This document shows positions 1 through 64,000 of a stretch of DNA of 64,000 nt, piece by piece (the first letter of the stretch is position 1; the number at the start of each line of letters is the position of its first letter). Made by a program: the position numbers and the translations under genes. The notes beneath the pieces were generated by a model. The model saw only the letters and a program-made list of their open reading frames with translations, made no database searches and was not told the origin of the DNA. The DNA lies in NCBI GenBank assembly GCA_007859995.1, contig SMSL01000018.1, positions 1 through 64,000 on the forward strand, given 5' to 3'. Source of the DNA: Candidatus Brocadiaceae bacterium S225 (GTDB taxonomy: Bacteria > Planctomycetota > Brocadiia > Brocadiales > Scalinduaceae).

Positions 1-1
1 T

Positions 2-1282
2 GATGGAAACAAGATAGAAGGTGTTAAGGCTATCAATATGAAGTTTCAAGAGCCGCTACGTAAGAGTGAAGCAGAGAATTACGATTTCTTTCTCAATCTT
101 CCTGAAACTGACAGGTCGAGATTCAGTGTTACCAGTGTCAAAGGAAGTCAGTTCGTCAAACCTCTTTTTGAATATAGCGGTGCATGTTTAGGTTGTGGAG
201 AGACGCCTTATATTAAATTAATGACACAGATGTTTGGTGACCGCCTGATGATCGCAAATGCAACCGGCTGCAGTTCCATATACGGTGGAAATCTGCCAAC
301 GACACCTTACACGACAAGAGATGATGGCAGAGGGCCTGCATGGTCAAATTCTCTATTTGAAGACACCGCGGAGTTTGGCCTCGGCATGCGGCAGACAATG
401 GACAAGTTCCATTCTCAGGCGATTGAGTTGATAGACCGTCTTGCTGCAGACTCTTCTTATGCAGATTTAAAGGATCTGTTTAATGCAATCAGGGAAAATG
501 CAAACGTATCAAAACAGGAAGCCATAGAGGAACAGAGAGAGCGTGTTGATGCATTGAAGAAAAAGCTGTCCGGAAGCGATTCTACGGAAGCAAAAAGTTT
601 GCTATCCCTTGCTGACTACATTGTCAAGAAATGTGTATGGGCCGTCGGAGGAGATGGCTGGGGTTATGATATCGGTTATGGAGGAGTTGATCATGTACTG
701 GCGACAGGAGAGAACATAAAATTGCTGATTATGGACACTGAAGTATATTCAAATACCGGTGGTCAGATGTCAAAGGCGACACCTCTGGGAGTGATTGCCC
801 AGTTTGCAGCTGGTGGAAAAAGAACCCCTAAAAAGAATATCGGTATGATCATGTCAACATACGGTAATGTTTATGTTGCCCAGGTGAACTTTGGTGCGAA
901 CCCGGCTCAGACACTTAAGGCATTTGCAGAAGCGGATGCATATGATGGTCCGGCATTGATAATTGCATACTCAGTTTGTATTGCTCACGGTATGGATATG
1001 AGTAAGGGAATAGAGGCTATGAAGAAGGCCGTGACAAGCGGCTACTGGCCGCTATATCGATACAATCCTGAACTCGAAGCGCAAGGTAAAAACCCACTTC
1101 TTATCAACAGCAAAGAGCCTTCAACTCCATTTGAGGAGTACGCCTATCGCGAGAACCGTTACAAGGCATTGAGAGCAGCCGATCCGGAAACAGCAGAAGA
1201 GCTTATGACGCAGGCAAAAGCCGACATTAAGAGAAGGTGGAAACTACTTAAACATATGGCGGCTTGGGATCCTTTGGCGTGA
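2..1282 (+). CDS. nifJ: Pyruvate:ferredoxin (flavodoxin) oxidoreductase, C-terminal part
   Basis: This is the 3' third of a single-chain PFOR, which interconverts pyruvate + CoA with acetyl-CoA + CO2 using ferredoxin or flavodoxin. In an autotroph with CODH it would feed acetyl-CoA into pyruvate synthesis. The reading frame is already open at base 2, so the real start lies upstream of the window; the Met at 38 is internal. What is visible is the end of the linker, the thiamine-PP domain with the CxxC pair (GACLGCGE), a third Cys (NATGCSS) and a fourth near the end (AYSVCIAHG), which match the ligands of the proximal 4Fe-4S cluster. The Mg/TPP motif GDGW plus the SNTGGQMS segment follows. About 427 of the usual ~1,200 residues are present, and the C-terminus is intact. 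cooS follows on the same strand after 130 bases. Confidence 0.93.
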   Translation, partial: DGNKIEGVKAINMKFQEPLRKSEAENYDFFLNLPETDRSRFSVTSVKGSQFVKPLFEYSGACLGCGETPYIKLMTQMFGDRLMIANATGCSSIYGGNLPTTPYTTRDDGRGPAWSNSLFEDTAEFGLGMRQTMDKFHSQAIELIDRLAADSSYADLKDLFNAIRENANVSKQEAIEEQRERVDALKKKLSGSDSTEAKSLLSLADYIVKKCVWAVGGDGWGYDIGYGGVDHVLATGENIKLLIMDTEVYSNTGGQMSKATPLGVIAQFAAGGKRTPKKNIGMIMSTYGNVYVAQVNFGANPAQTLKAFAEADAYDGPALIIAYSVCIAHGMDMSKGIEAMKKAVTSGYWPLYRYNPELEAQGKNPLLINSKEPSTPFEEYAYRENRYKALRAADPETAEELMTQAKADIKRRWKLLKHMAAWDPLA

Positions 1283-1340
1283 AAAGAACTATTCCAAAAT
1301 AGAGATAAGCTACTATTTTTTATTCTTCCTTAAACGGAGG

Positions 1341-1367
1341 ATCTGTTCTTTGTGATCACGAACAGAT
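1341..1367 (+). promoter_or_regulatory. Stem-loop in the cooS leader
   Basis: An exact 8-bp inverted repeat (ATCTGTTC at 1341-1348 and GAACAGAT at 1360-1367) with an 11-base loop lies about 50 bases before the cooS start. An SD-like GGAGG sits directly on its 5' side with no gene following closely. It could be a leader structure or a processing site between nifJ and cooS; the function is unknown. Confidence 0.3.
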
Positions 1368-1415
1368 ATTAACAGAAGAGAATAGAAAAAACCCCATTTT
1401 AAAGGAGTGCATGAA

Positions 1416-3428
1416 ATGACAAGGAAATATGAAGGAGCCGATCAGGAATCTCTGGATTTACTTAAACGTATGAAGGAGAGTGGAATAGAGAGCAGTTTTG
1501 ACAGATACGACACTCAGCAGCCGCAATGCGGTTATGGTAAGATCGGGCTTTGCTGCAGACACTGCCAGATGGGGCCGTGTAATGTTGACCCGTTTGGCAG
1601 GGGACCACAGAGAGGCGTCTGTGGAGCGGATGCAAACACGATTGCGGCAAGACATTTTGTCCGTTATGTCGCGGCCGGTACTGCAGGGCATTCCGACCAT
1701 GGGAGGTCGGTTGCTGAGCTTCTTATTGCAGTTGCCAGGGGTGAGGCGCCGGGATACAAGATAACGGATACAAAGAAGTTGTTTGAGGTGGCAAAGGTAT
1801 TTGATGTATCCACCGATGGTCGTAAGACAAATGAGATAGCCGAGGAAGTTGGTGAAATGGCCCTTGCGGAGTTCGGTAAGGCGTATGGTACTCAAAGGTT
1901 TGCGACTAAGGCTCCGGAGACCAGGCAGAAGTTATGGAAAAAGCTGAATATTACACCGCGTGCGATAGATAGAGAGGTTACAGAGTCTATGCATCGTACA
2001 GGCATGGGTACTGACCAGGACTATAAGAACCTTATAATGCAGGCCTGTCGTACATCGTTGGCAGATGGCTGGGGTGGATCGATGATAGCCACAGAACTGC
2101 AGGACATACTCTTTGGAACTCCGAAGCCTACACGCGGAACTGCGAATCTCAGAGTGATAAAGGAAGATGAGATAAACATACTCGTACACGGTCATGAACC
2201 TCAGATGTCTGAGATGGTTGCAGTGGCGGCTTCTGATCCTGAGTTAGTAGAAGAGGCCAGGGCGGCAGGCGCGAAAGGGATCAGTATCGCCGGTATCTGC
2301 TGTACGGCGAATGAGATGTTGATGAGGCACGGAATACCGCTTGCGGGGCATATGAAGATGCAGGAGATGGCGATTGCTACAGGCGCTATAGAGGTTATTG
2401 CAGTGGACATACAGTGTGTGATGCAGGGAGATGAAGAGCTATGCAGGCATTACCACACAAAGATGATTACGACTTCTCCCAAGGCGAAGATAGCGGGGGC
2501 AGAGCATATAGAGATAAATGACGAGAATGGCTATGAGAAGGGGAAGGAAATAGTAAGGATGGCGATCAAGAACTATCCTAACCGTGATAAAACAAAGGTA
2601 TATATACCGAAGGGTAAGAAGTCTGATGTAGTGGTCGGATTCTCTCATGAGACCATAAAATATATGCTTGGTGGCAAGTACAGGGCATCGTACAGGCCGC
2701 TTAATGACAACATCATGAATGGCAGGATACGAGGAGTAGCCGGGGTGGTAGGCTGCACAAGTTCAACATCATGGCCGGATCAACTGCCGTATATGGAACT
2801 GGTAAGCGCTTTGATAGCCAATAACATTCTGGTAGTACAGACAGGTTGCGCGGCGGCTGAGTGTGCCAGAAATGGTATAATGGTGCCTGAGTATATGGAG
2901 CATGCCGGAGAAGGATTGAGAGAAGTATGCGAGGCAGTTGGAATGCCGCCAGTGCTGCATGCCGGTTCGTGCGTGGATAACAGCAGGATACTAATAGCGT
3001 GTTCAGAGATGGTGAAGGAAGGCGGGATTGGTAATGATATCAGTGAACTGCCGGTAGCTGGTGTATGCATTGAATGGATGCATGAGAAGGCGTTGGCGAT
3101 AGGACAGTACTTTGTTGCCAGTGGGGTCTTTACGATATTCGGCAGCAAGTCACTGGTTGCCGGAGCGCCGGATGTAGATAAATTATTATGTGAGGGGCTA
3201 GAGGATATTGTAGGAGCTAAATGGGCGTTTGAACCGGACGTTGAAAAGGTAGTGCAACTCGTAATAGACCACATAGAGAAGAAACGTGATGCGTTGGGCA
3301 TAAATGAGAAGAAGGAGAGAAAACTCTATGACATGGCTGACAGGCGAGCACTTGACGCTGAAAACTTAAAAACAGCATATGCCGGATGTGAGCTGGGAAT
3401 TGAACATTCTCATTATAAAGCGGAATAG
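1416..3428 (+). CDS. cooS: Anaerobic carbon monoxide dehydrogenase, Ni-Fe-S catalytic subunit
   Basis: This subunit interconverts CO and CO2 at the Ni-Fe-S C-cluster; in anammox bacteria it would supply CO for the carbonyl branch of the Wood-Ljungdahl pathway. The N-terminus carries the D and B cluster cysteines (QCGYG, LCCRHC, GPC, GVCGAD). C-cluster ligands are all recognisable: His in HGHEPQ and cysteines in GICCTA, DIQCVM, VVGCTSS, QTGCAAAEC and AGSCVD. The length of 670 aa is near the family norm. I chose ATG 1416 because AAAGGAG (1401-1407) is 8 bases upstream; an in-frame GTG at 1407 overlaps that ribosome site. No acetyl-CoA synthase, CooF or CooC gene is adjacent, so partner subunits must be elsewhere. 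Confidence 0.96.
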   Translation: MTRKYEGADQESLDLLKRMKESGIESSFDRYDTQQPQCGYGKIGLCCRHCQMGPCNVDPFGRGPQRGVCGADANTIAARHFVRYVAAGTAGHSDHGRSVAELLIAVARGEAPGYKITDTKKLFEVAKVFDVSTDGRKTNEIAEEVGEMALAEFGKAYGTQRFATKAPETRQKLWKKLNITPRAIDREVTESMHRTGMGTDQDYKNLIMQACRTSLADGWGGSMIATELQDILFGTPKPTRGTANLRVIKEDEINILVHGHEPQMSEMVAVAASDPELVEEARAAGAKGISIAGICCTANEMLMRHGIPLAGHMKMQEMAIATGAIEVIAVDIQCVMQGDEELCRHYHTKMITTSPKAKIAGAEHIEINDENGYEKGKEIVRMAIKNYPNRDKTKVYIPKGKKSDVVVGFSHETIKYMLGGKYRASYRPLNDNIMNGRIRGVAGVVGCTSSTSWPDQLPYMELVSALIANNILVVQTGCAAAECARNGIMVPEYMEHAGEGLREVCEAVGMPPVLHAGSCVDNSRILIACSEMVKEGGIGNDISELPVAGVCIEWMHEKALAIGQYFVASGVFTIFGSKSLVAGAPDVDKLLCEGLEDIVGAKWAFEPDVEKVVQLVIDHIEKKRDALGINEKKERKLYDMADRRALDAENLKTAYAGCELGIEHSHYKAE

Positions 3429-3471
3429 ATGCTAGATGCACTAAGATATTTTTTCCTATAACCCGAAAGAA

Positions 3472-3525
3472 AAGGCGAAAGTCGATAACGTTAATAACGC
3501 TCAAGCGCTTTTGGAGGTACTGTAA
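3472..3525 (+). pseudogene. Remnant of the 3' end of a DUF488 gene
   Basis: In this frame the DNA reads KAKVDNVNNAQALLEVL and then a stop, resembling the last residues of the intact DUF488 protein at 13565-13909 (RNNAQALLKVL). At DNA level bases 3495-3551 match 13870-13926 at 47 of 57 positions without gaps, by my count. No start or earlier coding part remains, so it is a decayed copy. The similarity continues across the start of the next small gene. Confidence 0.55.
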
Positions 3526-3530
3526 AAGAA

Positions 3531-3710
3531 ATGAGTTGGGACTGTCCTCATCTAAAAAGAGATGAATGTATAAGACTAAAAAAAGTATGCCGGCCATTGC
3601 AGAAAGGCTGTGTGCTGGAGGGAAAAGTAACGTTTGTGGACGATCAACTGAATAAGAGAGAAGAAAACAAAAAGTCTGACTCTGCGACAAATAGAAAAAC
3701 AACCATTTAA
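3531..3710 (+). CDS. Small four-cysteine protein upstream of korA
   Basis: This encodes a 59-aa basic protein beginning MSWDCPHLKRDECIRL, with cysteines at 5, 13, 20 and 27 followed by LEGKVTF and a Lys/Asn-rich tail. Four regularly spaced cysteines in a short protein suggest a metal or Fe-S site, but no standard CxxC pair is present and I do not recognise the family with certainty. GGAGG (3513-3517) lies upstream at a somewhat long spacing. The stop is 8 bases before korA, so it is probably co-transcribed with korAB and may serve the oxidoreductase. Its 5' end resembles a short reading frame that starts at 13906 behind the intact DUF488 gene. Confidence 0.6.
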   Translation: MSWDCPHLKRDECIRLKKVCRPLQKGCVLEGKVTFVDDQLNKREENKKSDSATNRKTTI

Positions 3711-3718
3711 CAAATAGA

Positions 3719-5446
3719 ATGCCGACAGATTATGTTATCAGGATAGCAGGAGAATCCGGAGAAGGTATAGTTCTCTCAGGTGAGATCGTTACACTGGCAT
3801 TAAGCCGTTCAGGATTTAATATATTCACATTCAGTACATATCCTGCCGAAGTAAGAGGCGGGCCGTCCATGTTTCAAATAAGAACCGGTGCAAACCGCCT
3901 TCGTTCGCAGGGTGATTCAGTTGATATACTTGTTGCTCTGAATGATGATGCATGCGATGAGAACTTGAAGGATTTAAATGAAGACGGTTTATTAATATGT
4001 GATGGGACACCTGAAAAGCAATTGAATTCACCATTTGATAAGAAGGTAATAAATTGCCCGATTCCTATAACAGAGATAGCGAGTAAAGAGGTAGGTGTTT
4101 ACAGATGCAAAAACATGGTGGTCATTGGCGCTTTAAGTAACCTATTAAATATCGACTATTCCATCATCGAAAGCGTCATAAAAGAAAAAACGTCCAGGAA
4201 GGGCAGCCATGTCCTGGAAAAGAACCTTCTGGCATTTAAACTGGGTTTTGACTACGCAGAAATACACAAGACGAAACCCATTCCCTATAACCTCGGTCCC
4301 ATTGGCAAATCTGAAAAATTAGTGATATCAGGCAATGAGGCACTCGCACTTGGCGCACTGATGAGCGGCTGCAGATTTTACGCAGCCTATCCAATCACCC
4401 CAGCCACTGATCTGATGGAGTGGTTAGCTCTGGAGCTTCCAGGGGTTGGCGGTGTAGTTATCCAGGCAGAGGATGAAATTAGTGCGTTAGGAATGGTGTT
4501 AGGGGCGTCATTTGCCGGTCAAAAAGCCTTTACCGCCACATCAGGGCCAGGGCTTTCATTAATGGTTGAGCTTATTGGAATAGCAAGTATGGCAGAAATA
4601 CCTTCGGTTATTGTGGATGTTCAGCGTGGAGGACCAGGTACCGGAATGCCTACCAAAACGGAACAATCCGATTTAAATCTTGCTCTATATGGAACACACG
4701 GAGATGCCTCAAGAATTGTCTTAGCGCCTACAAACGTTGAAGACTGTTTTTTTCAAATTATTAATGCATTCAACCTGTCCGAAAAATATCAATTACCGGT
4801 AATTATATTATCAGACCAGTCATTAGGACACAGGAAAGAAAGTATTAGAAGACCTGTTATGGCGGATATAAAACAGAGTAAAAGGCTAAGACCGGGAGAC
4901 GATGAAATTAAGGATTATCGCAGATACGGTTTGACTCCAGCCGGCGTTTCCCCCATGGCAATTCCCGGAGAGAATGCGGGATACTATGTGGCGCAGGGAT
5001 TGGAGCACGATGAATATGGCTCGCCATGTTATGACCCTGAAAATCATCTCCGGATGACTGCCAAGCGTTTTCGTAAATTACAGAATATTTCAGGCGACAT
5101 TAATATGTTTGAAAAATATGGGAAACAGGATGCAAGTACAGGTATAATTGGTTGGGGATCAACTGAAGGGGCAGTGAGGGATGCCTTTGAAAGGCTTGAT
5201 GCTGAAGGCTATGGTGTAGAGGTTTTTTACCCTAAGGTGTTAAATCCCTTACCGGACAAAGCGATTAGAAACTTTCTTAAAAACAAGAAGACAATCCTTG
5301 TCCCTGAGATAAATTATACAGGCCAGTTTGCCATGCTCCTCAGGGGAAAATACCTAAAGCAGGTTACGCCACTAAATATTTGCGGCGGGATTCCATTTAC
5401 CGCAAAGGAAATTTACAGCAAAGTCAGGGAGTTATGCAATAGATGA
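3719..5446 (+). CDS. korA: 2-oxoacid:ferredoxin oxidoreductase, fused gamma-alpha subunit
   Basis: This is the alpha subunit of a 2-oxoglutarate-type ferredoxin oxidoreductase, which with KorB catalyses CoA- and ferredoxin-dependent (de)carboxylation of a 2-oxoacid such as 2-oxoglutarate. The N-terminal ~190 residues are the gamma domain (RIAGESGEGI, AEVRGGPS). From about residue 195 the pyrimidine-binding alpha domain follows (GNEALALGAL, YPITPATD, QAEDEISALG, ATSGPGLS), then the C-terminal transketolase-like domain. The length of 575 aa is normal for fused KorA. The stop overlaps the korB start by 4 bases (ATGA), indicating translational coupling. Whether the substrate is 2-oxoglutarate or another 2-oxoacid cannot be read from the sequence. 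Confidence 0.92.
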   Translation: MPTDYVIRIAGESGEGIVLSGEIVTLALSRSGFNIFTFSTYPAEVRGGPSMFQIRTGANRLRSQGDSVDILVALNDDACDENLKDLNEDGLLICDGTPEKQLNSPFDKKVINCPIPITEIASKEVGVYRCKNMVVIGALSNLLNIDYSIIESVIKEKTSRKGSHVLEKNLLAFKLGFDYAEIHKTKPIPYNLGPIGKSEKLVISGNEALALGALMSGCRFYAAYPITPATDLMEWLALELPGVGGVVIQAEDEISALGMVLGASFAGQKAFTATSGPGLSLMVELIGIASMAEIPSVIVDVQRGGPGTGMPTKTEQSDLNLALYGTHGDASRIVLAPTNVEDCFFQIINAFNLSEKYQLPVIILSDQSLGHRKESIRRPVMADIKQSKRLRPGDDEIKDYRRYGLTPAGVSPMAIPGENAGYYVAQGLEHDEYGSPCYDPENHLRMTAKRFRKLQNISGDINMFEKYGKQDASTGIIGWGSTEGAVRDAFERLDAEGYGVEVFYPKVLNPLPDKAIRNFLKNKKTILVPEINYTGQFAMLLRGKYLKQVTPLNICGGIPFTAKEIYSKVRELCNR

Positions 5447-6294
5447 CGCGTTATACACCACTTGATTATATAGGAAGAAACAAGCCGGTCTGGTGTGCAG
5501 GGTGCGGAGATTATGGAGTATTGACAGCGTTATTTAATGTGTTTAGTCAAAAAAAAATTGACGCAAAGAATGTCGCTATAATATCGGGAATAGGATGTTC
5601 CGGCAGGCTGCCGGATTTCATAAAGGCATACGGCTTTCATGGTGCGCATGGCCGTGCGCTTCCAATTGCAATTGGAGTAAAGGTGGCAAATCCATCCCTG
5701 AACGTTTTTGTCGTTGGCGGGGATGGAGATGGGTTAAGTATCGGTGCAGGGCATTTCCCACATGCTGCAAGAAAAAATATTGACATGACCTACATACTCA
5801 TGGACAACTCACTTTTCGGGATGACGAAGGGACAGTTTTCTCCCACAAGTCCGTGTAAATTTGAGAGCGGTTCCTCTCCATACGGGACTCTGGAAGAACC
5901 AATGGACCCGATTGCCTTGTCATTGATATATGGAAGTACTTTTGTCGCGAGAGGATATTCCGGACCATCGAAGTTAAATGATTTAATTAATTTAATACGT
6001 CAGGCGATGGAGCATAAAGGGTTTTCATTTATACATGTACTGAGTCCGTGCATAACTTATAACAAGGTGGTAACGTTTCAGTCACTTAACGCGCAGGTTG
6101 TTGATATAGATGAGAAACACGAGATTACTGATAGAAATGAGGCATTGGCGCTTGCCCTTCGTGAAGAAAAACTATATGTAGGGTTGTTTTATAAAATCAC
6201 GAAACCCACGTTTGGTGAAAGGCTTATAACGATAAGTGAAAAATGCGGGAAGCGCGGCTTGGATATTGAAAGACTATATGTTAATTTTACTTGA
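5443..6294 (+). CDS. korB: 2-oxoacid:ferredoxin oxidoreductase, beta subunit
   Basis: This is the thiamine-PP and Fe-S carrying partner of the preceding gene. Recognisable features are WCAGCGDYG (CxxC), GIGCSGR (third Cys), HGAHGRALP, and the TPP/Mg motif GGDGDGLSIG followed by DNSLFGMTKGQ; a later Cys in LSPCITYN completes the 4Fe-4S set. The length of 283 aa matches the KorB family. It starts inside the korA stop, so the two subunits are made from one message. Together with cooS and nifJ upstream, this makes the first 6 kb a ferredoxin-linked carbon fixation cluster. Confidence 0.93.
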   Translation: MTRYTPLDYIGRNKPVWCAGCGDYGVLTALFNVFSQKKIDAKNVAIISGIGCSGRLPDFIKAYGFHGAHGRALPIAIGVKVANPSLNVFVVGGDGDGLSIGAGHFPHAARKNIDMTYILMDNSLFGMTKGQFSPTSPCKFESGSSPYGTLEEPMDPIALSLIYGSTFVARGYSGPSKLNDLINLIRQAMEHKGFSFIHVLSPCITYNKVVTFQSLNAQVVDIDEKHEITDRNEALALALREEKLYVGLFYKITKPTFGERLITISEKCGKRGLDIERLYVNFT

Positions 6295-6350
6295 AAGATG
6301 ACTTTTTACAAGAACTGATAAAATAAAAATTACATGATGTGTTTAATCAC

Positions 6351-7559
6351 ATGGAAATAAAAAAGAATATTGTTGTGATTGGGGCAGGCTATGGGGGGAT
6401 TACGGCTGCATTGCGATTAGCGAGGTTGTTCCGTGAACAACCTGAATATCAAGTACATCTTATAGATAGAAATCCTTACCATACGCTCAAGACGCAACTG
6501 CATGAGGCTGCCATCCGCAGGACAGCAGTGTCCATCCCCATTGATCGTATTATACAGAGAAAAAACATTATCTTTCATCTTGGAGAAGTAACCAGGATTG
6601 ATGCCGCTAAACAGAGCATTCACATGGGAAACAAGTCTCTACCATTTTATTATCTGGCGATAGCGCTTGGAAGCCAGGTAAATTTCTATAATATTCCCGG
6701 ATTGCGGAAAAACTCTTTCCCGCTTCAGACATTAAGAGATGCTCAACTAATTTATGACTATATTACTCGGCTCTGTGCGCGTGCGGCATCGGAACCTATT
6801 GAGAAACTCCGCAGGGATATGCTCCGGTTTGTCGTCGGCGGCGGTGGTTTATCAGGGATAGAGTTTGCTTCAGAGCTTGCCGACCATGCTGCTCAGTGTA
6901 TCGGTAACTACCATATTAACCCTCAAGAGGTTGAAATCATCATCATTGAAGCGGGCGGTCACATAATGTCGAAAATGGATGAATCCTTTGCTGCGCGTAT
7001 TCACAAAAGACTCCTTGAAAAGAGTATAAAAATTGTAACGGAAACAAAAATTGTCAGTAGAACTCCAGACACAGTCACTCTTTCGTCAGGTAAGATATTG
7101 AGAACGAAGACGGTGATCTGGACGGGAGGTATTCGCATGCAGGAACTCGCAAGACAAAGTGGTATGAAAATCGGACAATTGGGACGTATTATTGTCGATG
7201 AGTTTCTTCGGGTAGAAGGTTATCCATTTATATATGCCATTGGAGATAATGCCCTTGCAATGAATCCTTGCTCAAATGAACCTGTTCCTGCTGCCGCTCA
7301 GTTTGCATTACAGCAGGGAAGGTTGGTAGCAAACAATATCTACGCCGATATTGTTTGCGGAGAAAGAAAACCGTATCGCCCAAAACTGTTAGGTGAGGTC
7401 GTCAGTCTGGGAAGACATCTTGCCGTTGGATGGTTAGCGCTCCCATTCTTGAAAAAAATCACATTTGTTGGTTTTCTGGGAAACCTTCTTAAAACAGCAG
7501 TTCAGGAAAAACACATCTTTTTTTTAAGAAAAGAGAGTAGGAAATGGATAACATATTAA
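6351..7559 (+). CDS. NDH-2-like FAD-dependent pyridine nucleotide-disulfide oxidoreductase
   Basis: This is a flavoprotein of the type II NADH:quinone dehydrogenase family. An FAD-binding GAGYGG motif starts near residue 11, a second dinucleotide-binding motif (VVGGGGLSGIE) lies near residue 160, and the YAIGDNA motif holding the flavin lies near residue 295. About 400 residues is the family size. The hydrophobic C-terminus (WLALPFL, VGFLGNLLK) would allow peripheral membrane attachment. GTG 6339 is also in frame, but ATG 6351 gives the usual compact N-terminus; neither has a clear ribosome site. It may oxidise NADH into the quinone pool, but related enzymes (sulfide:quinone reductase-like) cannot be fully excluded. 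It is 56 bases downstream of korB. Confidence 0.85.
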   Translation: MEIKKNIVVIGAGYGGITAALRLARLFREQPEYQVHLIDRNPYHTLKTQLHEAAIRRTAVSIPIDRIIQRKNIIFHLGEVTRIDAAKQSIHMGNKSLPFYYLAIALGSQVNFYNIPGLRKNSFPLQTLRDAQLIYDYITRLCARAASEPIEKLRRDMLRFVVGGGGLSGIEFASELADHAAQCIGNYHINPQEVEIIIIEAGGHIMSKMDESFAARIHKRLLEKSIKIVTETKIVSRTPDTVTLSSGKILRTKTVIWTGGIRMQELARQSGMKIGQLGRIIVDEFLRVEGYPFIYAIGDNALAMNPCSNEPVPAAAQFALQQGRLVANNIYADIVCGERKPYRPKLLGEVVSLGRHLAVGWLALPFLKKITFVGFLGNLLKTAVQEKHIFFLRKESRKWITY

Positions 7560-7565
7560 TGTCTC

Positions 7566-7709
7566 TTGTCTTTCGGATTTCTTCGTGCCGCTCTTTTTTT
7601 TAATTTGAGTATACTTGCCTTCTTCTATCTCTGATAAAACCTTTTGTTTGAATGCGGTACTATAACGCTTGGTGATTCCCTGCTCAGTGGATTTTTCATT
7701 GTCTTGCAC
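7566..7709 (-). pseudogene. Truncated IS3-type transposase OrfA remnant
   Basis: The minus strand from 7709 reads KSTEQGITKRYSTAFKQKVL and then EIEEGKYTQIKKK, typical of the extreme N-terminus of IS3-family OrfA helix-turn-helix proteins. It then loses similarity and runs into the 3' end of the NDH-2-like gene. No rest of the element and no clear inverted repeats are visible. The rest of the 350-base gap up to the octaheme gene shows nothing else I can name. Confidence 0.6.
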
Positions 7710-7912
7710 CTCTTCATTATGCTAAAGTTGATTTTATATTTATCAACATATTTCAGGCTAAGACAGGCCAGCCAGGGTTTTGATTTACTATTTCAGAGAA
7801 AATTTTGCTGACTGAGATTTTTTACTGTTTGAAAATACGTTGAATAATTGCCAACATGCTATATCTTTAAAAAACAAACTCAGATCATTCGCCCAAAAGG
7901 AGAATTAAGAAT

Positions 7913-9514
7913 ATGTGCAACAAAACAAACGTGTTGAAGATGTTTTATCTGTTTACGTCCGTGGTGCTGCTACTTTTGGGTGCCGTGTGTGCACAGGGTA
8001 ACGGGTTGCAGGGAGAGCTCCAGTTTCTGGAGGAGAAACCAGCGCCGGCAATGACCACTATGAATCAAATATGCGTCGACTGTCATATAACCCTGGCACC
8101 GGCTCTGGTAATGGAATGGGAGCGTTCACGCCATGCTCAAAAAAATGTAGGGTGTGTTGATTGTCACAAGGCTAACGAGGGTGAGATAGACGCCTGGCAG
8201 CATATGGGAGCTTTGATTTCTACATTAGTAACCCCCAAAGACTGTTCAAATTGTCATGAAAATGAGTATAAAGAGTTTTCAAGAAGTCACCACGCAAAAG
8301 CCGGTGAAATCTTTGATAGTCTTGATAACATGCTTGCTGAGAAGGTTATTGGTCTTCCAGGCAATAATGCAGATACGGTGAACGGTTGTTTGCAATGTCA
8401 CGGAAGTATAATAAAGTTTAAGCGTGATGATACGGGTGAAATAGTGCGGGAAGGAGGAAGGCCGCTGTTTGACCCTGATACATGGCCAAACAGCGGAATA
8501 GGGCGGTTAAATCCGGATGGCTCAAAAGGTTCGTGCCACGCATGTCATTCGAGGCACTCATTTGAGGCAAAACTTTCCAGAGCTCCTGAGAATTGCGGAA
8601 AGTGTCACATGGGCCCTGATCATCCGCAAATGGAAATTTACAGAGAGTCAAAGCATGGAATTGCGTATACCTCCAATATTGATCACATGGCGCTGGATAA
8701 AGAAGGTAGTTGGGTGCTGGGAAAGGATTACTCCGCAGCTCCGACGTGCACAACCTGCCATATCAGCAGCTATATGACATCTGAAGGAGAGCATAATGCC
8801 AGTAACCACGATGTTGGTGAACGACTTAGTTGGACACTTCGGCCAGTAGTCAGCACAAAGATAAATATAGTGATTTATGAAGATGGATTTAAGGAAGATT
8901 ATCCTGATACTCGAAAATTACCTGAGATTGGCGAAGAGGTTCAGGTGACAGAAAAAAATTTACAGGAGGAAAAGTTAGTTACGGAAATTGTTTCAAAACG
9001 TGTTGTTAAAATTGTGACCTGGCAGGAACGGCGTGAAAAAATGAAGGGTGTGTGTAGAAATTGTCATAGTCATACTTATGTCGACAATTTTTACCAACAA
9101 TTCGATAGTCTTGTGGTCCTCTACAACGAAAAATTTGCGAAGCCGGCTCAGGCAATGATGGATGCTCTGGCTGAGGATAAAGTCTTAAATCCAAATGTCC
9201 CTTTTGAACATGAAGTACAATGGATTTTCTGGGAATTGTGGCACCATGAAGGCAGAAGAGCACGACATGGGGCAAGTATGATGGGTCCTGATTATACTCA
9301 CTGGCATGGTATGTATGAGGTGGCAAAGCACTATTATATGAAGTTTTTACCTGCCGTAATTAAGGCCGCTACACAAAAGAGTGATGAGATGAAGATAAAA
9401 TACGAACAAAAAATTGAGAAATTGATGGAACGGGAGGAACACTTGTGGATGAAGGGGCTTTCTGAAGAAGAAACGAAAGTATTAAAGTCGACATACGAAG
9501 ATCGTTATAATTGA
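7913..9514 (+). CDS. Octaheme hydroxylamine oxidoreductase-family cytochrome c
   Basis: This is a periplasmic or anammoxosome-directed multiheme protein with a signal peptide (LLLLGAVCAQG). Eight CxxCH motifs occur between Cys54 and Cys381: CVDCH, CVDCH, CSNCH, CLQCH, CHACH, CGKCH, CTTCH and CRNCH. That number and spacing define the octaheme HAO family; the fourth would be the catalytic heme. The stretch MGPDYTHWHG (Tyr461) lies where oxidising HAOs carry the tyrosine that cross-links to heme P460. If so the protein would oxidise hydroxylamine or hydrazine rather than reduce nitrite, but this is inference. Length (533 aa) fits anammox HAO paralogs. A good ribosome site (AAAAGGAG) precedes ATG 7913. 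Hemerythrin and DsrE genes follow. Confidence 0.93.
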   Translation: MCNKTNVLKMFYLFTSVVLLLLGAVCAQGNGLQGELQFLEEKPAPAMTTMNQICVDCHITLAPALVMEWERSRHAQKNVGCVDCHKANEGEIDAWQHMGALISTLVTPKDCSNCHENEYKEFSRSHHAKAGEIFDSLDNMLAEKVIGLPGNNADTVNGCLQCHGSIIKFKRDDTGEIVREGGRPLFDPDTWPNSGIGRLNPDGSKGSCHACHSRHSFEAKLSRAPENCGKCHMGPDHPQMEIYRESKHGIAYTSNIDHMALDKEGSWVLGKDYSAAPTCTTCHISSYMTSEGEHNASNHDVGERLSWTLRPVVSTKINIVIYEDGFKEDYPDTRKLPEIGEEVQVTEKNLQEEKLVTEIVSKRVVKIVTWQERREKMKGVCRNCHSHTYVDNFYQQFDSLVVLYNEKFAKPAQAMMDALAEDKVLNPNVPFEHEVQWIFWELWHHEGRRARHGASMMGPDYTHWHGMYEVAKHYYMKFLPAVIKAATQKSDEMKIKYEQKIEKLMEREEHLWMKGLSEEETKVLKSTYEDRYN

Positions 9515-9581
9515 TAAACCGATTGGGAACCGGTTAGATAATGAACATAAAATCAAATTTAAAAAAGAAGGGGGTAACAAG

Positions 9582-10064
9582 ATGGCAGAGTTAGATCCAA
9601 TTGCAGAATTTAGAGAAGACCACAGAAAAGTAAGAGACGGATTGCTTGAATTAATGGAGGCCTTACAGTCAAATGATGTTGTTACAGCGAGAAAAATCCT
9701 TGGCAAAATAAACGTGGTTGTCGGTCCACATTTTCGATATGAGGAAGAAACTCTTTATCCCGCACTGCGGGTATTATTAGGCGAGTACGTAGACCAGTTA
9801 CTCAAGGAGCATGATGGTGTAATAACGACTGCCAGTTCTTGTGCTGAGCTATTAAAGAAGGATAGCCTGACAGATGAAGAGGCAAAGCAGGCGATCACGG
9901 CAGCAAGGGAGCTTTTAGTCCACGTCTCAAACTGTGACGGTTTGTCCATACTTTCCGAAAGATTGGAAGAAAAAGAAATAGATAATTTAAGTGAGAAACT
10001 TGTTGCCGCAAGAAAGGCAGGCGTACCTTTACTGGATTGGGCAGAAACCATAAGAGGAAAATAA
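9582..10064 (+). CDS. Hemerythrin-like (HHE) domain protein
   Basis: This encodes a 160-aa soluble four-helix protein with the HHE cation-binding pattern: EDHRKVRDG, GPHFRYEEETLYP, LKEHDGV and LVHVSNCDG supply the His/Glu/Asp ligands of a non-heme di-iron site. Such proteins bind O2 or NO, or buffer iron, in the cytoplasm. Position directly after the octaheme HAO-like gene (67 bases), with a strong AAGGGGG ribosome site, suggests a role in coping with NO or O2 formed around nitrogen oxidation. It is followed after 8 bases by the DsrE gene, so the two are probably co-translated. Confidence 0.88.
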   Translation: MAELDPIAEFREDHRKVRDGLLELMEALQSNDVVTARKILGKINVVVGPHFRYEEETLYPALRVLLGEYVDQLLKEHDGVITTASSCAELLKKDSLTDEEAKQAITAARELLVHVSNCDGLSILSERLEEKEIDNLSEKLVAARKAGVPLLDWAETIRGK

Positions 10065-10072
10065 AATAAATC

Positions 10073-10486
10073 ATGGAAACAGATAAAAAAGGTTTGTCGA
10101 TAATATTTCATAGCGGTTCTTACGACCGCATTTATCACGGTTTTTCCATTGTCCTTGTAGCCCTGGCATTAGGCAGAGAGGCAAGATGTTTTTTTACCTA
10201 TTGGGCATTACAATATCTGGTAAAAGGTGAACCCGTGTTTCAACTGAATGAAGAAGGACAGACTCACAGAAAGCTATTAGAAGAGCATATGAGAAAAGGC
10301 CATATTCAAGAAATATCCGAACTCTTGATTCAATCCAAGGCAATGGGTGCAAAGTTTTATGTGTGTACCAATTCTATGGGCCTGTTAAATATATCGCGGG
10401 ATGAACTAGTTAATGAGGTTGATAAGAGTATGGGGTTAACCACATTTCTTGCTGAGGCCGGCCAGGATCAAATGCTGTTTATTTAA
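10073..10486 (+). CDS. DsrE/DsrF-like family protein
   Basis: This encodes a 137-aa cytoplasmic protein of the DsrE-like fold: an N-terminal beta-strand (LSIIFHSGSYDR), a conserved helix (GFSIVLVALALGREA), KFYVCTNSMGLL in the middle and a C-terminal FLAEAGQDQMLFI. Family members handle sulfur transfer or act as accessory redox proteins. The single Cys in the YVCTNS segment sits where the sulfur-carrying cysteine is found in many relatives. Its tight spacing to the hemerythrin gene points to a shared operon; the substrate is unknown. Confidence 0.75.
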   Translation: METDKKGLSIIFHSGSYDRIYHGFSIVLVALALGREARCFFTYWALQYLVKGEPVFQLNEEGQTHRKLLEEHMRKGHIQEISELLIQSKAMGAKFYVCTNSMGLLNISRDELVNEVDKSMGLTTFLAEAGQDQMLFI

Positions 10487-10516
10487 TTTATGAAATAAAT
10501 ATGCAAAAAATGCACT

Positions 10517-11047
10517 ATGAAGAAACCTGTAATCTTTACCATCGGTCACTCTACTCATCCTATCGGTGAATTTGTGGAGCTGTTACAAGCGCATGGTGTT
10601 AAAGCGGTTGTTGACGTAAGGACAATACCGAAATCGCGCCATAACCCTCAGTTCAATTCAGAGACGCTCAAAGAATCACTACAACGGGCGCACATACGGT
10701 ATAAGCATATTCAAAAACTTGGAGGACTACGCCACACAACGAAAGATTCGTTAAATCTCGGCTGGCGCAACGCCTCATTTAGAGGATTCGCCGATTACAT
10801 GGCAACGCCTGAATTTTCAGAAGGTTTGGAAGCCCTTATAAAGATCGCCAGTTTAAGAGAAACAACTATCATGTGCGCCGAAGCCGTTCCGTGGCGATGC
10901 CACCGCTCGCTCATTGCCGACGCGCTCATGAAAAGAGGGTGGGCGGTGAAGGACATCATGAGTCGCACCTCTGCCACAAAGCACCGCCTGACGCCATTTT
11001 TGAAAGTAAGGAAGGGACAACTCATTTATCCTGAACCAAAGATATGA
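10517..11047 (+). CDS. DUF488 family protein (long form)
   Basis: This encodes a 176-aa protein of the DUF488 family, recognised by TIGHSTHPIGEF at the N-terminus, VVDVRTIPKSR, and the CAEAVPWRCHRSLIAD motif with two cysteines and His near residue 125. The biochemical function of the family is not established; it is often found beside DNA-repair or stress genes. The stop overlaps the next start by 4 bases (ATGA), so it is coupled to the uracil-DNA-glycosylase-like gene, which suggests a joint function. A second, shorter DUF488 type lies at 13565-13909. Confidence 0.85.
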   Translation: MKKPVIFTIGHSTHPIGEFVELLQAHGVKAVVDVRTIPKSRHNPQFNSETLKESLQRAHIRYKHIQKLGGLRHTTKDSLNLGWRNASFRGFADYMATPEFSEGLEALIKIASLRETTIMCAEAVPWRCHRSLIADALMKRGWAVKDIMSRTSATKHRLTPFLKVRKGQLIYPEPKI

Positions 11048-11580
11048 TTAGATATTTATACAAACAGCCAAAACTACTTTTTGTAGGCATCAATCCACAT
11101 TTCGGGTCATTTGATCGAGGTGTGCCGTTTTCCAACAATAAGCTCTTTTGGTACCTCCTCTCGGAAGCCGGTCTCATTAAGGAGGAAAGAGAGGAATTGC
11201 GTGATGACAAGACACTGGTGCGTGTCTACAAAGAGAGGTTTAATTCAGTATATGGGCTTGGATTCGTGAACATCATCAACAGACCGACGCGAGATATAAC
11301 AGGGATTAAAAAGCATGAGGAGCTGCCCGGCCGTAAAAAGATTTCTCGTATTATAAAAACAGAGATGCCGAAGGTGGTCTGCTTCGTCGGCAAAGTCACG
11401 TATGAAAAGTATACTGGATCAAAGGATTTCTCTTTTGGCTGGCAAGAAAATATAGGCGTGTCAAAAGCGTTTGTCATGCATTCCCCTTTGCGCGGCAAAG
11501 CCATTATTAGAGTCCGGGAATTGCAAGAGATTAAGCGAACTATCCAAAGTCTATATAAAACTAGACGCAACGTTATTTGA
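11044..11580 (+). CDS. Mug/TDG-type uracil-DNA glycosylase family protein
   Basis: This 178-aa protein resembles the mismatch-specific (G:T/U) DNA glycosylases: LLFVGINPHFGS near the N-terminus corresponds to the GINPG-type uracil-binding motif. It is followed by FWYLLSEAGL, the GFVNIINRPT segment, VVCFVGKVTYEKY and a C-terminal MHSPLRGKA strand in place of the usual SPS motif. It would excise uracil or a damaged base. The catalytic Asn is plausible in GINPHFGS, but activity is inferred. Coupling to the DUF488 gene is by a 4-base overlap. Confidence 0.72.
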   Translation: MIRYLYKQPKLLFVGINPHFGSFDRGVPFSNNKLFWYLLSEAGLIKEEREELRDDKTLVRVYKERFNSVYGLGFVNIINRPTRDITGIKKHEELPGRKKISRIIKTEMPKVVCFVGKVTYEKYTGSKDFSFGWQENIGVSKAFVMHSPLRGKAIIRVRELQEIKRTIQSLYKTRRNVI

Positions 11581-11656
11581 TGCCAACAGCGTCCACAACA
11601 TCCCATATAAATTTAATATGAACATCGGAAAGGCAGGCCGATGATGGGAAAACAAG

Positions 11657-11686
11657 TTGACATACCGGAGAATGTAAATATAGAAT
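11657..11686 (+). promoter_or_regulatory. Sigma70-type promoter for the VOC/DUF2024 genes
   Basis: A perfect TTGACA (11657-11662) is followed 18 bases later by TAGAAT (11681-11686), or TATAGA at 16 bases. It lies in the 230-base gap before the VOC gene and would give a leader of about 120 bases. The leader contains an exact CCATCG/CGATGG hairpin (11726-11745). Confidence 0.5.
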
Positions 11687-11813
11687 GTAAATCAATGCTG
11701 CGATGATGCAGAATTAAGTGAAAGGCCATCGAAATCGGACGATGGTTACGGACAATTGAGATTTCGGCACAAGCGTGCGCGAGGGGATATTCTGTCGTAA
11801 AAAAGGAGTTAGA

Positions 11814-12199
11814 ATGATATCCAAGAGAGTCGACATGTAGAAATTGTGCCAGGGAATGCGGGAAAAATCATTGACTTCTATGTAGACGTTCTTGGCTTTA
11901 GAATCAGGAGTCGTAAGGAAATGAAAACGCTGCGAATGAGAGAGATTGTTAATATTGAACTTGGCGATACTGTTCTTGAGATTATCTCCGTAGATGATCC
12001 CAATCCAAAATCCGGAAATCCATGGGAGATAGGATACAGGGGTATTGCCCTTGAGGTTGACGATATGGCAATGGCGGTGGATTATCTGAAGAGCAAAGGG
12101 ATAACCATAGCCCAGGAGCCAGTAGACCTGGGCAATTCATTCCGTGGAGAGATAAGAGATCCGGATGGGCTTATTATTGAACTTCGACAGTGGAAATAG
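11814..12199 (+). pseudogene. VOC (glyoxalase/bleomycin-resistance fold) gene with a 5' frameshift
   Basis: The gene is a close paralog of the intact VOC gene at 18224-18616 (shared IDFYV, RSRK, LGDTVLE, the L-LGNS segment and FDIELRQWK-like end). A strong AAAGGAG ribosome site precedes ATG 11814, which reads MISKRVDM and then hits a stop at 11838-11840. In the other frame the DNA reads HVEIVPGNAGKIIDFYVD and continues to 12199. One missing base near 11832-11835 explains this; compare KRIDHIELIP in the paralog. A shortened protein could still start at GTG 11846 (117 aa), but it would lack the first beta-strand with a likely metal His. Sequencing error is possible. Metal-dependent isomerase or dioxygenase activity is unknown. 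Confidence 0.7.
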
Positions 12200-12279
12200 T
12201 AGAGTGGCGTCCATTAGCCTATTAGCAAGCGATCGGCTCCATTTGAAAAATTTTAAAATTATCAAGAAAGGATTTTTTT

Positions 12280-12540
12280 ATGAAAGTATCGGTCTTTGAT
12301 ACATACGTTGTAAAGAAAAACGGAATAACAATGCATTTTGATATTATCGTTCCGGAGGATCAGCCCCATGAAAAGGTCATTCAATATGGTATTGAATATC
12401 TAAAAAGGGTTGGACAGGAGGGTCAACCACTCACGACGAAAGAATGCAGCTTCTGTCATATAGAAGAAGCGTCAGAGGAGGTTGAAAGTGCTATTAAGGA
12501 GGATGGTTATTACATTTACGAAATGGAAGAATGTAATTGA
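12280..12540 (+). CDS. DUF2024 family protein
   Basis: This encodes an 86-aa cytoplasmic protein of the DUF2024 family, with the characteristic start (MKVSVFDTYV), MHFDIIVPED and the C-terminal CSFCH segment followed by YYIYEMEEC. Family function is unknown; the CxxCH-like motif in a cytoplasmic protein without signal peptide is unlikely to bind heme c and more likely ligates zinc or is redox-active. An AAGGA ribosome site precedes ATG 12280. It lies between the VOC and aldo/keto reductase genes on the same strand. Confidence 0.82.
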   Translation: MKVSVFDTYVVKKNGITMHFDIIVPEDQPHEKVIQYGIEYLKRVGQEGQPLTTKECSFCHIEEASEEVESAIKEDGYYIYEMEECN

Positions 12541-12576
12541 AAAATACTCCGCCCATGATCTTAATACGAGGCTACC

Positions 12577-13422
12577 ATGGAATATAAAAAACTGACTGAA
12601 AATATTACAATACCGGTTCTAGGTCTTGGTACGTGGCGTTTAGGAGGAGATGTTGAAGCAGATACCACCCGGGATACAGAGCATATTTCTGCAATAAAAA
12701 CTGCAATTCAATTGGGAATAACTCTTATTGATACCGCAGAATCATATGCAAAAGGCCATGCAGAAGAATTGGTTGGTGAGGCGATTCAGAGTTTTGATCG
12801 AAGCGGCGTATTTATTACTTCGAAAGTTTCTCCTGAACACCTGAAATATAGTGATCTTATTGAATCTGCCAGAATGAGTTTAAAAAGGTTAAAGACCGAT
12901 TACCTTGATTTGTATCTGATTCATTCGCCTAATCCGGAGATTCCAATTCAGGAAACCATGCGGGCTATGGATCATTTGATTGAACTAAAACTCATTCGTT
13001 TTATTGGTGTCAGTAATTTTTCTGTTGAACAGATAAAAGAAGCACAGAGATATACGAAAAACAGAATTGTCGTTAACCAGGTTGAATACAACCTGCTTGT
13101 CAGAAATAGCGGTCATGTTACCAATGACATGGAGTCTCAGATAATTCCATATTGCCAGAAAAATGATATCCTCATAATGGTGTGGAGACCTCTGGCCAAA
13201 GGTGCGCTCGCAAAACCCGGCTTTAAACTCCTTGATGAGTTGTCCGAAAAATACAAAAAAACTCAGGCCCAGATTGCCTTAAATTGGCTGATTTCGAAAA
13301 AGGGGATTGTTGCCGTAACAAAATCATCAAAAACCGGCCACCTGAAAGAGAATTTTGGGGCAATAGGTTGGAGACTGAGGCAAGAGGATGTCGATAGATT
13401 GGATAAAGAATATATAGATTAA
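12577..13422 (+). CDS. Aldo/keto reductase
   Basis: This encodes a 281-aa (alpha/beta)8 NAD(P)H-dependent carbonyl reductase. Conserved features are GLGTWRLGG, the catalytic Asp-Tyr region LIDTAESYAKGHAEE, catalytic Lys in FITSKVSP, catalytic His in YLIHSPNP, the IGVSNF motif and NQVEYNLL. The C-terminal nucleotide-binding segment (VAVTKSS) is present. It would reduce aldehydes or ketones in the cytoplasm; the physiological substrate is not predictable. Its place beside two VOC genes and stress proteins hints at detoxification of reactive carbonyls. Confidence 0.9.
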   Translation: MEYKKLTENITIPVLGLGTWRLGGDVEADTTRDTEHISAIKTAIQLGITLIDTAESYAKGHAEELVGEAIQSFDRSGVFITSKVSPEHLKYSDLIESARMSLKRLKTDYLDLYLIHSPNPEIPIQETMRAMDHLIELKLIRFIGVSNFSVEQIKEAQRYTKNRIVVNQVEYNLLVRNSGHVTNDMESQIIPYCQKNDILIMVWRPLAKGALAKPGFKLLDELSEKYKKTQAQIALNWLISKKGIVAVTKSSKTGHLKENFGAIGWRLRQEDVDRLDKEYID

Positions 13423-13564
13423 CATGAAAATATTATATATAAATATATAGCCATTTAATCTTAATTTTTGCTGATGAAACAGGAACAAATAAACTTATAT
13501 TTGTGTTGAAGTTTTTTTTGGAAATAGTTATGAACAAAAGAAAGGTTATTAAGGTTATTATTAA

Positions 13565-13909
13565 ATGTTCATAACAAAACGTGTTTATGAAGAACCGGAT
13601 AAAAAAGATGGTATTCGTGTTTTAGTTGATCGTCTCTGGCCGCGAGGTCTTAAAAAAGAGGAAGCCGGGATTGATTATTGGATGAAAGAGATTGCCCCTG
13701 GCAACGACCTTCGGAAATGGTTTGCTCACAGAGAGGAGCGGTGGGAGGGGTTTAAAAGTCGTTACTATGAGGAATTGAAAGAGAAAGAAGAGTTATTGAA
13801 ACAATTGATGGATTTGGGAAAAGGTAAAAAAGTTACTTTGCTGTATGCTGCAAAAGATGAGCAAAGAAACAACGCACAAGCGCTTTTGAAGGTGCTGAAA
13901 ACAAAATGA
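13565..13909 (+). CDS. DUF488 family protein (short, YeaO-like)
   Basis: This encodes a 114-aa cytoplasmic protein with the YeaO-like DUF488 signature: KRVYEEPDKKDG, RVLVDRLWPRGLKKEEA, WMKEIAPGNDLRKWFAH and a final TLLYAAKDEQRNNAQALL. The length is normal and the gene is intact. Its function is unknown. Its TGA overlaps an ATG (13906) that opens a 13-codon frame, MNRDCPHKKNQKQ, resembling the start of the four-cysteine protein at 3531. The same junction is seen in reverse state of decay at 3472-3710. Confidence 0.85.
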   Translation: MFITKRVYEEPDKKDGIRVLVDRLWPRGLKKEEAGIDYWMKEIAPGNDLRKWFAHREERWEGFKSRYYEELKEKEELLKQLMDLGKGKKVTLLYAAKDEQRNNAQALLKVLKTK

Positions 13910-13982
13910 ATCGGGACTGTCCGCATAAAAAAAATCAAAAACAATGAAAATAAGATCAATACTATAATATGGAAAATAAAAT

Positions 13983-14531
13983 ATGAAAGAAGATAGAAGC
14001 ACGAAAGGGTTCTGGCTCATCTTTGTAATGATTTTGATACTTGTACCACTTTTTATGTTTTCTCGTGAAACGAAAACCAGAAGAGATAAAAGGACAAAAG
14101 AGGAAGTTGTTCGCCAAAGACAAAATGCATCAGAACTAATTCCTATTGATGAGGATAAGGGAGTGGACATTGTTAAAGAAACAAGTGATTACAATGAGTC
14201 TCTTTATAGCAGTGCGTCGAAATTCAGGATGCATATGAAGTCTCTCAGTGACTATGATGATGAATTAGCAATTTCAATTGAAACGCAAAACTGGGATGAT
14301 ATCGGTAAGTATGCGATGCTCCTTAAGAATACTTCCCCACTGCTCTTTACCGGTAAGGAAAAAAAAGAACTGCCAAAAGAATTTGTTATTCTAGATGCCT
14401 TATTCCATTTTCAATCACTTGCAGTGGCAGAGGCGTCACAATCAAGAGAAATGGTCAAGATGAATATAGAATACGAAAAATTACAGAAAACATGTGATGA
14501 TTGTCATGAACGTTTTAAAGAAAAAGAGTGA
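13983..14531 (+). CDS. Membrane-anchored monoheme class II (c'-type) cytochrome
   Basis: This encodes 182 aa with one N-terminal membrane anchor (about residues 10-26), a charged linker, then a predicted four-helix domain ending in CDDCHERFKEKE. A single CxxCH close to the C-terminus is the hallmark of class II cytochromes c (c', c-556). The heme would face the periplasm or anammoxosome lumen. C'-type cytochromes commonly bind NO; that role is inferred, and an electron-transfer role (c-556 type) is equally possible. It opens a run of three small heme proteins followed by a siroheme reductase-like gene. Confidence 0.8.
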   Translation: MKEDRSTKGFWLIFVMILILVPLFMFSRETKTRRDKRTKEEVVRQRQNASELIPIDEDKGVDIVKETSDYNESLYSSASKFRMHMKSLSDYDDELAISIETQNWDDIGKYAMLLKNTSPLLFTGKEKKELPKEFVILDALFHFQSLAVAEASQSREMVKMNIEYEKLQKTCDDCHERFKEKE

Positions 14532-14636
14532 TGTTCGATTTGGACATTCTATAATGTACTCATTCATGACTGTGATGGAAGGGAGTTATTTATTTGATAA
14601 TGTATATTTATGATTATAGAAAGGTGGGTTAAATTG

Positions 14637-14948
14637 ATGAAAAGCCGTACTACTTACACTATTATGATTGTTTTTTTATTGTTTATACAACAGGTTATTT
14701 CCGGTTGTTCGACAACGGTTACAAAAAATTCACAAAAGGATAATCTGCATAAGATAGAAACTGGCCTGGTTAGCCAAAATCTCTACCAGAGTAAATGTGC
14801 TTTGTGTCACGAACTGCCGGATATTAATGAATATTCCTCAGATGAGTGGACAAGTATTATTGACAACAGACACAACACAAAGGCTGCAAGAAAGTTTATA
14901 ACAATAGAGGAGGCGGAAAAGATAAAGGGTTATCTTAAAAGTATGTAA
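14637..14948 (+). CDS. Small monoheme cytochrome c lipoprotein
   Basis: This encodes 103 aa with a lipoprotein signal (hydrophobic run then VISGC lipobox) and one CALCH heme motif near residue 58, then ELPDINEYSSDEW and a C-terminal EAEKIKGYLKSM helix. It resembles small class I-like cytochromes, although the usual distal Met is not obvious. An in-frame ATG at 14610 exists, but ATG 14637 has AAGGTGGG 8 bases upstream and a normal signal peptide. Probable role: periplasmic electron shuttle within the cluster of monoheme proteins. Confidence 0.75.
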   Translation: MKSRTTYTIMIVFLLFIQQVISGCSTTVTKNSQKDNLHKIETGLVSQNLYQSKCALCHELPDINEYSSDEWTSIIDNRHNTKAARKFITIEEAEKIKGYLKSM

Positions 14949-15102
14949 TAGGCCGGTTAACGAGCTTTTTTAACCACGTGGCTGATAATGTCATAAGCGG
15001 TCATGCGGTTGGCAGCGGAATGTGGATTTAGTCACAAGCACAATATGTATCAGCTAAATCGTAGACAGAATATTATTTGAAAAGTTTAGATAGGGAGAGT
15101 GA

Positions 15103-15603
15103 ATGAGAAATTTATTGATAACGGTAATAACTATTTTGGGGGTGTCTTTATCCATTACGTCCTGTAAAAAATCAGAGGAAGTAAATGTCGAGAAAGTTGA
15201 GAACATACAAAATGAATATCTTACGGATTTCAGATTAGTGAGGGAAATGAAAAAGGCTGCTACGGCAATGAAGAGATTGGGCAGGGGAGTGAAAGACAAT
15301 GATTGGATGGAAATAGATATATGGACACATGAAATTAAAGAAGGTATCGGCGATAAGTGTGTAGAACTTTATAGAGCTGAAAACAAAGAGGTTCCAAGTG
15401 AGTTCATAGCTGCGCGTGATAAATTTGTCCGTGCGGTAGACAATCTAATACTTTGTAGCAAGAATCATGATGATAGTAATTCAAAACGAGATTATGATAT
15501 GCTAAAAGAGTCTTGTGATGATTGTCATGTAATATTTAAAAAGGAATTGGAAGGTGAATTGAAAGTTAATAATCTAACAAACACTTCTCCAACAACCAGG
15601 TAG
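15103..15603 (+). CDS. Class II (c'-type) monoheme cytochrome lipoprotein
   Basis: This encodes 166 aa with a lipobox (SLSITSC) and a C-terminal CDDCHVIFKKE heme site, arranged like the 13983 gene, so the two are probably paralogs. Between these lies a helical region with RLVREMKKAATAMKRLGRG and WTHEIKEGIGDKC. A 15-residue tail follows the heme motif, longer than usual. It would sit lipid-anchored on the periplasmic face. Ligand or partner is unknown; NO binding is a possible role of the family. The ribosome site AGGGAG is 7 bases before ATG. Confidence 0.8.
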   Translation: MRNLLITVITILGVSLSITSCKKSEEVNVEKVENIQNEYLTDFRLVREMKKAATAMKRLGRGVKDNDWMEIDIWTHEIKEGIGDKCVELYRAENKEVPSEFIAARDKFVRAVDNLILCSKNHDDSNSKRDYDMLKESCDDCHVIFKKELEGELKVNNLTNTSPTTR

Positions 15604-15640
15604 GTTTTTAGTAATAATATACCAGGAGAAAGAAGGGATT

Positions 15641-15748
15641 GTGGTTAATGATCCATGCCTGATCATTGCTGTCCTGGGAGTTTTTTCGGTTACTGTTGGT
15701 ATTATCTTGATGGTTGTTACAAGGGGGCTTACTCATAGGAGTGGATGA
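15641..15748 (+). CDS. Possible 35-aa single-pass membrane peptide
   Basis: A GTG-initiated frame encodes about 20 consecutive hydrophobic residues (LIIAVLGVFSVTVGIILMVV) followed by a basic end. A purine-rich GGAGAAAGAAGG lies just upstream. It fills the gap between the cytochrome and siroheme-reductase genes and could be a small subunit, but evidence is limited to the frame and the membrane segment. Confidence 0.35.
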   Translation: MVNDPCLIIAVLGVFSVTVGIILMVVTRGLTHRSG

Positions 15749-15813
15749 AGAGGTGGATAGATTCAGTTTGTAGAGACAATTGAGGAAGGTAATTTCAAAG
15801 AAAGGAGAAATGC

Positions 15814-16620
15814 ATGGAGACAACAGCTATTCCTGATCCCAAACTGAGACAAGAGACTATTCAGCGTAAAAAACAACCCGGTTATCGATGTCTCGGAAAA
15901 CAGAGAGATGGGAATTATTCACTTTGCATTGGCGTTCCGACCGGTTGCTTTACCGCAGCGCAATTCCGCAAGATCTCAGACATTATTGAAAAATTTGCTA
16001 CAGTCGGACATCTCTCGACAGCCCAAAGTCTGATTGTCGTCGGTATCCCGGAGCACAAGTACTACGACGCCAAGCGGGCAGTCCTTGATGCAGGCTTTGA
16101 AATTCGTTCTATCGGCAAAGACGTTCGTCAGGTAAAGAGTTGCACGGGAGCGGATTTTTCACCATTTGGACTCCAGCGCACGATGCCATTGGCAACCGAA
16201 TTGGAAAATATGTTTCGCGGCCTTCCCACCCCAATGAAGTTCAAGGTTAGTGTCTCCGGCTGCCCAAACTGTTGTGCAAACACCAAGTTGAACGACTTTG
16301 GTATTCATGGAACAGTTGATGGTTGGAAAGTTTTTGTTGGCGGTAAGATGGGCGCAACCCCTGTAATTGCGGAGGAACTCGCTTCGGGAGTACAGCCTGA
16401 TGATGTGCCAAAGTACCTGGCAGCGGTACTTAGAGTTTATAAAAAGGAGGCCCAACCAAATGAGAGGCTTGCGAAGACTATTTCCCGTGTAGGTTTTGAG
16501 ACCTTCAGGGCAAACGTTCTATCAATGCTCGACACCCCATTTGACGATCTGATAAGGAGTGCGAAGGAAGCTCACGAAAAAGCAGCGACTCACCATTGCA
16601 TGGGTTCATTGGAAAACTGA
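15814..16620 (+). CDS. Small siroheme nitrite/sulfite reductase-like protein with altered Fe-S motif
   Basis: This encodes 268 aa with a ferredoxin-half domain (residues ~35-95, QSLIVVGIPEH) and a siroheme/4Fe-4S domain. Normal family members have CxGxxxC followed by CxxxC. Here the first motif is C110-TGADF-S116, so the second ligand is Ser, and the second motif reads GCPNCCANT with Cys150, Cys154 and an extra Cys153. Either Ser or the extra Cys may complete the cluster, or the cluster is lost. Reduction of nitrite or sulfite is the family role; the actual substrate is unknown. The ribosome site AAAGGAG is 6 bases from ATG. It follows the cluster of monoheme cytochromes. Confidence 0.8.
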   Translation: METTAIPDPKLRQETIQRKKQPGYRCLGKQRDGNYSLCIGVPTGCFTAAQFRKISDIIEKFATVGHLSTAQSLIVVGIPEHKYYDAKRAVLDAGFEIRSIGKDVRQVKSCTGADFSPFGLQRTMPLATELENMFRGLPTPMKFKVSVSGCPNCCANTKLNDFGIHGTVDGWKVFVGGKMGATPVIAEELASGVQPDDVPKYLAAVLRVYKKEAQPNERLAKTISRVGFETFRANVLSMLDTPFDDLIRSAKEAHEKAATHHCMGSLEN

Positions 16621-16725
16621 AAAAAGTGCTGTTGACATGAACAAAATAAAACACGCAGCTTTAGATATGATGTATAGCCAAGTAATTTTTTTTGTAGTCT
16701 ATATTTTCGAACAACCTGTTCAGGC

Positions 16726-18024
16726 ATGACCACCATTTACTATTTGAACAAACACAAATATTCGCTATCTGCCATTTCACTTTTCCAATTCTTGACCCTG
16801 CTATCCCTCTTGTCTCCATGTTTAGCGGAAGAAGGTGTATCACAAGGTCAATTGTTGATAAATAAATACCTGGATTGCAATGATGCCAGCCAAAGGGAAA
16901 ATATTTTGAAATCTCTGGATGATTTAGATATCAGCTTGGATAAAGTTAAAAGTTGGATTAGAGAATCGAGTCGTTACAACGTTACTAAACCCGGAATATA
17001 TAGAAAATTAGCGCCGGTTGGAGAGAGAAAGGGCGAGTATTTCCTTTACGTTCCTACTTCTTATACGCCCAAGAAGCAATGGCCGGCTATTGTGGCTTTA
17101 CATGGCGTTGGCGAAAGTGGATATAACCAAATAAGATTATGGTTAAGTGCCTTACACCATAATGATGAATATATCATTATAGCCCCTACCTACGGTTCTG
17201 GTCTCTGGTGGAAAGAAGAAGCAGAACAGATGGTCAATTCTGTTATCAATGACGTTCTGAAAAGTTTCCCGATAAACACGAACAGGATGTATCTAACCGG
17301 ATTTTCAAGTGGTGGGCATGCTGCCTGGTACTTTGCAATTCGGTATCCATGGCTATTTGCGGCAATAAATCCCATTGCAGGAGAATGTCCGTTGCCATCT
17401 TTAATGTCAAATTTAATGCATGTGCCGGTATATATATTACATGGTGTAAGAGATAGCGTTATTCCGGTAGAAGCAGCGAGAGACGCATATGCGAGATTAC
17501 AAAAACTCAATTATTTTGTTCAGTATAAAGAATTACCTGAACAAACGCATAGCTTTCCGATATCAGAAACGAAAGCAATGCTTGACTGGTTTCGGGATAA
17601 ACAACGAGTTGTTTATCCAAAGAAGATTACGTTTACCACTGATTCAACAAAATATACCATATGTTATTGGATTGAAATAACCGGGTTTTCTGAATTTGTA
17701 GGGCATATTTACGGAATGCAAAGAGATGAGTATGGTCGCCTGAGAAAATCAGATGAATTACCGGAAGCGGCACAAGTGAAAGCGTATATACATGAACAAA
17801 CGAATGAAATCAATGTGTCAAGCTATGGCGTAAAAGCGCTTCGCCTTTATCTGGATGATGAAATGATTGATACGAAAAAACCATTACATATATTGATTAA
17901 CGGAAAAACCGTGTTTTTAGATACAATAAACGTAAGCATCAGGTCTATACTTGAAACAGCAAAACAAAGAAATGACCGGAAAGCGTTATTCTCCAAATTT
18001 ATAGATTTGAAAGTAAATCCATAA
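16726..18024 (+). CDS. Secreted alpha/beta-hydrolase (PHB-depolymerase/esterase-like)
   Basis: This encodes 432 aa with an N-terminal signal peptide ending at about CLAEEG. The catalytic domain (residues ~95-285) shows LHGVGESGY (oxyanion region), the nucleophile elbow GFSSGGHA, the acid in HGVRDSVIP and the base in QTHSFP. This fits LpqC-like poly(hydroxyalkanoate) depolymerases, feruloyl esterases and related carboxylesterases. A C-terminal ~140-residue beta-rich domain (YTICYWIEITGF, VKALRLYLDDEM) has no family I can name and may bind substrate. The substrate is unknown. It is separated by 105 bases from the siroheme gene. Confidence 0.82.
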   Translation: MTTIYYLNKHKYSLSAISLFQFLTLLSLLSPCLAEEGVSQGQLLINKYLDCNDASQRENILKSLDDLDISLDKVKSWIRESSRYNVTKPGIYRKLAPVGERKGEYFLYVPTSYTPKKQWPAIVALHGVGESGYNQIRLWLSALHHNDEYIIIAPTYGSGLWWKEEAEQMVNSVINDVLKSFPINTNRMYLTGFSSGGHAAWYFAIRYPWLFAAINPIAGECPLPSLMSNLMHVPVYILHGVRDSVIPVEAARDAYARLQKLNYFVQYKELPEQTHSFPISETKAMLDWFRDKQRVVYPKKITFTTDSTKYTICYWIEITGFSEFVGHIYGMQRDEYGRLRKSDELPEAAQVKAYIHEQTNEINVSSYGVKALRLYLDDEMIDTKKPLHILINGKTVFLDTINVSIRSILETAKQRNDRKALFSKFIDLKVNP

Positions 18025-18223
18025 ATTAGAGTGAACTTTATGTTCAGCTCAACTAACAAGAATAACTTTTTATGTCATTGAAATTAGGCTTTGTTTTATA
18101 TATAACCAATATCTTCGCATTATCCCGCCTGGCAGAAGTGGTGACACAAAGGTTTAACAAACATCACAATACAAATTTGATGTTTACATTTTGGTAGAAA
18201 GAAAAGGAAGAGAGGCAACACAC

Positions 18224-18616
18224 ATGTTCAAGAGAATTGATCACATCGAGTTAATTCCATGTGATATAGAAAAAAGTATCGATTTTTACGTACATACCTT
18301 GAATTTTAAGATAAAAAGCCGGAAAATGGTAAATCTGCCTGATATGTCTCCTCTTAAGGAAGTGGTATATTTGGAACTAGGTGATACGGTTTTAGAACTT
18401 ATGTCTGTAGAAAACCCATCTTTGAAATCTTCACAGCCGTGGATAACTGGTTATCGGGCAATGGCCCTGGAAGTAGAAGATATGGAGAAAGCGACAGAAT
18501 ACCTGAAAAGCAAAGGAGTTGAGATAACCTGGGGACCATTGGATTTGGGAAATTCAGTGAGGGCAGAGTTTAAAGATGTCGACGGATTTGATATTGAACT
18601 GAGACAATGGAAATAA
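18224..18616 (+). CDS. VOC family protein (glyoxalase/dioxygenase superfamily)
   Basis: This encodes 130 aa with the beta-alpha-beta-beta-beta fold of the vicinal oxygen chelate superfamily: RIDHIELIP with the first metal His, SIDFYVHTLNF, LELGDTVLELMSV and the C-terminal FDIELRQWK with the last Glu ligand. The upstream TTG at 18191 is in frame, but ATG 18224 has GGAAGAGAGG upstream and gives the normal family start. It is the intact paralog of the frameshifted gene at 11814. The reaction is unknown; detoxification or ring cleavage are family options. Confidence 0.85.
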   Translation: MFKRIDHIELIPCDIEKSIDFYVHTLNFKIKSRKMVNLPDMSPLKEVVYLELGDTVLELMSVENPSLKSSQPWITGYRAMALEVEDMEKATEYLKSKGVEITWGPLDLGNSVRAEFKDVDGFDIELRQWK

Positions 18617-18636
18617 GAGAAAAGATTTTTACCGCT

Positions 18637-18674
18637 AAAATCCAACCTTATTCGAACGAATAAGGTTGGATTTT
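18637..18674 (+). terminator. Strong hairpin terminator after the VOC gene
   Basis: An exact 18-bp inverted repeat (AAAATCCAACCTTATTCG at 18637-18654 and its complement at 18657-18674) is followed by TATTT. A- and T-runs on both ends would let it stop transcription from both directions, which fits the convergent minus-strand efflux genes. The rest of the gap to 18984 shows no gene I can defend. Confidence 0.85.
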
Positions 18675-18984
18675 ATTTGACAGTCTAGTGAAACTCTTAT
18701 CATTGAATTTTTGCCTAAACTACACACTTGAACAGGTATAGATATCCACTCACTTTTTCATCTTTACGCAGTTTGAGTGGCAGAATCGATAGTAACAGCC
18801 AATGTGGCTCGCAGCCAATTGAATTTCTCTTTCATAAGATCAAAATCGGATCTTGACATTTATGAAGGACGCTTTTCCTTTAATCAAAAATCCGGAGCCT
18901 GAGCCCGTACCACGCAAACCCTCAACCTTCCGGCTTCCCAGCGTGATCAACACACTGGGATTGTAGGCGATGTTAGCCTCTGTT

Positions 18985-21900
18985 TTATGCAGATCCACCC
19001 TGGCTATCCAGGTCCCAACCACCACCCAACGCCTTATACAATGAGATAAGATTCTTGCTGACTCGTGCTTCGCTAATGGAAAGCTGATCCTGAGCGGTAA
19101 ATAAAGATCGTTCCGCAAGCAAGAGGTTGTTAAAATCGGTTAACCCGTTTGTGTACTGAATCTTTGCCAGTTTTACCGTCTTTTCCGCAGCTTTGACTGT
19201 TTTCTGGAGAGTATCTCTTCTGTTCATTTCACGGGAATATGAGATAACAGCGCTTTCAACCTCTTCCAGGGCGGAAAGAACTGTATTGTGGAAACGATAG
19301 AGAGCCTGTTTCTCCCGCTCGTTTTGAGCCTTGATGTTATTTCTGATTTGACCGGAAGAAAATATGCGCCATGTCACCGACGGGCCAACTCCATAGGTCT
19401 GACTCCCCGGTTTAAACACATCTCCTCCATTAGATGCGCTAAATCCAAAGGAATTTTTGAGAAAGAACTTTGGATAGAGATCAGATTCAGCTACTCCTAT
19501 ACGGGCTGTTTCCGCTGCTAAAGCCCGTTCCGCCATACGGATATCAGGTCTTCTTCGCAAAAGTGCGGCAGGCAGGCCGATCGCAACCTCTTCTGGCGGT
19601 ACCGGAATTGAGCCTATTCCGGTTAATTGGATATTGAGCGCGCCCGGTTGTTTTCCCGTTAAGACGGCTATTCGATTTAACGCATGATTCAGTTGTTCTT
19701 CAAGAACGGGAATTTGAGAGCGTGTGTTTTCCAGATTTGTTTCGGCTTGCGCGGTATCTAGTTCATCCGTAAGCCCCGAATCAAAACGTGCCTTGGTCAA
19801 TTTAAAGGTTTCTTCCTGAGTTTTGACATTGGCTTTGGCAATCCCTAAACGGTTCTGAGTATTTCTTAACTCTATATAATTTACCGCAAGCTCCGAAAGC
19901 AGGGTTACCATAATATCGTGCAGCTCGGCATGGATTTCGTCAACTTCTGCAGAGGCTGCTTCAATGGAACGTCTTACGCCGCCAAATATATCAAGTTCCC
20001 ACGCAGAATCGAATCCGGTAGAATAGATTTCCATGGGAATCGTTTGTCTCTTGTTAAAAGAGACATTCTTAATGCCTGTATCAGTAGTCTCTGAATTTCT
20101 GGTTTTTGAGTATGATCCTAACGCATCAATCGACGGGAACAGATCAGCGATGGCAATGCCGCGCCTGGCGCGCGCCTCTTTTATCCTGGCGACAGCAACC
20201 TTTATATCGTAATTCCCATCAACCGCCTCTCTTATCAATTCATTTAGTTGCGTGTCTTCAAAACTTGTCCACCACTGTTTCAGGTCCGACGGCTTTGAGA
20301 CCAATCCGCGCTCCAGACCGGTCTGCCAATCCTCACTCACCATGGTACGGGGTTGAATGTAATTTTTCCCCACCGCACAGCCACTGAAAACGAACATGAG
20401 CAGCAATACCCCTGTAACTTGTTGAAAACGTGTTACCGATCTCAGTTTGTCTTTCAGATCAAACATCAGACCTAATAAAATTGGAATAAGAATCAATGTG
20501 AATATAGTGGAAATAAACAGCCCTCCCACCACAACAGCGCCCAATCCGCGGTAAAGTTCTGATCCGGAACCAGGCATTAGCACTAATGGCAACATACCAC
20601 CCACCGAGGTTGACATACTCATGAAGATAGGACGGACACGGCTTTCAACTGCCATTGAAATTGCCTTGCGTGGTTCCAGTTTCTTGTCATATCGCAAAAA
20701 GTTTAATGTTTGAGCGACAATTAAGATCGCATTGTTAACAACCACGCCCGCCAGAATGACAAATCCAATAATAGTAAGAACGTCCATGTTTTGTACAGGC
20801 ATGTAGCGGTCAACTTCGCTCCAGTAATGAACTAATGATAAGCCTAAGAACCCGCCAAAAGTGGCTAACGGTACACTGAACATGATCACAAATGGATATA
20901 TCCAGCTCTGGAATAAAATACACATGAGCAAGTATACAATCATCACGGCGAGGAATAACGCGCTTGACAGCATTCCTACCGTACTTCCGTCTCCAAGCAA
21001 CGCCTCCTTCACTTCGGTCAACTTGCTTGCAGCGCCAGCCAATTGAATCTCTACACCGGGCAGAATTGCATTTGCCTTCTTTAGTTCAGCCACTTTCTGG
21101 TTTATCCCGTTGATTGCCTTCTGAAGCGGCATGCCTACCGGTGGAGTAAATTCCAGCGTTACGGCTCTCTGGCGGTCCACTCGTTTAATTTGTTCTGGCG
21201 CTCTTCTCCACTTAAAATCTGATATCGTGTCCAAGTTAAGAATAACCCCGTCAGAAGTAGTCATTTTCGCATCGCCAAAATTTGTAATCGTGGTTTGATT
21301 AATGGCATCCTTAGAAATCAATTTTAAATCTATGATATCTCCGCCAAGATCATAATCACCAATAAGTGCTCCGTCGCTATTTGCCTGGATTGTCAGTCCA
21401 AGATCTTCAACGGTCAGATTAAGGTCTGTCATCCGGTCAAGATCAGGTATTATCTGCAGCTCAGGAGCCTGCACATTAAAATTTACCGGATCAGGACGGA
21501 CGGCAAATGAGCCATACTCTTGAACCAATGTTCCAAACAAAGCTAACGCGGACTGACTGACGTCTTCCAGATCGGAGCCAACCAAATCAATCTTTACGGC
21601 GCTTCCCGAGCTGCCGCCCATGCGGAATAATGGACTTTGAAACGCAAAGGAATAGACACCAGGAAGCGTGTCCTGTGTTGTCGACGCCTTAAATAACGAT
21701 ACCAGATCAGCTACACGTCTGGGATCAGCGCTAATACACCCGTGAAAAAGTATTGAACCTCTTCTTCCTCCACCTCCCAGAAAGTAATGCCTTATCGGAG
21801 GCGGGGTGATTAGGGGAGAATTCGGAGTAGTATCTGAGGGCACTTCATACAGATGGCTGTCCATGCCATTCGGATTTTCATGTGCTTCCCAAAAAGGTCG

Positions 21901-23769
21901 TATTTTTTTTTCGACACGCCCGCCAAGCTCTTTAAATTTTGCCACATTATATCCCGGAGGCGGTATCATAAGTCCGAACGTTAAATTTCTATTTCCAGAA
22001 GGCAAATAATCAATCGGGGGAATAGTTACAATGATTCCTAAAAAAGTCACAACGGTGAAAACAGAAATTACCAAAACTCTTCTAATCATGCTCCCGTTCA
22101 ACCAATATACCAGTTTGTACAGATATTGTGAAAAGTTAGAGAGGTAGTAGTAGAAAGTCCTGAAAGGGTGAGCGATTCTCGTAAGCTTTCCTGGTGAGAC
22201 AGCCATCGTTTTTTCGATTTGTGTTTTTTTCTGCTTTACGTTTTTTTTCACACCCACCTTCAAAAACAGCGCTGCACCGCATGGTACTACTGTAATCGAC
22301 ACTATGTAGCTTAGCCCTACTGCGGCAATAATGGCTAATGAGATGTCCCGCATAAGCTGCCCTGAGGCTTCTTGTATTAAAAGGATGGGTATGAAGACCA
22401 GCAAGGTTGTCAGTGTAGACGCCAATACAGCACCGCTGACCTCTGCTGCACCATCCAGCGCTGCGTCGATTTTAGATTTTCCCATTTCCATGTGCCGGAA
22501 AATGTTTTCCAACACAACGATAGAGTTATCGACAACCATCCCAACGGCAAAAGCCATTCCCGCCAGGCTTATAACATTAATACTGCGGCCCAGAGCGACC
22601 ATGATTACAATAGAACCAACTATTGAAATTGGAATAGCGATGGCGATAATGCCAATCGATCGAAGAGACCTCAGAAAGGTGAGCAGGGCGATCACAGCAA
22701 GTATTCCACCAAAAACAATACTACTCTTGACAAGATCAAATGCCTGATTGATGTAATCGGTTTGGTCATAGACTTGAAAGAGTTCTAATCCGCCTTTAAT
22801 TCCATGTGATTTCGCATAGCTATCCAGAATTCCGTCTTTAGCTTTAATCCTTTCTGCTTCTTCATTCAGCTTTGCCATTACCTCCATTACATTGGCGCCA
22901 GGCTCTTTCTGGAAATTCATTGCCAATACATTTTGCCCGTTGGATCGAACAAAATCCGTCTCCTCTTTGAGCGTTTCTGTTACCGTTGCAACATCCCGCA
23001 CGTAAACCGGTCCTGATTCATCCTGCCTTATTATCGTATCAAGAATCTGATCAGGTGAACTGAATCTGCCCAGTGCGCGAACACGGATATCTAATTTACT
23101 TTGTGCCATAGCGCCTGCTGAAAAGTTACGGTTTGTCGCCTGTATAGTGCGAATAAAGTCCGGAACGGTTATCCGGCGTTGAGCCATCAGCACCGGGTCA
23201 AAGTGAATCTGTGTTTCCCGTTCTCTTCCCCCCAGAACATTACTTTCTGAAAGACCGGGTACTCTTTCCAGGATTGGCTTTACCCTGTCTTCGACAAAAT
23301 CTTTCAGGGCTTGTATATCAAAATCGGGGTCAGGGGTTCTAATCAGAAACCATGCGATGTAGTCATTACTTTCAGGATCTGTAGCATCAATAACGGGTTC
23401 GTCAACATCCACCGGATAATCTGGTACCTCTCGTAGCTTATCACTTACTTCACGCAGAGCGACGTCTTTGTCAACGCCTGTTGCGAACTCCAGACGAATT
23501 TGACCTTGTCCACGCTGACTGACGCTGCTCATACTCCGCAAGTTTGACAACCCCTGTAGTTTTTCTTCCTGATCATCAATGATCTCCGATTCGACCTCCT
23601 GAGGACTTGAGTTTTCCCAGCGGGTAGTGACTGCAATTACGGTATCCTGCACTTCCGGAGTCATTTGAACAGGAACTCTTGTAATCGCAATAATACCCGC
23701 AATAATTACCAGTATAATACAAACGGCAACAGTAATGGGTTGTTCAATTGCTTTTTTTATAAAATTCAT
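18985..23769 (-). CDS. RND efflux permease fused to NodT-type outer-membrane factor
   Basis: One 1,594-codon frame encodes two normally separate proteins. Residues 1 to ~1108 are an RND permease: N-terminal membrane helix, two large periplasmic loops, and TM4 with GMAFAVGMVVDNSIVVLEN (proton-relay region). Directly after its last membrane helix, from Met1102, comes a complete lipoprotein signal (VLLLMFVFSGC, Cys1131) and a 464-residue NodT/OprM-type outer-membrane factor (WWTSFEDTQLNELI, RRRPDIRMAE, LYKALGGGW). No internal stop is visible. Family role: proton-driven export of drugs, dyes or lipids. The single chain could be cleaved at the internal lipobox, or an internal start could make the OMF. 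Its start overlaps the adaptor stop by 4 bases. Confidence 0.9.
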   Translation of the reverse strand: MNFIKKAIEQPITVAVCIILVIIAGIIAITRVPVQMTPEVQDTVIAVTTRWENSSPQEVESEIIDDQEEKLQGLSNLRSMSSVSQRGQGQIRLEFATGVDKDVALREVSDKLREVPDYPVDVDEPVIDATDPESNDYIAWFLIRTPDPDFDIQALKDFVEDRVKPILERVPGLSESNVLGGRERETQIHFDPVLMAQRRITVPDFIRTIQATNRNFSAGAMAQSKLDIRVRALGRFSSPDQILDTIIRQDESGPVYVRDVATVTETLKEETDFVRSNGQNVLAMNFQKEPGANVMEVMAKLNEEAERIKAKDGILDSYAKSHGIKGGLELFQVYDQTDYINQAFDLVKSSIVFGGILAVIALLTFLRSLRSIGIIAIAIPISIVGSIVIMVALGRSINVISLAGMAFAVGMVVDNSIVVLENIFRHMEMGKSKIDAALDGAAEVSGAVLASTLTTLLVFIPILLIQEASGQLMRDISLAIIAAVGLSYIVSITVVPCGAALFLKVGVKKNVKQKKTQIEKTMAVSPGKLTRIAHPFRTFYYYLSNFSQYLYKLVYWLNGSMIRRVLVISVFTVVTFLGIIVTIPPIDYLPSGNRNLTFGLMIPPPGYNVAKFKELGGRVEKKIRPFWEAHENPNGMDSHLYEVPSDTTPNSPLITPPPIRHYFLGGGGRRGSILFHGCISADPRRVADLVSLFKASTTQDTLPGVYSFAFQSPLFRMGGSSGSAVKIDLVGSDLEDVSQSALALFGTLVQEYGSFAVRPDPVNFNVQAPELQIIPDLDRMTDLNLTVEDLGLTIQANSDGALIGDYDLGGDIIDLKLISKDAINQTTITNFGDAKMTTSDGVILNLDTISDFKWRRAPEQIKRVDRQRAVTLEFTPPVGMPLQKAINGINQKVAELKKANAILPGVEIQLAGAASKLTEVKEALLGDGSTVGMLSSALFLAVMIVYLLMCILFQSWIYPFVIMFSVPLATFGGFLGLSLVHYWSEVDRYMPVQNMDVLTIIGFVILAGVVVNNAILIVAQTLNFLRYDKKLEPRKAISMAVESRVRPIFMSMSTSVGGMLPLVLMPGSGSELYRGLGAVVVGGLFISTIFTLILIPILLGLMFDLKDKLRSVTRFQQVTGVLLLMFVFSGCAVGKNYIQPRTMVSEDWQTGLERGLVSKPSDLKQWWTSFEDTQLNELIREAVDGNYDIKVAVARIKEARARRGIAIADLFPSIDALGSYSKTRNSETTDTGIKNVSFNKRQTIPMEIYSTGFDSAWELDIFGGVRRSIEAASAEVDEIHAELHDIMVTLLSELAVNYIELRNTQNRLGIAKANVKTQEETFKLTKARFDSGLTDELDTAQAETNLENTRSQIPVLEEQLNHALNRIAVLTGKQPGALNIQLTGIGSIPVPPEEVAIGLPAALLRRRPDIRMAERALAAETARIGVAESDLYPKFFLKNSFGFSASNGGDVFKPGSQTYGVGPSVTWRIFSSGQIRNNIKAQNEREKQALYRFHNTVLSALEEVESAVISYSREMNRRDTLQKTVKAAEKTVKLAKIQYTNGLTDFNNLLLAERSLFTAQDQLSISEARVSKNLISLYKALGGGWDLDSQGGSA

Positions 23770-24914
23770 GTTTTATTCGCTTTTAAGATGGTTACAGGTG
23801 ACATGGGACGCAAACGTTCATTGCCTTCGACTACAATTAAATCTCCTTTCCTGAGATCGCTTGATTCTATACACAGACCATCATCTATTGCAAAATGTAC
23901 GCGCAGAGAAACGGGGACGGCGACAGAATTCCCATCGCTTCCCTTGCCTATCTTGTACGCAAACTCGCCACCCGAATCCCTCATAACAGAGTCAGTGGGA
24001 ATAACCAGGTAATCACCCTCTTCATTTGTTGGAATTGTGGCGGTCACGGTCATCCCCGGAGCAAAAAAATGGTTTTTCGGTTTCAGCACGGCTATCAGAA
24101 TATAACGCCTTGAACGGGGATCGACATCCGGAATGACTTTAATATTCTTTGATTCAACCTGAATATTCCGCTCTTTCAAATTAACAGTAATTGTTTTCAA
24201 TGATTGAAGCCTTTGCATTGAAAAATTCTCAGACACCTCGAAGACGGCTTCAATAGCACCGCTTGATATCAGTGTAACTATGGGACCACCTGGATTAACC
24301 CACTCACCTGTTTCTGCATGTTTTTTGACAATATTCCCGTCAAAGGGCGCACGTATCACGGTATCATCCTGTCTGACCTTAAGGAGAGAAAGATATGCAC
24401 TGGCAAGTTTATAATCACTTTCCGCTGCCTTTTGTGCTGATTCTGCAACGGTAAGAACCATTTTTGCGCGCCGGATGGCTTCCTTACTGACTGCTCCTAC
24501 AGCTAATTCCTGCGATTTAGTTCTCCGGTTTAATTCCTCCTGGTAGGTTGCAAGTTCGGCCTTTCGCTGTTGGATTACTGCCAGTTTTATTTGAACGTCA
24601 TGATCTGCCTGTTCAACCTCAAGCTTGAGCTTCCGGGAATCGAGCTCTGCCAATATATCACCCTTTTTTACTACCTGCCCTTCCCTCCTGTCAGCCTTAA
24701 CAACAAGACCGGACTCCTGGCTTGCAACATCTGAGCGTTGGTAAGCGCGTAGGTTTCCGATTACGGTACGGCGTATTTCAGCGCTCTTGAATTCAACCGG
24801 TTTGACTTTTACTTCAGAACCTTGATCCTGAGCGAATGTGATAGTTGAGAAAAGAGTTGTGCAGGTTATCACCAAAAGCATATTCAACGCCTTGATAATT
24901 AAAGTTCTAAACAT
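23766..24914 (-). CDS. RND efflux periplasmic adaptor (HlyD/AcrA type)
   Basis: This encodes 382 aa with a signal peptide (LLVITCTTLFSTITFAQ), a biotinyl-lipoyl half-motif (SGLVVKADRREGQVVKKGDILAELD), a long coiled-coil hairpin and the second lipoyl half (VIRAPFDGNIVKKHAETGEWV), followed by beta-barrel and membrane-proximal domains. It links the RND pump to the outer-membrane factor. I chose ATG 24914 because GGGAGG is 6 bases upstream; the frame extends to 24971. The 4-base overlap with the fused pump gene shows coupling. Confidence 0.9.
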   Translation of the reverse strand: MFRTLIIKALNMLLVITCTTLFSTITFAQDQGSEVKVKPVEFKSAEIRRTVIGNLRAYQRSDVASQESGLVVKADRREGQVVKKGDILAELDSRKLKLEVEQADHDVQIKLAVIQQRKAELATYQEELNRRTKSQELAVGAVSKEAIRRAKMVLTVAESAQKAAESDYKLASAYLSLLKVRQDDTVIRAPFDGNIVKKHAETGEWVNPGGPIVTLISSGAIEAVFEVSENFSMQRLQSLKTITVNLKERNIQVESKNIKVIPDVDPRSRRYILIAVLKPKNHFFAPGMTVTATIPTNEEGDYLVIPTDSVMRDSGGEFAYKIGKGSDGNSVAVPVSLRVHFAIDDGLCIESSDLRKGDLIVVEGNERLRPMSPVTILKANKT

Positions 24915-25000
24915 TAATGCCTCCCTGGCATTATACTTGTGAAAACTTACACTACGTAAAATCTGTTTCATGACTTGTTACACCCTTTATTCTTTCCATT

Positions 25001-25010
25001 AAACAAGTTT
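25001..25010. promoter_or_regulatory. Candidate TetR operator upstream of the adaptor gene
   Basis: AAACAAGTTT is an inverted repeat of AAAC around AA. A related TAAAC-N4-GTTTA palindrome lies upstream of the tetR gene at about 26370. Shared half-sites before the regulator and the pump fit TetR autoregulation; this is inference from two sites. Confidence 0.35.
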
Positions 25011-25087
25011 GAAAAACATAAGCCCGGCAAAGTGTAAATGAGCTTATTTTTTAAGCGCTTTGTTGCCTGAACAAAAAACAACTCAAA

Positions 25088-25471
25088 TCAGGCAGCGTTT
25101 CGTGCATCCAAACTCATGCCACCTGGCCCGTTTATCGCAATGGCAATGAGTGCGCCCAAAATGGCCATGTTTTTCATAAACATGATCAATTGTATCTGAT
25201 CACTGAAATTGTTATGAAAAATCAACGTTACAGGAATCAGGAATATGATCAATCCAAGTGCGCCTAAACGTGCTTTGTATCCGATCAGCACTGAAATGCC
25301 TCCTGCCAGTTCAAAAATAATTGCCATTACCAGAAAAAATCCCACTGCCGGCATTCCGGTTGATTTCATGTAACCCATAGTTGAAGCCGGATCAAAGATT
25401 TTTCCCAATCCGGCAAATATGAAAATCGCCGATATTAATAAACGTGATAAAAAAGAGCCATACTTTTGCAT
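25088..25471 (-). CDS. DoxX family membrane protein
   Basis: This encodes 127 aa with four predicted membrane helices and the DoxX signature (ISAIFIFAGLGKIFDP, FELAGGISVLIGYKARLGALGL, FMKNMAILGALI). DoxX-like proteins are membrane subunits or accessories of quinone-linked oxidoreductases and stress responses; the exact role is unknown. An excellent AGGAGGG ribosome site precedes the start. It lies between tetR and the efflux genes on the same strand, so it may belong to the same regulon. Confidence 0.88.
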   Translation of the reverse strand: MQKYGSFLSRLLISAIFIFAGLGKIFDPASTMGYMKSTGMPAVGFFLVMAIIFELAGGISVLIGYKARLGALGLIIFLIPVTLIFHNNFSDQIQLIMFMKNMAILGALIAIAINGPGGMSLDARNAA

Positions 25472-25532
25472 TTTCGTCCCTCCTGATGAGTTAATGTTAT
25501 TTGTTTAAGCTTATTTTATTGTATATAAAAGA

Positions 25533-25620
25533 GGTGGATTCACTTCGTTTAATCCACCCTGCCTCGCACCATACGTTTGCTTATTTGTAAGGGTGGATTA
25601 AGGCCGGAGGCCGAATCCAC
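25533..25620. repeat. Pair of REP-like palindromes
   Basis: Two hairpins lie head to tail: GGTGGATT...AATCCACC (25533-25558) and GTGGATTAAGGCC...GAATCCAC (25593-25620), with the second also carrying an inner GGCC stem. They share the GGTGGATT half-site. This is the layout of REP/BIME repeats, found here between doxX and tetR. Confidence 0.7.
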
Positions 25621-25688
25621 GTATTCTTGGGTATCATGCCTGATTTACAAAAAATTGGGAATGCTCCCGAATCCATTTCCAGGTCGTT

Positions 25689-26309
25689 TCAACCTTTTAC
25701 TCCTTCCATAAACAAGTTAAAGATATGTTCGGGGAGAAATTCGGTAATAGGTTTTTCTCTTTTCTTCGGTGAGATCAGTCTTATAAAGATGGGCTCATAG
25801 GTGAAATAGTAAAGGATCATACCTATCAAACTGAATGTTGAAAGCGTTGAGTCATGCTCCCTGAAGGTCCCTTTCTGAACGCCCTCCTTGATTATGCTAT
25901 GTACAAGGTCGAAATTCCTTGAAATATATTTCTTTACAATCATATCAATGTGTTTTGACTGGGATACAGTCTCTCTAAGAATAATCCGGTGAAGGTCCTT
26001 ATCGTGATGAAGGAAGGTAATATATACCTTTATAACATCATATATCTTCTCTTCCGGCCCTTTTCCTTGACCAACCCCTTCCTTCAGGGACTGGTAAAAA
26101 CTTTTGAAAGCATCATCAATAATATTCTGATGGAGTTCTTCCTTGGTATTGAAGTAATAATAGACCATTGCAACATTAATACCTGCTTTTCCGGCGATCT
26201 CCCTTACAGTAGTCAATTCAAAACCATGCATTGCAAACAGTACTTTGGCAGACCTGAGGATAATTTCCTTACTGTTTTTTTTGATCTCTTTACTTTTTTT
26301 ATCCGCCAC
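25689..26309 (-). CDS. TetR family transcriptional regulator
   Basis: This encodes 206 aa. Residues ~18-65 form the TetR helix-turn-helix (AKVLFAMHGFELTTVREIAGKAGINVA in two parts, ending VYYYFNTKEEL), and the remainder is a helical ligand-binding domain (LHRIILRETV, FREHDSTLSTFSLIGMI). It likely represses the doxX-adaptor-pump operon downstream on the same strand, and itself. GTG start with AAGGAG 7 bases upstream. The effector is unknown. Confidence 0.92.
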   Translation of the reverse strand: MADKKSKEIKKNSKEIILRSAKVLFAMHGFELTTVREIAGKAGINVAMVYYYFNTKEELHQNIIDDAFKSFYQSLKEGVGQGKGPEEKIYDVIKVYITFLHHDKDLHRIILRETVSQSKHIDMIVKKYISRNFDLVHSIIKEGVQKGTFREHDSTLSTFSLIGMILYYFTYEPIFIRLISPKKREKPITEFLPEHIFNLFMEGVKG

Positions 26310-26366
26310 CTTCTAACTCCTTGTACGGTTTTCAGATAATTCAGATTTTAATATTTATATTGCATT

Positions 26367-26383
26367 AACTAAACGCTTGTTTA
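26367..26383. promoter_or_regulatory. Candidate TetR operator upstream of tetR
   Basis: CTAAACGCTTGTTTAAC contains TAAAC-N4-GTTTA, an imperfect palindrome about 60 bases before the tetR start. It shares TAAAC/GTTT halves with the site at 25001-25010. The rest of the 297-base gap shows no gene. Confidence 0.35.
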
Positions 26384-26606
26384 ACCACTTTAGTCTTATT
26401 TACCTTCTCTGTCAAGCAAGTTTTTTCTGCGTTAAAATTTGTTGGTATAGCGCATAACTGTTGAATCCCGTCAAGTGTGATTGGGTGATAAGTCCATTTA
26501 AAAAAGTTAATATTTTTGTCTAGACAACGGGGAAGGGATTACACAGATAAACCTCAATAATTTATTTGAAATTTTATTCATTTTTAAATAGGAAGGTTTC
26601 CCTTTC

Positions 26607-27881
26607 TCATTTGACCACTTCGTAAACCCAGACACCTTTTTCTTTACCTTTCACGCTCACTGGTTTTATTTTTTTCGCATGAACAATTTTTTCTACCTGC
26701 TCATAAGTGCTCTGGCTGATGATTATACTGGTTCCCAATTCCTTATTAAGAGACTCAAGGCGTGAGGCAAAATTTACGGCATCACCTATAATCGTGTATT
26801 CCATCCTCTCTTTAGAACCAATGTTTCCCACAACAACTCGTCCGGTGTTTATACCAATACCAATTCTTAACTCTTCCCTATCTCTTTCCACTTGCTTTAG
26901 ATTGAATTTTTCCAATCTTTTCATCATTTCCAGAGCGGTCATTACCGCTCTTTCAGCATCATTGCTATGACGTATCGGAGCCCCAAAGATGACCAGAATG
27001 CCATCACCTATAAACTTGTTCAAAGTCCCTCCATTCCTGGAGATCACTTCTACCATCTCAGAAAAGTAATCGTTAAGAAGGTTTACTACTTCGTTTGGAT
27101 GTAACCTTTCGGCAATGCCGGTAAAATTTCTAATGTCTGAGAAAAGGATCGTAACTTCCCTTTCCTCTCCACCTAGCTTTAAATCCCTTCTTAGAACATC
27201 TTCCACTACCTCTCCAGTGGCATAACGTCCAAATATGCTTTTGATAAACTTTTTTTCCTCCTGTTCTTTGATGGCCTGAATAACCAACTCTTTTGATCGA
27301 TGACCGATATAGCCGGAAACCAGGGCGGTTCCGCCTACAAGCGACGCCTTGAAAAGAGTATGCATGACCCCTCCTATAATAATGAGGTAGCCGCTATAAA
27401 TATCATAAAATCCCAGTCCAAAGACGACTAAAATGCTGACTATGGCACAATAGAGAGATATCTTGAAATCAAAGCGGAGTCCGCTGAGAGCGTTGAGTAA
27501 AAATATGATAAAAAAAGGTGGCGCCTCTAATAATCCGGTAAAAACATATGGTTTGCCCATTCGAGACACCCCTACAAGTATTACAACTACATAGACTAAA
27601 TCCAATGAAGTATGAATGTATTTACCCATGGACTGATGTTCTTGCTTTGCAAAACTATGCCGTAATAGAAAGCTAAAGAGCAAATAGAAAAGAGAAGTCG
27701 GCGCAATCACCAAAAAGGTTTCATGCGCCGGTTCTCCTATCCATAGACGTGAGATCGTCATCATCGCGACCATTAAGACTAATATCATCATTCGAGCAAA
27801 GTAAATCTTTTTCTCATTCTTTATCTCTTCTCTGAGGATGATATCGGCTATTGTTTGTGAAATATCTGAATTCGTATTCAT
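26607..27881 (-). CDS. Membrane-bound class III adenylate cyclase
   Basis: This encodes 424 aa. The first ~200 residues hold about six membrane helices without a recognisable soluble sensor domain. The catalytic domain (~230-424) has the metal aspartates in [10 protein letters not shown] and [11 protein letters not shown], the substrate Lys in LNKFIGDG, Asp in [13 protein letters not shown] and the Arg of that segment. The Lys/Asp pair indicates ATP as substrate, so cAMP is the expected product. A second cyclase of this class lies at 47918. It is divergent from the plus-strand genes that follow; the 340-base gap is AT-rich and holds nothing I can identify. Confidence 0.9.
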
Positions 27882-28224
27882 TTTATTTACTTATTTGCAG
27901 ACGAAAAGAGTAGCTAATATTAAATATTTTTGCAAACTCATAATTCATGAACAAATCGGTATTCATCAATTCCTGTTTTTGATTCAAAAAAATGCAACCA
28001 AAATGTTTCCACTTATAGCTTTTATGTTTCCTGGCGCTATCTCTTTTTATATTAAACTGTTAGGCTTTTTTAATAACAAAAAAATGAAACAAAAAGGTTG
28101 CAGTACTATTTTGATGCTCGGCGTTCATTTAATTATTTCAAAAACTTATCTCCATGAACAGAAAACACTTATGAGTAATGTGTGCTTTGTTAATCTTTAT
28201 AGGCATATTGATTGCTAAAGTTAG

Positions 28225-28467
28225 TTGGATAAGAATAACGGTTTTCCAGATATTAAGGCTACGAAAATGCCAGGTATGGATGGGGTTGAGTTGTTAGAGC
28301 AGATACAAAAAGTACATTGTCCGTGTAATAATATTGTAATTATTACTGCTTACACGTGTGAGGTTCTGGCAATGACAGCAATCGGTAAGGGTGCAAGGAG
28401 GGTAATCAGGAAACCGTTCTGTATGGAAGATATTACGTTGTGTCTTAACGAAATAATTGATTTTTGA
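28225..28467 (+). pseudogene. Response-regulator receiver domain fragment
   Basis: The 80-codon frame reads PDIKATKMPGMDGVELLEQIQ, then IVIITAYTCEVLAMTAIGKGARRVIRKPF: the second half of a CheY-like receiver with switch Thr and Lys. The first beta-alpha units with the acidic pair are absent, and the segment where PDLVLLDIKMPG is expected reads PDIKATKMPG, so the phosphoacceptor Asp is missing. It is most likely a decayed regulator lying before the sensor gene. Confidence 0.65.
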
Positions 28468-28526
28468 ACTCTGGCAAGAAATAATGCATCTGCCATAGAA
28501 ATTTTTATCCTGGAAGAGGTGTGAAT

Positions 28527-30005
28527 GTGAAAAGGTTATTGAAAGAAAGCATAGTCATCATTACTGTTACCCTGATATTTTTTGCCTTATTTCCACTTAT
28601 CTTATTTAGAGTTGTGGCATTTCCACATGCAAAAAGTGAGTTGAAACAGCATGTTAAAACAAATCTGGAGGAGACACTGCTTAAACAGAAAAATCTTCTT
28701 ACCTTTTTTCTGGAGGAGAGAAGATCACATGCGCGCTCTATTTCTGACTCTATTCGAAGTACCGAATTGATCTACGACAACAAAGATTTCGTGAGCATTA
28801 TAAAGGGAGGAAACGAGCATGAGTATTTAAGATTAAAGACTCAACTGGAATGTGCAAAGACAGATTATGATTATAAAGGTATATTTGTGTGTGATGCTAC
28901 CGGTAAAATACACATGACTACTACAGATGAAAAATCATTTATGAATATTGATATCGAGAAGGAAGACATCTTTAAAAATGTCAGGGAAACTCTGTATGAT
29001 GGAAAATCATATATCTCCAGTATTACTCACTTCTCTATCAATAATATCCAGAGGCATATGCCTTCTCAGCAATACATTCCATGGCAGAGCGTACCGAACG
29101 CACCGAATATCATTACAGCCAGAGGACAACATGCCGAAGCGCCGTCTCTTTTTATTTCGTACCCTATCAAGAAAAAGGATCATCGGGTTGCCGGGGCTGT
29201 CATACTCTGGATGGACATGTCAAAGCTGAATGATGTAATGAAGAACTTTGCTTTAGGTAAGACGGGAGAAACCTATCTGGTAAATAAAGACGGTATCATG
29301 GTTACAGAATCACGGTTTTCCCGTCATCATATGAAAGGTACGGGTAATACCTGCAGAACGTGTCACGTCGTCGAAGACCCTGATATAAATATGCTGACCA
29401 AAGGGGTAGAGGCGTGTGTAACAAAAAAGAGAACCGGTAACAACCTCGACGGATATCATGACTATGGTGGGATTAACGTTGTCGGTGCCTGGTCATGGCT
29501 GAAAGATCTGGATATGGGGCTCATGGTGGAATTAGATGTGGATGAGGCATTTGTTACGGTAAATAATATTAATACCATGATAAAGTCTCTCATGTTCGTA
29601 ATTATTATCCCTGCAATAGTTATCGCCTCATTGATTCACAGAAAGATAAGCCTTGGTTACATGATAAAAAATATGGCACTTCCCAAGAAAACCTTAATTG
29701 GCGCAGCGGTTATTGTAACGGTAGGATCCCTGATAGCTATCCTGGACGGATATCAATTAAATAAACAGCTTGGTTACGGCAGAGAACAACAGTACAAGGT
29801 ACCCAATCCTTTCAGTGTATTTGGAGAAATCGGTGCAATTAATACAGGAAAAGGGGAACGCTTTATCGAGGAGAATATTCAAGAGTTCAAGAAGGAGTAT
29901 CGTAAATTGAAATCTGAAATTATTCCTCAACCGGAGAATAGAGAAGAAGCGTTTGTAAAAAGAGAGGATTTCCATCTAGAAAAACAATTAACAATGTGGG
30001 ATTAA
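28527..30005 (+). CDS. Heme-binding double-Cache membrane sensor without an output domain
   Basis: This encodes ~492 aa: a membrane helix (residues ~9-30), a large periplasmic Cache-type sensor domain (~35-345, with YKGIFVCDATGKIHMTT and GKTGETYLVNKDGIMVTESR), then two more helices (~347-367, ~388-408) and an ~85-residue tail. A CRTCH heme c motif (Cys ~276) lies within the Cache domain. No HAMP, kinase, cyclase or chemotaxis domain follows. GTG 28527 has GGAAGAGG 8 bases upstream; GTG 28521 is also in frame. Cache proteins bind small ligands; heme suggests NO, nitrite or redox sensing. It leads the NarK/TDT genes. Confidence 0.8.
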   Translation: MKRLLKESIVIITVTLIFFALFPLILFRVVAFPHAKSELKQHVKTNLEETLLKQKNLLTFFLEERRSHARSISDSIRSTELIYDNKDFVSIIKGGNEHEYLRLKTQLECAKTDYDYKGIFVCDATGKIHMTTTDEKSFMNIDIEKEDIFKNVRETLYDGKSYISSITHFSINNIQRHMPSQQYIPWQSVPNAPNIITARGQHAEAPSLFISYPIKKKDHRVAGAVILWMDMSKLNDVMKNFALGKTGETYLVNKDGIMVTESRFSRHHMKGTGNTCRTCHVVEDPDINMLTKGVEACVTKKRTGNNLDGYHDYGGINVVGAWSWLKDLDMGLMVELDVDEAFVTVNNINTMIKSLMFVIIIPAIVIASLIHRKISLGYMIKNMALPKKTLIGAAVIVTVGSLIAILDGYQLNKQLGYGREQQYKVPNPFSVFGEIGAINTGKGERFIEENIQEFKKEYRKLKSEIIPQPENREEAFVKREDFHLEKQLTMWD

Positions 30006-30090
30006 TGTTTTTAAGGAATGATGTGAGGTGTGGTTATGTTTGTCAGTACTCTATTTTTAGAACACTATTGTATTATGAAAGGAATTATTC

Positions 30091-30495
30091 ATGGACAATG
30101 CAACTTTGTCAACAAAGAAAGAAGTAAAAAAACAGGATGCGAAACCTGAAATTGCAGTAAAAGGGACAAAGAAGGGGTGGTTTGAATATGAGTCATCATA
30201 TGATGGTGTCATTTTGAATATTGATCTTGAAGGCGCAAGGCTTCTCGGTTTCGCATCTCCCAATGATGCAATTGGGAGAAAGATTAATGAACTGTATGCA
30301 CATCCATATGATCATGAGAAGACATTGTCCATGCTGGTAAGAGATGGAACGGTAAATGAATTTTTTACTCTGATGAAAGGAAAAGACGACAGATTATTTT
30401 ATATAAAACAAGACAGTAAGATTATTGTTGATGATCATTATTACAATTTACCCGCAAAGGTGCAGTCCAGTTTCGAATTTTCTCAGTCCATATAG
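30091..30495 (+). CDS. Small soluble PAS-like domain protein
   Basis: This encodes 134 aa. After a Lys-rich 30-residue lead, residues ~30-125 look like a PAS fold (GWFEYESSYDGVILNIDLEGARLLGF in pieces, NDAIGRKINELYAHPYD, GTVNEFFTLMKGKDDRLFYI). No enzymatic or DNA-binding domain is attached. It sits between the heme-Cache sensor and narK, so it might be the cytoplasmic partner of the sensor. The ribosome site AAAGGAA is 8 bases before ATG. PAS assignment is by pattern; the ligand is unknown. Confidence 0.65.
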   Translation: MDNATLSTKKEVKKQDAKPEIAVKGTKKGWFEYESSYDGVILNIDLEGARLLGFASPNDAIGRKINELYAHPYDHEKTLSMLVRDGTVNEFFTLMKGKDDRLFYIKQDSKIIVDDHYYNLPAKVQSSFEFSQSI

Positions 30496-30568
30496 CATTT
30501 CAAAACTATGATTACTCTGAATATTTTTTTACCTTATTATATTATAGATTACAGGAGATAATTGTCTT

Positions 30569-31858
30569 ATGAATAACTCTGCAAATACATTACAGGGAAA
30601 CACAAGGGTGCTGATACTTGCTACGTTAGCTTTTGCCGTGTGCTTTGCCGGTTGGTCCCTGTTTGGCCCTTTAGCTGTATATATGAAGGCGGAATTCAAT
30701 CTGTCTTCATCGGCAGTCGGGTTGTTGCTTGCGACGCCGGTTTTACTCGGTTCGATTATCAGGATACCTATTGGTATTTTGACAGATAAATATGGAGGAA
30801 GAAAGGTTTTCAGTCTGCTGATGTTATTTACCTTTTTCCCAATGTTCTTTGCAGGTTTTGCACATAGTTACCTGCTCTTGCTGGTATGCGGGTTCTTCTT
30901 TGGTGTGGCCGGAGCATCCTTTGCGGTTGGTGTTCCGCAGGTGTCGCAATGGTATCCCAAAGAAAAACAGGGATTGGCACTGGGAATTTTTGGTGTGGGA
31001 AATGTAGGTACTGCTTTCGCGGTCTTTGGAGCGCCTTTTATCGCGGAATCGGTAGGATGGAACAAGACGTTTATCTATTATTCTTTTCCTTTGCTTTTTA
31101 TGGCCGTCGCTTACTGGTTCTTTGCTGTTGATGCACCGAAGCCTGAGAATGTAAAGCCTCAAACACTCAACGATAAACTTAAGGTATATAAATCTTCTCA
31201 TTTAATTTGGGTTTTCTCTCTTTTCTATTTTATGACCTTCGGTTTTTTTGTCTGTTTCGCGTTGATGCTGCCTACGTATCTCAGAGATACGTTTGATATT
31301 TCACCGATAAAAGCAGGTACATTAACTTCAATCTTTGTATTTCTCGCAACTTTTATGAGGATATTAGGCGGATATCTGGGGGATATCTTTTCAGGAAGAA
31401 ATCTTTTAACACTTCTTACCCTTTCACTCATTGGTGTGCTCTTATATCTCAACCTGAACAGCTCCCTGACGTTTGCCATTGTCGCTTTTTATTGCATGGC
31501 ATGTCTATTAGGTATCGGAAATGGTGTTGTTTTTAAGCTTGTTGCGGAATATTTTCCAGAGGACACCGGTACGGCAGGAGGTATGGTGGGAGCTGCCGGA
31601 GGGCTTGGTGGTTTCTTTCTCCCGATAATAACAGGTACAATCAAAGATTATACCAACAATAATTCATTAGGATTCATCTTCATATCTCTTGTGTGTCTGA
31701 TGTGCCTCTCTTTTATGGAAAAGAAGACATTTATAAAGACTGATAATAAAATAGCAGGGGAAGAAGATGGTTTTACAGGGGTTGGTAGTGAAATGAATGT
31801 GGAAGACGATATCGTTACAGGTATTGATGGAAAAGCGAAACCGGTAATGCAGAAATAG
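30569..31858 (+). CDS. narK: NarK-type nitrate/nitrite transporter
   Basis: This encodes 429 aa with about 12 membrane helices of the major facilitator superfamily. Diagnostic nitrate-signature regions are GIFGVGNVGTAFAVFGAP and GGMVGAAGGLGGFFLP, and the MFS loop GILTDKYGGRK is present. It would exchange nitrate and nitrite, or import nitrite, which anammox cells use as electron acceptor. The ~40-residue C-terminal tail is acidic. An AGGAGAT ribosome site precedes ATG 30569. The stop is one base from the next start, so the TDT protein is translationally coupled. Confidence 0.92.
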   Translation: MNNSANTLQGNTRVLILATLAFAVCFAGWSLFGPLAVYMKAEFNLSSSAVGLLLATPVLLGSIIRIPIGILTDKYGGRKVFSLLMLFTFFPMFFAGFAHSYLLLLVCGFFFGVAGASFAVGVPQVSQWYPKEKQGLALGIFGVGNVGTAFAVFGAPFIAESVGWNKTFIYYSFPLLFMAVAYWFFAVDAPKPENVKPQTLNDKLKVYKSSHLIWVFSLFYFMTFGFFVCFALMLPTYLRDTFDISPIKAGTLTSIFVFLATFMRILGGYLGDIFSGRNLLTLLTLSLIGVLLYLNLNSSLTFAIVAFYCMACLLGIGNGVVFKLVAEYFPEDTGTAGGMVGAAGGLGGFFLPIITGTIKDYTNNNSLGFIFISLVCLMCLSFMEKKTFIKTDNKIAGEEDGFTGVGSEMNVEDDIVTGIDGKAKPVMQK

Positions 31859-31859
31859 T

Positions 31860-34298
31860 ATGAGTATATTACATTTTACGTCATATTCGGTAAACACACG
31901 TTGGTTTATTGCGGCCATGGCTACGGTCATGATGGCGCTCAGTTCTTCGTCTTATGGCTATAACTCTGCATCTCCCTATCTTTTTATTACAGGCCTGGGA
32001 GTATTCTTTATCGTGACAGTCTTTATGATTATAAAGGCTGTCCTATATTATGAAGAACTCGTGCGGGAGTTGCTCGACCCTGAAAAGCTTCAGTACTCTT
32101 TCTCGCTTGTCGGGATTGTGAGTCTTACGGGTATCTGTGCTTCCAGGCTGTTTGGCTGGCATACCGTTGCAAATGTTTTCTGGTTTGCCGCTATCGTTCT
32201 CTGGGTATTTATCACACTGTCGTCGTTTACTATTCTGTTTCTATACCGTAAATCTGAAGACAGAAAGATCGAAGATATCCTGAACGGAGGCTGGTTCTTT
32301 GTTACGATAGGCACTCAATTTACTGCCTTGTTGAGTATTGAAGTTGCAGGACAGGTGATAGGTAATACACTGTTTATCCAGTTTTTTTCGTTTGCGCTCT
32401 GGTCAGTTGGAACATTTTTATATCTGATCTTTATGACGTTTATGATCTGTCGTTTCCTTTTCTATCCGGTCACTCATGATACAGAGCTGTCATCGTATTG
32501 GATGAACATAGGAGCCGCAGCTATTACGACAATTGTATCTGCGGCATTATATCGGCAGGTACAGATGACTGGGGGGGCGCTTGTTGATATACTTCCGTTC
32601 TTAAAAGGGTTTTCTCTGCTTTCCTGGTCTATAGGGTTATGGTGGTTACCACTTTTGATCATTCTGGCAATAAGAAAACAGATTAACGAAGGTTTGGCAA
32701 TAACGTTTACGGTGGGGTATTGGGAAATTGTGCTTGCGATAGGTTTATTTGCTGCCGGTACAAAACAATTAACCGGATTATTTGATGAATATTTCATTAG
32801 CACATTTGCTTTGTATTTTTCGATTGCCGGTGCCGCGATCTATTGTTTTGCCTCTGCCTTTACACTTGCACATCTGATAGTGATACCCGTATGGAAAACA
32901 ATTCCTTTACAGGCATTATCAATAAAATGGTACTGGCTAAGCAGAGGCACAATAAACATTTTACAACTTGCATCGTATTCGGTAAACACTCGCTGGTTTA
33001 TTGTAGCCATAGCTGCTGCCATGATGTCGCTCAGTTCTTCGTCTTATGGATATAATACAGCATCTCCCTATCTCCTTATTACAGGTTTGGGCGTATTCTT
33101 TACCGTGGCTGTTTTTATGAGTATAAAGGCTGTCATATACTATGAAGATCTCTTGATCGAATTGCTCGATCCTGCAAAGATGCTGTATTCTCACTCTCTT
33201 GTCGGGCTGGTAAGCCTCATGGGTATCTGCGTTTCCCGACTGTTTGGCTGGTATACCGTTGCAAATATTTTCTGGTTTGCAGCTATTGTCCTCTGGATAG
33301 GTATCACGCTGTCTTCATTTACTATTTTGTTTCTATACCATAAATCTGAAAGCAGAAAGATTGAAGATATTCTGAACGGAAGCTGGTTCTTTGTTACGAT
33401 AGGCACTCAGTTTACGGCCCTGTTGAGTATAGATGTTGCAGGACAGGTGACTGGGCATGCACTGCTAATCCAATTTTTTTCGTTTGCGTTGTGGTCTATT
33501 GGGACATTTTTGTATCTGATATTTATAACGTTCATGATCTGGAGGCTTTTATTTTATCAGGTTACACGTGATACAGAACTGTCATCGTATTGGATGAATA
33601 TCGGAGCTGCGGCGGTTACGACAATTGTATCTGCGGCATTATATCAACAGATACAGATGACTGGAGGACCGCTTGTAGAGTTACTTCCCTTCTTGAAAGG
33701 TTTTTCTCTGTTTTTCTGGTCTGTAGGATTATGGTGGTTACCGCTTCTTATCATCCTGGCAATAAGAAAACAGATAAGCAGCAGTTGGCTAATACCATTT
33801 ACAGTGGGATATTGGGAAATTGTGCTTGCGATATGTTTATTTGCGGCCGGTACAAAACAATTAACCGGCTTATTTGATGAACATTTTATTGCCACATTTG
33901 CTTTATATGTTTCCATTGCCGGTGCTGTAGTCTATTGCTTTATATCTGTCTTTACATTTGCACACGTGATAATGATACCGGTATGGAAGGCAATACCGGT
34001 ACAGGCATTGACAGTAAAATGGCATTGGTTTCATAAGGATGCAGTAAGCATTTTACAATTTGCAATATGTGCGCTTAATATCCGTTGGTTTGTTGCCTCC
34101 ATGACGACAATAACGGCACTACTCATATCTGCGCATTATGACTGCAAAGAAGTTCCAACCAGTTTAGAATCAACAACTGTCAGACATTTTTTGAGAGAGA
34201 CGATTAAGGCCGGTAATAAACATCCACAAAATAACGGGCGAGGTGTTTCTGTAATGCCGAGGGCTTTGCTCGGACAGCCCGCCAAGGTAAGACAATGA
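31860..34298 (+). CDS. Tandemly duplicated TDT/SLAC1-type anion channel-like protein
   Basis: This encodes 812 aa made of two near-identical ~364-residue membrane modules of about ten helices each, plus the start of a third. The pattern (SLVGLVSLMGICVSRLFGW, EDILNGSWFFVTIGTQFTALL, YWEIVLAICLFAAGTKQL) resembles the tellurite-resistance/dicarboxylate (TehA/Mae1/SLAC1) family, which includes nitrate-permeable anion channels. DNA copies begin at 31863, 32955 and 34047, exactly 1092 bases apart. The third stops after ~28 residues and a ~50-residue non-membrane tail follows. Direct coupling to narK suggests nitrate or nitrite transport; family placement is by pattern only. Confidence 0.78.
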   Translation: MSILHFTSYSVNTRWFIAAMATVMMALSSSSYGYNSASPYLFITGLGVFFIVTVFMIIKAVLYYEELVRELLDPEKLQYSFSLVGIVSLTGICASRLFGWHTVANVFWFAAIVLWVFITLSSFTILFLYRKSEDRKIEDILNGGWFFVTIGTQFTALLSIEVAGQVIGNTLFIQFFSFALWSVGTFLYLIFMTFMICRFLFYPVTHDTELSSYWMNIGAAAITTIVSAALYRQVQMTGGALVDILPFLKGFSLLSWSIGLWWLPLLIILAIRKQINEGLAITFTVGYWEIVLAIGLFAAGTKQLTGLFDEYFISTFALYFSIAGAAIYCFASAFTLAHLIVIPVWKTIPLQALSIKWYWLSRGTINILQLASYSVNTRWFIVAIAAAMMSLSSSSYGYNTASPYLLITGLGVFFTVAVFMSIKAVIYYEDLLIELLDPAKMLYSHSLVGLVSLMGICVSRLFGWYTVANIFWFAAIVLWIGITLSSFTILFLYHKSESRKIEDILNGSWFFVTIGTQFTALLSIDVAGQVTGHALLIQFFSFALWSIGTFLYLIFITFMIWRLLFYQVTRDTELSSYWMNIGAAAVTTIVSAALYQQIQMTGGPLVELLPFLKGFSLFFWSVGLWWLPLLIILAIRKQISSSWLIPFTVGYWEIVLAICLFAAGTKQLTGLFDEHFIATFALYVSIAGAVVYCFISVFTFAHVIMIPVWKAIPVQALTVKWHWFHKDAVSILQFAICALNIRWFVASMTTITALLISAHYDCKEVPTSLESTTVRHFLRETIKAGNKHPQNNGRGVSVMPRALLGQPAKVRQ
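31863..32954 (+). repeat. 1092-bp coding repeat, unit 1
   Basis: First full unit of the duplicated TDT-like gene. The phrase TATTCGGTAAACAC at 31884 recurs at 32976. Confidence 0.85.
32955..34046 (+). repeat. 1092-bp coding repeat, unit 2
   Basis: Second full unit, without length change relative to unit 1. Most differences are single-base substitutions, many of them silent. Confidence 0.85.
34047..34130 (+). repeat. 1092-bp coding repeat, truncated unit 3
   Basis: The first ~84 bases of a third unit (protein AVSILQFAICALNIRWFVAS, matching NILQLASYSVNTRWFIVA). The phase is exactly 1092 bases from unit 2. It is followed by unrelated coding sequence to the stop. Confidence 0.7.
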
Positions 34299-34532
34299 CT
34301 AAAAATCGATTTTGAAATCAGGATGTTCACCATCAACTATCTGTTTGCCTAAAATCATTGAGTGATCATCAGCCTCTTCTTTGGTGTCAAAAATTTCTTT
34401 ACAATAAAACGCCTTTGTTTTATAGCCATCGGAACTAAGCTTGTTGATATGAACTGAAGTCATCCATTCATCTTTATCATATGATTTTGCCGGTGCAGCA
34501 TCTAAATCGTAATCTTTATAACGTATATTCAT
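34299..34532 (-). CDS. Conserved-looking small hypothetical protein
   Basis: This encodes 77 aa, no signal peptide or membrane helix. Pattern: RYKDYDLDAAPAKSYDKDEW, then VHINKLSSDG, KAFYCKEIFDTKEEADDH and LGKQIVDGEHPDFKIDF. It resembles small beta-strand proteins found in many Gram-negatives (xxTxEEAxxxxxxxGKxIVDG), but I cannot name the family with confidence. An AAGGAT ribosome site is in place. It ends right at the stop of the TDT gene, convergent with it. Confidence 0.65.
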   Translation of the reverse strand: MNIRYKDYDLDAAPAKSYDKDEWMTSVHINKLSSDGYKTKAFYCKEIFDTKEEADDHSMILGKQIVDGEHPDFKIDF

Positions 34533-34866
34533 GATTATCCTTTTTAATAAATTTGATAATAGTTTAACAACCAGTGCATCCTACCCTATATAATACTCCT
34601 GTCAATTGAAAATGTAGATAATAGCAAGGAATAGGATCAAAGAATTTGAACAAAAAACGGCTGGGAAACAATGAACAAGCCGGAAATAAGGTTATATCTA
34701 ATCATACTATTCGTGATAGACTATACGTGTTTATATCGGATTGCATGGACGCAATCTATTTAACTGTCATCTTCTTGGACAATGAAGGTACGCCAAAGCG
34801 AGAACTTACAACGCAGCGATGTCCCACACGTAGAGGAGATAGCTGACAACAGGAAAGGAGCAAGCA

Positions 34867-34971
34867 ATGGGAGACAAGGGTGGTAAGAAAGATAAGGACA
34901 AGAGTAAGAAGCAGATAACAAAGAAACATGAACAAAAGACCAGGAAAGCGCAGGATAAGCAAACGAAATAA
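34867..34971 (+). CDS. Lys-rich micro-protein (MGDKGGKKDKDK type)
   Basis: This 34-aa frame, MGDKGGKKDKDKSKKQ onward, is almost entirely Lys, Asp, Gln and Lys/Arg. A good AAAGGAG ribosome site lies 6 bases upstream. I recall very similar short proteins in other bacterial genomes, but the function is unknown; a highly charged disordered RNA- or nucleic-acid-binding peptide is a guess. The flanking gaps (34533-34866, 34972-35297) show no other convincing gene. Confidence 0.6.
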   Translation: MGDKGGKKDKDKSKKQITKKHEQKTRKAQDKQTK

Positions 34972-35086
34972 AACCAGTAACAGTTCGAAAGAGGCGTTTG
35001 AGAAAGAGTGTTGATAAAGAATAGGGCAAGATATTGCTTCTTGCTTCTATTCTTTATTCGTGCCTTTGTTTTAATGGACAGGGGTA

Positions 35087-35103
35087 AATCTTTCAAAATG
35101 ACA
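35087..35103 (+). repeat. 17-bp direct repeat, copy 1
   Basis: AATCTTTCAAAATGACA; an identical copy at 35797-35813 lies on the other side of the TerB-like gene. Confidence 0.6.
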
Positions 35104-35297
35104 AATTGTGAAATTCTTCATGTCTGACCTTCACGCAGATGTATATTTACCAGCATACCTCCCCGCCTGAATGCCTGGCAGGCAGGTTTATTACAAATTA
35201 ATCCTTGATTCAAAAGGATGGATAAGGGATTTACCTACACTCTTGAAGACGGGAAAATAATAGAATATATGCGATTATCCACAGAGGAAAAATTAAC

Positions 35298-35783
35298 ATG
35301 GCTGGATTCTTAGATAAATTTAGAAGTAATGTAATGACATCAGTATTGAAAGACGAAAATGATAAGCCTGAGGTGAAAGATATAGATGATAAGATCGCCC
35401 TGGGGGCACTATTATGGGTTGTCGCAGAGTCGGATGAGAAGTTTCTGGCGAAAGAAGATGAGAAGATCAAAGAAATCCTCACTTTATATAGTAAAATACC
35501 CGAAGGTGAGATAGTAACAGTTATGGCTTCTATTAAAGAAGCCGCGAGAGAAAGAATTGATCTGCATCGTTTTACTCGTGAGGTAGGCAAAAACCTCTCT
35601 TATGACGTTAGGAAATCAGTTATAGAAACTCTTTTTCGTGTCGCGTGTTGCGATGATGAGTTAGATCATAATGAGATTGAAACAATAAGGAAAATATCAG
35701 GCCTGTTTCATATAGCACATAAAGATTTTATTAATGCCAAAATAGTTATCAAGAAAGAGTTTGGTCTGGATACCTCTGGATAA
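35298..35783 (+). CDS. TerB-like family protein
   Basis: This encodes 161 aa, mostly helical and acidic. KIALGALLWVVAESDEKFLAKEDEKI and CCDDELDHNEIETIRKISGLFHI correspond to the two TerB-type helical repeats with metal-binding acidic residues. The first part (MAGFLDKFRSNVM) is an amphipathic helix. TerB-like proteins are linked to stress and tellurite response, but this stand-alone type (COG4103-like) has no defined role. It lies between two copies of a 17-bp repeat. Confidence 0.8.
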   Translation: MAGFLDKFRSNVMTSVLKDENDKPEVKDIDDKIALGALLWVVAESDEKFLAKEDEKIKEILTLYSKIPEGEIVTVMASIKEAARERIDLHRFTREVGKNLSYDVRKSVIETLFRVACCDDELDHNEIETIRKISGLFHIAHKDFINAKIVIKKEFGLDTSG

Positions 35784-35796
35784 GAAGCCGTGGTTG

Positions 35797-35813
35797 AATC
35801 TTTCAAAATGACA
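35797..35813 (+). repeat. 17-bp direct repeat, copy 2
   Basis: Same 17 bases as 35087-35103. The rest of the 330-base gap up to ychF shows nothing else I can name. Confidence 0.6.
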
Positions 35814-36112
35814 GATATATTTTTCATAAATTAAATTTATTATTGCAAGGATGCAATATATCATCGTTCTTAAACGAATACCTTCCTCCTTATTTTCTGT
35901 GAATTAGCGTAAGGAATTTTTTATTCCTTTGTCTTTCAGGATAAATCTGCATAATCTGCGGGTAGTTTCCATCTTTGTTCTCCATGTACAAAAGGTTCCA
36001 GCTTGCAGACAACTTAATTATTAAAGAATGCTGTTGTTTGTGTTATAATGACAAATTCAAAAATTTTTATATTATTGTCTTTAACATGAAATAAGGAAAA
36101 GGAATTCAGGCT

Positions 36113-37201
36113 ATGGGTTTAAACTGTGGTATTGTCGGATTACCTAACGTAGGCAAATCTACAATTTTTAATGCATTAACGTCATCCAGTGTGGCTTCGG
36201 AAAATTATCCATTCTGTACCATCAACCCCAATGTCGGAGTCGTGGCAGTACCGGATGAACGATTAGATCAAATAACGGAATTTATTCCCCCCGAAAAAAC
36301 AATTCCCGCAATGGTTGAGTTTGTAGATATTGCAGGTTTGGTAAAAGGCGCCAGTAAAGGAGAGGGGTTGGGAAATAAGTTTTTAGGACATATAAAGAGC
36401 GTAAATGCCATTCTGCACGTTGTACGCTGCTTTGAAAAAGAAGATACCGTGCACGTGGAAGGAAGCGTAGACCCAATCAGGGATATTGAAATAATCCATA
36501 CTGAATTGCTCCTTGCGGATATAGAAACGGTAGAAAAACGCATACAGAAAAACGAGAAACTTGCAAAGACAGGAGACAAGAAGTTATTGGAGGAGATTGC
36601 AATTCTTAAAGAAGTACTGGGCGGTTTGAATAACGGTACTCCTATGCGACTGTTACCTCTTTCGAATGAGAGACGATTATGCACTGAAGACCTGCATCTA
36701 ATTACCGCAAAACCGGTATTATACGTCATAAATGTCTTTGATTTTGAGAAAGACAAAGGATATATAGATACCATTACTGCTTACGCGGAAAAAGAGAATT
36801 CAAAATGTGTTGTCCTCTCCGGAGACGTTGAAGCGGAAATCGCCAAAATGGACCCTTCGGAACAGGCGGAATATTATGAGGATATGGGAATAACGGAATC
36901 CGGTCTCAAGAGATTGATACGTGAAGCATATACATTATTGGGACTCCGCACATATTTTACCGCAGGGCCAAAGGAAGTGCGTGCCTGGACCATCGACAAC
37001 GGAACAAAAGCGCCACAGGCGGCAGGTGTAATTCACTCTGATTTCGAACGAGGTTTCATTCGTGCAGAGGTATTCGGCTACGATGATCTCGCAATGCACA
37101 AGTCAGAACTAAAGGTGAAGGAAAAAGGACTCTTAAGAATTGAAGGAAAAGACTATGTGGTAAAAGATGGCGATATTATGCATTTCCGATTTAGTGTATA
37201 A
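36113..37201 (+). CDS. ychF: Ribosome-binding ATPase YchF
   Basis: This encodes 362 aa of the Obg-like OLA1/YchF family. G1 is GLPNVGKSTIFNAL, switch II is DIAGLVKGASKGEG, and the base-recognition segment reads YVINVFD instead of NKxD, which is the mark of ATP preference. A coiled-coil insertion and the C-terminal TGS domain (FTAGPKEVRAWTI, DGDIMHFRF) are complete. It associates with ribosomes and modulates translation under redox stress. It has an AAGGAAAAGGA ribosome site. Confidence 0.96.
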   Translation: MGLNCGIVGLPNVGKSTIFNALTSSSVASENYPFCTINPNVGVVAVPDERLDQITEFIPPEKTIPAMVEFVDIAGLVKGASKGEGLGNKFLGHIKSVNAILHVVRCFEKEDTVHVEGSVDPIRDIEIIHTELLLADIETVEKRIQKNEKLAKTGDKKLLEEIAILKEVLGGLNNGTPMRLLPLSNERRLCTEDLHLITAKPVLYVINVFDFEKDKGYIDTITAYAEKENSKCVVLSGDVEAEIAKMDPSEQAEYYEDMGITESGLKRLIREAYTLLGLRTYFTAGPKEVRAWTIDNGTKAPQAAGVIHSDFERGFIRAEVFGYDDLAMHKSELKVKEKGLLRIEGKDYVVKDGDIMHFRFSV

Positions 37202-37277
37202 CGACCTCTTCAGGGTCATCTGCTGAGGATAGGGAATTGCCTCAGGAAAACAAAGAGTTTATTAGAAAGGAGCTAGA

Positions 37278-38291
37278 ATGTGGTTTGGTAAAAATAAAAC
37301 GTTAAAGGAAACTAAAGATGCTGGCAGGAAAGAGTTCTCTGATGAAATCAAGGAACTACAGGTGCAAATACGTAAAGATGATAAGGCTCATGGGCATGAA
37401 TCATATAGCTGGCCTAACGGTGATACCTATGTGGGCGAGTGGATTGGAGGCAAGAAGAATGGACAGGGGGTATATACCTGGGCAGATGGGGCTATATACA
37501 TCGGTGAATGGAAAGATAACATGAAGAATGGGCACGGTACATACACCTGGCCTAACGGTGTTAAATATATGGGAGAATGGAAAGATAATAAAAAACATGG
37601 ACAGGGCACCTGTAGCTGGCCTAACGGTGATATATATATGGGTGAATATAGTGAAGGAAAGAGGCAAGGGCAAGGAACATATACCTGGAAAGATGGTGCT
37701 ATATACATCGGCGAATGGGAAGATGACCGCCGGAATGGACAAGGTACGGAAACTTATGCAAACGGTGATAAATATGTGGGTGCGTGGAGAGGTGGTCAGC
37801 GGAATGGACAAGGTATAGAGAATTATGCAAACGGTGATACATACGTGGGAGAATGGAAGGATGGCCAGAGAAATGGTGAAGGAGTATATACCTGGGCAGA
37901 CGGTGATAGATATGTGGGCGAGTGGAAAGATGATAAGCGGAATGGACAGGGTACAGAAACTTATGCAAACGGTGATACATATGTAGGAGAGTGGAAAGAT
38001 GGCAAGAGGAATGGAGAAGGTACTTCTGTGTTTGAAGATGGTGATACTTATGTAGGTGAATGGAAAGATGACGAGATACATGGACAAGGATCGGCTGATT
38101 TTGCAAACGGTGATACATATGTAGGAAAATGGAAAGATGGCAAGAGGGACGGGCGGGGAACATATACCTGGGCGAATGGTAATGCGTATGTGGGCGAATG
38201 GAGAGATGATAAGCGGAATGGACACGGGACATGGACTTTGGCAGACGGTACTAAACACGAGGGAAAATGGGAAAATGATGAGATGTCATGA
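37278..38291 (+). CDS. MORN repeat protein (12 repeats)
   Basis: This encodes 337 aa. After a ~45-residue charged lead with no signal peptide, a half repeat is followed by 12 full 23-residue MORN units of the type YVGEWKDGKRNGQGTYTWANGD (shortened: YxGEW...NGxGxY), ending in a partial 13th. MORN arrays form beta-sheet solenoids that bind membranes or proteins. The DNA shows the matching 69-base period, so recombination can change copy number. The partner is unknown. GAAAGGAG precedes the ATG. Confidence 0.93.
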   Translation: MWFGKNKTLKETKDAGRKEFSDEIKELQVQIRKDDKAHGHESYSWPNGDTYVGEWIGGKKNGQGVYTWADGAIYIGEWKDNMKNGHGTYTWPNGVKYMGEWKDNKKHGQGTCSWPNGDIYMGEYSEGKRQGQGTYTWKDGAIYIGEWEDDRRNGQGTETYANGDKYVGAWRGGQRNGQGIENYANGDTYVGEWKDGQRNGEGVYTWADGDRYVGEWKDDKRNGQGTETYANGDTYVGEWKDGKRNGEGTSVFEDGDTYVGEWKDDEIHGQGSADFANGDTYVGKWKDGKRDGRGTYTWANGNAYVGEWRDDKRNGHGTWTLADGTKHEGKWENDEMS

Positions 38292-38347
38292 GAACAAAGA
38301 ATCCAGGTAATCTTAATAAATTTTTATAAGACAGGAATCAAGACTTT

Positions 38348-39550
38348 ATGAAATTAAACTCAACTAAACTCAAATTCAGAACACTTTGCCCTCCGCTTTC
38401 TCTTGCTAATCGTATTAAAGAGGGTTTGCCCCGTCTTATTCTAGATCGCTTACCGGAGGATCATGATTTTACAGAAACAGGTTGGTGTAAGCTTCGGGAT
38501 AGCCAGGGCGCATTTCTCAGCTGGGGGTGTATTGATCCCGTTAACAACGCCATGCAGCTAATATCGAGTAGTGAAGGCGATCCCGGCGTGGACCTTGTCT
38601 TACGGTTTGAGAATGCCTTAAAAAAACGTTCTGTTCAGGAAACCTCAAAGAAGGAAGTGGTTCGCCTTGTAAACGGCCCAGGCGACAATCTTTCCGGATT
38701 CTTTCTGGATTCTTACGGCAGTACGCTGATACTATCACTGGAGAGCTGGGCGCTGTCTGACCTGGTTGATTATAATCTCCATAAAGTTATGGCTACCTTG
38801 AAACCCGAGCACATCATCCTCAAGATCCGTGAGAAAGGACGCAAACTCAAAGGCAAACTTCAGGAGAGAGCCCTGCTCGGGATGCCTATGGAAGGTAAAA
38901 TTCGTGTTCAGGAAAACGGCATCAGCTATCTTGTGCAGCCAATGGGCAGTCTCGATACAGGACTCTTTTTTGATTTGAGGGGGGCAAGGAAAGAGTTTGC
39001 TCAGAATGCAAAGGGCAAGAGTGTCTTAAATCTTTTTTCTTATACCGGAGCGTTCAGCCTTACCGCTGCAATCGCAGGAGCGAGTCAGGTAGTTTCAGTC
39101 GATACGTCACCGGAATGTCATAAATGGGCCAGGGAAAATTTTGAACTCAACAACATTGATCACAAAGCAGAACGATTTCGTTTCATAAAGGATAATGTAT
39201 TTAACTACATTGAAAAACTGGTGAAGCGTTCTGAGTCTTATGAACGCATTATTCTCGACCCGCCAGTACGTTCAATAGCCGGAACAGGGCGCTTTTTTCT
39301 CAAAAGCGATCTTTATAAACTGGTGGCCTCATGTCTGAAAATTATGTCACCAAAGGGGCGTCTCCTCGTCACAGACAACACCATGCAGGGTACCGCAGCC
39401 AAGCTCACTCATAAGATCAGTAAAGGTTCTGAGGCGGCAGGCATTCCCTGCACAATTATCAAAACATTTGAACCAGAGCCGGACTTTCCTGTTCATCCTT
39501 TCTGGCCAAAAGGTCAAGGCGTGATTGCCATGGAAGTAGAGAGGACCTGA
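38348..39550 (+). CDS. RlmI-like class I rRNA large-subunit methyltransferase
   Basis: This encodes 400 aa. The C-terminal half has SAM-binding LNLFSYTGAFSLTAA, VVSVDTSPECHKWARENFELN and a catalytic ILDPPVRS segment, matching the RlmI/RlmK-type 5-methylcytosine 23S rRNA methyltransferases. The first half contains an EEHI-type domain ending in GLFFDLRGAR. The catalytic Cys normally found after the DPP segment is not evident, so the modification may differ. SAM-dependent methylation of RNA is likely. Confidence 0.82.
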   Translation: MKLNSTKLKFRTLCPPLSLANRIKEGLPRLILDRLPEDHDFTETGWCKLRDSQGAFLSWGCIDPVNNAMQLISSSEGDPGVDLVLRFENALKKRSVQETSKKEVVRLVNGPGDNLSGFFLDSYGSTLILSLESWALSDLVDYNLHKVMATLKPEHIILKIREKGRKLKGKLQERALLGMPMEGKIRVQENGISYLVQPMGSLDTGLFFDLRGARKEFAQNAKGKSVLNLFSYTGAFSLTAAIAGASQVVSVDTSPECHKWARENFELNNIDHKAERFRFIKDNVFNYIEKLVKRSESYERIILDPPVRSIAGTGRFFLKSDLYKLVASCLKIMSPKGRLLVTDNTMQGTAAKLTHKISKGSEAAGIPCTIIKTFEPEPDFPVHPFWPKGQGVIAMEVERT

Positions 39551-39573
39551 TACAGGAAAGCATTCCTGCCTGC

Positions 39574-39870
39574 TCAAGCAAATACGTTGAGTGATACCGT
39601 TCCGGTACAGACCGGTTGTTGTTGATTTGCTTCAGGATTTTCTTCTTGTTCTTGATCCGTATCAAGCTTTTCATTGGAATTCGTTTCAGTTTCAGTTCCA
39701 ATGGAAAGTTCTAGCGCCCTGTCGCTGAACTCAGCTGAGTCAATATATCTGTTTTGTATGGACGGTAGGATCTTTTTAATATTATTCTCTTCCGTACGCC
39801 TGTCTATAGTGATGGTTGCAAATGATTCTTTAACTGCGGTTGCCAGTTGGTTCATACCTGATAAGTGCAT
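39574..39870 (-). CDS. Hypothetical acidic protein
   Basis: This encodes 98 aa, soluble and acidic (TETETNSNEKLDTDQEQEENPEANQQQ in its middle). It starts MHLSGMNQLATAVKESF, looks helical up to SDRALEL, and ends TGTVSLNVFA. I recognise no family. A perfect AAAGGAG ribosome site lies 8 bases upstream, which supports the gene. It is convergent with the methyltransferase gene and leaves only 23 bases between them. Confidence 0.6.
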   Translation of the reverse strand: MHLSGMNQLATAVKESFATITIDRRTEENNIKKILPSIQNRYIDSAEFSDRALELSIGTETETNSNEKLDTDQEQEENPEANQQQPVCTGTVSLNVFA

Positions 39871-40490
39871 AACTTTTGACTCCTTTCAGCTGCCTAAATA
39901 ATTTGTGATATGTTTATGACTCTACACGGTCTCAAGCCCTGCGTTATAGTCGCCAGAATTTTTCTATTAGTACTGATCGCAACTGTTGTACCATTGTCTA
40001 GTTAATTGTTTTCGAAATATTACCGGAAGCCGGTGAATATCCGTATCTAAATTAGTAATGCCTTGATTCCTCAATCCATGGCCCAGATTGCAGAGCGGAT
40101 CACATCTGGACGGACTCTCAATTTAAATTTTAATATTTAATTGCCTGCCTCACATTATGATATATATACTCATTTTTTAAACTAAAGTGTCTAATAACAT
40201 AACAGGGAAAGACTGTGTTGTTGACAGATGTCTATGTCTGACAGCCGGAAGGGCAGTTAGATTAGTAAATCGTAATACTTGCATCCATCTTCAATTCCTA
40301 ACTCTTAGTTTGTCTTTCCTGTCAGACGTGCTACCTGGCCGGTGCGCTTTCTGAGGTTTTTGTAAATGAAAAGAGATAAAGTTCAGACACTTAAACATGG
40401 ACAGAAAGGTAGACGCTCTGAAGTCATGAAAGGCTTTAATTATGGAGCGCATCATCCATGATGATGAGTATTACAGCAGGGACACCTTAT
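39871..40490. other. Gene-poor spacer
   Basis: 620 bases with no coding frame or clear hairpin that I can support. It lies between the acidic hypothetical gene and a dead transposase. Confidence 0.4.
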
Positions 40491-41110
40491 ATGGCTACCA
40501 TTCAGGCAAAACACACAAACGGTCATAAATATTGCTATATAGTCGAGTCCGGACATGTAAACGGCAAGCCAAAGCCAATCGTCCTGTCATCTTCTGGGCA
40601 AAGCCAACGATCTATTTAGTCGGTTACAAGGACTTACTGAAGGACTGCGTCTAAAATCCTACTCACATGGTGCAGTAGCTGCACTACTCAACGTGGCACA
40701 TAAATTAGATACCACTACGATAATCAATAAATACGTAAAGTCTCAGAGATCATACTATGCCGGAAAAATCTACCAGAAACAATCTCACCGTCGGCATTAC
40801 ATTATTGCTGGGATCAATCGGAAGAATTTGTATGCCTACAGGTAAAAAAGGCTGGTGGGATTGGGCAAAAACAACTTCCTGTGAATATCTGCTCAGGTGC
40901 GGTTTGAGCAAAGTAAACAGCCAGTATTTTTAGGATTTAATGGATTCGTTACCTGTAGATGCAATAGCAAAAATCAAACTGGAATTATTAGAAAACGTTT
41001 TCAAGGTATATGATTTAGAGAGATTAAAGTCAGGGCAGGTAAGGGGTATATATCAAGCCTTGGAAAAGGCAAGCCTAATAAAATTATTAATACATTCAAC
41101 TTATGTTTAG
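40491..41110 (+). pseudogene. Decayed IS1634-type (IS4-group) transposase
   Basis: Starting at ATG 40491 the DNA reads MATIQAKHTNGHKYCYIVES, then VNGKPKPIV, typical of IS1634-family transposases. The match continues in shifted frames: LRLKSYSHGAVAALLNVA, then NNLTVGITLLLGS, then WWDWAKTTSCEYLLR, an in-frame stop at about 40931, and DLMDSLPVDAIAKIKLELLENVFK to 41040. At least two frameshifts, one nonsense codon and loss of the C-terminal catalytic part make it inactive. Confidence 0.8.
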
Positions 41111-41163
41111 TGTTGATGAAAACAAAAACCTGGGATTTTATATATATTTTTCATAAAATTATC

Positions 41164-41193
41164 TTGACATAGCGATGTGCGTGTGTTTATTAT
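41164..41193 (+). promoter_or_regulatory. Strong sigma70-type promoter
   Basis: Perfect TTGACA (41164-41169) and TATTAT (41188-41193) with an 18-base spacer. No open reading frame follows before the terminator at 41350. Confidence 0.6.
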
Positions 41194-41199
41194 CGCGAG

Positions 41200-41396
41200 C
41201 ATTCTGACAAGGAGAGTCAGATTATTGGTGTGGAGATAGCAAAGATGCTGTATTTATTTTACTCTGTCGTGGTATTTAAATAATGACACTCATGCTGAAA
41301 ACACTCAAATGCTCTTTTAATAAGTTTGTAATATATACATTTGCAGATAAGCCCCGGTACCTTCCTATCTGACAGGGAGACACCGGGGCTTTTTTT
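41200..41396 (+). ncRNA. Candidate small RNA transcription unit
   Basis: About 197 bases framed by a consensus-like promoter (41164-41193) and a strong terminator (41350-41396). Near the 5' end, CTGAC-AAGGAGA-GTCAG (41204-41220) forms a hairpin with a GGA loop; GGGA also occurs in the terminator loop. No Rfam-like family is obvious to me. It could instead be the leader of the TonB receptor gene 200 bases further on, with the terminator acting as an attenuator. Confidence 0.4.
41350..41396 (+). terminator. Rho-independent terminator
   Basis: AGCCCCGGT (41350-41358) pairs with ACCGGGGCT (41382-41390) and is followed by a T-run. No protein gene ends just upstream, only a dead transposase, which points to an RNA transcript ending here. 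Confidence 0.85.
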
Positions 41397-41594
41397 ATTT
41401 AAACGGTGTCTCTGCTTAGTGGTGTTATCTTATGTACTAGGAATTTATTGGTAGTTTCGGGAACGTGCTGTGATAGAGAGTCATTAGCACATAGTGGAGC
41501 AACCTTATTAATGCGATTCCTGCCAAATGTTATAAGATTGTATCTTTATATAGGATGTAGCTTCAAAACATTTTGATTCAGAAAGAATCCATTT

Positions 41595-43709
41595 TTGAGA
41601 ATACTAAAAACCTTAACTCTATTTCCAGTTTATTCTGGGTTTATCACACTTGTTATGATTGTTTTCAGTCTAACATTTTCACTCTTTTCAGAAGAAACTT
41701 CAACCTCTACTGAAAGACAGAAAACATCTTATGAAGTCCGGGATGAGCTTCGATGGCTACAGGCAGAAGCGATGGTAACTATTGCTACAAAATATGAATT
41801 ACCGATCAGCAGGGCACCGGGCATCATTACCGTAATTACAGCTGAAAAAATTAAACATATGGGTTTTAGAACGTTGACGGATATCTTAAAAACAGTACCT
41901 GGCTTTGATATATCTATGAACAACAATGGTATAAAAGAGATTGGTGTAAGGGGTGTTCTTAATTCACTAAACGTGAAGATTTTAATAGATGGACATTCCG
42001 TTAACGAACCATCTTCTGGCGAGGCAACATGGAATTTTCATGATCTTGTTGTTGAGAATATTAAAAAAATAGAGATTATTAGAGGTCCAGGATCAGCAAT
42101 ATATGGCCAGAATGCATTTCTGGCCGTTGTTAACGTCATAACAAAAGATACTGATGACATTGATGGATTTCAGTTTACAGTAAGTGGCGGCTCTTATGAC
42201 ACTCAGAATTATAATATGTTATTTGGAAAGGAGTTCGGAGACCTCAAAATTTCAGGATTCCTTGATTATTATGATACAGAGGGTTTTAGTAAAACTATTG
42301 AACAAGATATTATTTTCGGACATCCTGCCTCTTTGAGTCCCGGAAGATCTCAAAACCGCAAGGAAAAAACAGACCTGAATATAAAACTCTCTTATAAAAA
42401 CCTGGAAATTAAAGGTAAATATATGAAGAAGAGGAAGGAGGGCTATATAGGTTTCCATGACGCATTAAGTGATGATACTATGTTTAAAGATACTTATATA
42501 TTTGGAGAACTCAATTACAAATTATTCTTTGGCGACAAACTTAGCATGATACCTAAGGTATATTATGACCAATATAATATAGGAACCAATTTTTATGAAA
42601 CTCGTCCGGATGGTTTTTATTCTGAACCTTTTCCTGGTTTTATAGTAAACTTTCCTGACGGCATAAAGGGAACTTCAGGATCCAAATTAAGGACTATTGG
42701 TTTTGAAAATCAACTTAATTATAATGTATTTGAAGGGAATAAATTAACGTTTGGTTTTCAATATGAATGGATACACCAGCACGATATATCATATCATGCT
42801 AATGCTAATCCGTTAGAACGAACCCCGCTTACTTCATTTACGGATTTTTCTAAGGATTTACCATTTACCAGCAAGAAGACAAGGCACATTTGGGCTCTTT
42901 TCCTGCAGGATGAGTGGAATATAAATAAAGATATCGATTTAACAGTGGGGGTCAGATATGATCGTTTTTCACGGTTTGGAAGCACAACTAATCCAAGGGT
43001 TGGAGTGATATGGAGGTTTATAGAAGATGCTCATCTGAAGCTCCTCTTTGCAACCGCCTTCAGGGCACCCAATTTTGATGAATTATTTACGATAAATAAT
43101 CCAGTCTATGTGGGCAACCCTAACCTTGATCCGGAAAAGATAAATACATTTGAGATCGGACTTGGCTATAATTTTACCAAACACATAAGTGCAAACATAA
43201 ATTACTTTTTTAACAGAATTAGAGACAGGATTGTGTTAGTGGAAAATTCCGGAATAGACAGACCAGAAAACTCTGCAGGTGCAAGGATTAAGGGTTTAGA
43301 AACTGAATTGAAGGCAGATTTAGGACATGATAATTACTTATATGCAAATTATACATTTCAAAAGGCTGAAGAAACCAGGGGGAGAGAGAGATTGCCTTTT
43401 ACTCCTGAGCATAAGGCAAATTTTGGTTTGAATGTAGGGTTCTGGAAATATGCTAATGCCAACTTGAATACTTTTGTCAGTGGGCCTAGGCCAAGGGAAG
43501 ATGGAGATATTAGGGGCAATTTACCTTCATACGCCCTAGTCAATCTAACGCTTATTGGAAGAAATTTCATAGATAATTTCGAGATTAGAGGGTCTGTTTT
43601 TAATCTTTCTGATAAAAGCTATGATGATCCTGCGCCGAAAGATACTGTTTCCACTGATTATCCACAACAAGGAAGATCGTTTATGTTTGAATTACGATAT
43701 GAGTTTTAA
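41595..43709 (+). CDS. TonB-dependent outer-membrane receptor
   Basis: This encodes 704 aa: signal peptide, a plug domain (residues ~65-190: ISRAPGIITVITAEKIK, GFRTLTDILKTVPGF, GVRGVLNSLNVKILIDG, IRGPGSAIYGQNAFLAVVNVIT), and a beta-barrel with GVRYDRFSRFG, ATAFRAPNFDELF and a terminal aromatic ELRYEF typical of barrel insertion. Such receptors import siderophores, cobalamin, metals or oligomers with TonB energy; the substrate is unknown. The start is TTG 41595 without a good ribosome site. The next genes encode periplasmic binding proteins, so it may deliver their ligand. Confidence 0.92.
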   Translation: MRILKTLTLFPVYSGFITLVMIVFSLTFSLFSEETSTSTERQKTSYEVRDELRWLQAEAMVTIATKYELPISRAPGIITVITAEKIKHMGFRTLTDILKTVPGFDISMNNNGIKEIGVRGVLNSLNVKILIDGHSVNEPSSGEATWNFHDLVVENIKKIEIIRGPGSAIYGQNAFLAVVNVITKDTDDIDGFQFTVSGGSYDTQNYNMLFGKEFGDLKISGFLDYYDTEGFSKTIEQDIIFGHPASLSPGRSQNRKEKTDLNIKLSYKNLEIKGKYMKKRKEGYIGFHDALSDDTMFKDTYIFGELNYKLFFGDKLSMIPKVYYDQYNIGTNFYETRPDGFYSEPFPGFIVNFPDGIKGTSGSKLRTIGFENQLNYNVFEGNKLTFGFQYEWIHQHDISYHANANPLERTPLTSFTDFSKDLPFTSKKTRHIWALFLQDEWNINKDIDLTVGVRYDRFSRFGSTTNPRVGVIWRFIEDAHLKLLFATAFRAPNFDELFTINNPVYVGNPNLDPEKINTFEIGLGYNFTKHISANINYFFNRIRDRIVLVENSGIDRPENSAGARIKGLETELKADLGHDNYLYANYTFQKAEETRGRERLPFTPEHKANFGLNVGFWKYANANLNTFVSGPRPREDGDIRGNLPSYALVNLTLIGRNFIDNFEIRGSVFNLSDKSYDDPAPKDTVSTDYPQQGRSFMFELRYEF

Positions 43710-43972
43710 GTGATTTCTTTAAATGCGGCTAATATACCAAGTGAGAACGGTAAGCTGACGAATTTGATTCCAGATCAGAAATGTTCGATAATCAAGTGAA
43801 ACACAATATAGGGGGGTAGTCCGGTCAAGTAAACCAGGTCATTTTTTGGAATTCCAATCAGATTCGATGGGCTTAGACATTTGATTCGTTTCCTCTGCCA
43901 CATCAACAATATTTTTAAATAAAAAGATTGGTTGACGCAATTATCTCATTTATCCGCTTATTTTATCAATAA

Positions 43973-44797
43973 ATGATTATTCGACTAATTATAACTATTT
44001 GCCTGTTCGTTGGTACTTCTTTATCTTGGATTGATTACGGACTATTTGCCAATCCCAGATCTACGGTCTATTTTTATAATCCGGAAACTAATATCAACAA
44101 TTTTGCATCCCTTAAGAGCGAGTTTGATGAGTACCTTTCACATCATGGCCCCTTCCAATTTCAACCATTCAGTGATAGAGATACTTTCGAGAAATTTATA
44201 ATTGAAAGTAATGATGGTGTCTTCATATTATCAAGTTGGCACTTTCATGATCTTTTTGTTAAATTTCCAATTGATTCTGTGTGTGTGGGAACCTCAAAAG
44301 GAAAATCAACTCAAAAAAAAATCCTGTCTTTGAATGGAATCACTACTAACGATAATTTTGATTTATTAATGGGAAAGAAAGTTGCTTCTGCAGGTAATGA
44401 GGAGTATACCAGGAATGTCATTAAGCAAATGCTAGGAGAAGAGAAAGCCCATCTCGTAGATTGTCTTAAGATACTAAGGGTCCCAAAAGAGATTGACGCA
44501 TTAATGGCCCTTGGTTTTGGTATGGCAGATTTGGCTATAACTTCAGAGAATAGTCTTTCCAAACTGGCCATATTAAACCCTAAGCAGTACAAAGGGCTTA
44601 GATTAATTGCAAAAAGCAACGAAACCTTACTGCCGATTTTAGCAACACCAAAACATAGAAATGATAATATAGATTTACTGTTAACCGTAATTGAAAAAAT
44701 GGGAACAAATCCTGAAGGTGTAACGAAATTGAAAATGCTTGGCATTGATGGATGGAAAAGACTGGGTAAAATAGAAAAGACTAGTTTGGAAGATTGA
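43973..44797 (+). CDS. PhnD-like periplasmic substrate-binding protein
   Basis: This encodes 274 aa with a signal peptide at the N-terminus (IITICLFVGTSLS). The layout is of type II binding proteins such as PhnD: FNPETNI-like first strand, DGVFILSSWHFHD, NFDLLMGKKVASAGNEEYTRNVIKQML and MADLAITSENSLSKLA. Phosphonate, phosphite or another oxyanion is a typical ligand. No ABC permease or ATPase is nearby; the next genes are a second binding protein and a histidine kinase. A sensor role for ligand is therefore inferred. Confidence 0.72.
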   Translation: MIIRLIITICLFVGTSLSWIDYGLFANPRSTVYFYNPETNINNFASLKSEFDEYLSHHGPFQFQPFSDRDTFEKFIIESNDGVFILSSWHFHDLFVKFPIDSVCVGTSKGKSTQKKILSLNGITTNDNFDLLMGKKVASAGNEEYTRNVIKQMLGEEKAHLVDCLKILRVPKEIDALMALGFGMADLAITSENSLSKLAILNPKQYKGLRLIAKSNETLLPILATPKHRNDNIDLLLTVIEKMGTNPEGVTKLKMLGIDGWKRLGKIEKTSLED

Positions 44798-44845
44798 TAA
44801 ATCTTATTTGTTATCGGTTTGCCAACACTGAATATTAACGAAAAA

Positions 44846-45802
44846 ATGAGAATATTTCTTAGCTATACTAATTATCAACATATTACGTTCGCATATATGT
44901 TTTCAGCTTTTATTGCTTTGACATTATTGTTTTCGAATACAGTATTTGCCATAGACAACGGCAAAGTTGTTGTCCTTGATACGGATATGACAATAGGCAA
45001 ATACGTTATTGTACATGAAGTATTTAAATCCAAGATAGCCAATATAGCAGACGAAATTTATCTTGGTAGCAAATCTATTAATAAAAGAAAGATTAAAAAG
45101 AAGATTCGCCAAATAGACCCTGATGTAGTTTATTGTATAGGTTCACGCGCATATCAGCTTGCGCATGATGTCACAAAAAATGTAGATTTGGTTTTCTCAT
45201 CAGCAATAAACTATCACCGCTTTCCAATGAGGAAAAATACTTATGGTATTTCCAATGAGTTGCCTCAAAAAATGCAGATGATGATGTTTCGTTACTTCTT
45301 CCCGGACATTGAAAAAATTGGGGTGCTATATAGCAAGACTTATAACAAAGAATGGCTGGATACGGCCATAGAGAACGCAGGGGAGGTAAATATTGAAATT
45401 ATCGGTACGTCTATTAAAAAACCAAAGGAGTTAAGCTCTGCATTGGAAGCGTTAATGCTAAAAGTAGATGCACTCTGGTTACTTGCAGACCCAGTTGTAC
45501 TAAGCAATGAAGAGTCTATAACTAAAATTTTCAAAAAGAGTAAAATTGAAAAAATTCCTGTTTTCACATACAATAACGTATTTGCTAAACTTGGAGCAAC
45601 TATGATTATCTCTGCCGATATTCCAACAATAGGATTACAAGCGGCTGACATGGTACTCGATAGGCTTGCTAACAAAGCAATCACTCAAAGAGTCCAACCA
45701 CCTGCAGGTTCTTATATTATTCTGAATCTTAAAAAAGTGGAGGAATACGGATTAAATTTAAACGACGAAGCATTAGATTCTGTAAACGAGATTATAAGAT
45801 GA
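44846..45802 (+). CDS. ABC-type periplasmic substrate-binding protein (TrpX/COG2984-like)
   Basis: This encodes ~318 aa with a signal peptide (FIALTLLFSNTVFA). The pattern DPDVVYCIGSRAYQLA, DLVFSSAINYHRFP, EKIGVLYSKTYNKEW, DALWLLADPVVLS, PVFTYNNVFAKLGATMIISADIPTIGLQAADM matches type I binding proteins of the COG2984 group. A TTG 27 bases upstream is in frame, but ATG 44846 gives a better signal peptide. Stop and histidine-kinase start overlap by 4 bases, so binding protein and kinase are translationally coupled. The ligand is unknown. Confidence 0.8.
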   Translation: MRIFLSYTNYQHITFAYMFSAFIALTLLFSNTVFAIDNGKVVVLDTDMTIGKYVIVHEVFKSKIANIADEIYLGSKSINKRKIKKKIRQIDPDVVYCIGSRAYQLAHDVTKNVDLVFSSAINYHRFPMRKNTYGISNELPQKMQMMMFRYFFPDIEKIGVLYSKTYNKEWLDTAIENAGEVNIEIIGTSIKKPKELSSALEALMLKVDALWLLADPVVLSNEESITKIFKKSKIEKIPVFTYNNVFAKLGATMIISADIPTIGLQAADMVLDRLANKAITQRVQPPAGSYIILNLKKVEEYGLNLNDEALDSVNEIIR

Positions 45803-47877
45803 GTAAACAAGTGCGCGTAAAAAATAGCATACGCAAGAAACTACTCTTGACAATGATTGGTTTAATTTTTCTATTGCTTGCAATATTGACATTCATCCAA
45901 ATATCAACTCAGAAGAGATTTTTAGAAAAGGAGCTGGATCGCCGTATAGCCCTGATGAAAGAGATGCTTGAAGAACGTGGAAGAACCATATCTCACAACC
46001 TGGCCCGTCAGACAGAGAATGATGTTGCTTCTTTTAATCTTTCTAATGTTACGGAAATGATACATAAAACAGTTAAGGAAGATAATGGATTGAGCTATGT
46101 CATACTAATGGATTATTCCAGAAAGGCTTATATACATACGTCAAAACCTGAGCTGGAGCAAGAGATTCTTTCGGATAGAGAAGACTTATATGCTGCTGAT
46201 CAAAAAAACGCAACATTCAATAATTATGAGATGGATGGAACGGCTTTTAAGGAATTTATTACTCAAATAAACATCAGCACAGAACCATGGGGAGTGCTTA
46301 GGCTAGGTTTTTCCTTAGCTGAACTTAATAATGAAATAAGTAATTCCAAGATAGGTATATTAAAACAGACCAAAAACATTATTATAAGATCCGTTATTAC
46401 TCTAGCCGTATTTGTTGCTGTAGGTGTGGCTCTCGTTTTTTTAATATCGATCAGACTATCTAGTCCAATTATTGCTTTAACAAAATCGGCTAGATTATTA
46501 GCTAAAGGTGATTTTACTGTAGCAAACAATATCAATATAAAATCAAACGATGAGATCGGAATACTTGCTACCTCATTTATTGAGATGGCTAAAGACCTGG
46601 AAAATCATAACCGAATATTAGAACAAAAGGTGGAAGAGAGAACACAGCAACTACGTGATGCTAATAATGAACTGCATGAACTGGACAAAGCAAAGTCTGG
46701 TTTTTTGAATACAGTTTCACATGAATTAAGAACACCACTGACTTCAATAGTAGGATTTGCAAAGATCATTAAGTCGAGATTTGACAAGTTTGTTCTTCCT
46801 CAAATTCAGCCAGAAGATAGTAAAGCTATAAAGAAGGTAATGCAGATGAAAGATGACATTAATGTAATAATCTCTGAGGGAGATCGGTTAACAAACCTGA
46901 TAAATAACGTCTTAGACTTAGCAAAGATAGAGGCAGGCAAAATTGAGTGGAAGAAGGATTCATTCTCAATATATGACGTTATAGAACAGGCCGTTGCCTC
47001 TACTTCTGCCCTATTTGAACAAAAAGATATTAAGCTTATTGTAGACATAGATGCAGATCTGCCTGTGTGTATTGGCGATAAGGACAGATTAGTACAGGTA
47101 GTCATTAATCTAATCTCAAATGCCGTGAAGTTTACTGAGAAAGGGTCTATTAGGCTCAGTGCCAGAGTCGAAAATAGAGAGATGATCGTCAGTGTTGTAG
47201 ATACTGGCATTGGCATGAAACAGGCCGATCTTGAGAAGGTATTCGATAAATTTAAGCAGGTGGGTGATACACTTACTAACAAACCGGTAGGGACAGGACT
47301 CGGGCTGTCTATCTGCGAACAAATTATCAAGCAACATGGTGGTAAAATCTGGGCCACAAGTGAGGTTGGTAAAGGAAGTTCCTTTTCGTTTACACTTCCC
47401 GTTAGTACTGAGCTATATAATACCAAAAGAAGAGAAAAAGAAAGCGAAGCGACAACTTGCAATTTGAAGAGCAGTACCACAAATAAATATTCATCTAGTA
47501 CAAATAATAATAAAAACATTCTTGTTGTAGATGATGAAAAGCACATTAGAACGCTTATTAAGAAGGTGTTTGAATCAGAAGGGTTTGGGATAGTAGAGGC
47601 AAAGAATGGATTTGAGGCTATTGCTATGGCTAAAAAATTTAGGCCAGACATAATAATACTTGATATCCTGATGCCAGACATAAACGGTTTGGATGTTGTT
47701 GCCGTGTTAAAGAACGACAAAAACACTAATACAATTCCTATTATTATTAATTCTATAGAAGACATGAAACCTGAGCACTCTGAAATAGATATTGCAGGAT
47801 ATTTTACAAAACCTGTAGATATGGATGAGTTGATTAGGACAACGAAAGATATTTTTTTAAGAAGGTATAATCATTAA
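45799..47877 (+). CDS. Hybrid sensor histidine kinase with C-terminal receiver
   Basis: This encodes 692 aa: TM1 (~13-33), a ~160-residue periplasmic domain, TM2 (~195-217), HAMP, coiled coil, HisKA with His308 (SHELRTPLTSIVGFA), HATPase (NLISNAVKFT, DTGIGMK, GTGLGLSICEQII) and a receiver with phospho-acceptor Asp622 (ILDILMPDING). It would autophosphorylate in response to a periplasmic signal and pass phosphate to its own receiver and likely to the stand-alone regulator at 49332. Coupling to the binding protein suggests that ligand-bound protein is the input. Confidence 0.93.
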   Translation: MSKQVRVKNSIRKKLLLTMIGLIFLLLAILTFIQISTQKRFLEKELDRRIALMKEMLEERGRTISHNLARQTENDVASFNLSNVTEMIHKTVKEDNGLSYVILMDYSRKAYIHTSKPELEQEILSDREDLYAADQKNATFNNYEMDGTAFKEFITQINISTEPWGVLRLGFSLAELNNEISNSKIGILKQTKNIIIRSVITLAVFVAVGVALVFLISIRLSSPIIALTKSARLLAKGDFTVANNINIKSNDEIGILATSFIEMAKDLENHNRILEQKVEERTQQLRDANNELHELDKAKSGFLNTVSHELRTPLTSIVGFAKIIKSRFDKFVLPQIQPEDSKAIKKVMQMKDDINVIISEGDRLTNLINNVLDLAKIEAGKIEWKKDSFSIYDVIEQAVASTSALFEQKDIKLIVDIDADLPVCIGDKDRLVQVVINLISNAVKFTEKGSIRLSARVENREMIVSVVDTGIGMKQADLEKVFDKFKQVGDTLTNKPVGTGLGLSICEQIIKQHGGKIWATSEVGKGSSFSFTLPVSTELYNTKRREKESEATTCNLKSSTTNKYSSSTNNNKNILVVDDEKHIRTLIKKVFESEGFGIVEAKNGFEAIAMAKKFRPDIIILDILMPDINGLDVVAVLKNDKNTNTIPIIINSIEDMKPEHSEIDIAGYFTKPVDMDELIRTTKDIFLRRYNH

Positions 47878-47917
47878 AACAAAATTAGATCTCGAAAAGA
47901 TAATTTCAAAAAAGGAT

Positions 47918-49300
47918 GTGCATACCGTAATCTGTAATATTGCAAGAGAAATGGGAGCCCACATCGTTATTTATGATGTAAATGATAAATTGATATTCAG
48001 TAATAAACATAATTTAAATGATCCAAAACATTCCAGCTCATCTTGCAGATATCCTTTAGAAATTGTTGATAATGTGATTGGATGGATAATTGGAGATAAG
48101 AGTGCCGGTAGTGTTGCTGATTTTGTAAATTTTATAGTAAATAAAGAGTATGAAGAGAAAGCACTTGTTGGCGATTTGCTAGATAAATATAAAGAAATAA
48201 CTCTTCTTTATGATATCTCAGAAGAACTGTCCGTATGCATTGAGCGAAGAGAAATTGAAGAATTAATTATTGCAGAGATCAAGAAATTGATAAAAGCAAC
48301 AAATGTGTCTATATTATTACGGGAGGATCATGAGCGGGAGAACGTCTCCGCTAGTACCTGTAACACTTCTGAAACAATAACGTGCAACATAAATGGAATA
48401 GCCGGTAGTGTGCTACTTTCAGGCAAAGCAGAAATAGTTAATGACGTAGATGCTGATCCACGGTATATTATTAGTGGTAAGGAAATATGTTCATTGATTT
48501 GTGCTCCTTTAAAGATTAAGGATAGAGTTCTTGGTGTATTAAATGTGAGTAGTGACGAACCTGTTGTTTATGAGTCTAGCGATTTGAAGATTCTCAGCAT
48601 CCTTGCATCTCAGGCGGCATCAGCAATTGAAAATACTATACTTTTCGAGAACAAATTAAAAGAAGCACAGATCAGGGCGAATTTACAACGGTACGTTGCT
48701 CCACAAATTGTTAATTCTATTGTAAATGACGGAGGAGTACTGACTTTAAAACCGGCTAGAAAAAATATTTCAATTTTATTTTCTGATATTAGGAATTTTT
48801 CTGCTACTTGTGAGAAACTTAATCCTGAACAAATTGTTACATACCTGAATGAATATTTTTCCGATATGGTAGGAATACTTTTTCATCATAATGGAACAAT
48901 AAATAAATTTGTTGGAGATATGATTGTGGCACTCTTCGGGGCACCATCCAGTTATGAAAATAGAGAGACACAAGCCATAAAGGCGGCAATTGATATGCAG
49001 AAATGTATTAATGATTCAGATACTAAATGGATTAAAGATAATTTCCGCACAGGCATAGGCATTAGTGCTGGAAGTGTGATAGTGGGAAACGTAGGCTCTC
49101 CTGACCATATGGATTATACTGCAATCGGTGATGAAGTTAATGTCGCAGATCGGCTACAATCTCTTGCTAAAGGCGGACAAATACTGGTTGAACGTAATGT
49201 GTATGAGGTAACTAAAGATATTTTCGAATTTAATAACTTTGCACATATTAAGGTAAAGGGTAGAGCCGCGCCGGTAGATATCTTTGAAGTAGTGTATTGA
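47918..49300 (+). CDS. GAF-domain adenylate cyclase (class III)
   Basis: This encodes 460 aa with three parts: an N-terminal ~115-residue region, a GAF domain (residues ~125-250: ISEELSVCIERREIEELI, CAPLKIKDRVLGVLNVSS) and a class III cyclase domain (~290-460: [41 protein letters not shown]). The Lys and Asp of the last two motifs favour ATP over GTP, so cAMP is expected. GTG 47918 sits too close to AAGGA; the true start may be earlier (an ATT/ATA frame is open back to ~47867) or later at 47951. No membrane helix. Confidence 0.85.
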   Translation: MHTVICNIAREMGAHIVIYDVNDKLIFSNKHNLNDPKHSSSSCRYPLEIVDNVIGWIIGDKSAGSVADFVNFIVNKEYEEKALVGDLLDKYKEITLLYDISEELSVCIERREIEELIIAEIKKLIKATNVSILLREDHERENVSASTCNTSETITCNINGIAGSVLLSGKAEIVNDVDADPRYIISGKEICSLICAPLKIKDRVLGVLNVSSDEPVVYESSDLKILSILASQAASAIENTILFENKLKEAQIRANLQRYVAPQIVNSIVNDGGVLTLKPARKNISILFSDIRNFSATCEKLNPEQIVTYLNEYFSDMVGILFHHNGTINKFVGDMIVALFGAPSSYENRETQAIKAAIDMQKCINDSDTKWIKDNFRTGIGISAGSVIVGNVGSPDHMDYTAIGDEVNVADRLQSLAKGGQILVERNVYEVTKDIFEFNNFAHIKVKGRAAPVDIFEVVY

Positions 49301-49331
49301 AATCAACAACGTAATAGTGGGGGGTGTATGA

Positions 49332-49712
49332 GTGCCAAAAGTATTGATTGTAGACGATGAACCAAACATAAGACTTTTATTAGAACGGATTATAGAGGAT
49401 CTTGATAATAGTGAAGTGGAAGTATTTATTGCTGAAGAGGGAGGGAAAGCCCTTAAGATTATCAAAGAAGAGAAACCAGAACTTGTATTTCTCGATATAA
49501 TGATGCCGGAAATAAACGGGTATGATGTATGTAATATTGTGAAAAATAAACTAAAACTTAAGGATGTTTACATAGTGATGCTCACTGCGAAGGGACAGGA
49601 ATTTGATAAACAAAAGGGAAACGAAGTGGGCGCTGATATTTACATGACAAAACCATTTAACCCTGATGAAATCGCTAAGAAAACCGTTGAGGTATTAGGG
49701 CTGGTTACATAA
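49332..49712 (+). CDS. Stand-alone response regulator
   Basis: This encodes 126 aa, a single CheY-like receiver: acidic pair in LIVDDEPNIR, phospho-acceptor Asp55 (VFLDIMMPEING), Thr in MLTAKGQEFD, Lys in YMTKPFNP. No output domain. GTG start with GGGGGGTG upstream; the nearby ATG is out of frame. It likely takes phosphate from the hybrid kinase and acts by protein contact. A clear palindrome lies 120 bases further at 49830. Confidence 0.9.
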   Translation: MPKVLIVDDEPNIRLLLERIIEDLDNSEVEVFIAEEGGKALKIIKEEKPELVFLDIMMPEINGYDVCNIVKNKLKLKDVYIVMLTAKGQEFDKQKGNEVGADIYMTKPFNPDEIAKKTVEVLGLVT

Positions 49713-49829
49713 AATACATTCTTTTGAGTCTGCCAGAATATTATTTGTTAATCAATTGAAGTCGCCTTATATTACACACTTGGAAAATTGCCAGTGCCTA
49801 CGTATAAACTCGGCTCGCATAAAATATAC

Positions 49830-49845
49830 GTACTATTTATAGTAC
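49830..49845. promoter_or_regulatory. Perfect palindrome in an empty gap
   Basis: GTACTAT-TT-ATAGTAC, two 7-base arms around 2 bases. It could be a regulator site or a weak hairpin. The remaining 380 bases between 49713 and 50095 show no gene. Confidence 0.35.
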
Positions 49846-50095
49846 ACTAATAATTTTTCCAGTATTATATGCAGCTTCATATATAGTTACACCCTTCTCC
49901 AGAATGGAGTTTAGGCGTCTACGCTATAGCGTTAAAACCCATCACTAAAAACATAGTAACCTCTTTAGCAGCTACTTTAGAAAGTAGATTGAGAGAAAAA
50001 GAATTTGCCCAGCCAGGCGTTTAATCAAATGCTAAAAAGACTGCATTGGTTAACTAAGTGTTAGCCGGTAAATGAATATTTGAAGAAATGGTATA

Positions 50096-50278
50096 ATGAA
50101 AATACGTTATTATATTGATCAGGAAACAGAGTTGCCTCATATATACAGCCATGGTGTTAAAGAAAGAGAAGTGAAGGATGTTATTTTATATCCGGGAGAA
50201 GATCGGCCTGGCAGAGAAGGATCAAGAGTTGCTATTGGACGAACAACTGGTGGCCATTTTCTTAAGGTAATTTTTTAA
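50096..50278 (+). pseudogene. Truncated toxin-like (DUF4258-type) gene
   Basis: The frame reads MKIRYYIDQETELPHIYSHG, then VKDVILYPGEDRPGREGSR and GGHFLKVIF before a stop. This resembles the first two thirds of small DUF4258-like proteins, some of which are toxin parts. The usual end (VPDPEPDS and onward) is missing; a GGGGACACCATA motif follows, typical of REP/mobile sequence. It may be a decayed gene rather than a functional toxin. Confidence 0.55.
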
Positions 50279-50456
50279 ATCGTGGGGACACCATACCTAT
50301 GATTTATTTAACATATTTCACAGTGTAATTGGTGAGAGATAAAAAAAGTTCTCACGCGCCGTCCAAACGACTTGTCCGGGTGGGAAGCAAGAATGAGTTG
50401 TGTCTTTAGAAAGGATAAGGGCCAAGCGCTTACGTGATATCATTAGGAAGTCCGGA

Positions 50457-51854
50457 TCACATCTCGCCGGATTGGGACTTTTTACTGTGGTGAGAATCGT
50501 CAATGCAGTTCAAAAGGTTTTGCTTAATTCCATTTAAAAGATTATCGCAATTATTTGAATCTTTCTCATCTTTAGAAATTTGTATATATTGCGTTAAGAT
50601 ATTTAAAGCATTGGATACATATTCCTTTTGCCGTTTGGTGAAGATTACAGGCCTTTCTGGTGTATATTCTATAAACTCCTTAAATTCGGAGATAAGATTT
50701 TCTTCAAGGACTGAAAGTCCATCGCCTTGTAATGCGGATACTTGATATATTGGTTCTAAGGTTTTCCCCACAAGCGCTGACATGTCTAATTTACAAGGCA
50801 GGTCTGCCTTATTCAATACCGGGAAAATAGATATATTATTATCAGTTTTCTGTAACTTAAGTTCATCAATAAATTTGACTATCTCTTTATCCTCTTTCTC
50901 AGCAGGCTTGGAATTATCAAACACAATGATTATTTTATCTGCCAGTCTTAACTGCTTTTTGCTTTCCAGGACACCAAGCTTTTCCACTTCATGATCTGTC
51001 TCTCTAATACCGGCAGTATCTATTATGGTAAATGGTATGCTGCTAATTGAGATCATTTCGTCAACGGCATCCCTGGTGGTGCCCGGCTCTTCATGCGTGA
51101 TTAACCGGTCCTCTTTCAGTAGCGCGTTAATTAACGTGGATTTGCCAGCATTTGGTTTGCCGGTAATGATCAGTTTCTGGGGTGAAGTGATCGCACAACC
51201 GAAGGCTGCAGTTGCCAGAATTTCTTTTAGTTTAATACATATGGAATTCAATGTTAATAACACTTCGACTTCGCTCAGTGTGACGTCATCCTGAGGGGAG
51301 TTGAAGGATAATCTATTATCGTATAGTTGTTCTTTGTTTTTATCACATTTTTCTAACTTTTCAATTATTTTGTGTATATAAGCAGACAATGCTCCATTAT
51401 ATTGATCGAGAAGGACTTTAACGCCCAATTTCGTTCTTGCCTCAGGTATTTCAAGAAGAGCTTCTTCCTGAATACGGTCAATTTTGCTGTTAATAAGGGG
51501 TCGGTTGACCAGCTCTTTCCAGTGAACTTCATTTGCCCCTGCCGATACCACGCATTCAAGTGTCTTTTTTATTGCCAGGATTCCGCCATGGCAATTAACT
51601 TCGACTAAATCTTCTCCGGTAAAACTGTCTTGTTCTCTGAGTACATTTACAATTACTTCATCAACGATGGAACCGTTTGAACAGATGTCGCCGTAATAGA
51701 GCCTTTTTGACTCTGCATTTCTCAAATCTTTCTGCTTCTTACCCTTGAATACCGTATTTACAATTTCAAGTGAGTCCGGCCCGGATACCTGTATTACTCC
51801 GATTCCTCCTTCACCAATTGGTGTGGTAATAGACGCAATGGTTTCTTTTTTCAT
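50457..51854 (-). CDS. mnmE: tRNA modification GTPase MnmE (TrmE), atypical C-terminus
   Basis: This encodes 465 aa. The N-terminal tetrahydrofolate-binding domain (PIGEGGIGVIQVSG), helical domain, and G domain (GKPNAGKSTLINALL, EPGTTRDAVDEM, DTAGIRETDHEVEKLG, NKAD) are present. With MnmG it installs the 5-carboxymethylaminomethyl group on wobble uridine. The C-terminus ends NLLNCIDDSHHSKKSQSGEM; the usual final FCIGK with its essential Cys is missing. The last ~20 residues look replaced by unrelated sequence. Function may be reduced, or the ending may reflect sequence damage. Confidence 0.85.
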   Translation of the reverse strand: MKKETIASITTPIGEGGIGVIQVSGPDSLEIVNTVFKGKKQKDLRNAESKRLYYGDICSNGSIVDEVIVNVLREQDSFTGEDLVEVNCHGGILAIKKTLECVVSAGANEVHWKELVNRPLINSKIDRIQEEALLEIPEARTKLGVKVLLDQYNGALSAYIHKIIEKLEKCDKNKEQLYDNRLSFNSPQDDVTLSEVEVLLTLNSICIKLKEILATAAFGCAITSPQKLIITGKPNAGKSTLINALLKEDRLITHEEPGTTRDAVDEMISISSIPFTIIDTAGIRETDHEVEKLGVLESKKQLRLADKIIIVFDNSKPAEKEDKEIVKFIDELKLQKTDNNISIFPVLNKADLPCKLDMSALVGKTLEPIYQVSALQGDGLSVLEENLISEFKEFIEYTPERPVIFTKRQKEYVSNALNILTQYIQISKDEKDSNNCDNLLNGIKQNLLNCIDDSHHSKKSQSGEM

Positions 51855-51958
51855 TTCTTATAAAATGGTGATTTTCGTTTTGGAAAGGAGTAATTGTCAG
51901 GTTGGTTATTTACGGATCAAGAATCGTTCGATTCAGGTAAAAAGCTATTAAAAAAACT

Positions 51959-53176
51959 TCATGTATGGTAGTCCGCGTTGATCTTCACGTATTCTTTTGA
52001 CAGATCGCACGTCCACAATGTGGCGCTTTTGTTACCCATTCCAAGATGTAATTGAATCGTGATCTCTTTCTTCTTCATTGCACTGTTTAATTTATTTGGG
52101 GCAGGTGTCACCGGTAATCCCTTTTTATATATCGTAATTTTGTTAATGGCTAATTTCAGTTTAGATTCGTCAAGAGTAACTCCGGCATAGCCTGCTGCCG
52201 AGACTATCCTTCCCCAATTTGGGTCTTCACCGTTTATGGCGGTTTTTACTAAGGGGGATTCCGCTATTGTTCGTGCAATCTTCTTTGCATCTGAAATTGA
52301 TTTTGTTTCATGTATCTCAATTTGGACAAACTTGGTAGCGCCTTCGCCATCTTTTACGATCTCCTTTGCCATTTTCAGGGTTACGTGATCAAGCGCTTCC
52401 TGGAACAGTGCAAGGTCGCTTTTAGTGGAAGATGTTATAGCGCGATTGTGTGCCATTCCATTTGCAAGAATCGCTACCATATCACTCGTACTCATGTGAC
52501 CGTCAACGGTGATTTGATTAAAAGAGCTTTCTGTTGATTTTTTTATGCAGGATCTTAACGTATTTAAAGAGATTGCAGCGTCAGTAGTGATAAAGCAAAA
52601 CATTGTAGCCATATTCGGCGAGATCATACCGGAGCCTTTGGCTATTGCTCCAATAGTAACTTCCTTACCGCCTATCTTTGCCTTAACGGCAATATGTTTG
52701 TGGACGAGGTCGGTTGTCATTATAGCCTTCGCAATGTTTATTGCATGGGTATTCTTGTTACCTAAATGCTCAGAGGATTTGCTTATGCCTGATTTTATCT
52801 TTGCCATGGGAAGGTGATGTCCTATTATACCTGTAGAGGCGACTAAGACTTCATCCGGCTTGATGTTCAGGTGTTTGGATGCAAGAAGGGCCATTGTTTC
52901 CGCGTCCTTTTCTCCCTTCTTTCCTGTACACGCATTAGCGTTGCCGCTATTTACGACTATTGCTTGTACCGTGCCGTTTTGTATAGCATTTCTGCTCTGT
53001 TTTATTGGTGCGGCAACTATCTGGTTTGTTGTAAAAAGGGCAACAGCCTTGCAAGGCTGTTCAGAAAAGATAATACCGATATCGTGGTTTCTCTTATCTC
53101 TTTTTAAACCGCAGTGTACGGAACCGGCTTTGAAGCCTTTTGGCGCAATAACGTTTCCGGGGATTGTATTGATCAT
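51959..53176 (-). CDS. argJ: Bifunctional ornithine acetyltransferase/N-acetylglutamate synthase
   Basis: This encodes 405 aa of the ArgJ family, which recycles or makes the acetyl group of N-acetylglutamate in arginine synthesis. The autoproteolysis site with nucleophilic Thr is in KGSGMISPNMATM; other marks are VNSGNANACTG, ASTGIIGHHLPM and GEDPNWGRIVSAAGYAG. ATG 53176 gives the normal family start (MINTIPGNVIAPKGF); the frame extends further but that part overlaps the arginine decarboxylase gene. Supplying arginine next to a gene that uses it (53236) is notable. Confidence 0.92.
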   Translation of the reverse strand: MINTIPGNVIAPKGFKAGSVHCGLKRDKRNHDIGIIFSEQPCKAVALFTTNQIVAAPIKQSRNAIQNGTVQAIVVNSGNANACTGKKGEKDAETMALLASKHLNIKPDEVLVASTGIIGHHLPMAKIKSGISKSSEHLGNKNTHAINIAKAIMTTDLVHKHIAVKAKIGGKEVTIGAIAKGSGMISPNMATMFCFITTDAAISLNTLRSCIKKSTESSFNQITVDGHMSTSDMVAILANGMAHNRAITSSTKSDLALFQEALDHVTLKMAKEIVKDGEGATKFVQIEIHETKSISDAKKIARTIAESPLVKTAINGEDPNWGRIVSAAGYAGVTLDESKLKLAINKITIYKKGLPVTPAPNKLNSAMKKKEITIQLHLGMGNKSATLWTCDLSKEYVKINADYHT

Positions 53177-53235
53177 AAGAATATTCCAGGTACAACTTTG
53201 CCTGTCTGGCTTGTTATTGCAGGCTTGCACTAAGG

Positions 53236-53784
53236 TTAAGGAAGGAATACAGCGGCGGCTACAACCGTAGACCATAAACCATTTTTGTCACCTCTTGCCG
53301 ATTGGGTGGTATTTCTTGATTGTACTATTTTACCACTCATCCGATAAATCTCTTTCCGTTCGTCGTAGTTCTTTTCCGGATCGAATTCAACGCCTTGCGT
53401 ACTGGCAAGCATTGATGCCGCCAGGTCTTCCGAATAATCACCTGATGTTTCATCCGTTTCTCCATTTGCGTGATGTTCACTCAAGTATCCGTAATGATTC
53501 GGTTCGGCAGGTACCGCCAGGCCGACTGATGCGGATATCATTCTATGCGGTTCATTGGTTTCATTAGTACTCATTACACAGAATACTATCTGGCCTGGTT
53601 GTAGAAGTCTAATACCCTGCGCTTTTGATACAATCCTGCAATTTGGCGGAAAGATACTTGACACCCTGACGAGATTACATTTCTCTATACCGGCCTTTCT
53701 GAGAGCAAGTTCCAGGGACTGCAATTTTTCTTTATGCCTGCCTACTCCTTTTGTGAAGAATATTTTTTTTGGTACTGATTGCAT
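53236..53784 (-). CDS. Pyruvoyl-dependent arginine decarboxylase
   Basis: This encodes 182 aa of the PvlArgDC family. The self-cleavage site giving the pyruvoyl group lies in [11 protein letters not shown] (Ser-Ser), and the family features [20 protein letters not shown] and [20 protein letters not shown] are clear. It converts arginine to agmatine, the first step of polyamine synthesis. It lies upstream of argJ on the same strand, with speD and speE 3 kb away on the opposite strand. The 700-base gap after it (53785-54484) has only a possible remnant (54065-54238). Confidence 0.92.
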
Positions 53785-54064
53785 TTTTTTATCCTAAATT
53801 AAAGTGAATTTATTGGATATCCAGAGGCTCGTTTATCCTAGATCCCCGCTAAAAACATACGGGAATTACAGCTTTAAGGCTTAAATAAAATATGTAAAAC
53901 CTGGCCGGACTCTACTGTTATATAATAAGAAGGGTACAATATAATTTTGTTTATCAAATCTGTCAAAAGAAAATTTCTTAATAAGTTTAAGTTTTTTGTC
54001 TTTTGCCCAATTTCCTTTCCAAAGACTTAACCTTACGGTAACAGTCAAGCTGGGTATATATGAA

Positions 54065-54238
54065 TCATGGTTTCAGTAGCAACTCTGTTGTTTCATGGAG
54101 TTTATCGTCTGGAGTTTTCGGCACGTCTTTTAAGAAAATGAGACTTTTCTCTTTTAGACCGCAGTGATTTAATGCCTGATCACGCTTGCAGACGGCACAG
54201 AATGGATATTTAAAAGGGAGAGTAGCCGTTGATTGTTT
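54065..54238 (-). other. Possible zinc-ribbon-like remnant
   Basis: An open frame of ~57 codons reads YPFCAVCKRDQALNHCG, then LKEKSLIFLKDVPKTPDDKL and a stop. CxxC and another Cys look like a small zinc site, but there is no start codon, and a stop lies directly upstream. It might be a degraded gene in the otherwise empty 700-base gap. Confidence 0.3.
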
Positions 54239-54484
54239 TTACCTGACAAAAACTACAGCATGTATATAGGCGGTTATTGTGGCGGTTTGACTACTTGTAA
54301 AAATCGGTGTTGAATACTTTTAACAATTTGCTTGCTCAAATTAATTAACGTTAATAGAATGGTTCCTATGTAAACTTACCTGAATGCTCAGGTGAGAATT
54401 TAATTACAAACAGTGAATCTCTTGATTGAGGTATAAGATAAATTTTACAATCTGCCTTGGCAGGCTATTAGGAGCTAATCTACG

Positions 54485-55774
54485 ATGAAGGTGTTGGTAA
54501 TTGGAGGTGGTGGAAGGGAGCATAGCCTTGTCTGGAAGATAGCGCAGTCTCCATTGGTAAGTAAGATATTTTGTGCGCCCGGGAATCCTGGTATTTCAGA
54601 ACTTGCCGAATGTATTAATATAACCGCAGATCAAATAGACCTTCTTTGTAAATTTGCTGTTAAAAAGAATATAGACCTTACGGTTGTGGGACCTGAAGCC
54701 CCTTTAGTAGATGGGATTGTAGATGTTTTCGGTAAATACGAATTGAAGGTTTTTGGGCCTGATAAGAAAGCGGCAATTTTAGAAGATAGTAAGGTTTTTT
54801 CAAAACTCCTTTTGAAAAAGCATGGCATACCAACTGCGGATTTCAAGTGTTTCGATAATTATAAACATGCCAGGCAGTACGTTTTATCGAAAGAGGCGCC
54901 AATAGTAGTAAAGGCAGACGGATTGAGTAAGGGCAAAGGAGTGTTTGTCTGTAAAACAAATGAAGAAGCGCTGCGGGCAGTAGGCTCTATCATGAAGGAT
55001 AGAGTGTTTGGTAATGCGGGAAATCAGGTAGTGATAGAAGAGTGCCTGGCAGGCGAGGAGATTTCTCTGCTGGCATTTACTGATGGGAGAAATATTGTTG
55101 CCATGGAGAGCTCTCAGGACCATAAGACTGTCTTTGACGGAGATAAAGGTCCAAATACTGGAGGTATGGGTGCGTACTCGCCTGTTCCAATTATGACGAG
55201 TGAATTGTATCTCCGGGTAGAGAAAGAGATACTTGTGCCAACCGTTCATGCTATGAATAGAGAAGGACGGCCTTATAAGGGCGTTATTTACATTGGTCTG
55301 ATGATAACGTCTTCCGGGCCTATGGTATTAGAATTTAACGTGCGTTTTGGAGACCCTGAGGCCCAGGTAATACTTTCTCGAATGAAAAGCGATATTGTTC
55401 CAATAATGCTGGCTACAATTTCAGGAGAGTTAGACAAGGTAGATTTGGAATGGTATCCACAGGCATCTGTTTGTGTTGTAATGGCATCGGGTGGCTATCC
55501 CGGTATTTATGATAATGGAAAGGGAATTACCGGGTTGGATTTATTGAAGAACCAAGATGGTATATCTGTCTTTCATGCCGGTACGAAATCAGCAGGCGGG
55601 AAGATCGTAACAAATGGAGGACGTGTATTAAACGTTGTTGCTTGTGGTGAAGATATAGAGGACGCACAGAAAAAGGTATATGAAGCGGTGAGTAAGATAT
55701 CATTTGACGGTGCGCATTATCGCATGGACATTGCGAGTAAGGCTATAACCAACCCACATGTGTCTGCCATATAA
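54485..55774 (+). CDS. purD: Phosphoribosylamine-glycine ligase
   Basis: This encodes 429 aa of the GARS family, second step of purine synthesis: phosphoribosylamine + glycine + ATP to GAR. N-terminal GGGGREHSLVWK, ATP-grasp elements (VKADGLSKGKGVFVC, IEECLAGEEISLLA, GPNTGGMGAYSPVP, EFNVRFGDPEAQVIL) and the C-terminal domain are complete. An AGGAGC ribosome site is 7 bases upstream. A CTGCC-TT-GGCAG hairpin lies at about 54451. Confidence 0.96.
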   Translation: MKVLVIGGGGREHSLVWKIAQSPLVSKIFCAPGNPGISELAECINITADQIDLLCKFAVKKNIDLTVVGPEAPLVDGIVDVFGKYELKVFGPDKKAAILEDSKVFSKLLLKKHGIPTADFKCFDNYKHARQYVLSKEAPIVVKADGLSKGKGVFVCKTNEEALRAVGSIMKDRVFGNAGNQVVIEECLAGEEISLLAFTDGRNIVAMESSQDHKTVFDGDKGPNTGGMGAYSPVPIMTSELYLRVEKEILVPTVHAMNREGRPYKGVIYIGLMITSSGPMVLEFNVRFGDPEAQVILSRMKSDIVPIMLATISGELDKVDLEWYPQASVCVVMASGGYPGIYDNGKGITGLDLLKNQDGISVFHAGTKSAGGKIVTNGGRVLNVVACGEDIEDAQKKVYEAVSKISFDGAHYRMDIASKAITNPHVSAI

Positions 55775-55932
55775 AATGTGGATCCTGGGAGTCCTACATT
55801 GCTTTCGTCTGCCAGAACCAGTGTTGTCTGGCTTGCATGCAAGAAGTCCAACACCTGCCTCACTGAAAGATCGTACTGGGATACTTTCGAAAGGGAGCAA
55901 ATGCTGAAGTTCTTCGAGTGCACAAAACAAAA

Positions 55933-56691
55933 ATGAAGGATAGCAGGTTGTCCATTAAGAATATAGCAGGGAAATTAGGCAGGGGGGCGAAGGGCGTTTC
56001 CGAAGAGATCAGAGAAAAAATACCTGCTTATATTGAGCTTTTGAAAATACTTGCCAGGCTAGGCAAGAATATATCACTTGATGTCGACAATGGGATTCTG
56101 AGGATCAGGGAAGGCTTTGTCAACGACTACCTGAGTGACGTGTCCATTGAGGATAAAGGCTTGCGGTCTGTCAGGGTATCCTGTGCGGACGAAAAGGCAT
56201 CTTTCTCACTGGAATTAAAGAAATTCCTTTTTGATGGAGTAATAGAGGTGCCGTTCACGGTTGAACACTTTATTTTCAATAAGGATAAAAGAAGTGTTAC
56301 CTTTAAATTTGGTGAAAAAAAAATAGACAAAGTAAACAACTATTATTCAAAGATTATTTTCTGGTTTAGCTTATCGGTAATCAGCATATTCTATGATAAA
56401 GGAGATAGTTTGAAAAACAGTTTTTTCAATCAGGATTCGCTTACGGTTAATCCTGATGGTACACATACTATAGACCTTAATAAGATTCCGGAGTTAAGAG
56501 AATTATTTAAAAAGAATGTGGTGAATATCAGATACTGGGACGTGATTGCAATGGATAGGCTGTCATTTGAAAAAGGGCTGATAACACTGAGGCTTTCGCG
56601 TAAACTGACCAATATTGTAAGAACTGCCATCGGGATTATTGAAGTGCTGCCGAAAGGCCGGTTTATCAGGCCATTACTGAACAGGTTTTAA
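55933..56691 (+). CDS. Hypothetical protein of unknown family
   Basis: This encodes ~252 aa, basic, with no signal peptide. The N-terminal helix (KNIAGKLGRGAKGVSEEIREK) is followed by beta-rich sequence (DVDNGILRIREGFVNDYLSDVSIEDKG, VRVSCADEKASFSLELKKF, FTVEHFIFNKDKRSVTFKF). Around residue 145 a hydrophobic stretch (IIFWFSLSVISIFYDKG) may contact membrane. The C-terminus ends LPKGRFIRPLLNRF. I recognise no family. ATG 55933 was preferred to GTG 55918. It follows purD by ~160 bases. Confidence 0.65.
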   Translation: MKDSRLSIKNIAGKLGRGAKGVSEEIREKIPAYIELLKILARLGKNISLDVDNGILRIREGFVNDYLSDVSIEDKGLRSVRVSCADEKASFSLELKKFLFDGVIEVPFTVEHFIFNKDKRSVTFKFGEKKIDKVNNYYSKIIFWFSLSVISIFYDKGDSLKNSFFNQDSLTVNPDGTHTIDLNKIPELRELFKKNVVNIRYWDVIAMDRLSFEKGLITLRLSRKLTNIVRTAIGIIEVLPKGRFIRPLLNRF

Positions 56692-56902
56692 ATTTTTCTT
56701 GACAAATTAATTCTACCCATGTAGAATCGAAACCTTTGTATATTGGTAAATAAATTTTGTGTATTTTAAAGAGGAGTGAGAGTAATTTAAGGCAATGTTA
56801 AGGTTATTGTACCTGAGTGTCCGGACCTTTTTTTATAGGCTGGCAGGCAACACGCCACAAATTATTCTTTATCTTTCTTCTTAAAGAAAGGGGGGGTAGA
56901 GA

Positions 56903-57292
56903 ATGGAAGCATACGGACGACATCTTTTACTTGAAATGTGGGATTGTAACAGGTATATCCTTAATGATCCTGAAAAGATCACACAAATTATGTGCACTGC
57001 CGCGAATGATGCCGGCGCGACTGTAGTTAAATCAATATATCACGAGTTTAATCCTCCGGGAATAACTGCTGTAGCTATTTTGTCAGAGTCACACATTTCA
57101 GTACATACATGGCCTATAGAAGGTTATGTGGCAGTTGACGTGTTTACTTGCGGAACAGTAGCTGATCCTCAACTCGCTATTAAAAGTTTACTGGAGGGTT
57201 TTGAACCCAAAGAGCATACTTCAGTGGAGATTAAGAGGGGTTCACCATTTATTAAAGAGACAATGCTGTCTAAAGTCTATTCTGTAACGTAG
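56903..57292 (+). CDS. speD: S-adenosylmethionine decarboxylase proenzyme
   Basis: This encodes 129 aa of the class 1b prokaryotic type. The autocleavage site that gives the pyruvoyl Ser is in LSESHISVHTWP, followed by the catalytic Cys region VDVFTCGTVADPQLA. It makes decarboxylated AdoMet, the aminopropyl donor for spermidine. A very strong AAAGGGGGGG ribosome site lies upstream. speE follows after 27 bases, so the two form an operon. Confidence 0.94.
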   Translation: MEAYGRHLLLEMWDCNRYILNDPEKITQIMCTAANDAGATVVKSIYHEFNPPGITAVAILSESHISVHTWPIEGYVAVDVFTCGTVADPQLAIKSLLEGFEPKEHTSVEIKRGSPFIKETMLSKVYSVT

Positions 57293-57319
57293 CTTAGGGG
57301 AAATAAACTGAAAAAAGAC

Positions 57320-58249
57320 ATGCCTTCACGTTGGATATACGATTACTTCAGTCCGTATGAAGTACACAAACATGCTCTAAGGCAGACACTATATCATGGG
57401 CATTCAGAATATCAGGAGATTGTGATTGCTGAAACTGAGTGTTTTGGTAGATGTTTGATACTTGACAATGAATTCCAATCAGCTGAGCGGGATGAGTTTA
57501 TCTATCACGAAGCCATGGTACAGCCGGCCATGGCTTTACATCCTGATCCAAAAAAAGTAGCCATTATTGGTGGTGGTGAGGGCGCTGCTATACGTGAGGT
57601 CCTCAGCCACAAGACGGTTGAGATGGCAGTGATGGTGGATTTAGATGAAAAAGTGGTAGATTGTGCGAAAAAATACCTGCCAAGCTTTCATGACGGTAGT
57701 TTTTCTGATGAAAGAGCTACGATCCTGTTTGAAGATGGCCGGAAGTTCCTGGAGGAAACAGATGTTACATTTGACGTAATAATTATTGATATTACATGTC
57801 CTCTGGAAGCAGGTCCAGCCTACAAGCTGTTTACCAGAGAATTCTACGATCTCGTGAAACGGAAACTTACACCACAGGGATTACTATCAGTTCAGGCAAG
57901 TACAGTTTCCCATACAGCGTTAAACACATATTCCGTTATTAGTCGAACTCTCAGTGAGGTATTTACTAATGTATTCCCTTCTGTAGCGCATATTCCTTTT
58001 TTTGCCATGCTCTGGGGATTCTGTCTGGCAACGAACGATGTGGACCCTGCTCAGATAAGCAGAGAAGAGATAGATCGTAGGATTTCTGAAAGAGTTACAA
58101 GGGAATTGAGATACTATGACGGTATTACCCACCAGGCCCTCTTTAACGTCCCGAAATATGTAAGGAAGGCTTTGGAAGAACAGACACACGTCAATCTGGA
58201 CAACAATCCCCTTATGGAGCAATTTCCTGGCCTGTCTGAGAAGGGCTAA
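57320..58249 (+). CDS. speE: Spermidine synthase (polyamine aminopropyltransferase)
   Basis: This encodes 309 aa: N-terminal beta domain (SEYQEIVIAETECFGRCLILDNEFQSAERDEF in pieces), Rossmann core with IGGGEGAAIREVL, VDLDEKVVDCAKKYLP and IIIDITCPLEAGP, where an Asp acts in catalysis. It transfers aminopropyl groups from decarboxylated AdoMet to putrescine or, as in some lineages, agmatine. With the pyruvoyl arginine decarboxylase nearby, an agmatine-based route is possible. No speB (agmatinase) is in the window. Confidence 0.93.
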   Translation: MPSRWIYDYFSPYEVHKHALRQTLYHGHSEYQEIVIAETECFGRCLILDNEFQSAERDEFIYHEAMVQPAMALHPDPKKVAIIGGGEGAAIREVLSHKTVEMAVMVDLDEKVVDCAKKYLPSFHDGSFSDERATILFEDGRKFLEETDVTFDVIIIDITCPLEAGPAYKLFTREFYDLVKRKLTPQGLLSVQASTVSHTALNTYSVISRTLSEVFTNVFPSVAHIPFFAMLWGFCLATNDVDPAQISREEIDRRISERVTRELRYYDGITHQALFNVPKYVRKALEEQTHVNLDNNPLMEQFPGLSEKG

Positions 58250-58545
58250 TTGTAAAACATTTGAAACGCAATCTCCCTCCTTTTACTTCTATCTGTGTTT
58301 CTATCCCAAGAATATAAACCATCTTTTCAAATGATAATTCTTCTGAATTAAATTCTGCCATATTATACAGCCTGCCCCCTGGTATTTATAAAAACTAAAG
58401 CCGAAAGTTTCACAATTGCCAGGAAGATTTGATACTTTTCATATTCCATGCACAGGCTCGAATGTCTGAATAAAGAAATCGGGCATGTACTCAGTCCACC
58501 ATAACTACCGGCGAGTAAAAATGACACGGAGCGGAATTGAGCATC

Positions 58546-60705
58546 TCACTTTTCCGACTGTTTCATCGAAAGAGAAATCCTTTTCATTTCGACGTCAACG
58601 TCAAGGACCTTTACCTTAACAATGTCACCAACTGAAACATGACCTTTTATGTCTTTTACGAATTTGTTGGCAATCTCTGAGATGTGGACAAGTCCGTCCT
58701 GGTGTACGCCTATATCCACAAAGGCTCCAAAGTTAGCCACATTTGTTACACATCCTTCCAGTACCATGCCCGGTACCAGATCTTCTATTTCATTAATTGA
58801 ATCGTCAAAAGCCGCAGAAACAAATTTTTTGCGCGGATCGCGTCCCGGTTTCTTAAGCTCTTCCAGTATGTCGGTTATAGTGGGAAGCCCCGCCTTATCG
58901 CTGACAAAGGTGTGAGGGTCAAGCGTTTTCAGCAGTTCTTCACAACCAATTATCTCACTCGGATCTTTTTGAAGGTTTTCTGCAATCGCATCTACAATAT
59001 AGTAACTTTCGGGGTGAACGGCTGAATTATCCAGCAGATTGGTGGAATTGCGGATACGCATGAAGCCGGCGCACTGTTCAAATGCCTTCGGACCAAGTTT
59101 GCTGACTTTTAGAAACTGTTTCCTGCTGGAGAATAGTCCGTTCTGATTACGGTGGCTCACAATATTCTCAGCAAGGCCGTTGCTGATACCGGCTACATAG
59201 GAGAGTAGCTCTTTTGATGCGGTATTAACATCCACTCCCACATAGTTGACACAGTCTTCGACAACATCATCCAGCTTCTTTTTAAGTTTTTTCTGCTGTA
59301 CATCATGTTGATACTGGCCCACACCTATGGATTTCGGATCGATCTTTACCAGCTCTGCCAGTGGGTCCTGTAGGCGACGGGCGATACTTACTGCTCCTCG
59401 AACGGTAATATCCTTGTCAGGAAATTCCCTTGCGGCAACTTCAGATGCGGAGTAGATAGACGCTCCTGATTCATTAACTATTACGACTTTTATTTTTCCC
59501 TTAAATTGTTTTGCGTCATCCCGGTCGAGCGCCCAGTTTACAAACTTGTCTGTTTCACGCGATCCGGTGCCATTACCGATGGCTACCAACTCAATATTAT
59601 ATTTGCTAAACCAGTTATATAATATTCTGGCCGATCCTTCGAAATCCTTTCTGGGTTCAGTGGGATAAATAACTGCGTCATCAAGGAGTTTTCCGGTATT
59701 ATCCAGTGCTACAATCTTACAACCGGTACGGAAACCCGGATCAATTCCCACAATATGACGCCCACCTCCCGGTGGGGCCAGAAGTAAACTATTAAGATTG
59801 GAGGCAAAGGTCTCTATCGCTTCTTCATCCGCCTTGTCCTTATTTTCAAGGCGAATTCTCGATATTATGGATGTCTTCATCAGGCGATTGTATGAATCAT
59901 CAATTGCATCTGATACAATACACGCTGACTTATTCTTCCTGTTTCCAATTATACTGTTTCTCAGTTTTGCAAGAATTTGTTCATCCTCTACTTCGATTGT
60001 AAAAGTAATTACTCCTTCGTTTTCTGCGCGTCTTAAGCCCAGCATATTGTGGCTTGAGATAGTGTCGACAGTATGATGGTAATCATAGTACATATTGTAT
60101 TTTGTATTTTTTTCTTTGTATTCCTTCTTTACCTTTGAAACATAATTGCCTTTTTCATGCATCTGTTTGTAGACAATGTTCCTGTAATCGGCATTTTCTG
60201 ACACAGTTTCTGATATAATATCCATGGCTCCCGCCAGCGCTTCGTCAACACTATTTACGTCATTAAAATCGGGCATTGATATGGTTGCTGAGTTAACAGG
60301 ATCAAAGCCGTCTTCCATTTCCATTATCTTTATGGCTAATGGTTCCAATCCCTTTTCTCTGGCGATGGTAGCACGGGTTCTTCTCTTTGGTTTGAATGGA
60401 AGGTAAATTTCTTCCAGTTCGTTCTTAGACAAACAATCAAGGATTGCCTTTTCAAGCTCGGGAGACATCTTGCCCTGTTCGATAATAGTTTTCGTTACCG
60501 TCTCCTTCCTCTCCAGGAGTTCTCCCAGGTAGAGGTGACGCTCTTCTATCTTCCGGAGAATTACTTCATCAAGACCGCCGGTTACTTCCTTACGATATCT
60601 TGCTACAAATGGGACCGTGTTACCCTCGGCAAAGAGGGATAAGACTTTGCTGACTATTGGTTTCGCCAGATTAAGTTCATCTGCGATAATTTGTGTATTA
60701 TCCAT
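58546..60705 (-). CDS. tex: Tex-family RNA-binding protein (S1 domain)
   Basis: This encodes 719 aa. It has the N-terminal Tex helical region (VPFVARYRKEVTGGLDE), the YqgF/RuvX-like fold (GIDPGFRTGCKIVALD, VAIGNGTGSRETDKF), a helix-hairpin-helix pair and a C-terminal S1 domain (GCVTNVANFGAFVDIGVHQDGLVHISE). Family members associate with transcription and RNA turnover and bind nucleic acid. Complete length for the family. AAGGTAG ribosome site upstream. The 296-base gap before it and the 334-base gap after it show no gene. Confidence 0.95.
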   Translation of the reverse strand: MDNTQIIADELNLAKPIVSKVLSLFAEGNTVPFVARYRKEVTGGLDEVILRKIEERHLYLGELLERKETVTKTIIEQGKMSPELEKAILDCLSKNELEEIYLPFKPKRRTRATIAREKGLEPLAIKIMEMEDGFDPVNSATISMPDFNDVNSVDEALAGAMDIISETVSENADYRNIVYKQMHEKGNYVSKVKKEYKEKNTKYNMYYDYHHTVDTISSHNMLGLRRAENEGVITFTIEVEDEQILAKLRNSIIGNRKNKSACIVSDAIDDSYNRLMKTSIISRIRLENKDKADEEAIETFASNLNSLLLAPPGGGRHIVGIDPGFRTGCKIVALDNTGKLLDDAVIYPTEPRKDFEGSARILYNWFSKYNIELVAIGNGTGSRETDKFVNWALDRDDAKQFKGKIKVVIVNESGASIYSASEVAAREFPDKDITVRGAVSIARRLQDPLAELVKIDPKSIGVGQYQHDVQQKKLKKKLDDVVEDCVNYVGVDVNTASKELLSYVAGISNGLAENIVSHRNQNGLFSSRKQFLKVSKLGPKAFEQCAGFMRIRNSTNLLDNSAVHPESYYIVDAIAENLQKDPSEIIGCEELLKTLDPHTFVSDKAGLPTITDILEELKKPGRDPRKKFVSAAFDDSINEIEDLVPGMVLEGCVTNVANFGAFVDIGVHQDGLVHISEIANKFVKDIKGHVSVGDIVKVKVLDVDVEMKRISLSMKQSEK

Positions 60706-61039
60706 AAAGATATCTACCTTCTTTGAATTTGATTTTATAGAAACTTCAAGGTGATACTGTAGGGAAGTATAATAACATACCCTTGCCGTATTAGAGTTTT
60801 TCCTGGCATTCTTCTCTGGAACGAGTATACCATAGTACTTATACCTATACTACTTTATCTTGCAAAAAACAAGTTTAAGCCGTATACTGGATCCATTTGT
60901 TGATATCCATCCAAAATGCCTGGTTACTACATTGTGTATACGACGGTGTGAGGCTAACCGGCTTAACATATGTACTTAATTAATAAGTGACCCACAATAT
61001 TTCTGGCGTTGCGCTAAAATCTATAAAGGAGAAAAAATT

Positions 61040-62191
61040 ATGTCATCATTTATCGTTCCACGGAAAATATATCATGGGCTTGGGTCTTTGGAGAACCTGA
61101 AAGAGGTGGAAGGCAGTAAAGCCGTTATCGTTATAGGCGGTGGTTCAATAAAAAGCTCCGGTTTTCTCGATAAAACTATCAACCTTTTGAAAGAAGCCGG
61201 TATTACTTCGACTGTTTTTGAAGGGGTAGAGTCTGATCCTTCCGTTGAAACCGTGATGAAAGGGGCGGAATTTCTCAAACATGAGAAACCTGATCTTATT
61301 ATTGGTCTGGGTGGCTGTTCTGCCATCGACGCAGCCAAGGCAATGTGGGTATTTTATGAATACCCTGAAGTCACTTTTGAAGAGATTGTTCGTCCATTTA
61401 TGATAAAACCACTGCGCAACAAGGCCCACTTTGTTGCTATTCCATCCACCAGTGGGACGGGCACCGAGGTGACCGGCCTTTCGGTCATCACTGACCGCAG
61501 TAAAGGGACCAAATACCCCTTAGTATCCTATGAGCTGTGCCCCGATATTGCTATAGTAGACGGAAATCTTTGCCAAAGCATGCCTCCCAATATCACCGCT
61601 AATACAGGGATGGATGCGTTATCCCACGATGTTGAAGCCTTTGTTGCCGGCCTGGCATCACCTTACACTGACGCGCTCTCCATACATTCTGTCCGTATCG
61701 TTTTCGATTACCTTCCTCGGGTTTTTAAGGACGGAAATAACCTTGAAGCCCGTCAGGCCATGCATGATGCTTCCTGTTTGGGCGGGATGGCATTTTCCAA
61801 CGCTATTTTAGGTATTACCCACTCAATGGCACACCAGATTGGTGGCATGTTCAGTGTTCCACATGGTTGCGCGAATGCCATCCTTATGCCAAACGTGATT
61901 CGGTTTAATAGCCGCAGCACTGACAAATACTGCTTGTTGGCCCAAGCTCTGGGCAAGGAAACTGCCGAGGATTTTGCCAGGGAGATAGAGAATCTCAGGC
62001 AGAGCGTGGATATTAAGAGTAATTTCAAAGAGTATGGTGTTGATCCTGATGTTTGGGAAGAAAAATTGGATGCCATAACGCAGAGCGCCATGGATGATCC
62101 TTGTACCGGAACTAATCCGCGGCAACCGACTCCGGAAGAGATAAAAAGGATTTTCGAGTGCTGCTTCAGCGGCGAAGCTGTCGATTTTTAA
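61040..62191 (+). CDS. Iron-containing alcohol dehydrogenase
   Basis: This encodes 383 aa of the group III ADH family: NAD-binding VIGGGSIKSSG and GLGGCSAIDAAKAMWV, PSTSGTGTEVTG, and metal ligands in TGMDALSHDVEAFV and ITHSMAHQIGGMFSVPHGCANAIL (His residues). It resembles butanol-dehydrogenase-like and AdhE C-terminal domains; it would interconvert an alcohol and an aldehyde with NAD(P). Substrate is not predictable. AAAGGAG ribosome site is well placed. Confidence 0.93.
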   Translation: MSSFIVPRKIYHGLGSLENLKEVEGSKAVIVIGGGSIKSSGFLDKTINLLKEAGITSTVFEGVESDPSVETVMKGAEFLKHEKPDLIIGLGGCSAIDAAKAMWVFYEYPEVTFEEIVRPFMIKPLRNKAHFVAIPSTSGTGTEVTGLSVITDRSKGTKYPLVSYELCPDIAIVDGNLCQSMPPNITANTGMDALSHDVEAFVAGLASPYTDALSIHSVRIVFDYLPRVFKDGNNLEARQAMHDASCLGGMAFSNAILGITHSMAHQIGGMFSVPHGCANAILMPNVIRFNSRSTDKYCLLAQALGKETAEDFAREIENLRQSVDIKSNFKEYGVDPDVWEEKLDAITQSAMDDPCTGTNPRQPTPEEIKRIFECCFSGEAVDF

Positions 62192-62333
62192 CCCTGCGAG
62201 ATTGCAGGCCATATAAGAAAAATGGACAAGCATAACTCTTTTTTGTAGCATCGGGTCTAAACGTTCAGGCTCATACTACAAGTCTGAACCTGCGATAAAC
62301 AAACGAGTTTGTACATGCCATAGGAGTAAGTTC

Positions 62334-62630
62334 TTATTGTTTTTCCTTTGTACGTACAGGATGTGTTTTCGGTAATTCTCTGGCGATTTGAGCAGCACCC
62401 GGAGAGCACTCGGAATGGCCCCATCCGCTTGCACTGACCCCGTCAGTTATGTCATAAATAATATTGTCGTCTTGAGTCGGACTGATACCTTTAGGGACAT
62501 AATCCAGATTGAGTTTATGTCGAAGCTTCCACGCAATATTGTGGTCCGCACAAGAACTGTCACCGCTGACACCTATTGCCCCCAGAATTTTACCACTGCT
62601 GTCGTATAAATGATAAACCACCGGTATCAT
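62334..62630 (-). pseudogene. Fragment of a GlcG/HbpS-type heme-binding protein
   Basis: The frame reads IPVVYHLYDSSGKILGAIGV, then SGDSSCADHNIAWKLRHKLN and GWGHSECSPGA, matching the C-terminal half of the heme-binding (GlcG/HbpS, DUF336-like) family. The N-terminal half of a usual ~150-190 residue protein is absent, with no strong ribosome site at the start. It is most likely a truncated gene, or a shortened variant. The 390 bases upstream of 63022 contain only the promoter below. Confidence 0.55.
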
Positions 62631-62951
62631 TTAATCTACTATTGGCGGATTTGGCCTTATGCCGTCCCGTTTGACTATAGGTGGGAATTGATCTTACGGT
62701 AAATCACGTATTAACTATAATATGTATGGCGGATTATCAGTCCGACCGGATTATTCTGACGCGAGTGACGTGTATCTTTCTTTACGTTTAAATGACTTGA
62801 ATAGTAAGGATACATATTATTCAAGTCAAGTGAAAAGAGGTTAGAATGATATTTTGGATTTACCACCTGGTAACACTTGATATCTACAACTCTTTAAAAT
62901 TGAATCAATTAAAATAAATTTATAGAGTATTCTTGTGTGACAATAAATTGA

Positions 62952-62979
62952 TTGACAAGATAATCATAAAGGATAAGAT
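62952..62979 (+). promoter_or_regulatory. Sigma70-type promoter before the acidic repeat gene
   Basis: TTGACA (62952-62957) and TAAGAT (62974-62979) with a 16-base spacer, about 45 bases before ATG 63022. Confidence 0.45.
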
Positions 62980-63021
62980 TTCAATTTATCACTATAACGA
63001 ATAAGTCGTGTTAGAAACTTG

Positions 63022-64000
63022 ATGACAAAACGAAAGAAGAAAACAAGGGCTGATAAAGAGGGTGGGGTGACGGGGGCTAAAGAAACAGCAAAATTAACTG
63101 GGAAGGAGACTGCAGCACACAAACCAACAGAAGCTAAACCCAAGGCCGATGCCAAAGATGATACCAGGTCCAAATCAAAGGCTAAATCAAAAGCCAAGCT
63201 CAAACCCAACATTCCTTCTGTCATTGTATCTCCTTTGGAGCATATAGATAAACCGGTGGATATTTCAAAAGATATTGATATTGGAATACCAGATAGAGAA
63301 GTCCTTGCTGAGAATTTGGAAGCCACACGGACAAATGATCAGGCAAGTGGTGTAACTGAAGCAATTCTCGAAGCCGCAGCTGAGACAGAAAGACTTACGG
63401 AGGACGCAGAAGGTTTACAGGCCGAAGACGAACAAGCGGATATCTTAGTTGAAACTGAAGACTCTGACGTAGTGGAAAGTCTAAGTCAGGATGCAGTGGA
63501 CACACAAACAGACAAGCTAACTGATGACGTGGCAGAATCATTTTTTGAAGCCTATGATACAACTGAAAGCACAACTGAGAAAGAAGATGACTTTCAAGCA
63601 GACAAAAAAGCGGGCGATCCGACTGAGGTGGATGTTGGAAGCTCCGATACTAAAATCCATACTGAGGGTTTGGAAGCCACACAGACGGATGATCAGGCGG
63701 GTGGTGTAACTGAAGCAATTCTTGAAGCCGCTGCCGAAACAGAAAGATTTGCGGAAGAAGCAGACGGTTTACAGGCCGAAGACGAACAAGCGGATATCTT
63801 AGTTGAAGCTGAAGACTCTGACGTAGCGGAAAGTCTAAGTCGGGATGCGATCGATATACAAACAGATAAGTTAACAGATGACGTGTCTGAATCTGTTGAT
63901 GCTGAAGCTCCAAAAGAGAAATTAGATAATACGAAGGCAGACAACCAGGCGGTTGAAGCTGTTTCTGAAAAAACGGTTACTGAAGACTCTGCTGAGAGTA
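63022..64000 (+). CDS. Long acidic repeat protein, 5' part
   Basis: An open frame from ATG 63022 runs off the window (326 codons so far). It opens with a basic, Lys-rich stretch (MTKRKKKTRADKEGGV), a Lys/Ala/Ser/Asp segment, a short hydrophobic island (NIPSVIVSPL), then highly acidic Glu/Asp/Ala/Thr repeats. A 118-residue unit (LEATRTNDQASGVTEAILEA, then AAETERL, LQAEDEQADILVE, SLSQDA, DKLTDDV) occurs at 63315 and again at 63669, exactly 354 bases apart. No signal peptide. It looks disordered or coiled-coil; a structural or nucleic-acid-interacting role is possible. Family unknown. Confidence 0.7.
   Translation, partial: MTKRKKKTRADKEGGVTGAKETAKLTGKETAAHKPTEAKPKADAKDDTRSKSKAKSKAKLKPNIPSVIVSPLEHIDKPVDISKDIDIGIPDREVLAENLEATRTNDQASGVTEAILEAAAETERLTEDAEGLQAEDEQADILVETEDSDVVESLSQDAVDTQTDKLTDDVAESFFEAYDTTESTTEKEDDFQADKKAGDPTEVDVGSSDTKIHTEGLEATQTDDQAGGVTEAILEAAAETERFAEEADGLQAEDEQADILVEAEDSDVAESLSRDAIDIQTDKLTDDVSESVDAEAPKEKLDNTKADNQAVEAVSEKTVTEDSAES
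63315..64000 (+). repeat. 354-bp in-frame tandem repeat
   Basis: Two similar units begin at 63315 and 63669 (shared TTTGGAAGCCACAC), with no change in length. A third may follow beyond the window. Confidence 0.75.

Follow-up and report, generated by a model that had tools for sequence, protein, structure and literature searches.

Periplasmic proteins of the PhnD-like and COG2984-like families are classically components of importers, and the locus studied here raises the question of what two of them do in a gene cluster that encodes a membrane kinase. The cluster lies within a window of 64,000 nucleotides (the whole stretch of DNA that was analysed) from the genome of an anammox bacterium belonging to the lineage of Candidatus Scalindua. 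Its six genes all stand on the plus strand, in the order TonB receptor, PhnD-like protein, COG2984-like protein, hybrid kinase, GAF-cyclase and single-domain regulator (Table 1).

A sequence-only reading had proposed these genes and this order, together with a 4-base overlap between the second binding protein and the kinase and a lack of ABC permease and ATPase genes. Pfam matches and the list of open reading frames (ORFs) confirmed the genes and their arrangement; the overlap is the ATGA at 45799-45802, common to the COG2984-like and kinase genes, and no ABC permease or ATPase gene was present within the cluster. Scans of the region for promoters and terminators gave no excess over shuffled sequence. 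Apparent remnants of a transposase gene, recognised by eye, occupy window positions 40400-41100, just upstream of the TonB receptor, and MORN repeats (12 matched stretches) make up nearly all of a 337-residue protein at 37278-38291.

Table 1 Genes and domains of the cluster (window coordinates).
Feature	Coordinates	Strand	Length, start and evidence
TonB-dependent outer-membrane receptor, BtuB/CirA-like	41595..43709	+	704 aa, TTG start; Pfam Plug and barrel
PhnD-like periplasmic binding protein	43973..44797	+	274 aa; PF12974; predicted fold; Foldseek
COG2984/ABC_sub_bind periplasmic binding protein	44819..45802	+	327 aa; PF04392 1.8e-24
Membrane hybrid histidine kinase	45799..47877	+	HAMP, HisKA, HATPase_c, Response_reg
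Kinase periplasmic sensor domain, predicted sCache fold, ~aa 32-202	45892..46404	+	sCache_3_2 below cut-off; AF2; Foldseek
GAF-class IIIb adenylate cyclase (predicted)	47918..49300	+	460 aa from GTG; Guanylate_cyc 2.7e-27, GAF
Single-domain response regulator	49332..49712	+	126 aa, GTG start; Response_reg 6.8e-27

The receptor and the two binding proteins

The TonB receptor (Plug, 1.9e-20; barrel, 3.3e-54) has a plausible N-terminal export signal, judged by eye, and its closest solved chains are the colicin I receptor and BtuB. Pfam matched the Plug and barrel only, with no N-terminal STN signalling domain, and FecA-type TonB signalling was rejected on that ground. We tried to name the ligand from the receptor family, and BtuB, CirA and heme, the nearest families with a name, all scored far under their curated cut-offs; the neighbouring genes gave no answer either, their content, among the neighbours listed, depending on the lineage and forming no common pathway. 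TonB dependence suggests only a ligand whose size or dilution puts it beyond the reach of porins. In a Scalindua genome (L035:1523-7388), the reading frames of the TonB receptor that precede the cassette appear broken into pieces.

Both binding proteins carry plausible N-terminal export signals (by eye) and match substrate-binding families of importers (PF12974 and PF04392). The PhnD-like assignment made in the sequence-only reading was weak by sequence alone (PF12974 at 27.0 bits, exactly at the curated cut-off), but the predicted structure (AF2, pLDDT 94.9) confirmed it, with the best Foldseek E-values going to ArrX (7e-17) and AioX (2.8e-16). AioX is reported to be the sensing component, acting on the kinase AioS (PMC5908839). 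Because these closest folds are periplasmic binding proteins that signal through a kinase, they argue for sensing rather than import.

Arsenic sensing by analogy with AioX was considered and rejected: the fold matches, yet no conserved counterpart of the AioX pocket Cys106 was found at the level of alignment columns, no Cys standing in the invariant or 90% conserved columns of 80 PhnD-like sequences, and no arsenic molybdoenzyme genes were apparent among the ORFs of window 36000-54000, whose translations were read by eye. In Desulfonema magnum (L179:8993-11588), a 515-residue ORF apparently interrupts the PhnD-like gene, as an inserted element would.

Genome-wide search for partner permeases

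The pair could be orphan parts of an ABC importer that shares a permease and ATPase from elsewhere, with the kinase as a chance neighbour or a regulator of import. Besides the family membership of both proteins, two circumstances favour this reading: PF02653 permeases, the COG2984 type, occur in some other hosts, and the window genome is just 79% complete, for which reason the permease test was repeated in relatives.

The search of the window genome yielded no matching permease or ATPase. It gave seven permease matches, each adjoining its own transporter genes: a pair of PF02653 permeases that comes with a separate binding protein and two ATPase-like genes, and five PF00528 matches, all in loci with binding-protein or ATPase genes of their own, which from their gene content we take to be of the Opp, NitT/Tau, OpuB and Mod types. 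Among six relatives with the cassette, PF02653 was present in one (a single pair, in G038) and absent from G010, G015, G036, G021 and the single-contig G026, in a search that was positive in 12 of 14 control genomes. The closed G026 has two PhnD-COG2984 loci, with no PF02653 and no clear PhnE; furthermore, PhnE (TIGR01097) reached its cut-off in none of the seven genomes searched. On these searches of the window genome and its relatives we reject an ABC importer with a distant permease, and the orphan-parts explanation as a whole keeps very little probability. The argument from missing permeases is strongest for anammox bacteria, because four of six other hosts, outside the order, do have PF02653 permeases.

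Distribution of the cassette

A PhnD-like profile search of GTDB genomes returned 123 relatives, of which the best 80 were taken as loci; the locus set, with duplicates removed by hand, comprised 82 loci from about ten phyla. Relatives were found in Planctomycetota, Nitrospinota, Nitrospirota, Desulfobacterota, Verrucomicrobia, Lentisphaerae, Acidobacteria, SAR324 and others, as well as in methanotrophic and sulfur-oxidising Gammaproteobacteria. Conservation of gene order had been suggested as a check on the sequence-only reading, and it holds far beyond chance: in 76 of the 82 loci PhnD and COG2984 lie next to each other, often with a 4-base overlap. The order TonB-PhnD-COG2984-kinase-regulator is kept in other Scalinduaceae genomes, in one of which two contigs share the locus, and recurs, with variations, in about ten phyla.

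For the flanking genes, we counted the 52 loci with more than 2.5 kb of upstream and 4 kb of downstream sequence. A TonB gene stands near the pair in 45 of them, which bears out the proposed link to the receptor, and a gene with the window-type sensor domain in 39, usually directly after the pair; the other 13 have no sensor within six genes. Cassette genes also turned up in records titled Klebsiella pneumoniae (L118) and Marinifilum (L047), which are binned metagenome contigs whose names are probably wrong.

Core TonB-PhnD-COG2984 loci with no sensor nearby (for example L076-L078 and L037-L039) fit another explanation, in which the binding proteins are periplasmic carriers that hand the ligand brought in through TonB to a non-ABC transporter whose gene lies elsewhere, and the kinase only regulates uptake while sensing something else. 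There is a possible precedent: the highest TM-score among the PDB matches listed for the PhnD-like model (0.74) belongs to the sterol-binding BstB, a PhnD relative proposed to be a sterol carrier with a non-ABC partner (PMC10942540). Against a carrier role, five genomes were checked in which a PhnD-COG2984 locus has no sensor beside it, and all five have a sensor gene elsewhere. G026, G036 and G038 each contain two PhnD-COG2984 loci, one without an adjoining kinase, and exactly two strong sensor matches, of which one lies elsewhere; in Methylobacter tundripaludum OWC-G53F and in Acanthopleuribacter, a pair has no sensor next to it and a single sensor is unlinked. A contig end explains the seeming gap in G016, where the kinase begins at the end of contig C8 and continues on C6; in Desulfonema magnum, TonB genes adjoin a sensor-chemoreceptor. 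No constant transporter gene stands beside the pair among the gene tables examined. With the matched divergence reported below, these observations make a carrier role improbable.

The sensor domain and its exchangeable outputs

Pfam matched the periplasmic domain of the window kinase to sCache_3_2 below the cut-off (E 7.4e-5; 23.3 bits versus 28.4), and the same family matches 27 of 53 sensor members. In the predicted structure (AF2, pLDDT 89.7) two long helices flank an sCache-like domain, and Foldseek matched the model to WalK, CitA and DcuS; the window kinase is thus predicted to hold a Cache fold between two membrane helices.

Across the loci, the sensor is joined to a histidine kinase (36), a chemotaxis signalling domain (4), a kinase with GGDEF (3), SpoIIE (3), a class III cyclase (3) or AAA_35 (1), and nine of the non-kinase fusions were confirmed directly by Pfam. 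The output changes at least ten times on the PhnD tree, a quick tree with many weakly supported inner branches. The fusion to the ATPase-like AAA_35 domain (L065:2216-4282) is an unusual output. Methanotroph loci L058, L059, L062, L064 and L067 hold extra GAF-SpoIIE or other proteins, and several of them a STAS protein and an RsbW-like ATPase, which suggests a partner-switching output.

Matched divergence of sensor and binding proteins

We compared pairwise distance matrices between loci, using 2000 permutations, for 50 loci and for the 37 in which the sensor protein also contains a kinase domain. Over 50 loci the correlations were 0.78 for PhnD-COG2984, 0.76 for PhnD-sensor and 0.73 for COG2984-sensor, and over the 37 all three were about 0.8 (ranges over both sets, 0.76-0.83 for PhnD-sensor and 0.78-0.81 for PhnD-COG2984). 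The sensor and its own kinase domain, in contrast, correlated at r = 0.41 (37 loci). None of the 2000 permutations reached the observed values. In its divergence the sensor kept closer to two separate proteins than to the kinase domain to which it is fused, which speaks against a kinase that senses something other than what the binding proteins carry. Because shared vertical descent contributes to all of the r values, this contrast outweighs their absolute size; the kinase domain may simply recombine more.

The cyclase, the regulator and the proposed step to cAMP

Where the cyclase starts is uncertain, as its frame stays open upstream of the GTG at 47918, and the N-terminal ~110 residues of the protein match no Pfam family. 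Aligned with Cya2, the protein keeps both metal Asp, the adenine-specifying Lys/Thr and the catalytic Asn and Arg (motifs read from the alignment: SDI, GDM, NKF, YT seven before VN, and DR). We read these motifs as adenylate specificity, taking Glu/Gly to underlie the native guanylate specificity of Cya2. The window cyclase is predicted to be an active adenylate cyclase, and the genome encodes seven proteins with a cNMP-binding domain. A second class III cyclase is encoded in the window at 26613-27248 on the minus strand, 40% identical in the catalytic domain.

Close cyclase orthologues (56-59%) stand elsewhere in three Kuenenia-type genomes, each followed by a 126-residue regulator, so cyclase and regulator form a movable unit. 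The cyclase belongs to the cassette in some loci and not in others: the other Scalinduaceae copies of the locus have none. Both facts favour the view that the kinase part works as described and that an unrelated signalling unit happens to follow it. Yet the genes share a strand and are separated by short gaps; the acidobacterial locus L075 repeats the order of the window, GAF-cyclase and regulator included; cyclases are also found at L096 and L066; and the cyclase is fused to the sensor itself in L097, L102 and L120. Sister COG2984-kinase loci, moreover, end in a receiver-cyclase. We regard an unrelated unit as possible but rather unlikely, and functional coupling of the cyclase to the window kinase as likely. 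The single-domain regulator comes after the kinase in L033, L034 and L050, and after the cyclase in L152-L154.

A probable sensory cassette with a fixed front end

Taken as a whole, the data are best explained by a binding-protein-dependent sensory cassette rather than an importer, and we consider this quite probable. The sequence-only reading had proposed an outer-membrane-to-cAMP sensing system for a scarce nutrient, and its sensing part is supported: the gene content, the conserved order of the front end, the matched divergence, the exchange of outputs and the partner permeases missing from close relatives, a closed one included, indicate binding proteins that serve a sensor and not an ABC importer. 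The step to cAMP has indirect support, from the adenylate specificity residues, the three sensor-cyclase fusions and the sister systems, set against the Scalinduaceae copies and the separate location in Kuenenia-type genomes.

According to our model, a ligand would cross the outer membrane via the TonB receptor and be bound in the periplasm by the PhnD-like and COG2984-like proteins, which may take that ligand or two related ones. Once loaded, the binding proteins would dock with the membrane sensor at its sCache domain, a contact that we infer from the matched divergence and 1:1 occurrence. In the window the sensor is a hybrid histidine kinase, which would phosphorylate both its own receiver and the single-domain regulator; the regulator, or its state, could plausibly set the GAF-adenylate cyclase and so cAMP. 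Elsewhere, as the fusions demonstrate, this front end acts through a kinase, a diguanylate-cyclase hybrid, an adenylate cyclase, a chemotaxis receptor or a SpoIIE phosphatase. We further lean, with less assurance, towards a previously undescribed cassette, present in about ten phyla, whose constant front end of a TonB receptor and two different binding proteins without a transport role serves one kind of sCache sensor, while whole output modules (kinase, cyclase, chemoreceptor, phosphatase) are exchanged.

In routine annotation, PhnD-like and COG2984-like genes become parts of ABC importers, and a large set of them, across phyla, is better read as sensors. Since the same front end occurs with chemoreceptor, cyclase and kinase outputs, one ligand or class of ligands probably matters alike to anammox bacteria, methanotrophs, sulfate reducers and sulfur oxidisers. 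The natural chemoreceptor and kinase fusions offer ready readouts for finding it.

Comparison with known sensory systems

A search of open-licence papers, preprints excluded, for TonB with PhnD, COG2984, Cache and methanotroph found no published description of the cassette. FecA-FecR-FecI is a TonB-linked system of transcriptional signalling and shares with the cassette the coupling of an outer-membrane receptor to cytoplasmic signalling; the cassette differs in a receptor without an STN match and in showing no anti-sigma partner.

TorT-TorS, XylFII-LytS, LuxP-LuxQ and ChvE-VirA are binding-protein-dependent sensor kinases. We know of no sensor of this class in which a TonB receptor goes together with two different binding proteins, nor, to our knowledge, does any swap its output among kinase, cyclase, MCP and phosphatase. 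GltB-GtrS is another member (PMC7927077). In all of these systems a periplasmic binding protein presents the ligand to a membrane sensor, as would happen in the cassette. The TtrS and ThsS kinases have a PhnD-type domain as part of the kinase itself, whereas the PhnD-like protein of the cassette is separate. These tetrathionate and thiosulfate kinases resemble the cassette in using a PhnD-type domain in kinase sensing (PMC5408782).

Closer at hand are the sister COG2984-kinase loci of Brocadiales, which, like the cassette, have a COG2984-like gene followed by a membrane kinase and regulators, with a TonB gene upstream in several and often a receiver-adenylate cyclase too; unlike it, they are without a PhnD-like protein and have a different periplasmic sensor domain. 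One lies on contig C16 of the window's own genome (L046:3640-12230) and encodes two TonB receptors, a COG2984-like protein, a membrane kinase and two receiver proteins, with no PhnD; related loci ending in a receiver-adenylate cyclase are L148-L151, L155, L156 and L158.

The arsenic sensors AioX, ArxX and ArrX differ from the cassette in their single binding protein, their lack of a TonB receptor and their arsenic-enzyme neighbours. ArrX and AioX are nonetheless the closest solved folds to the window PhnD-like protein, and in AioX-AioS-AioR, ArxX and ArrX, as in the cassette, a PhnD-fold protein without an importer stands beside a sensor kinase and a regulator (PMC5908839).
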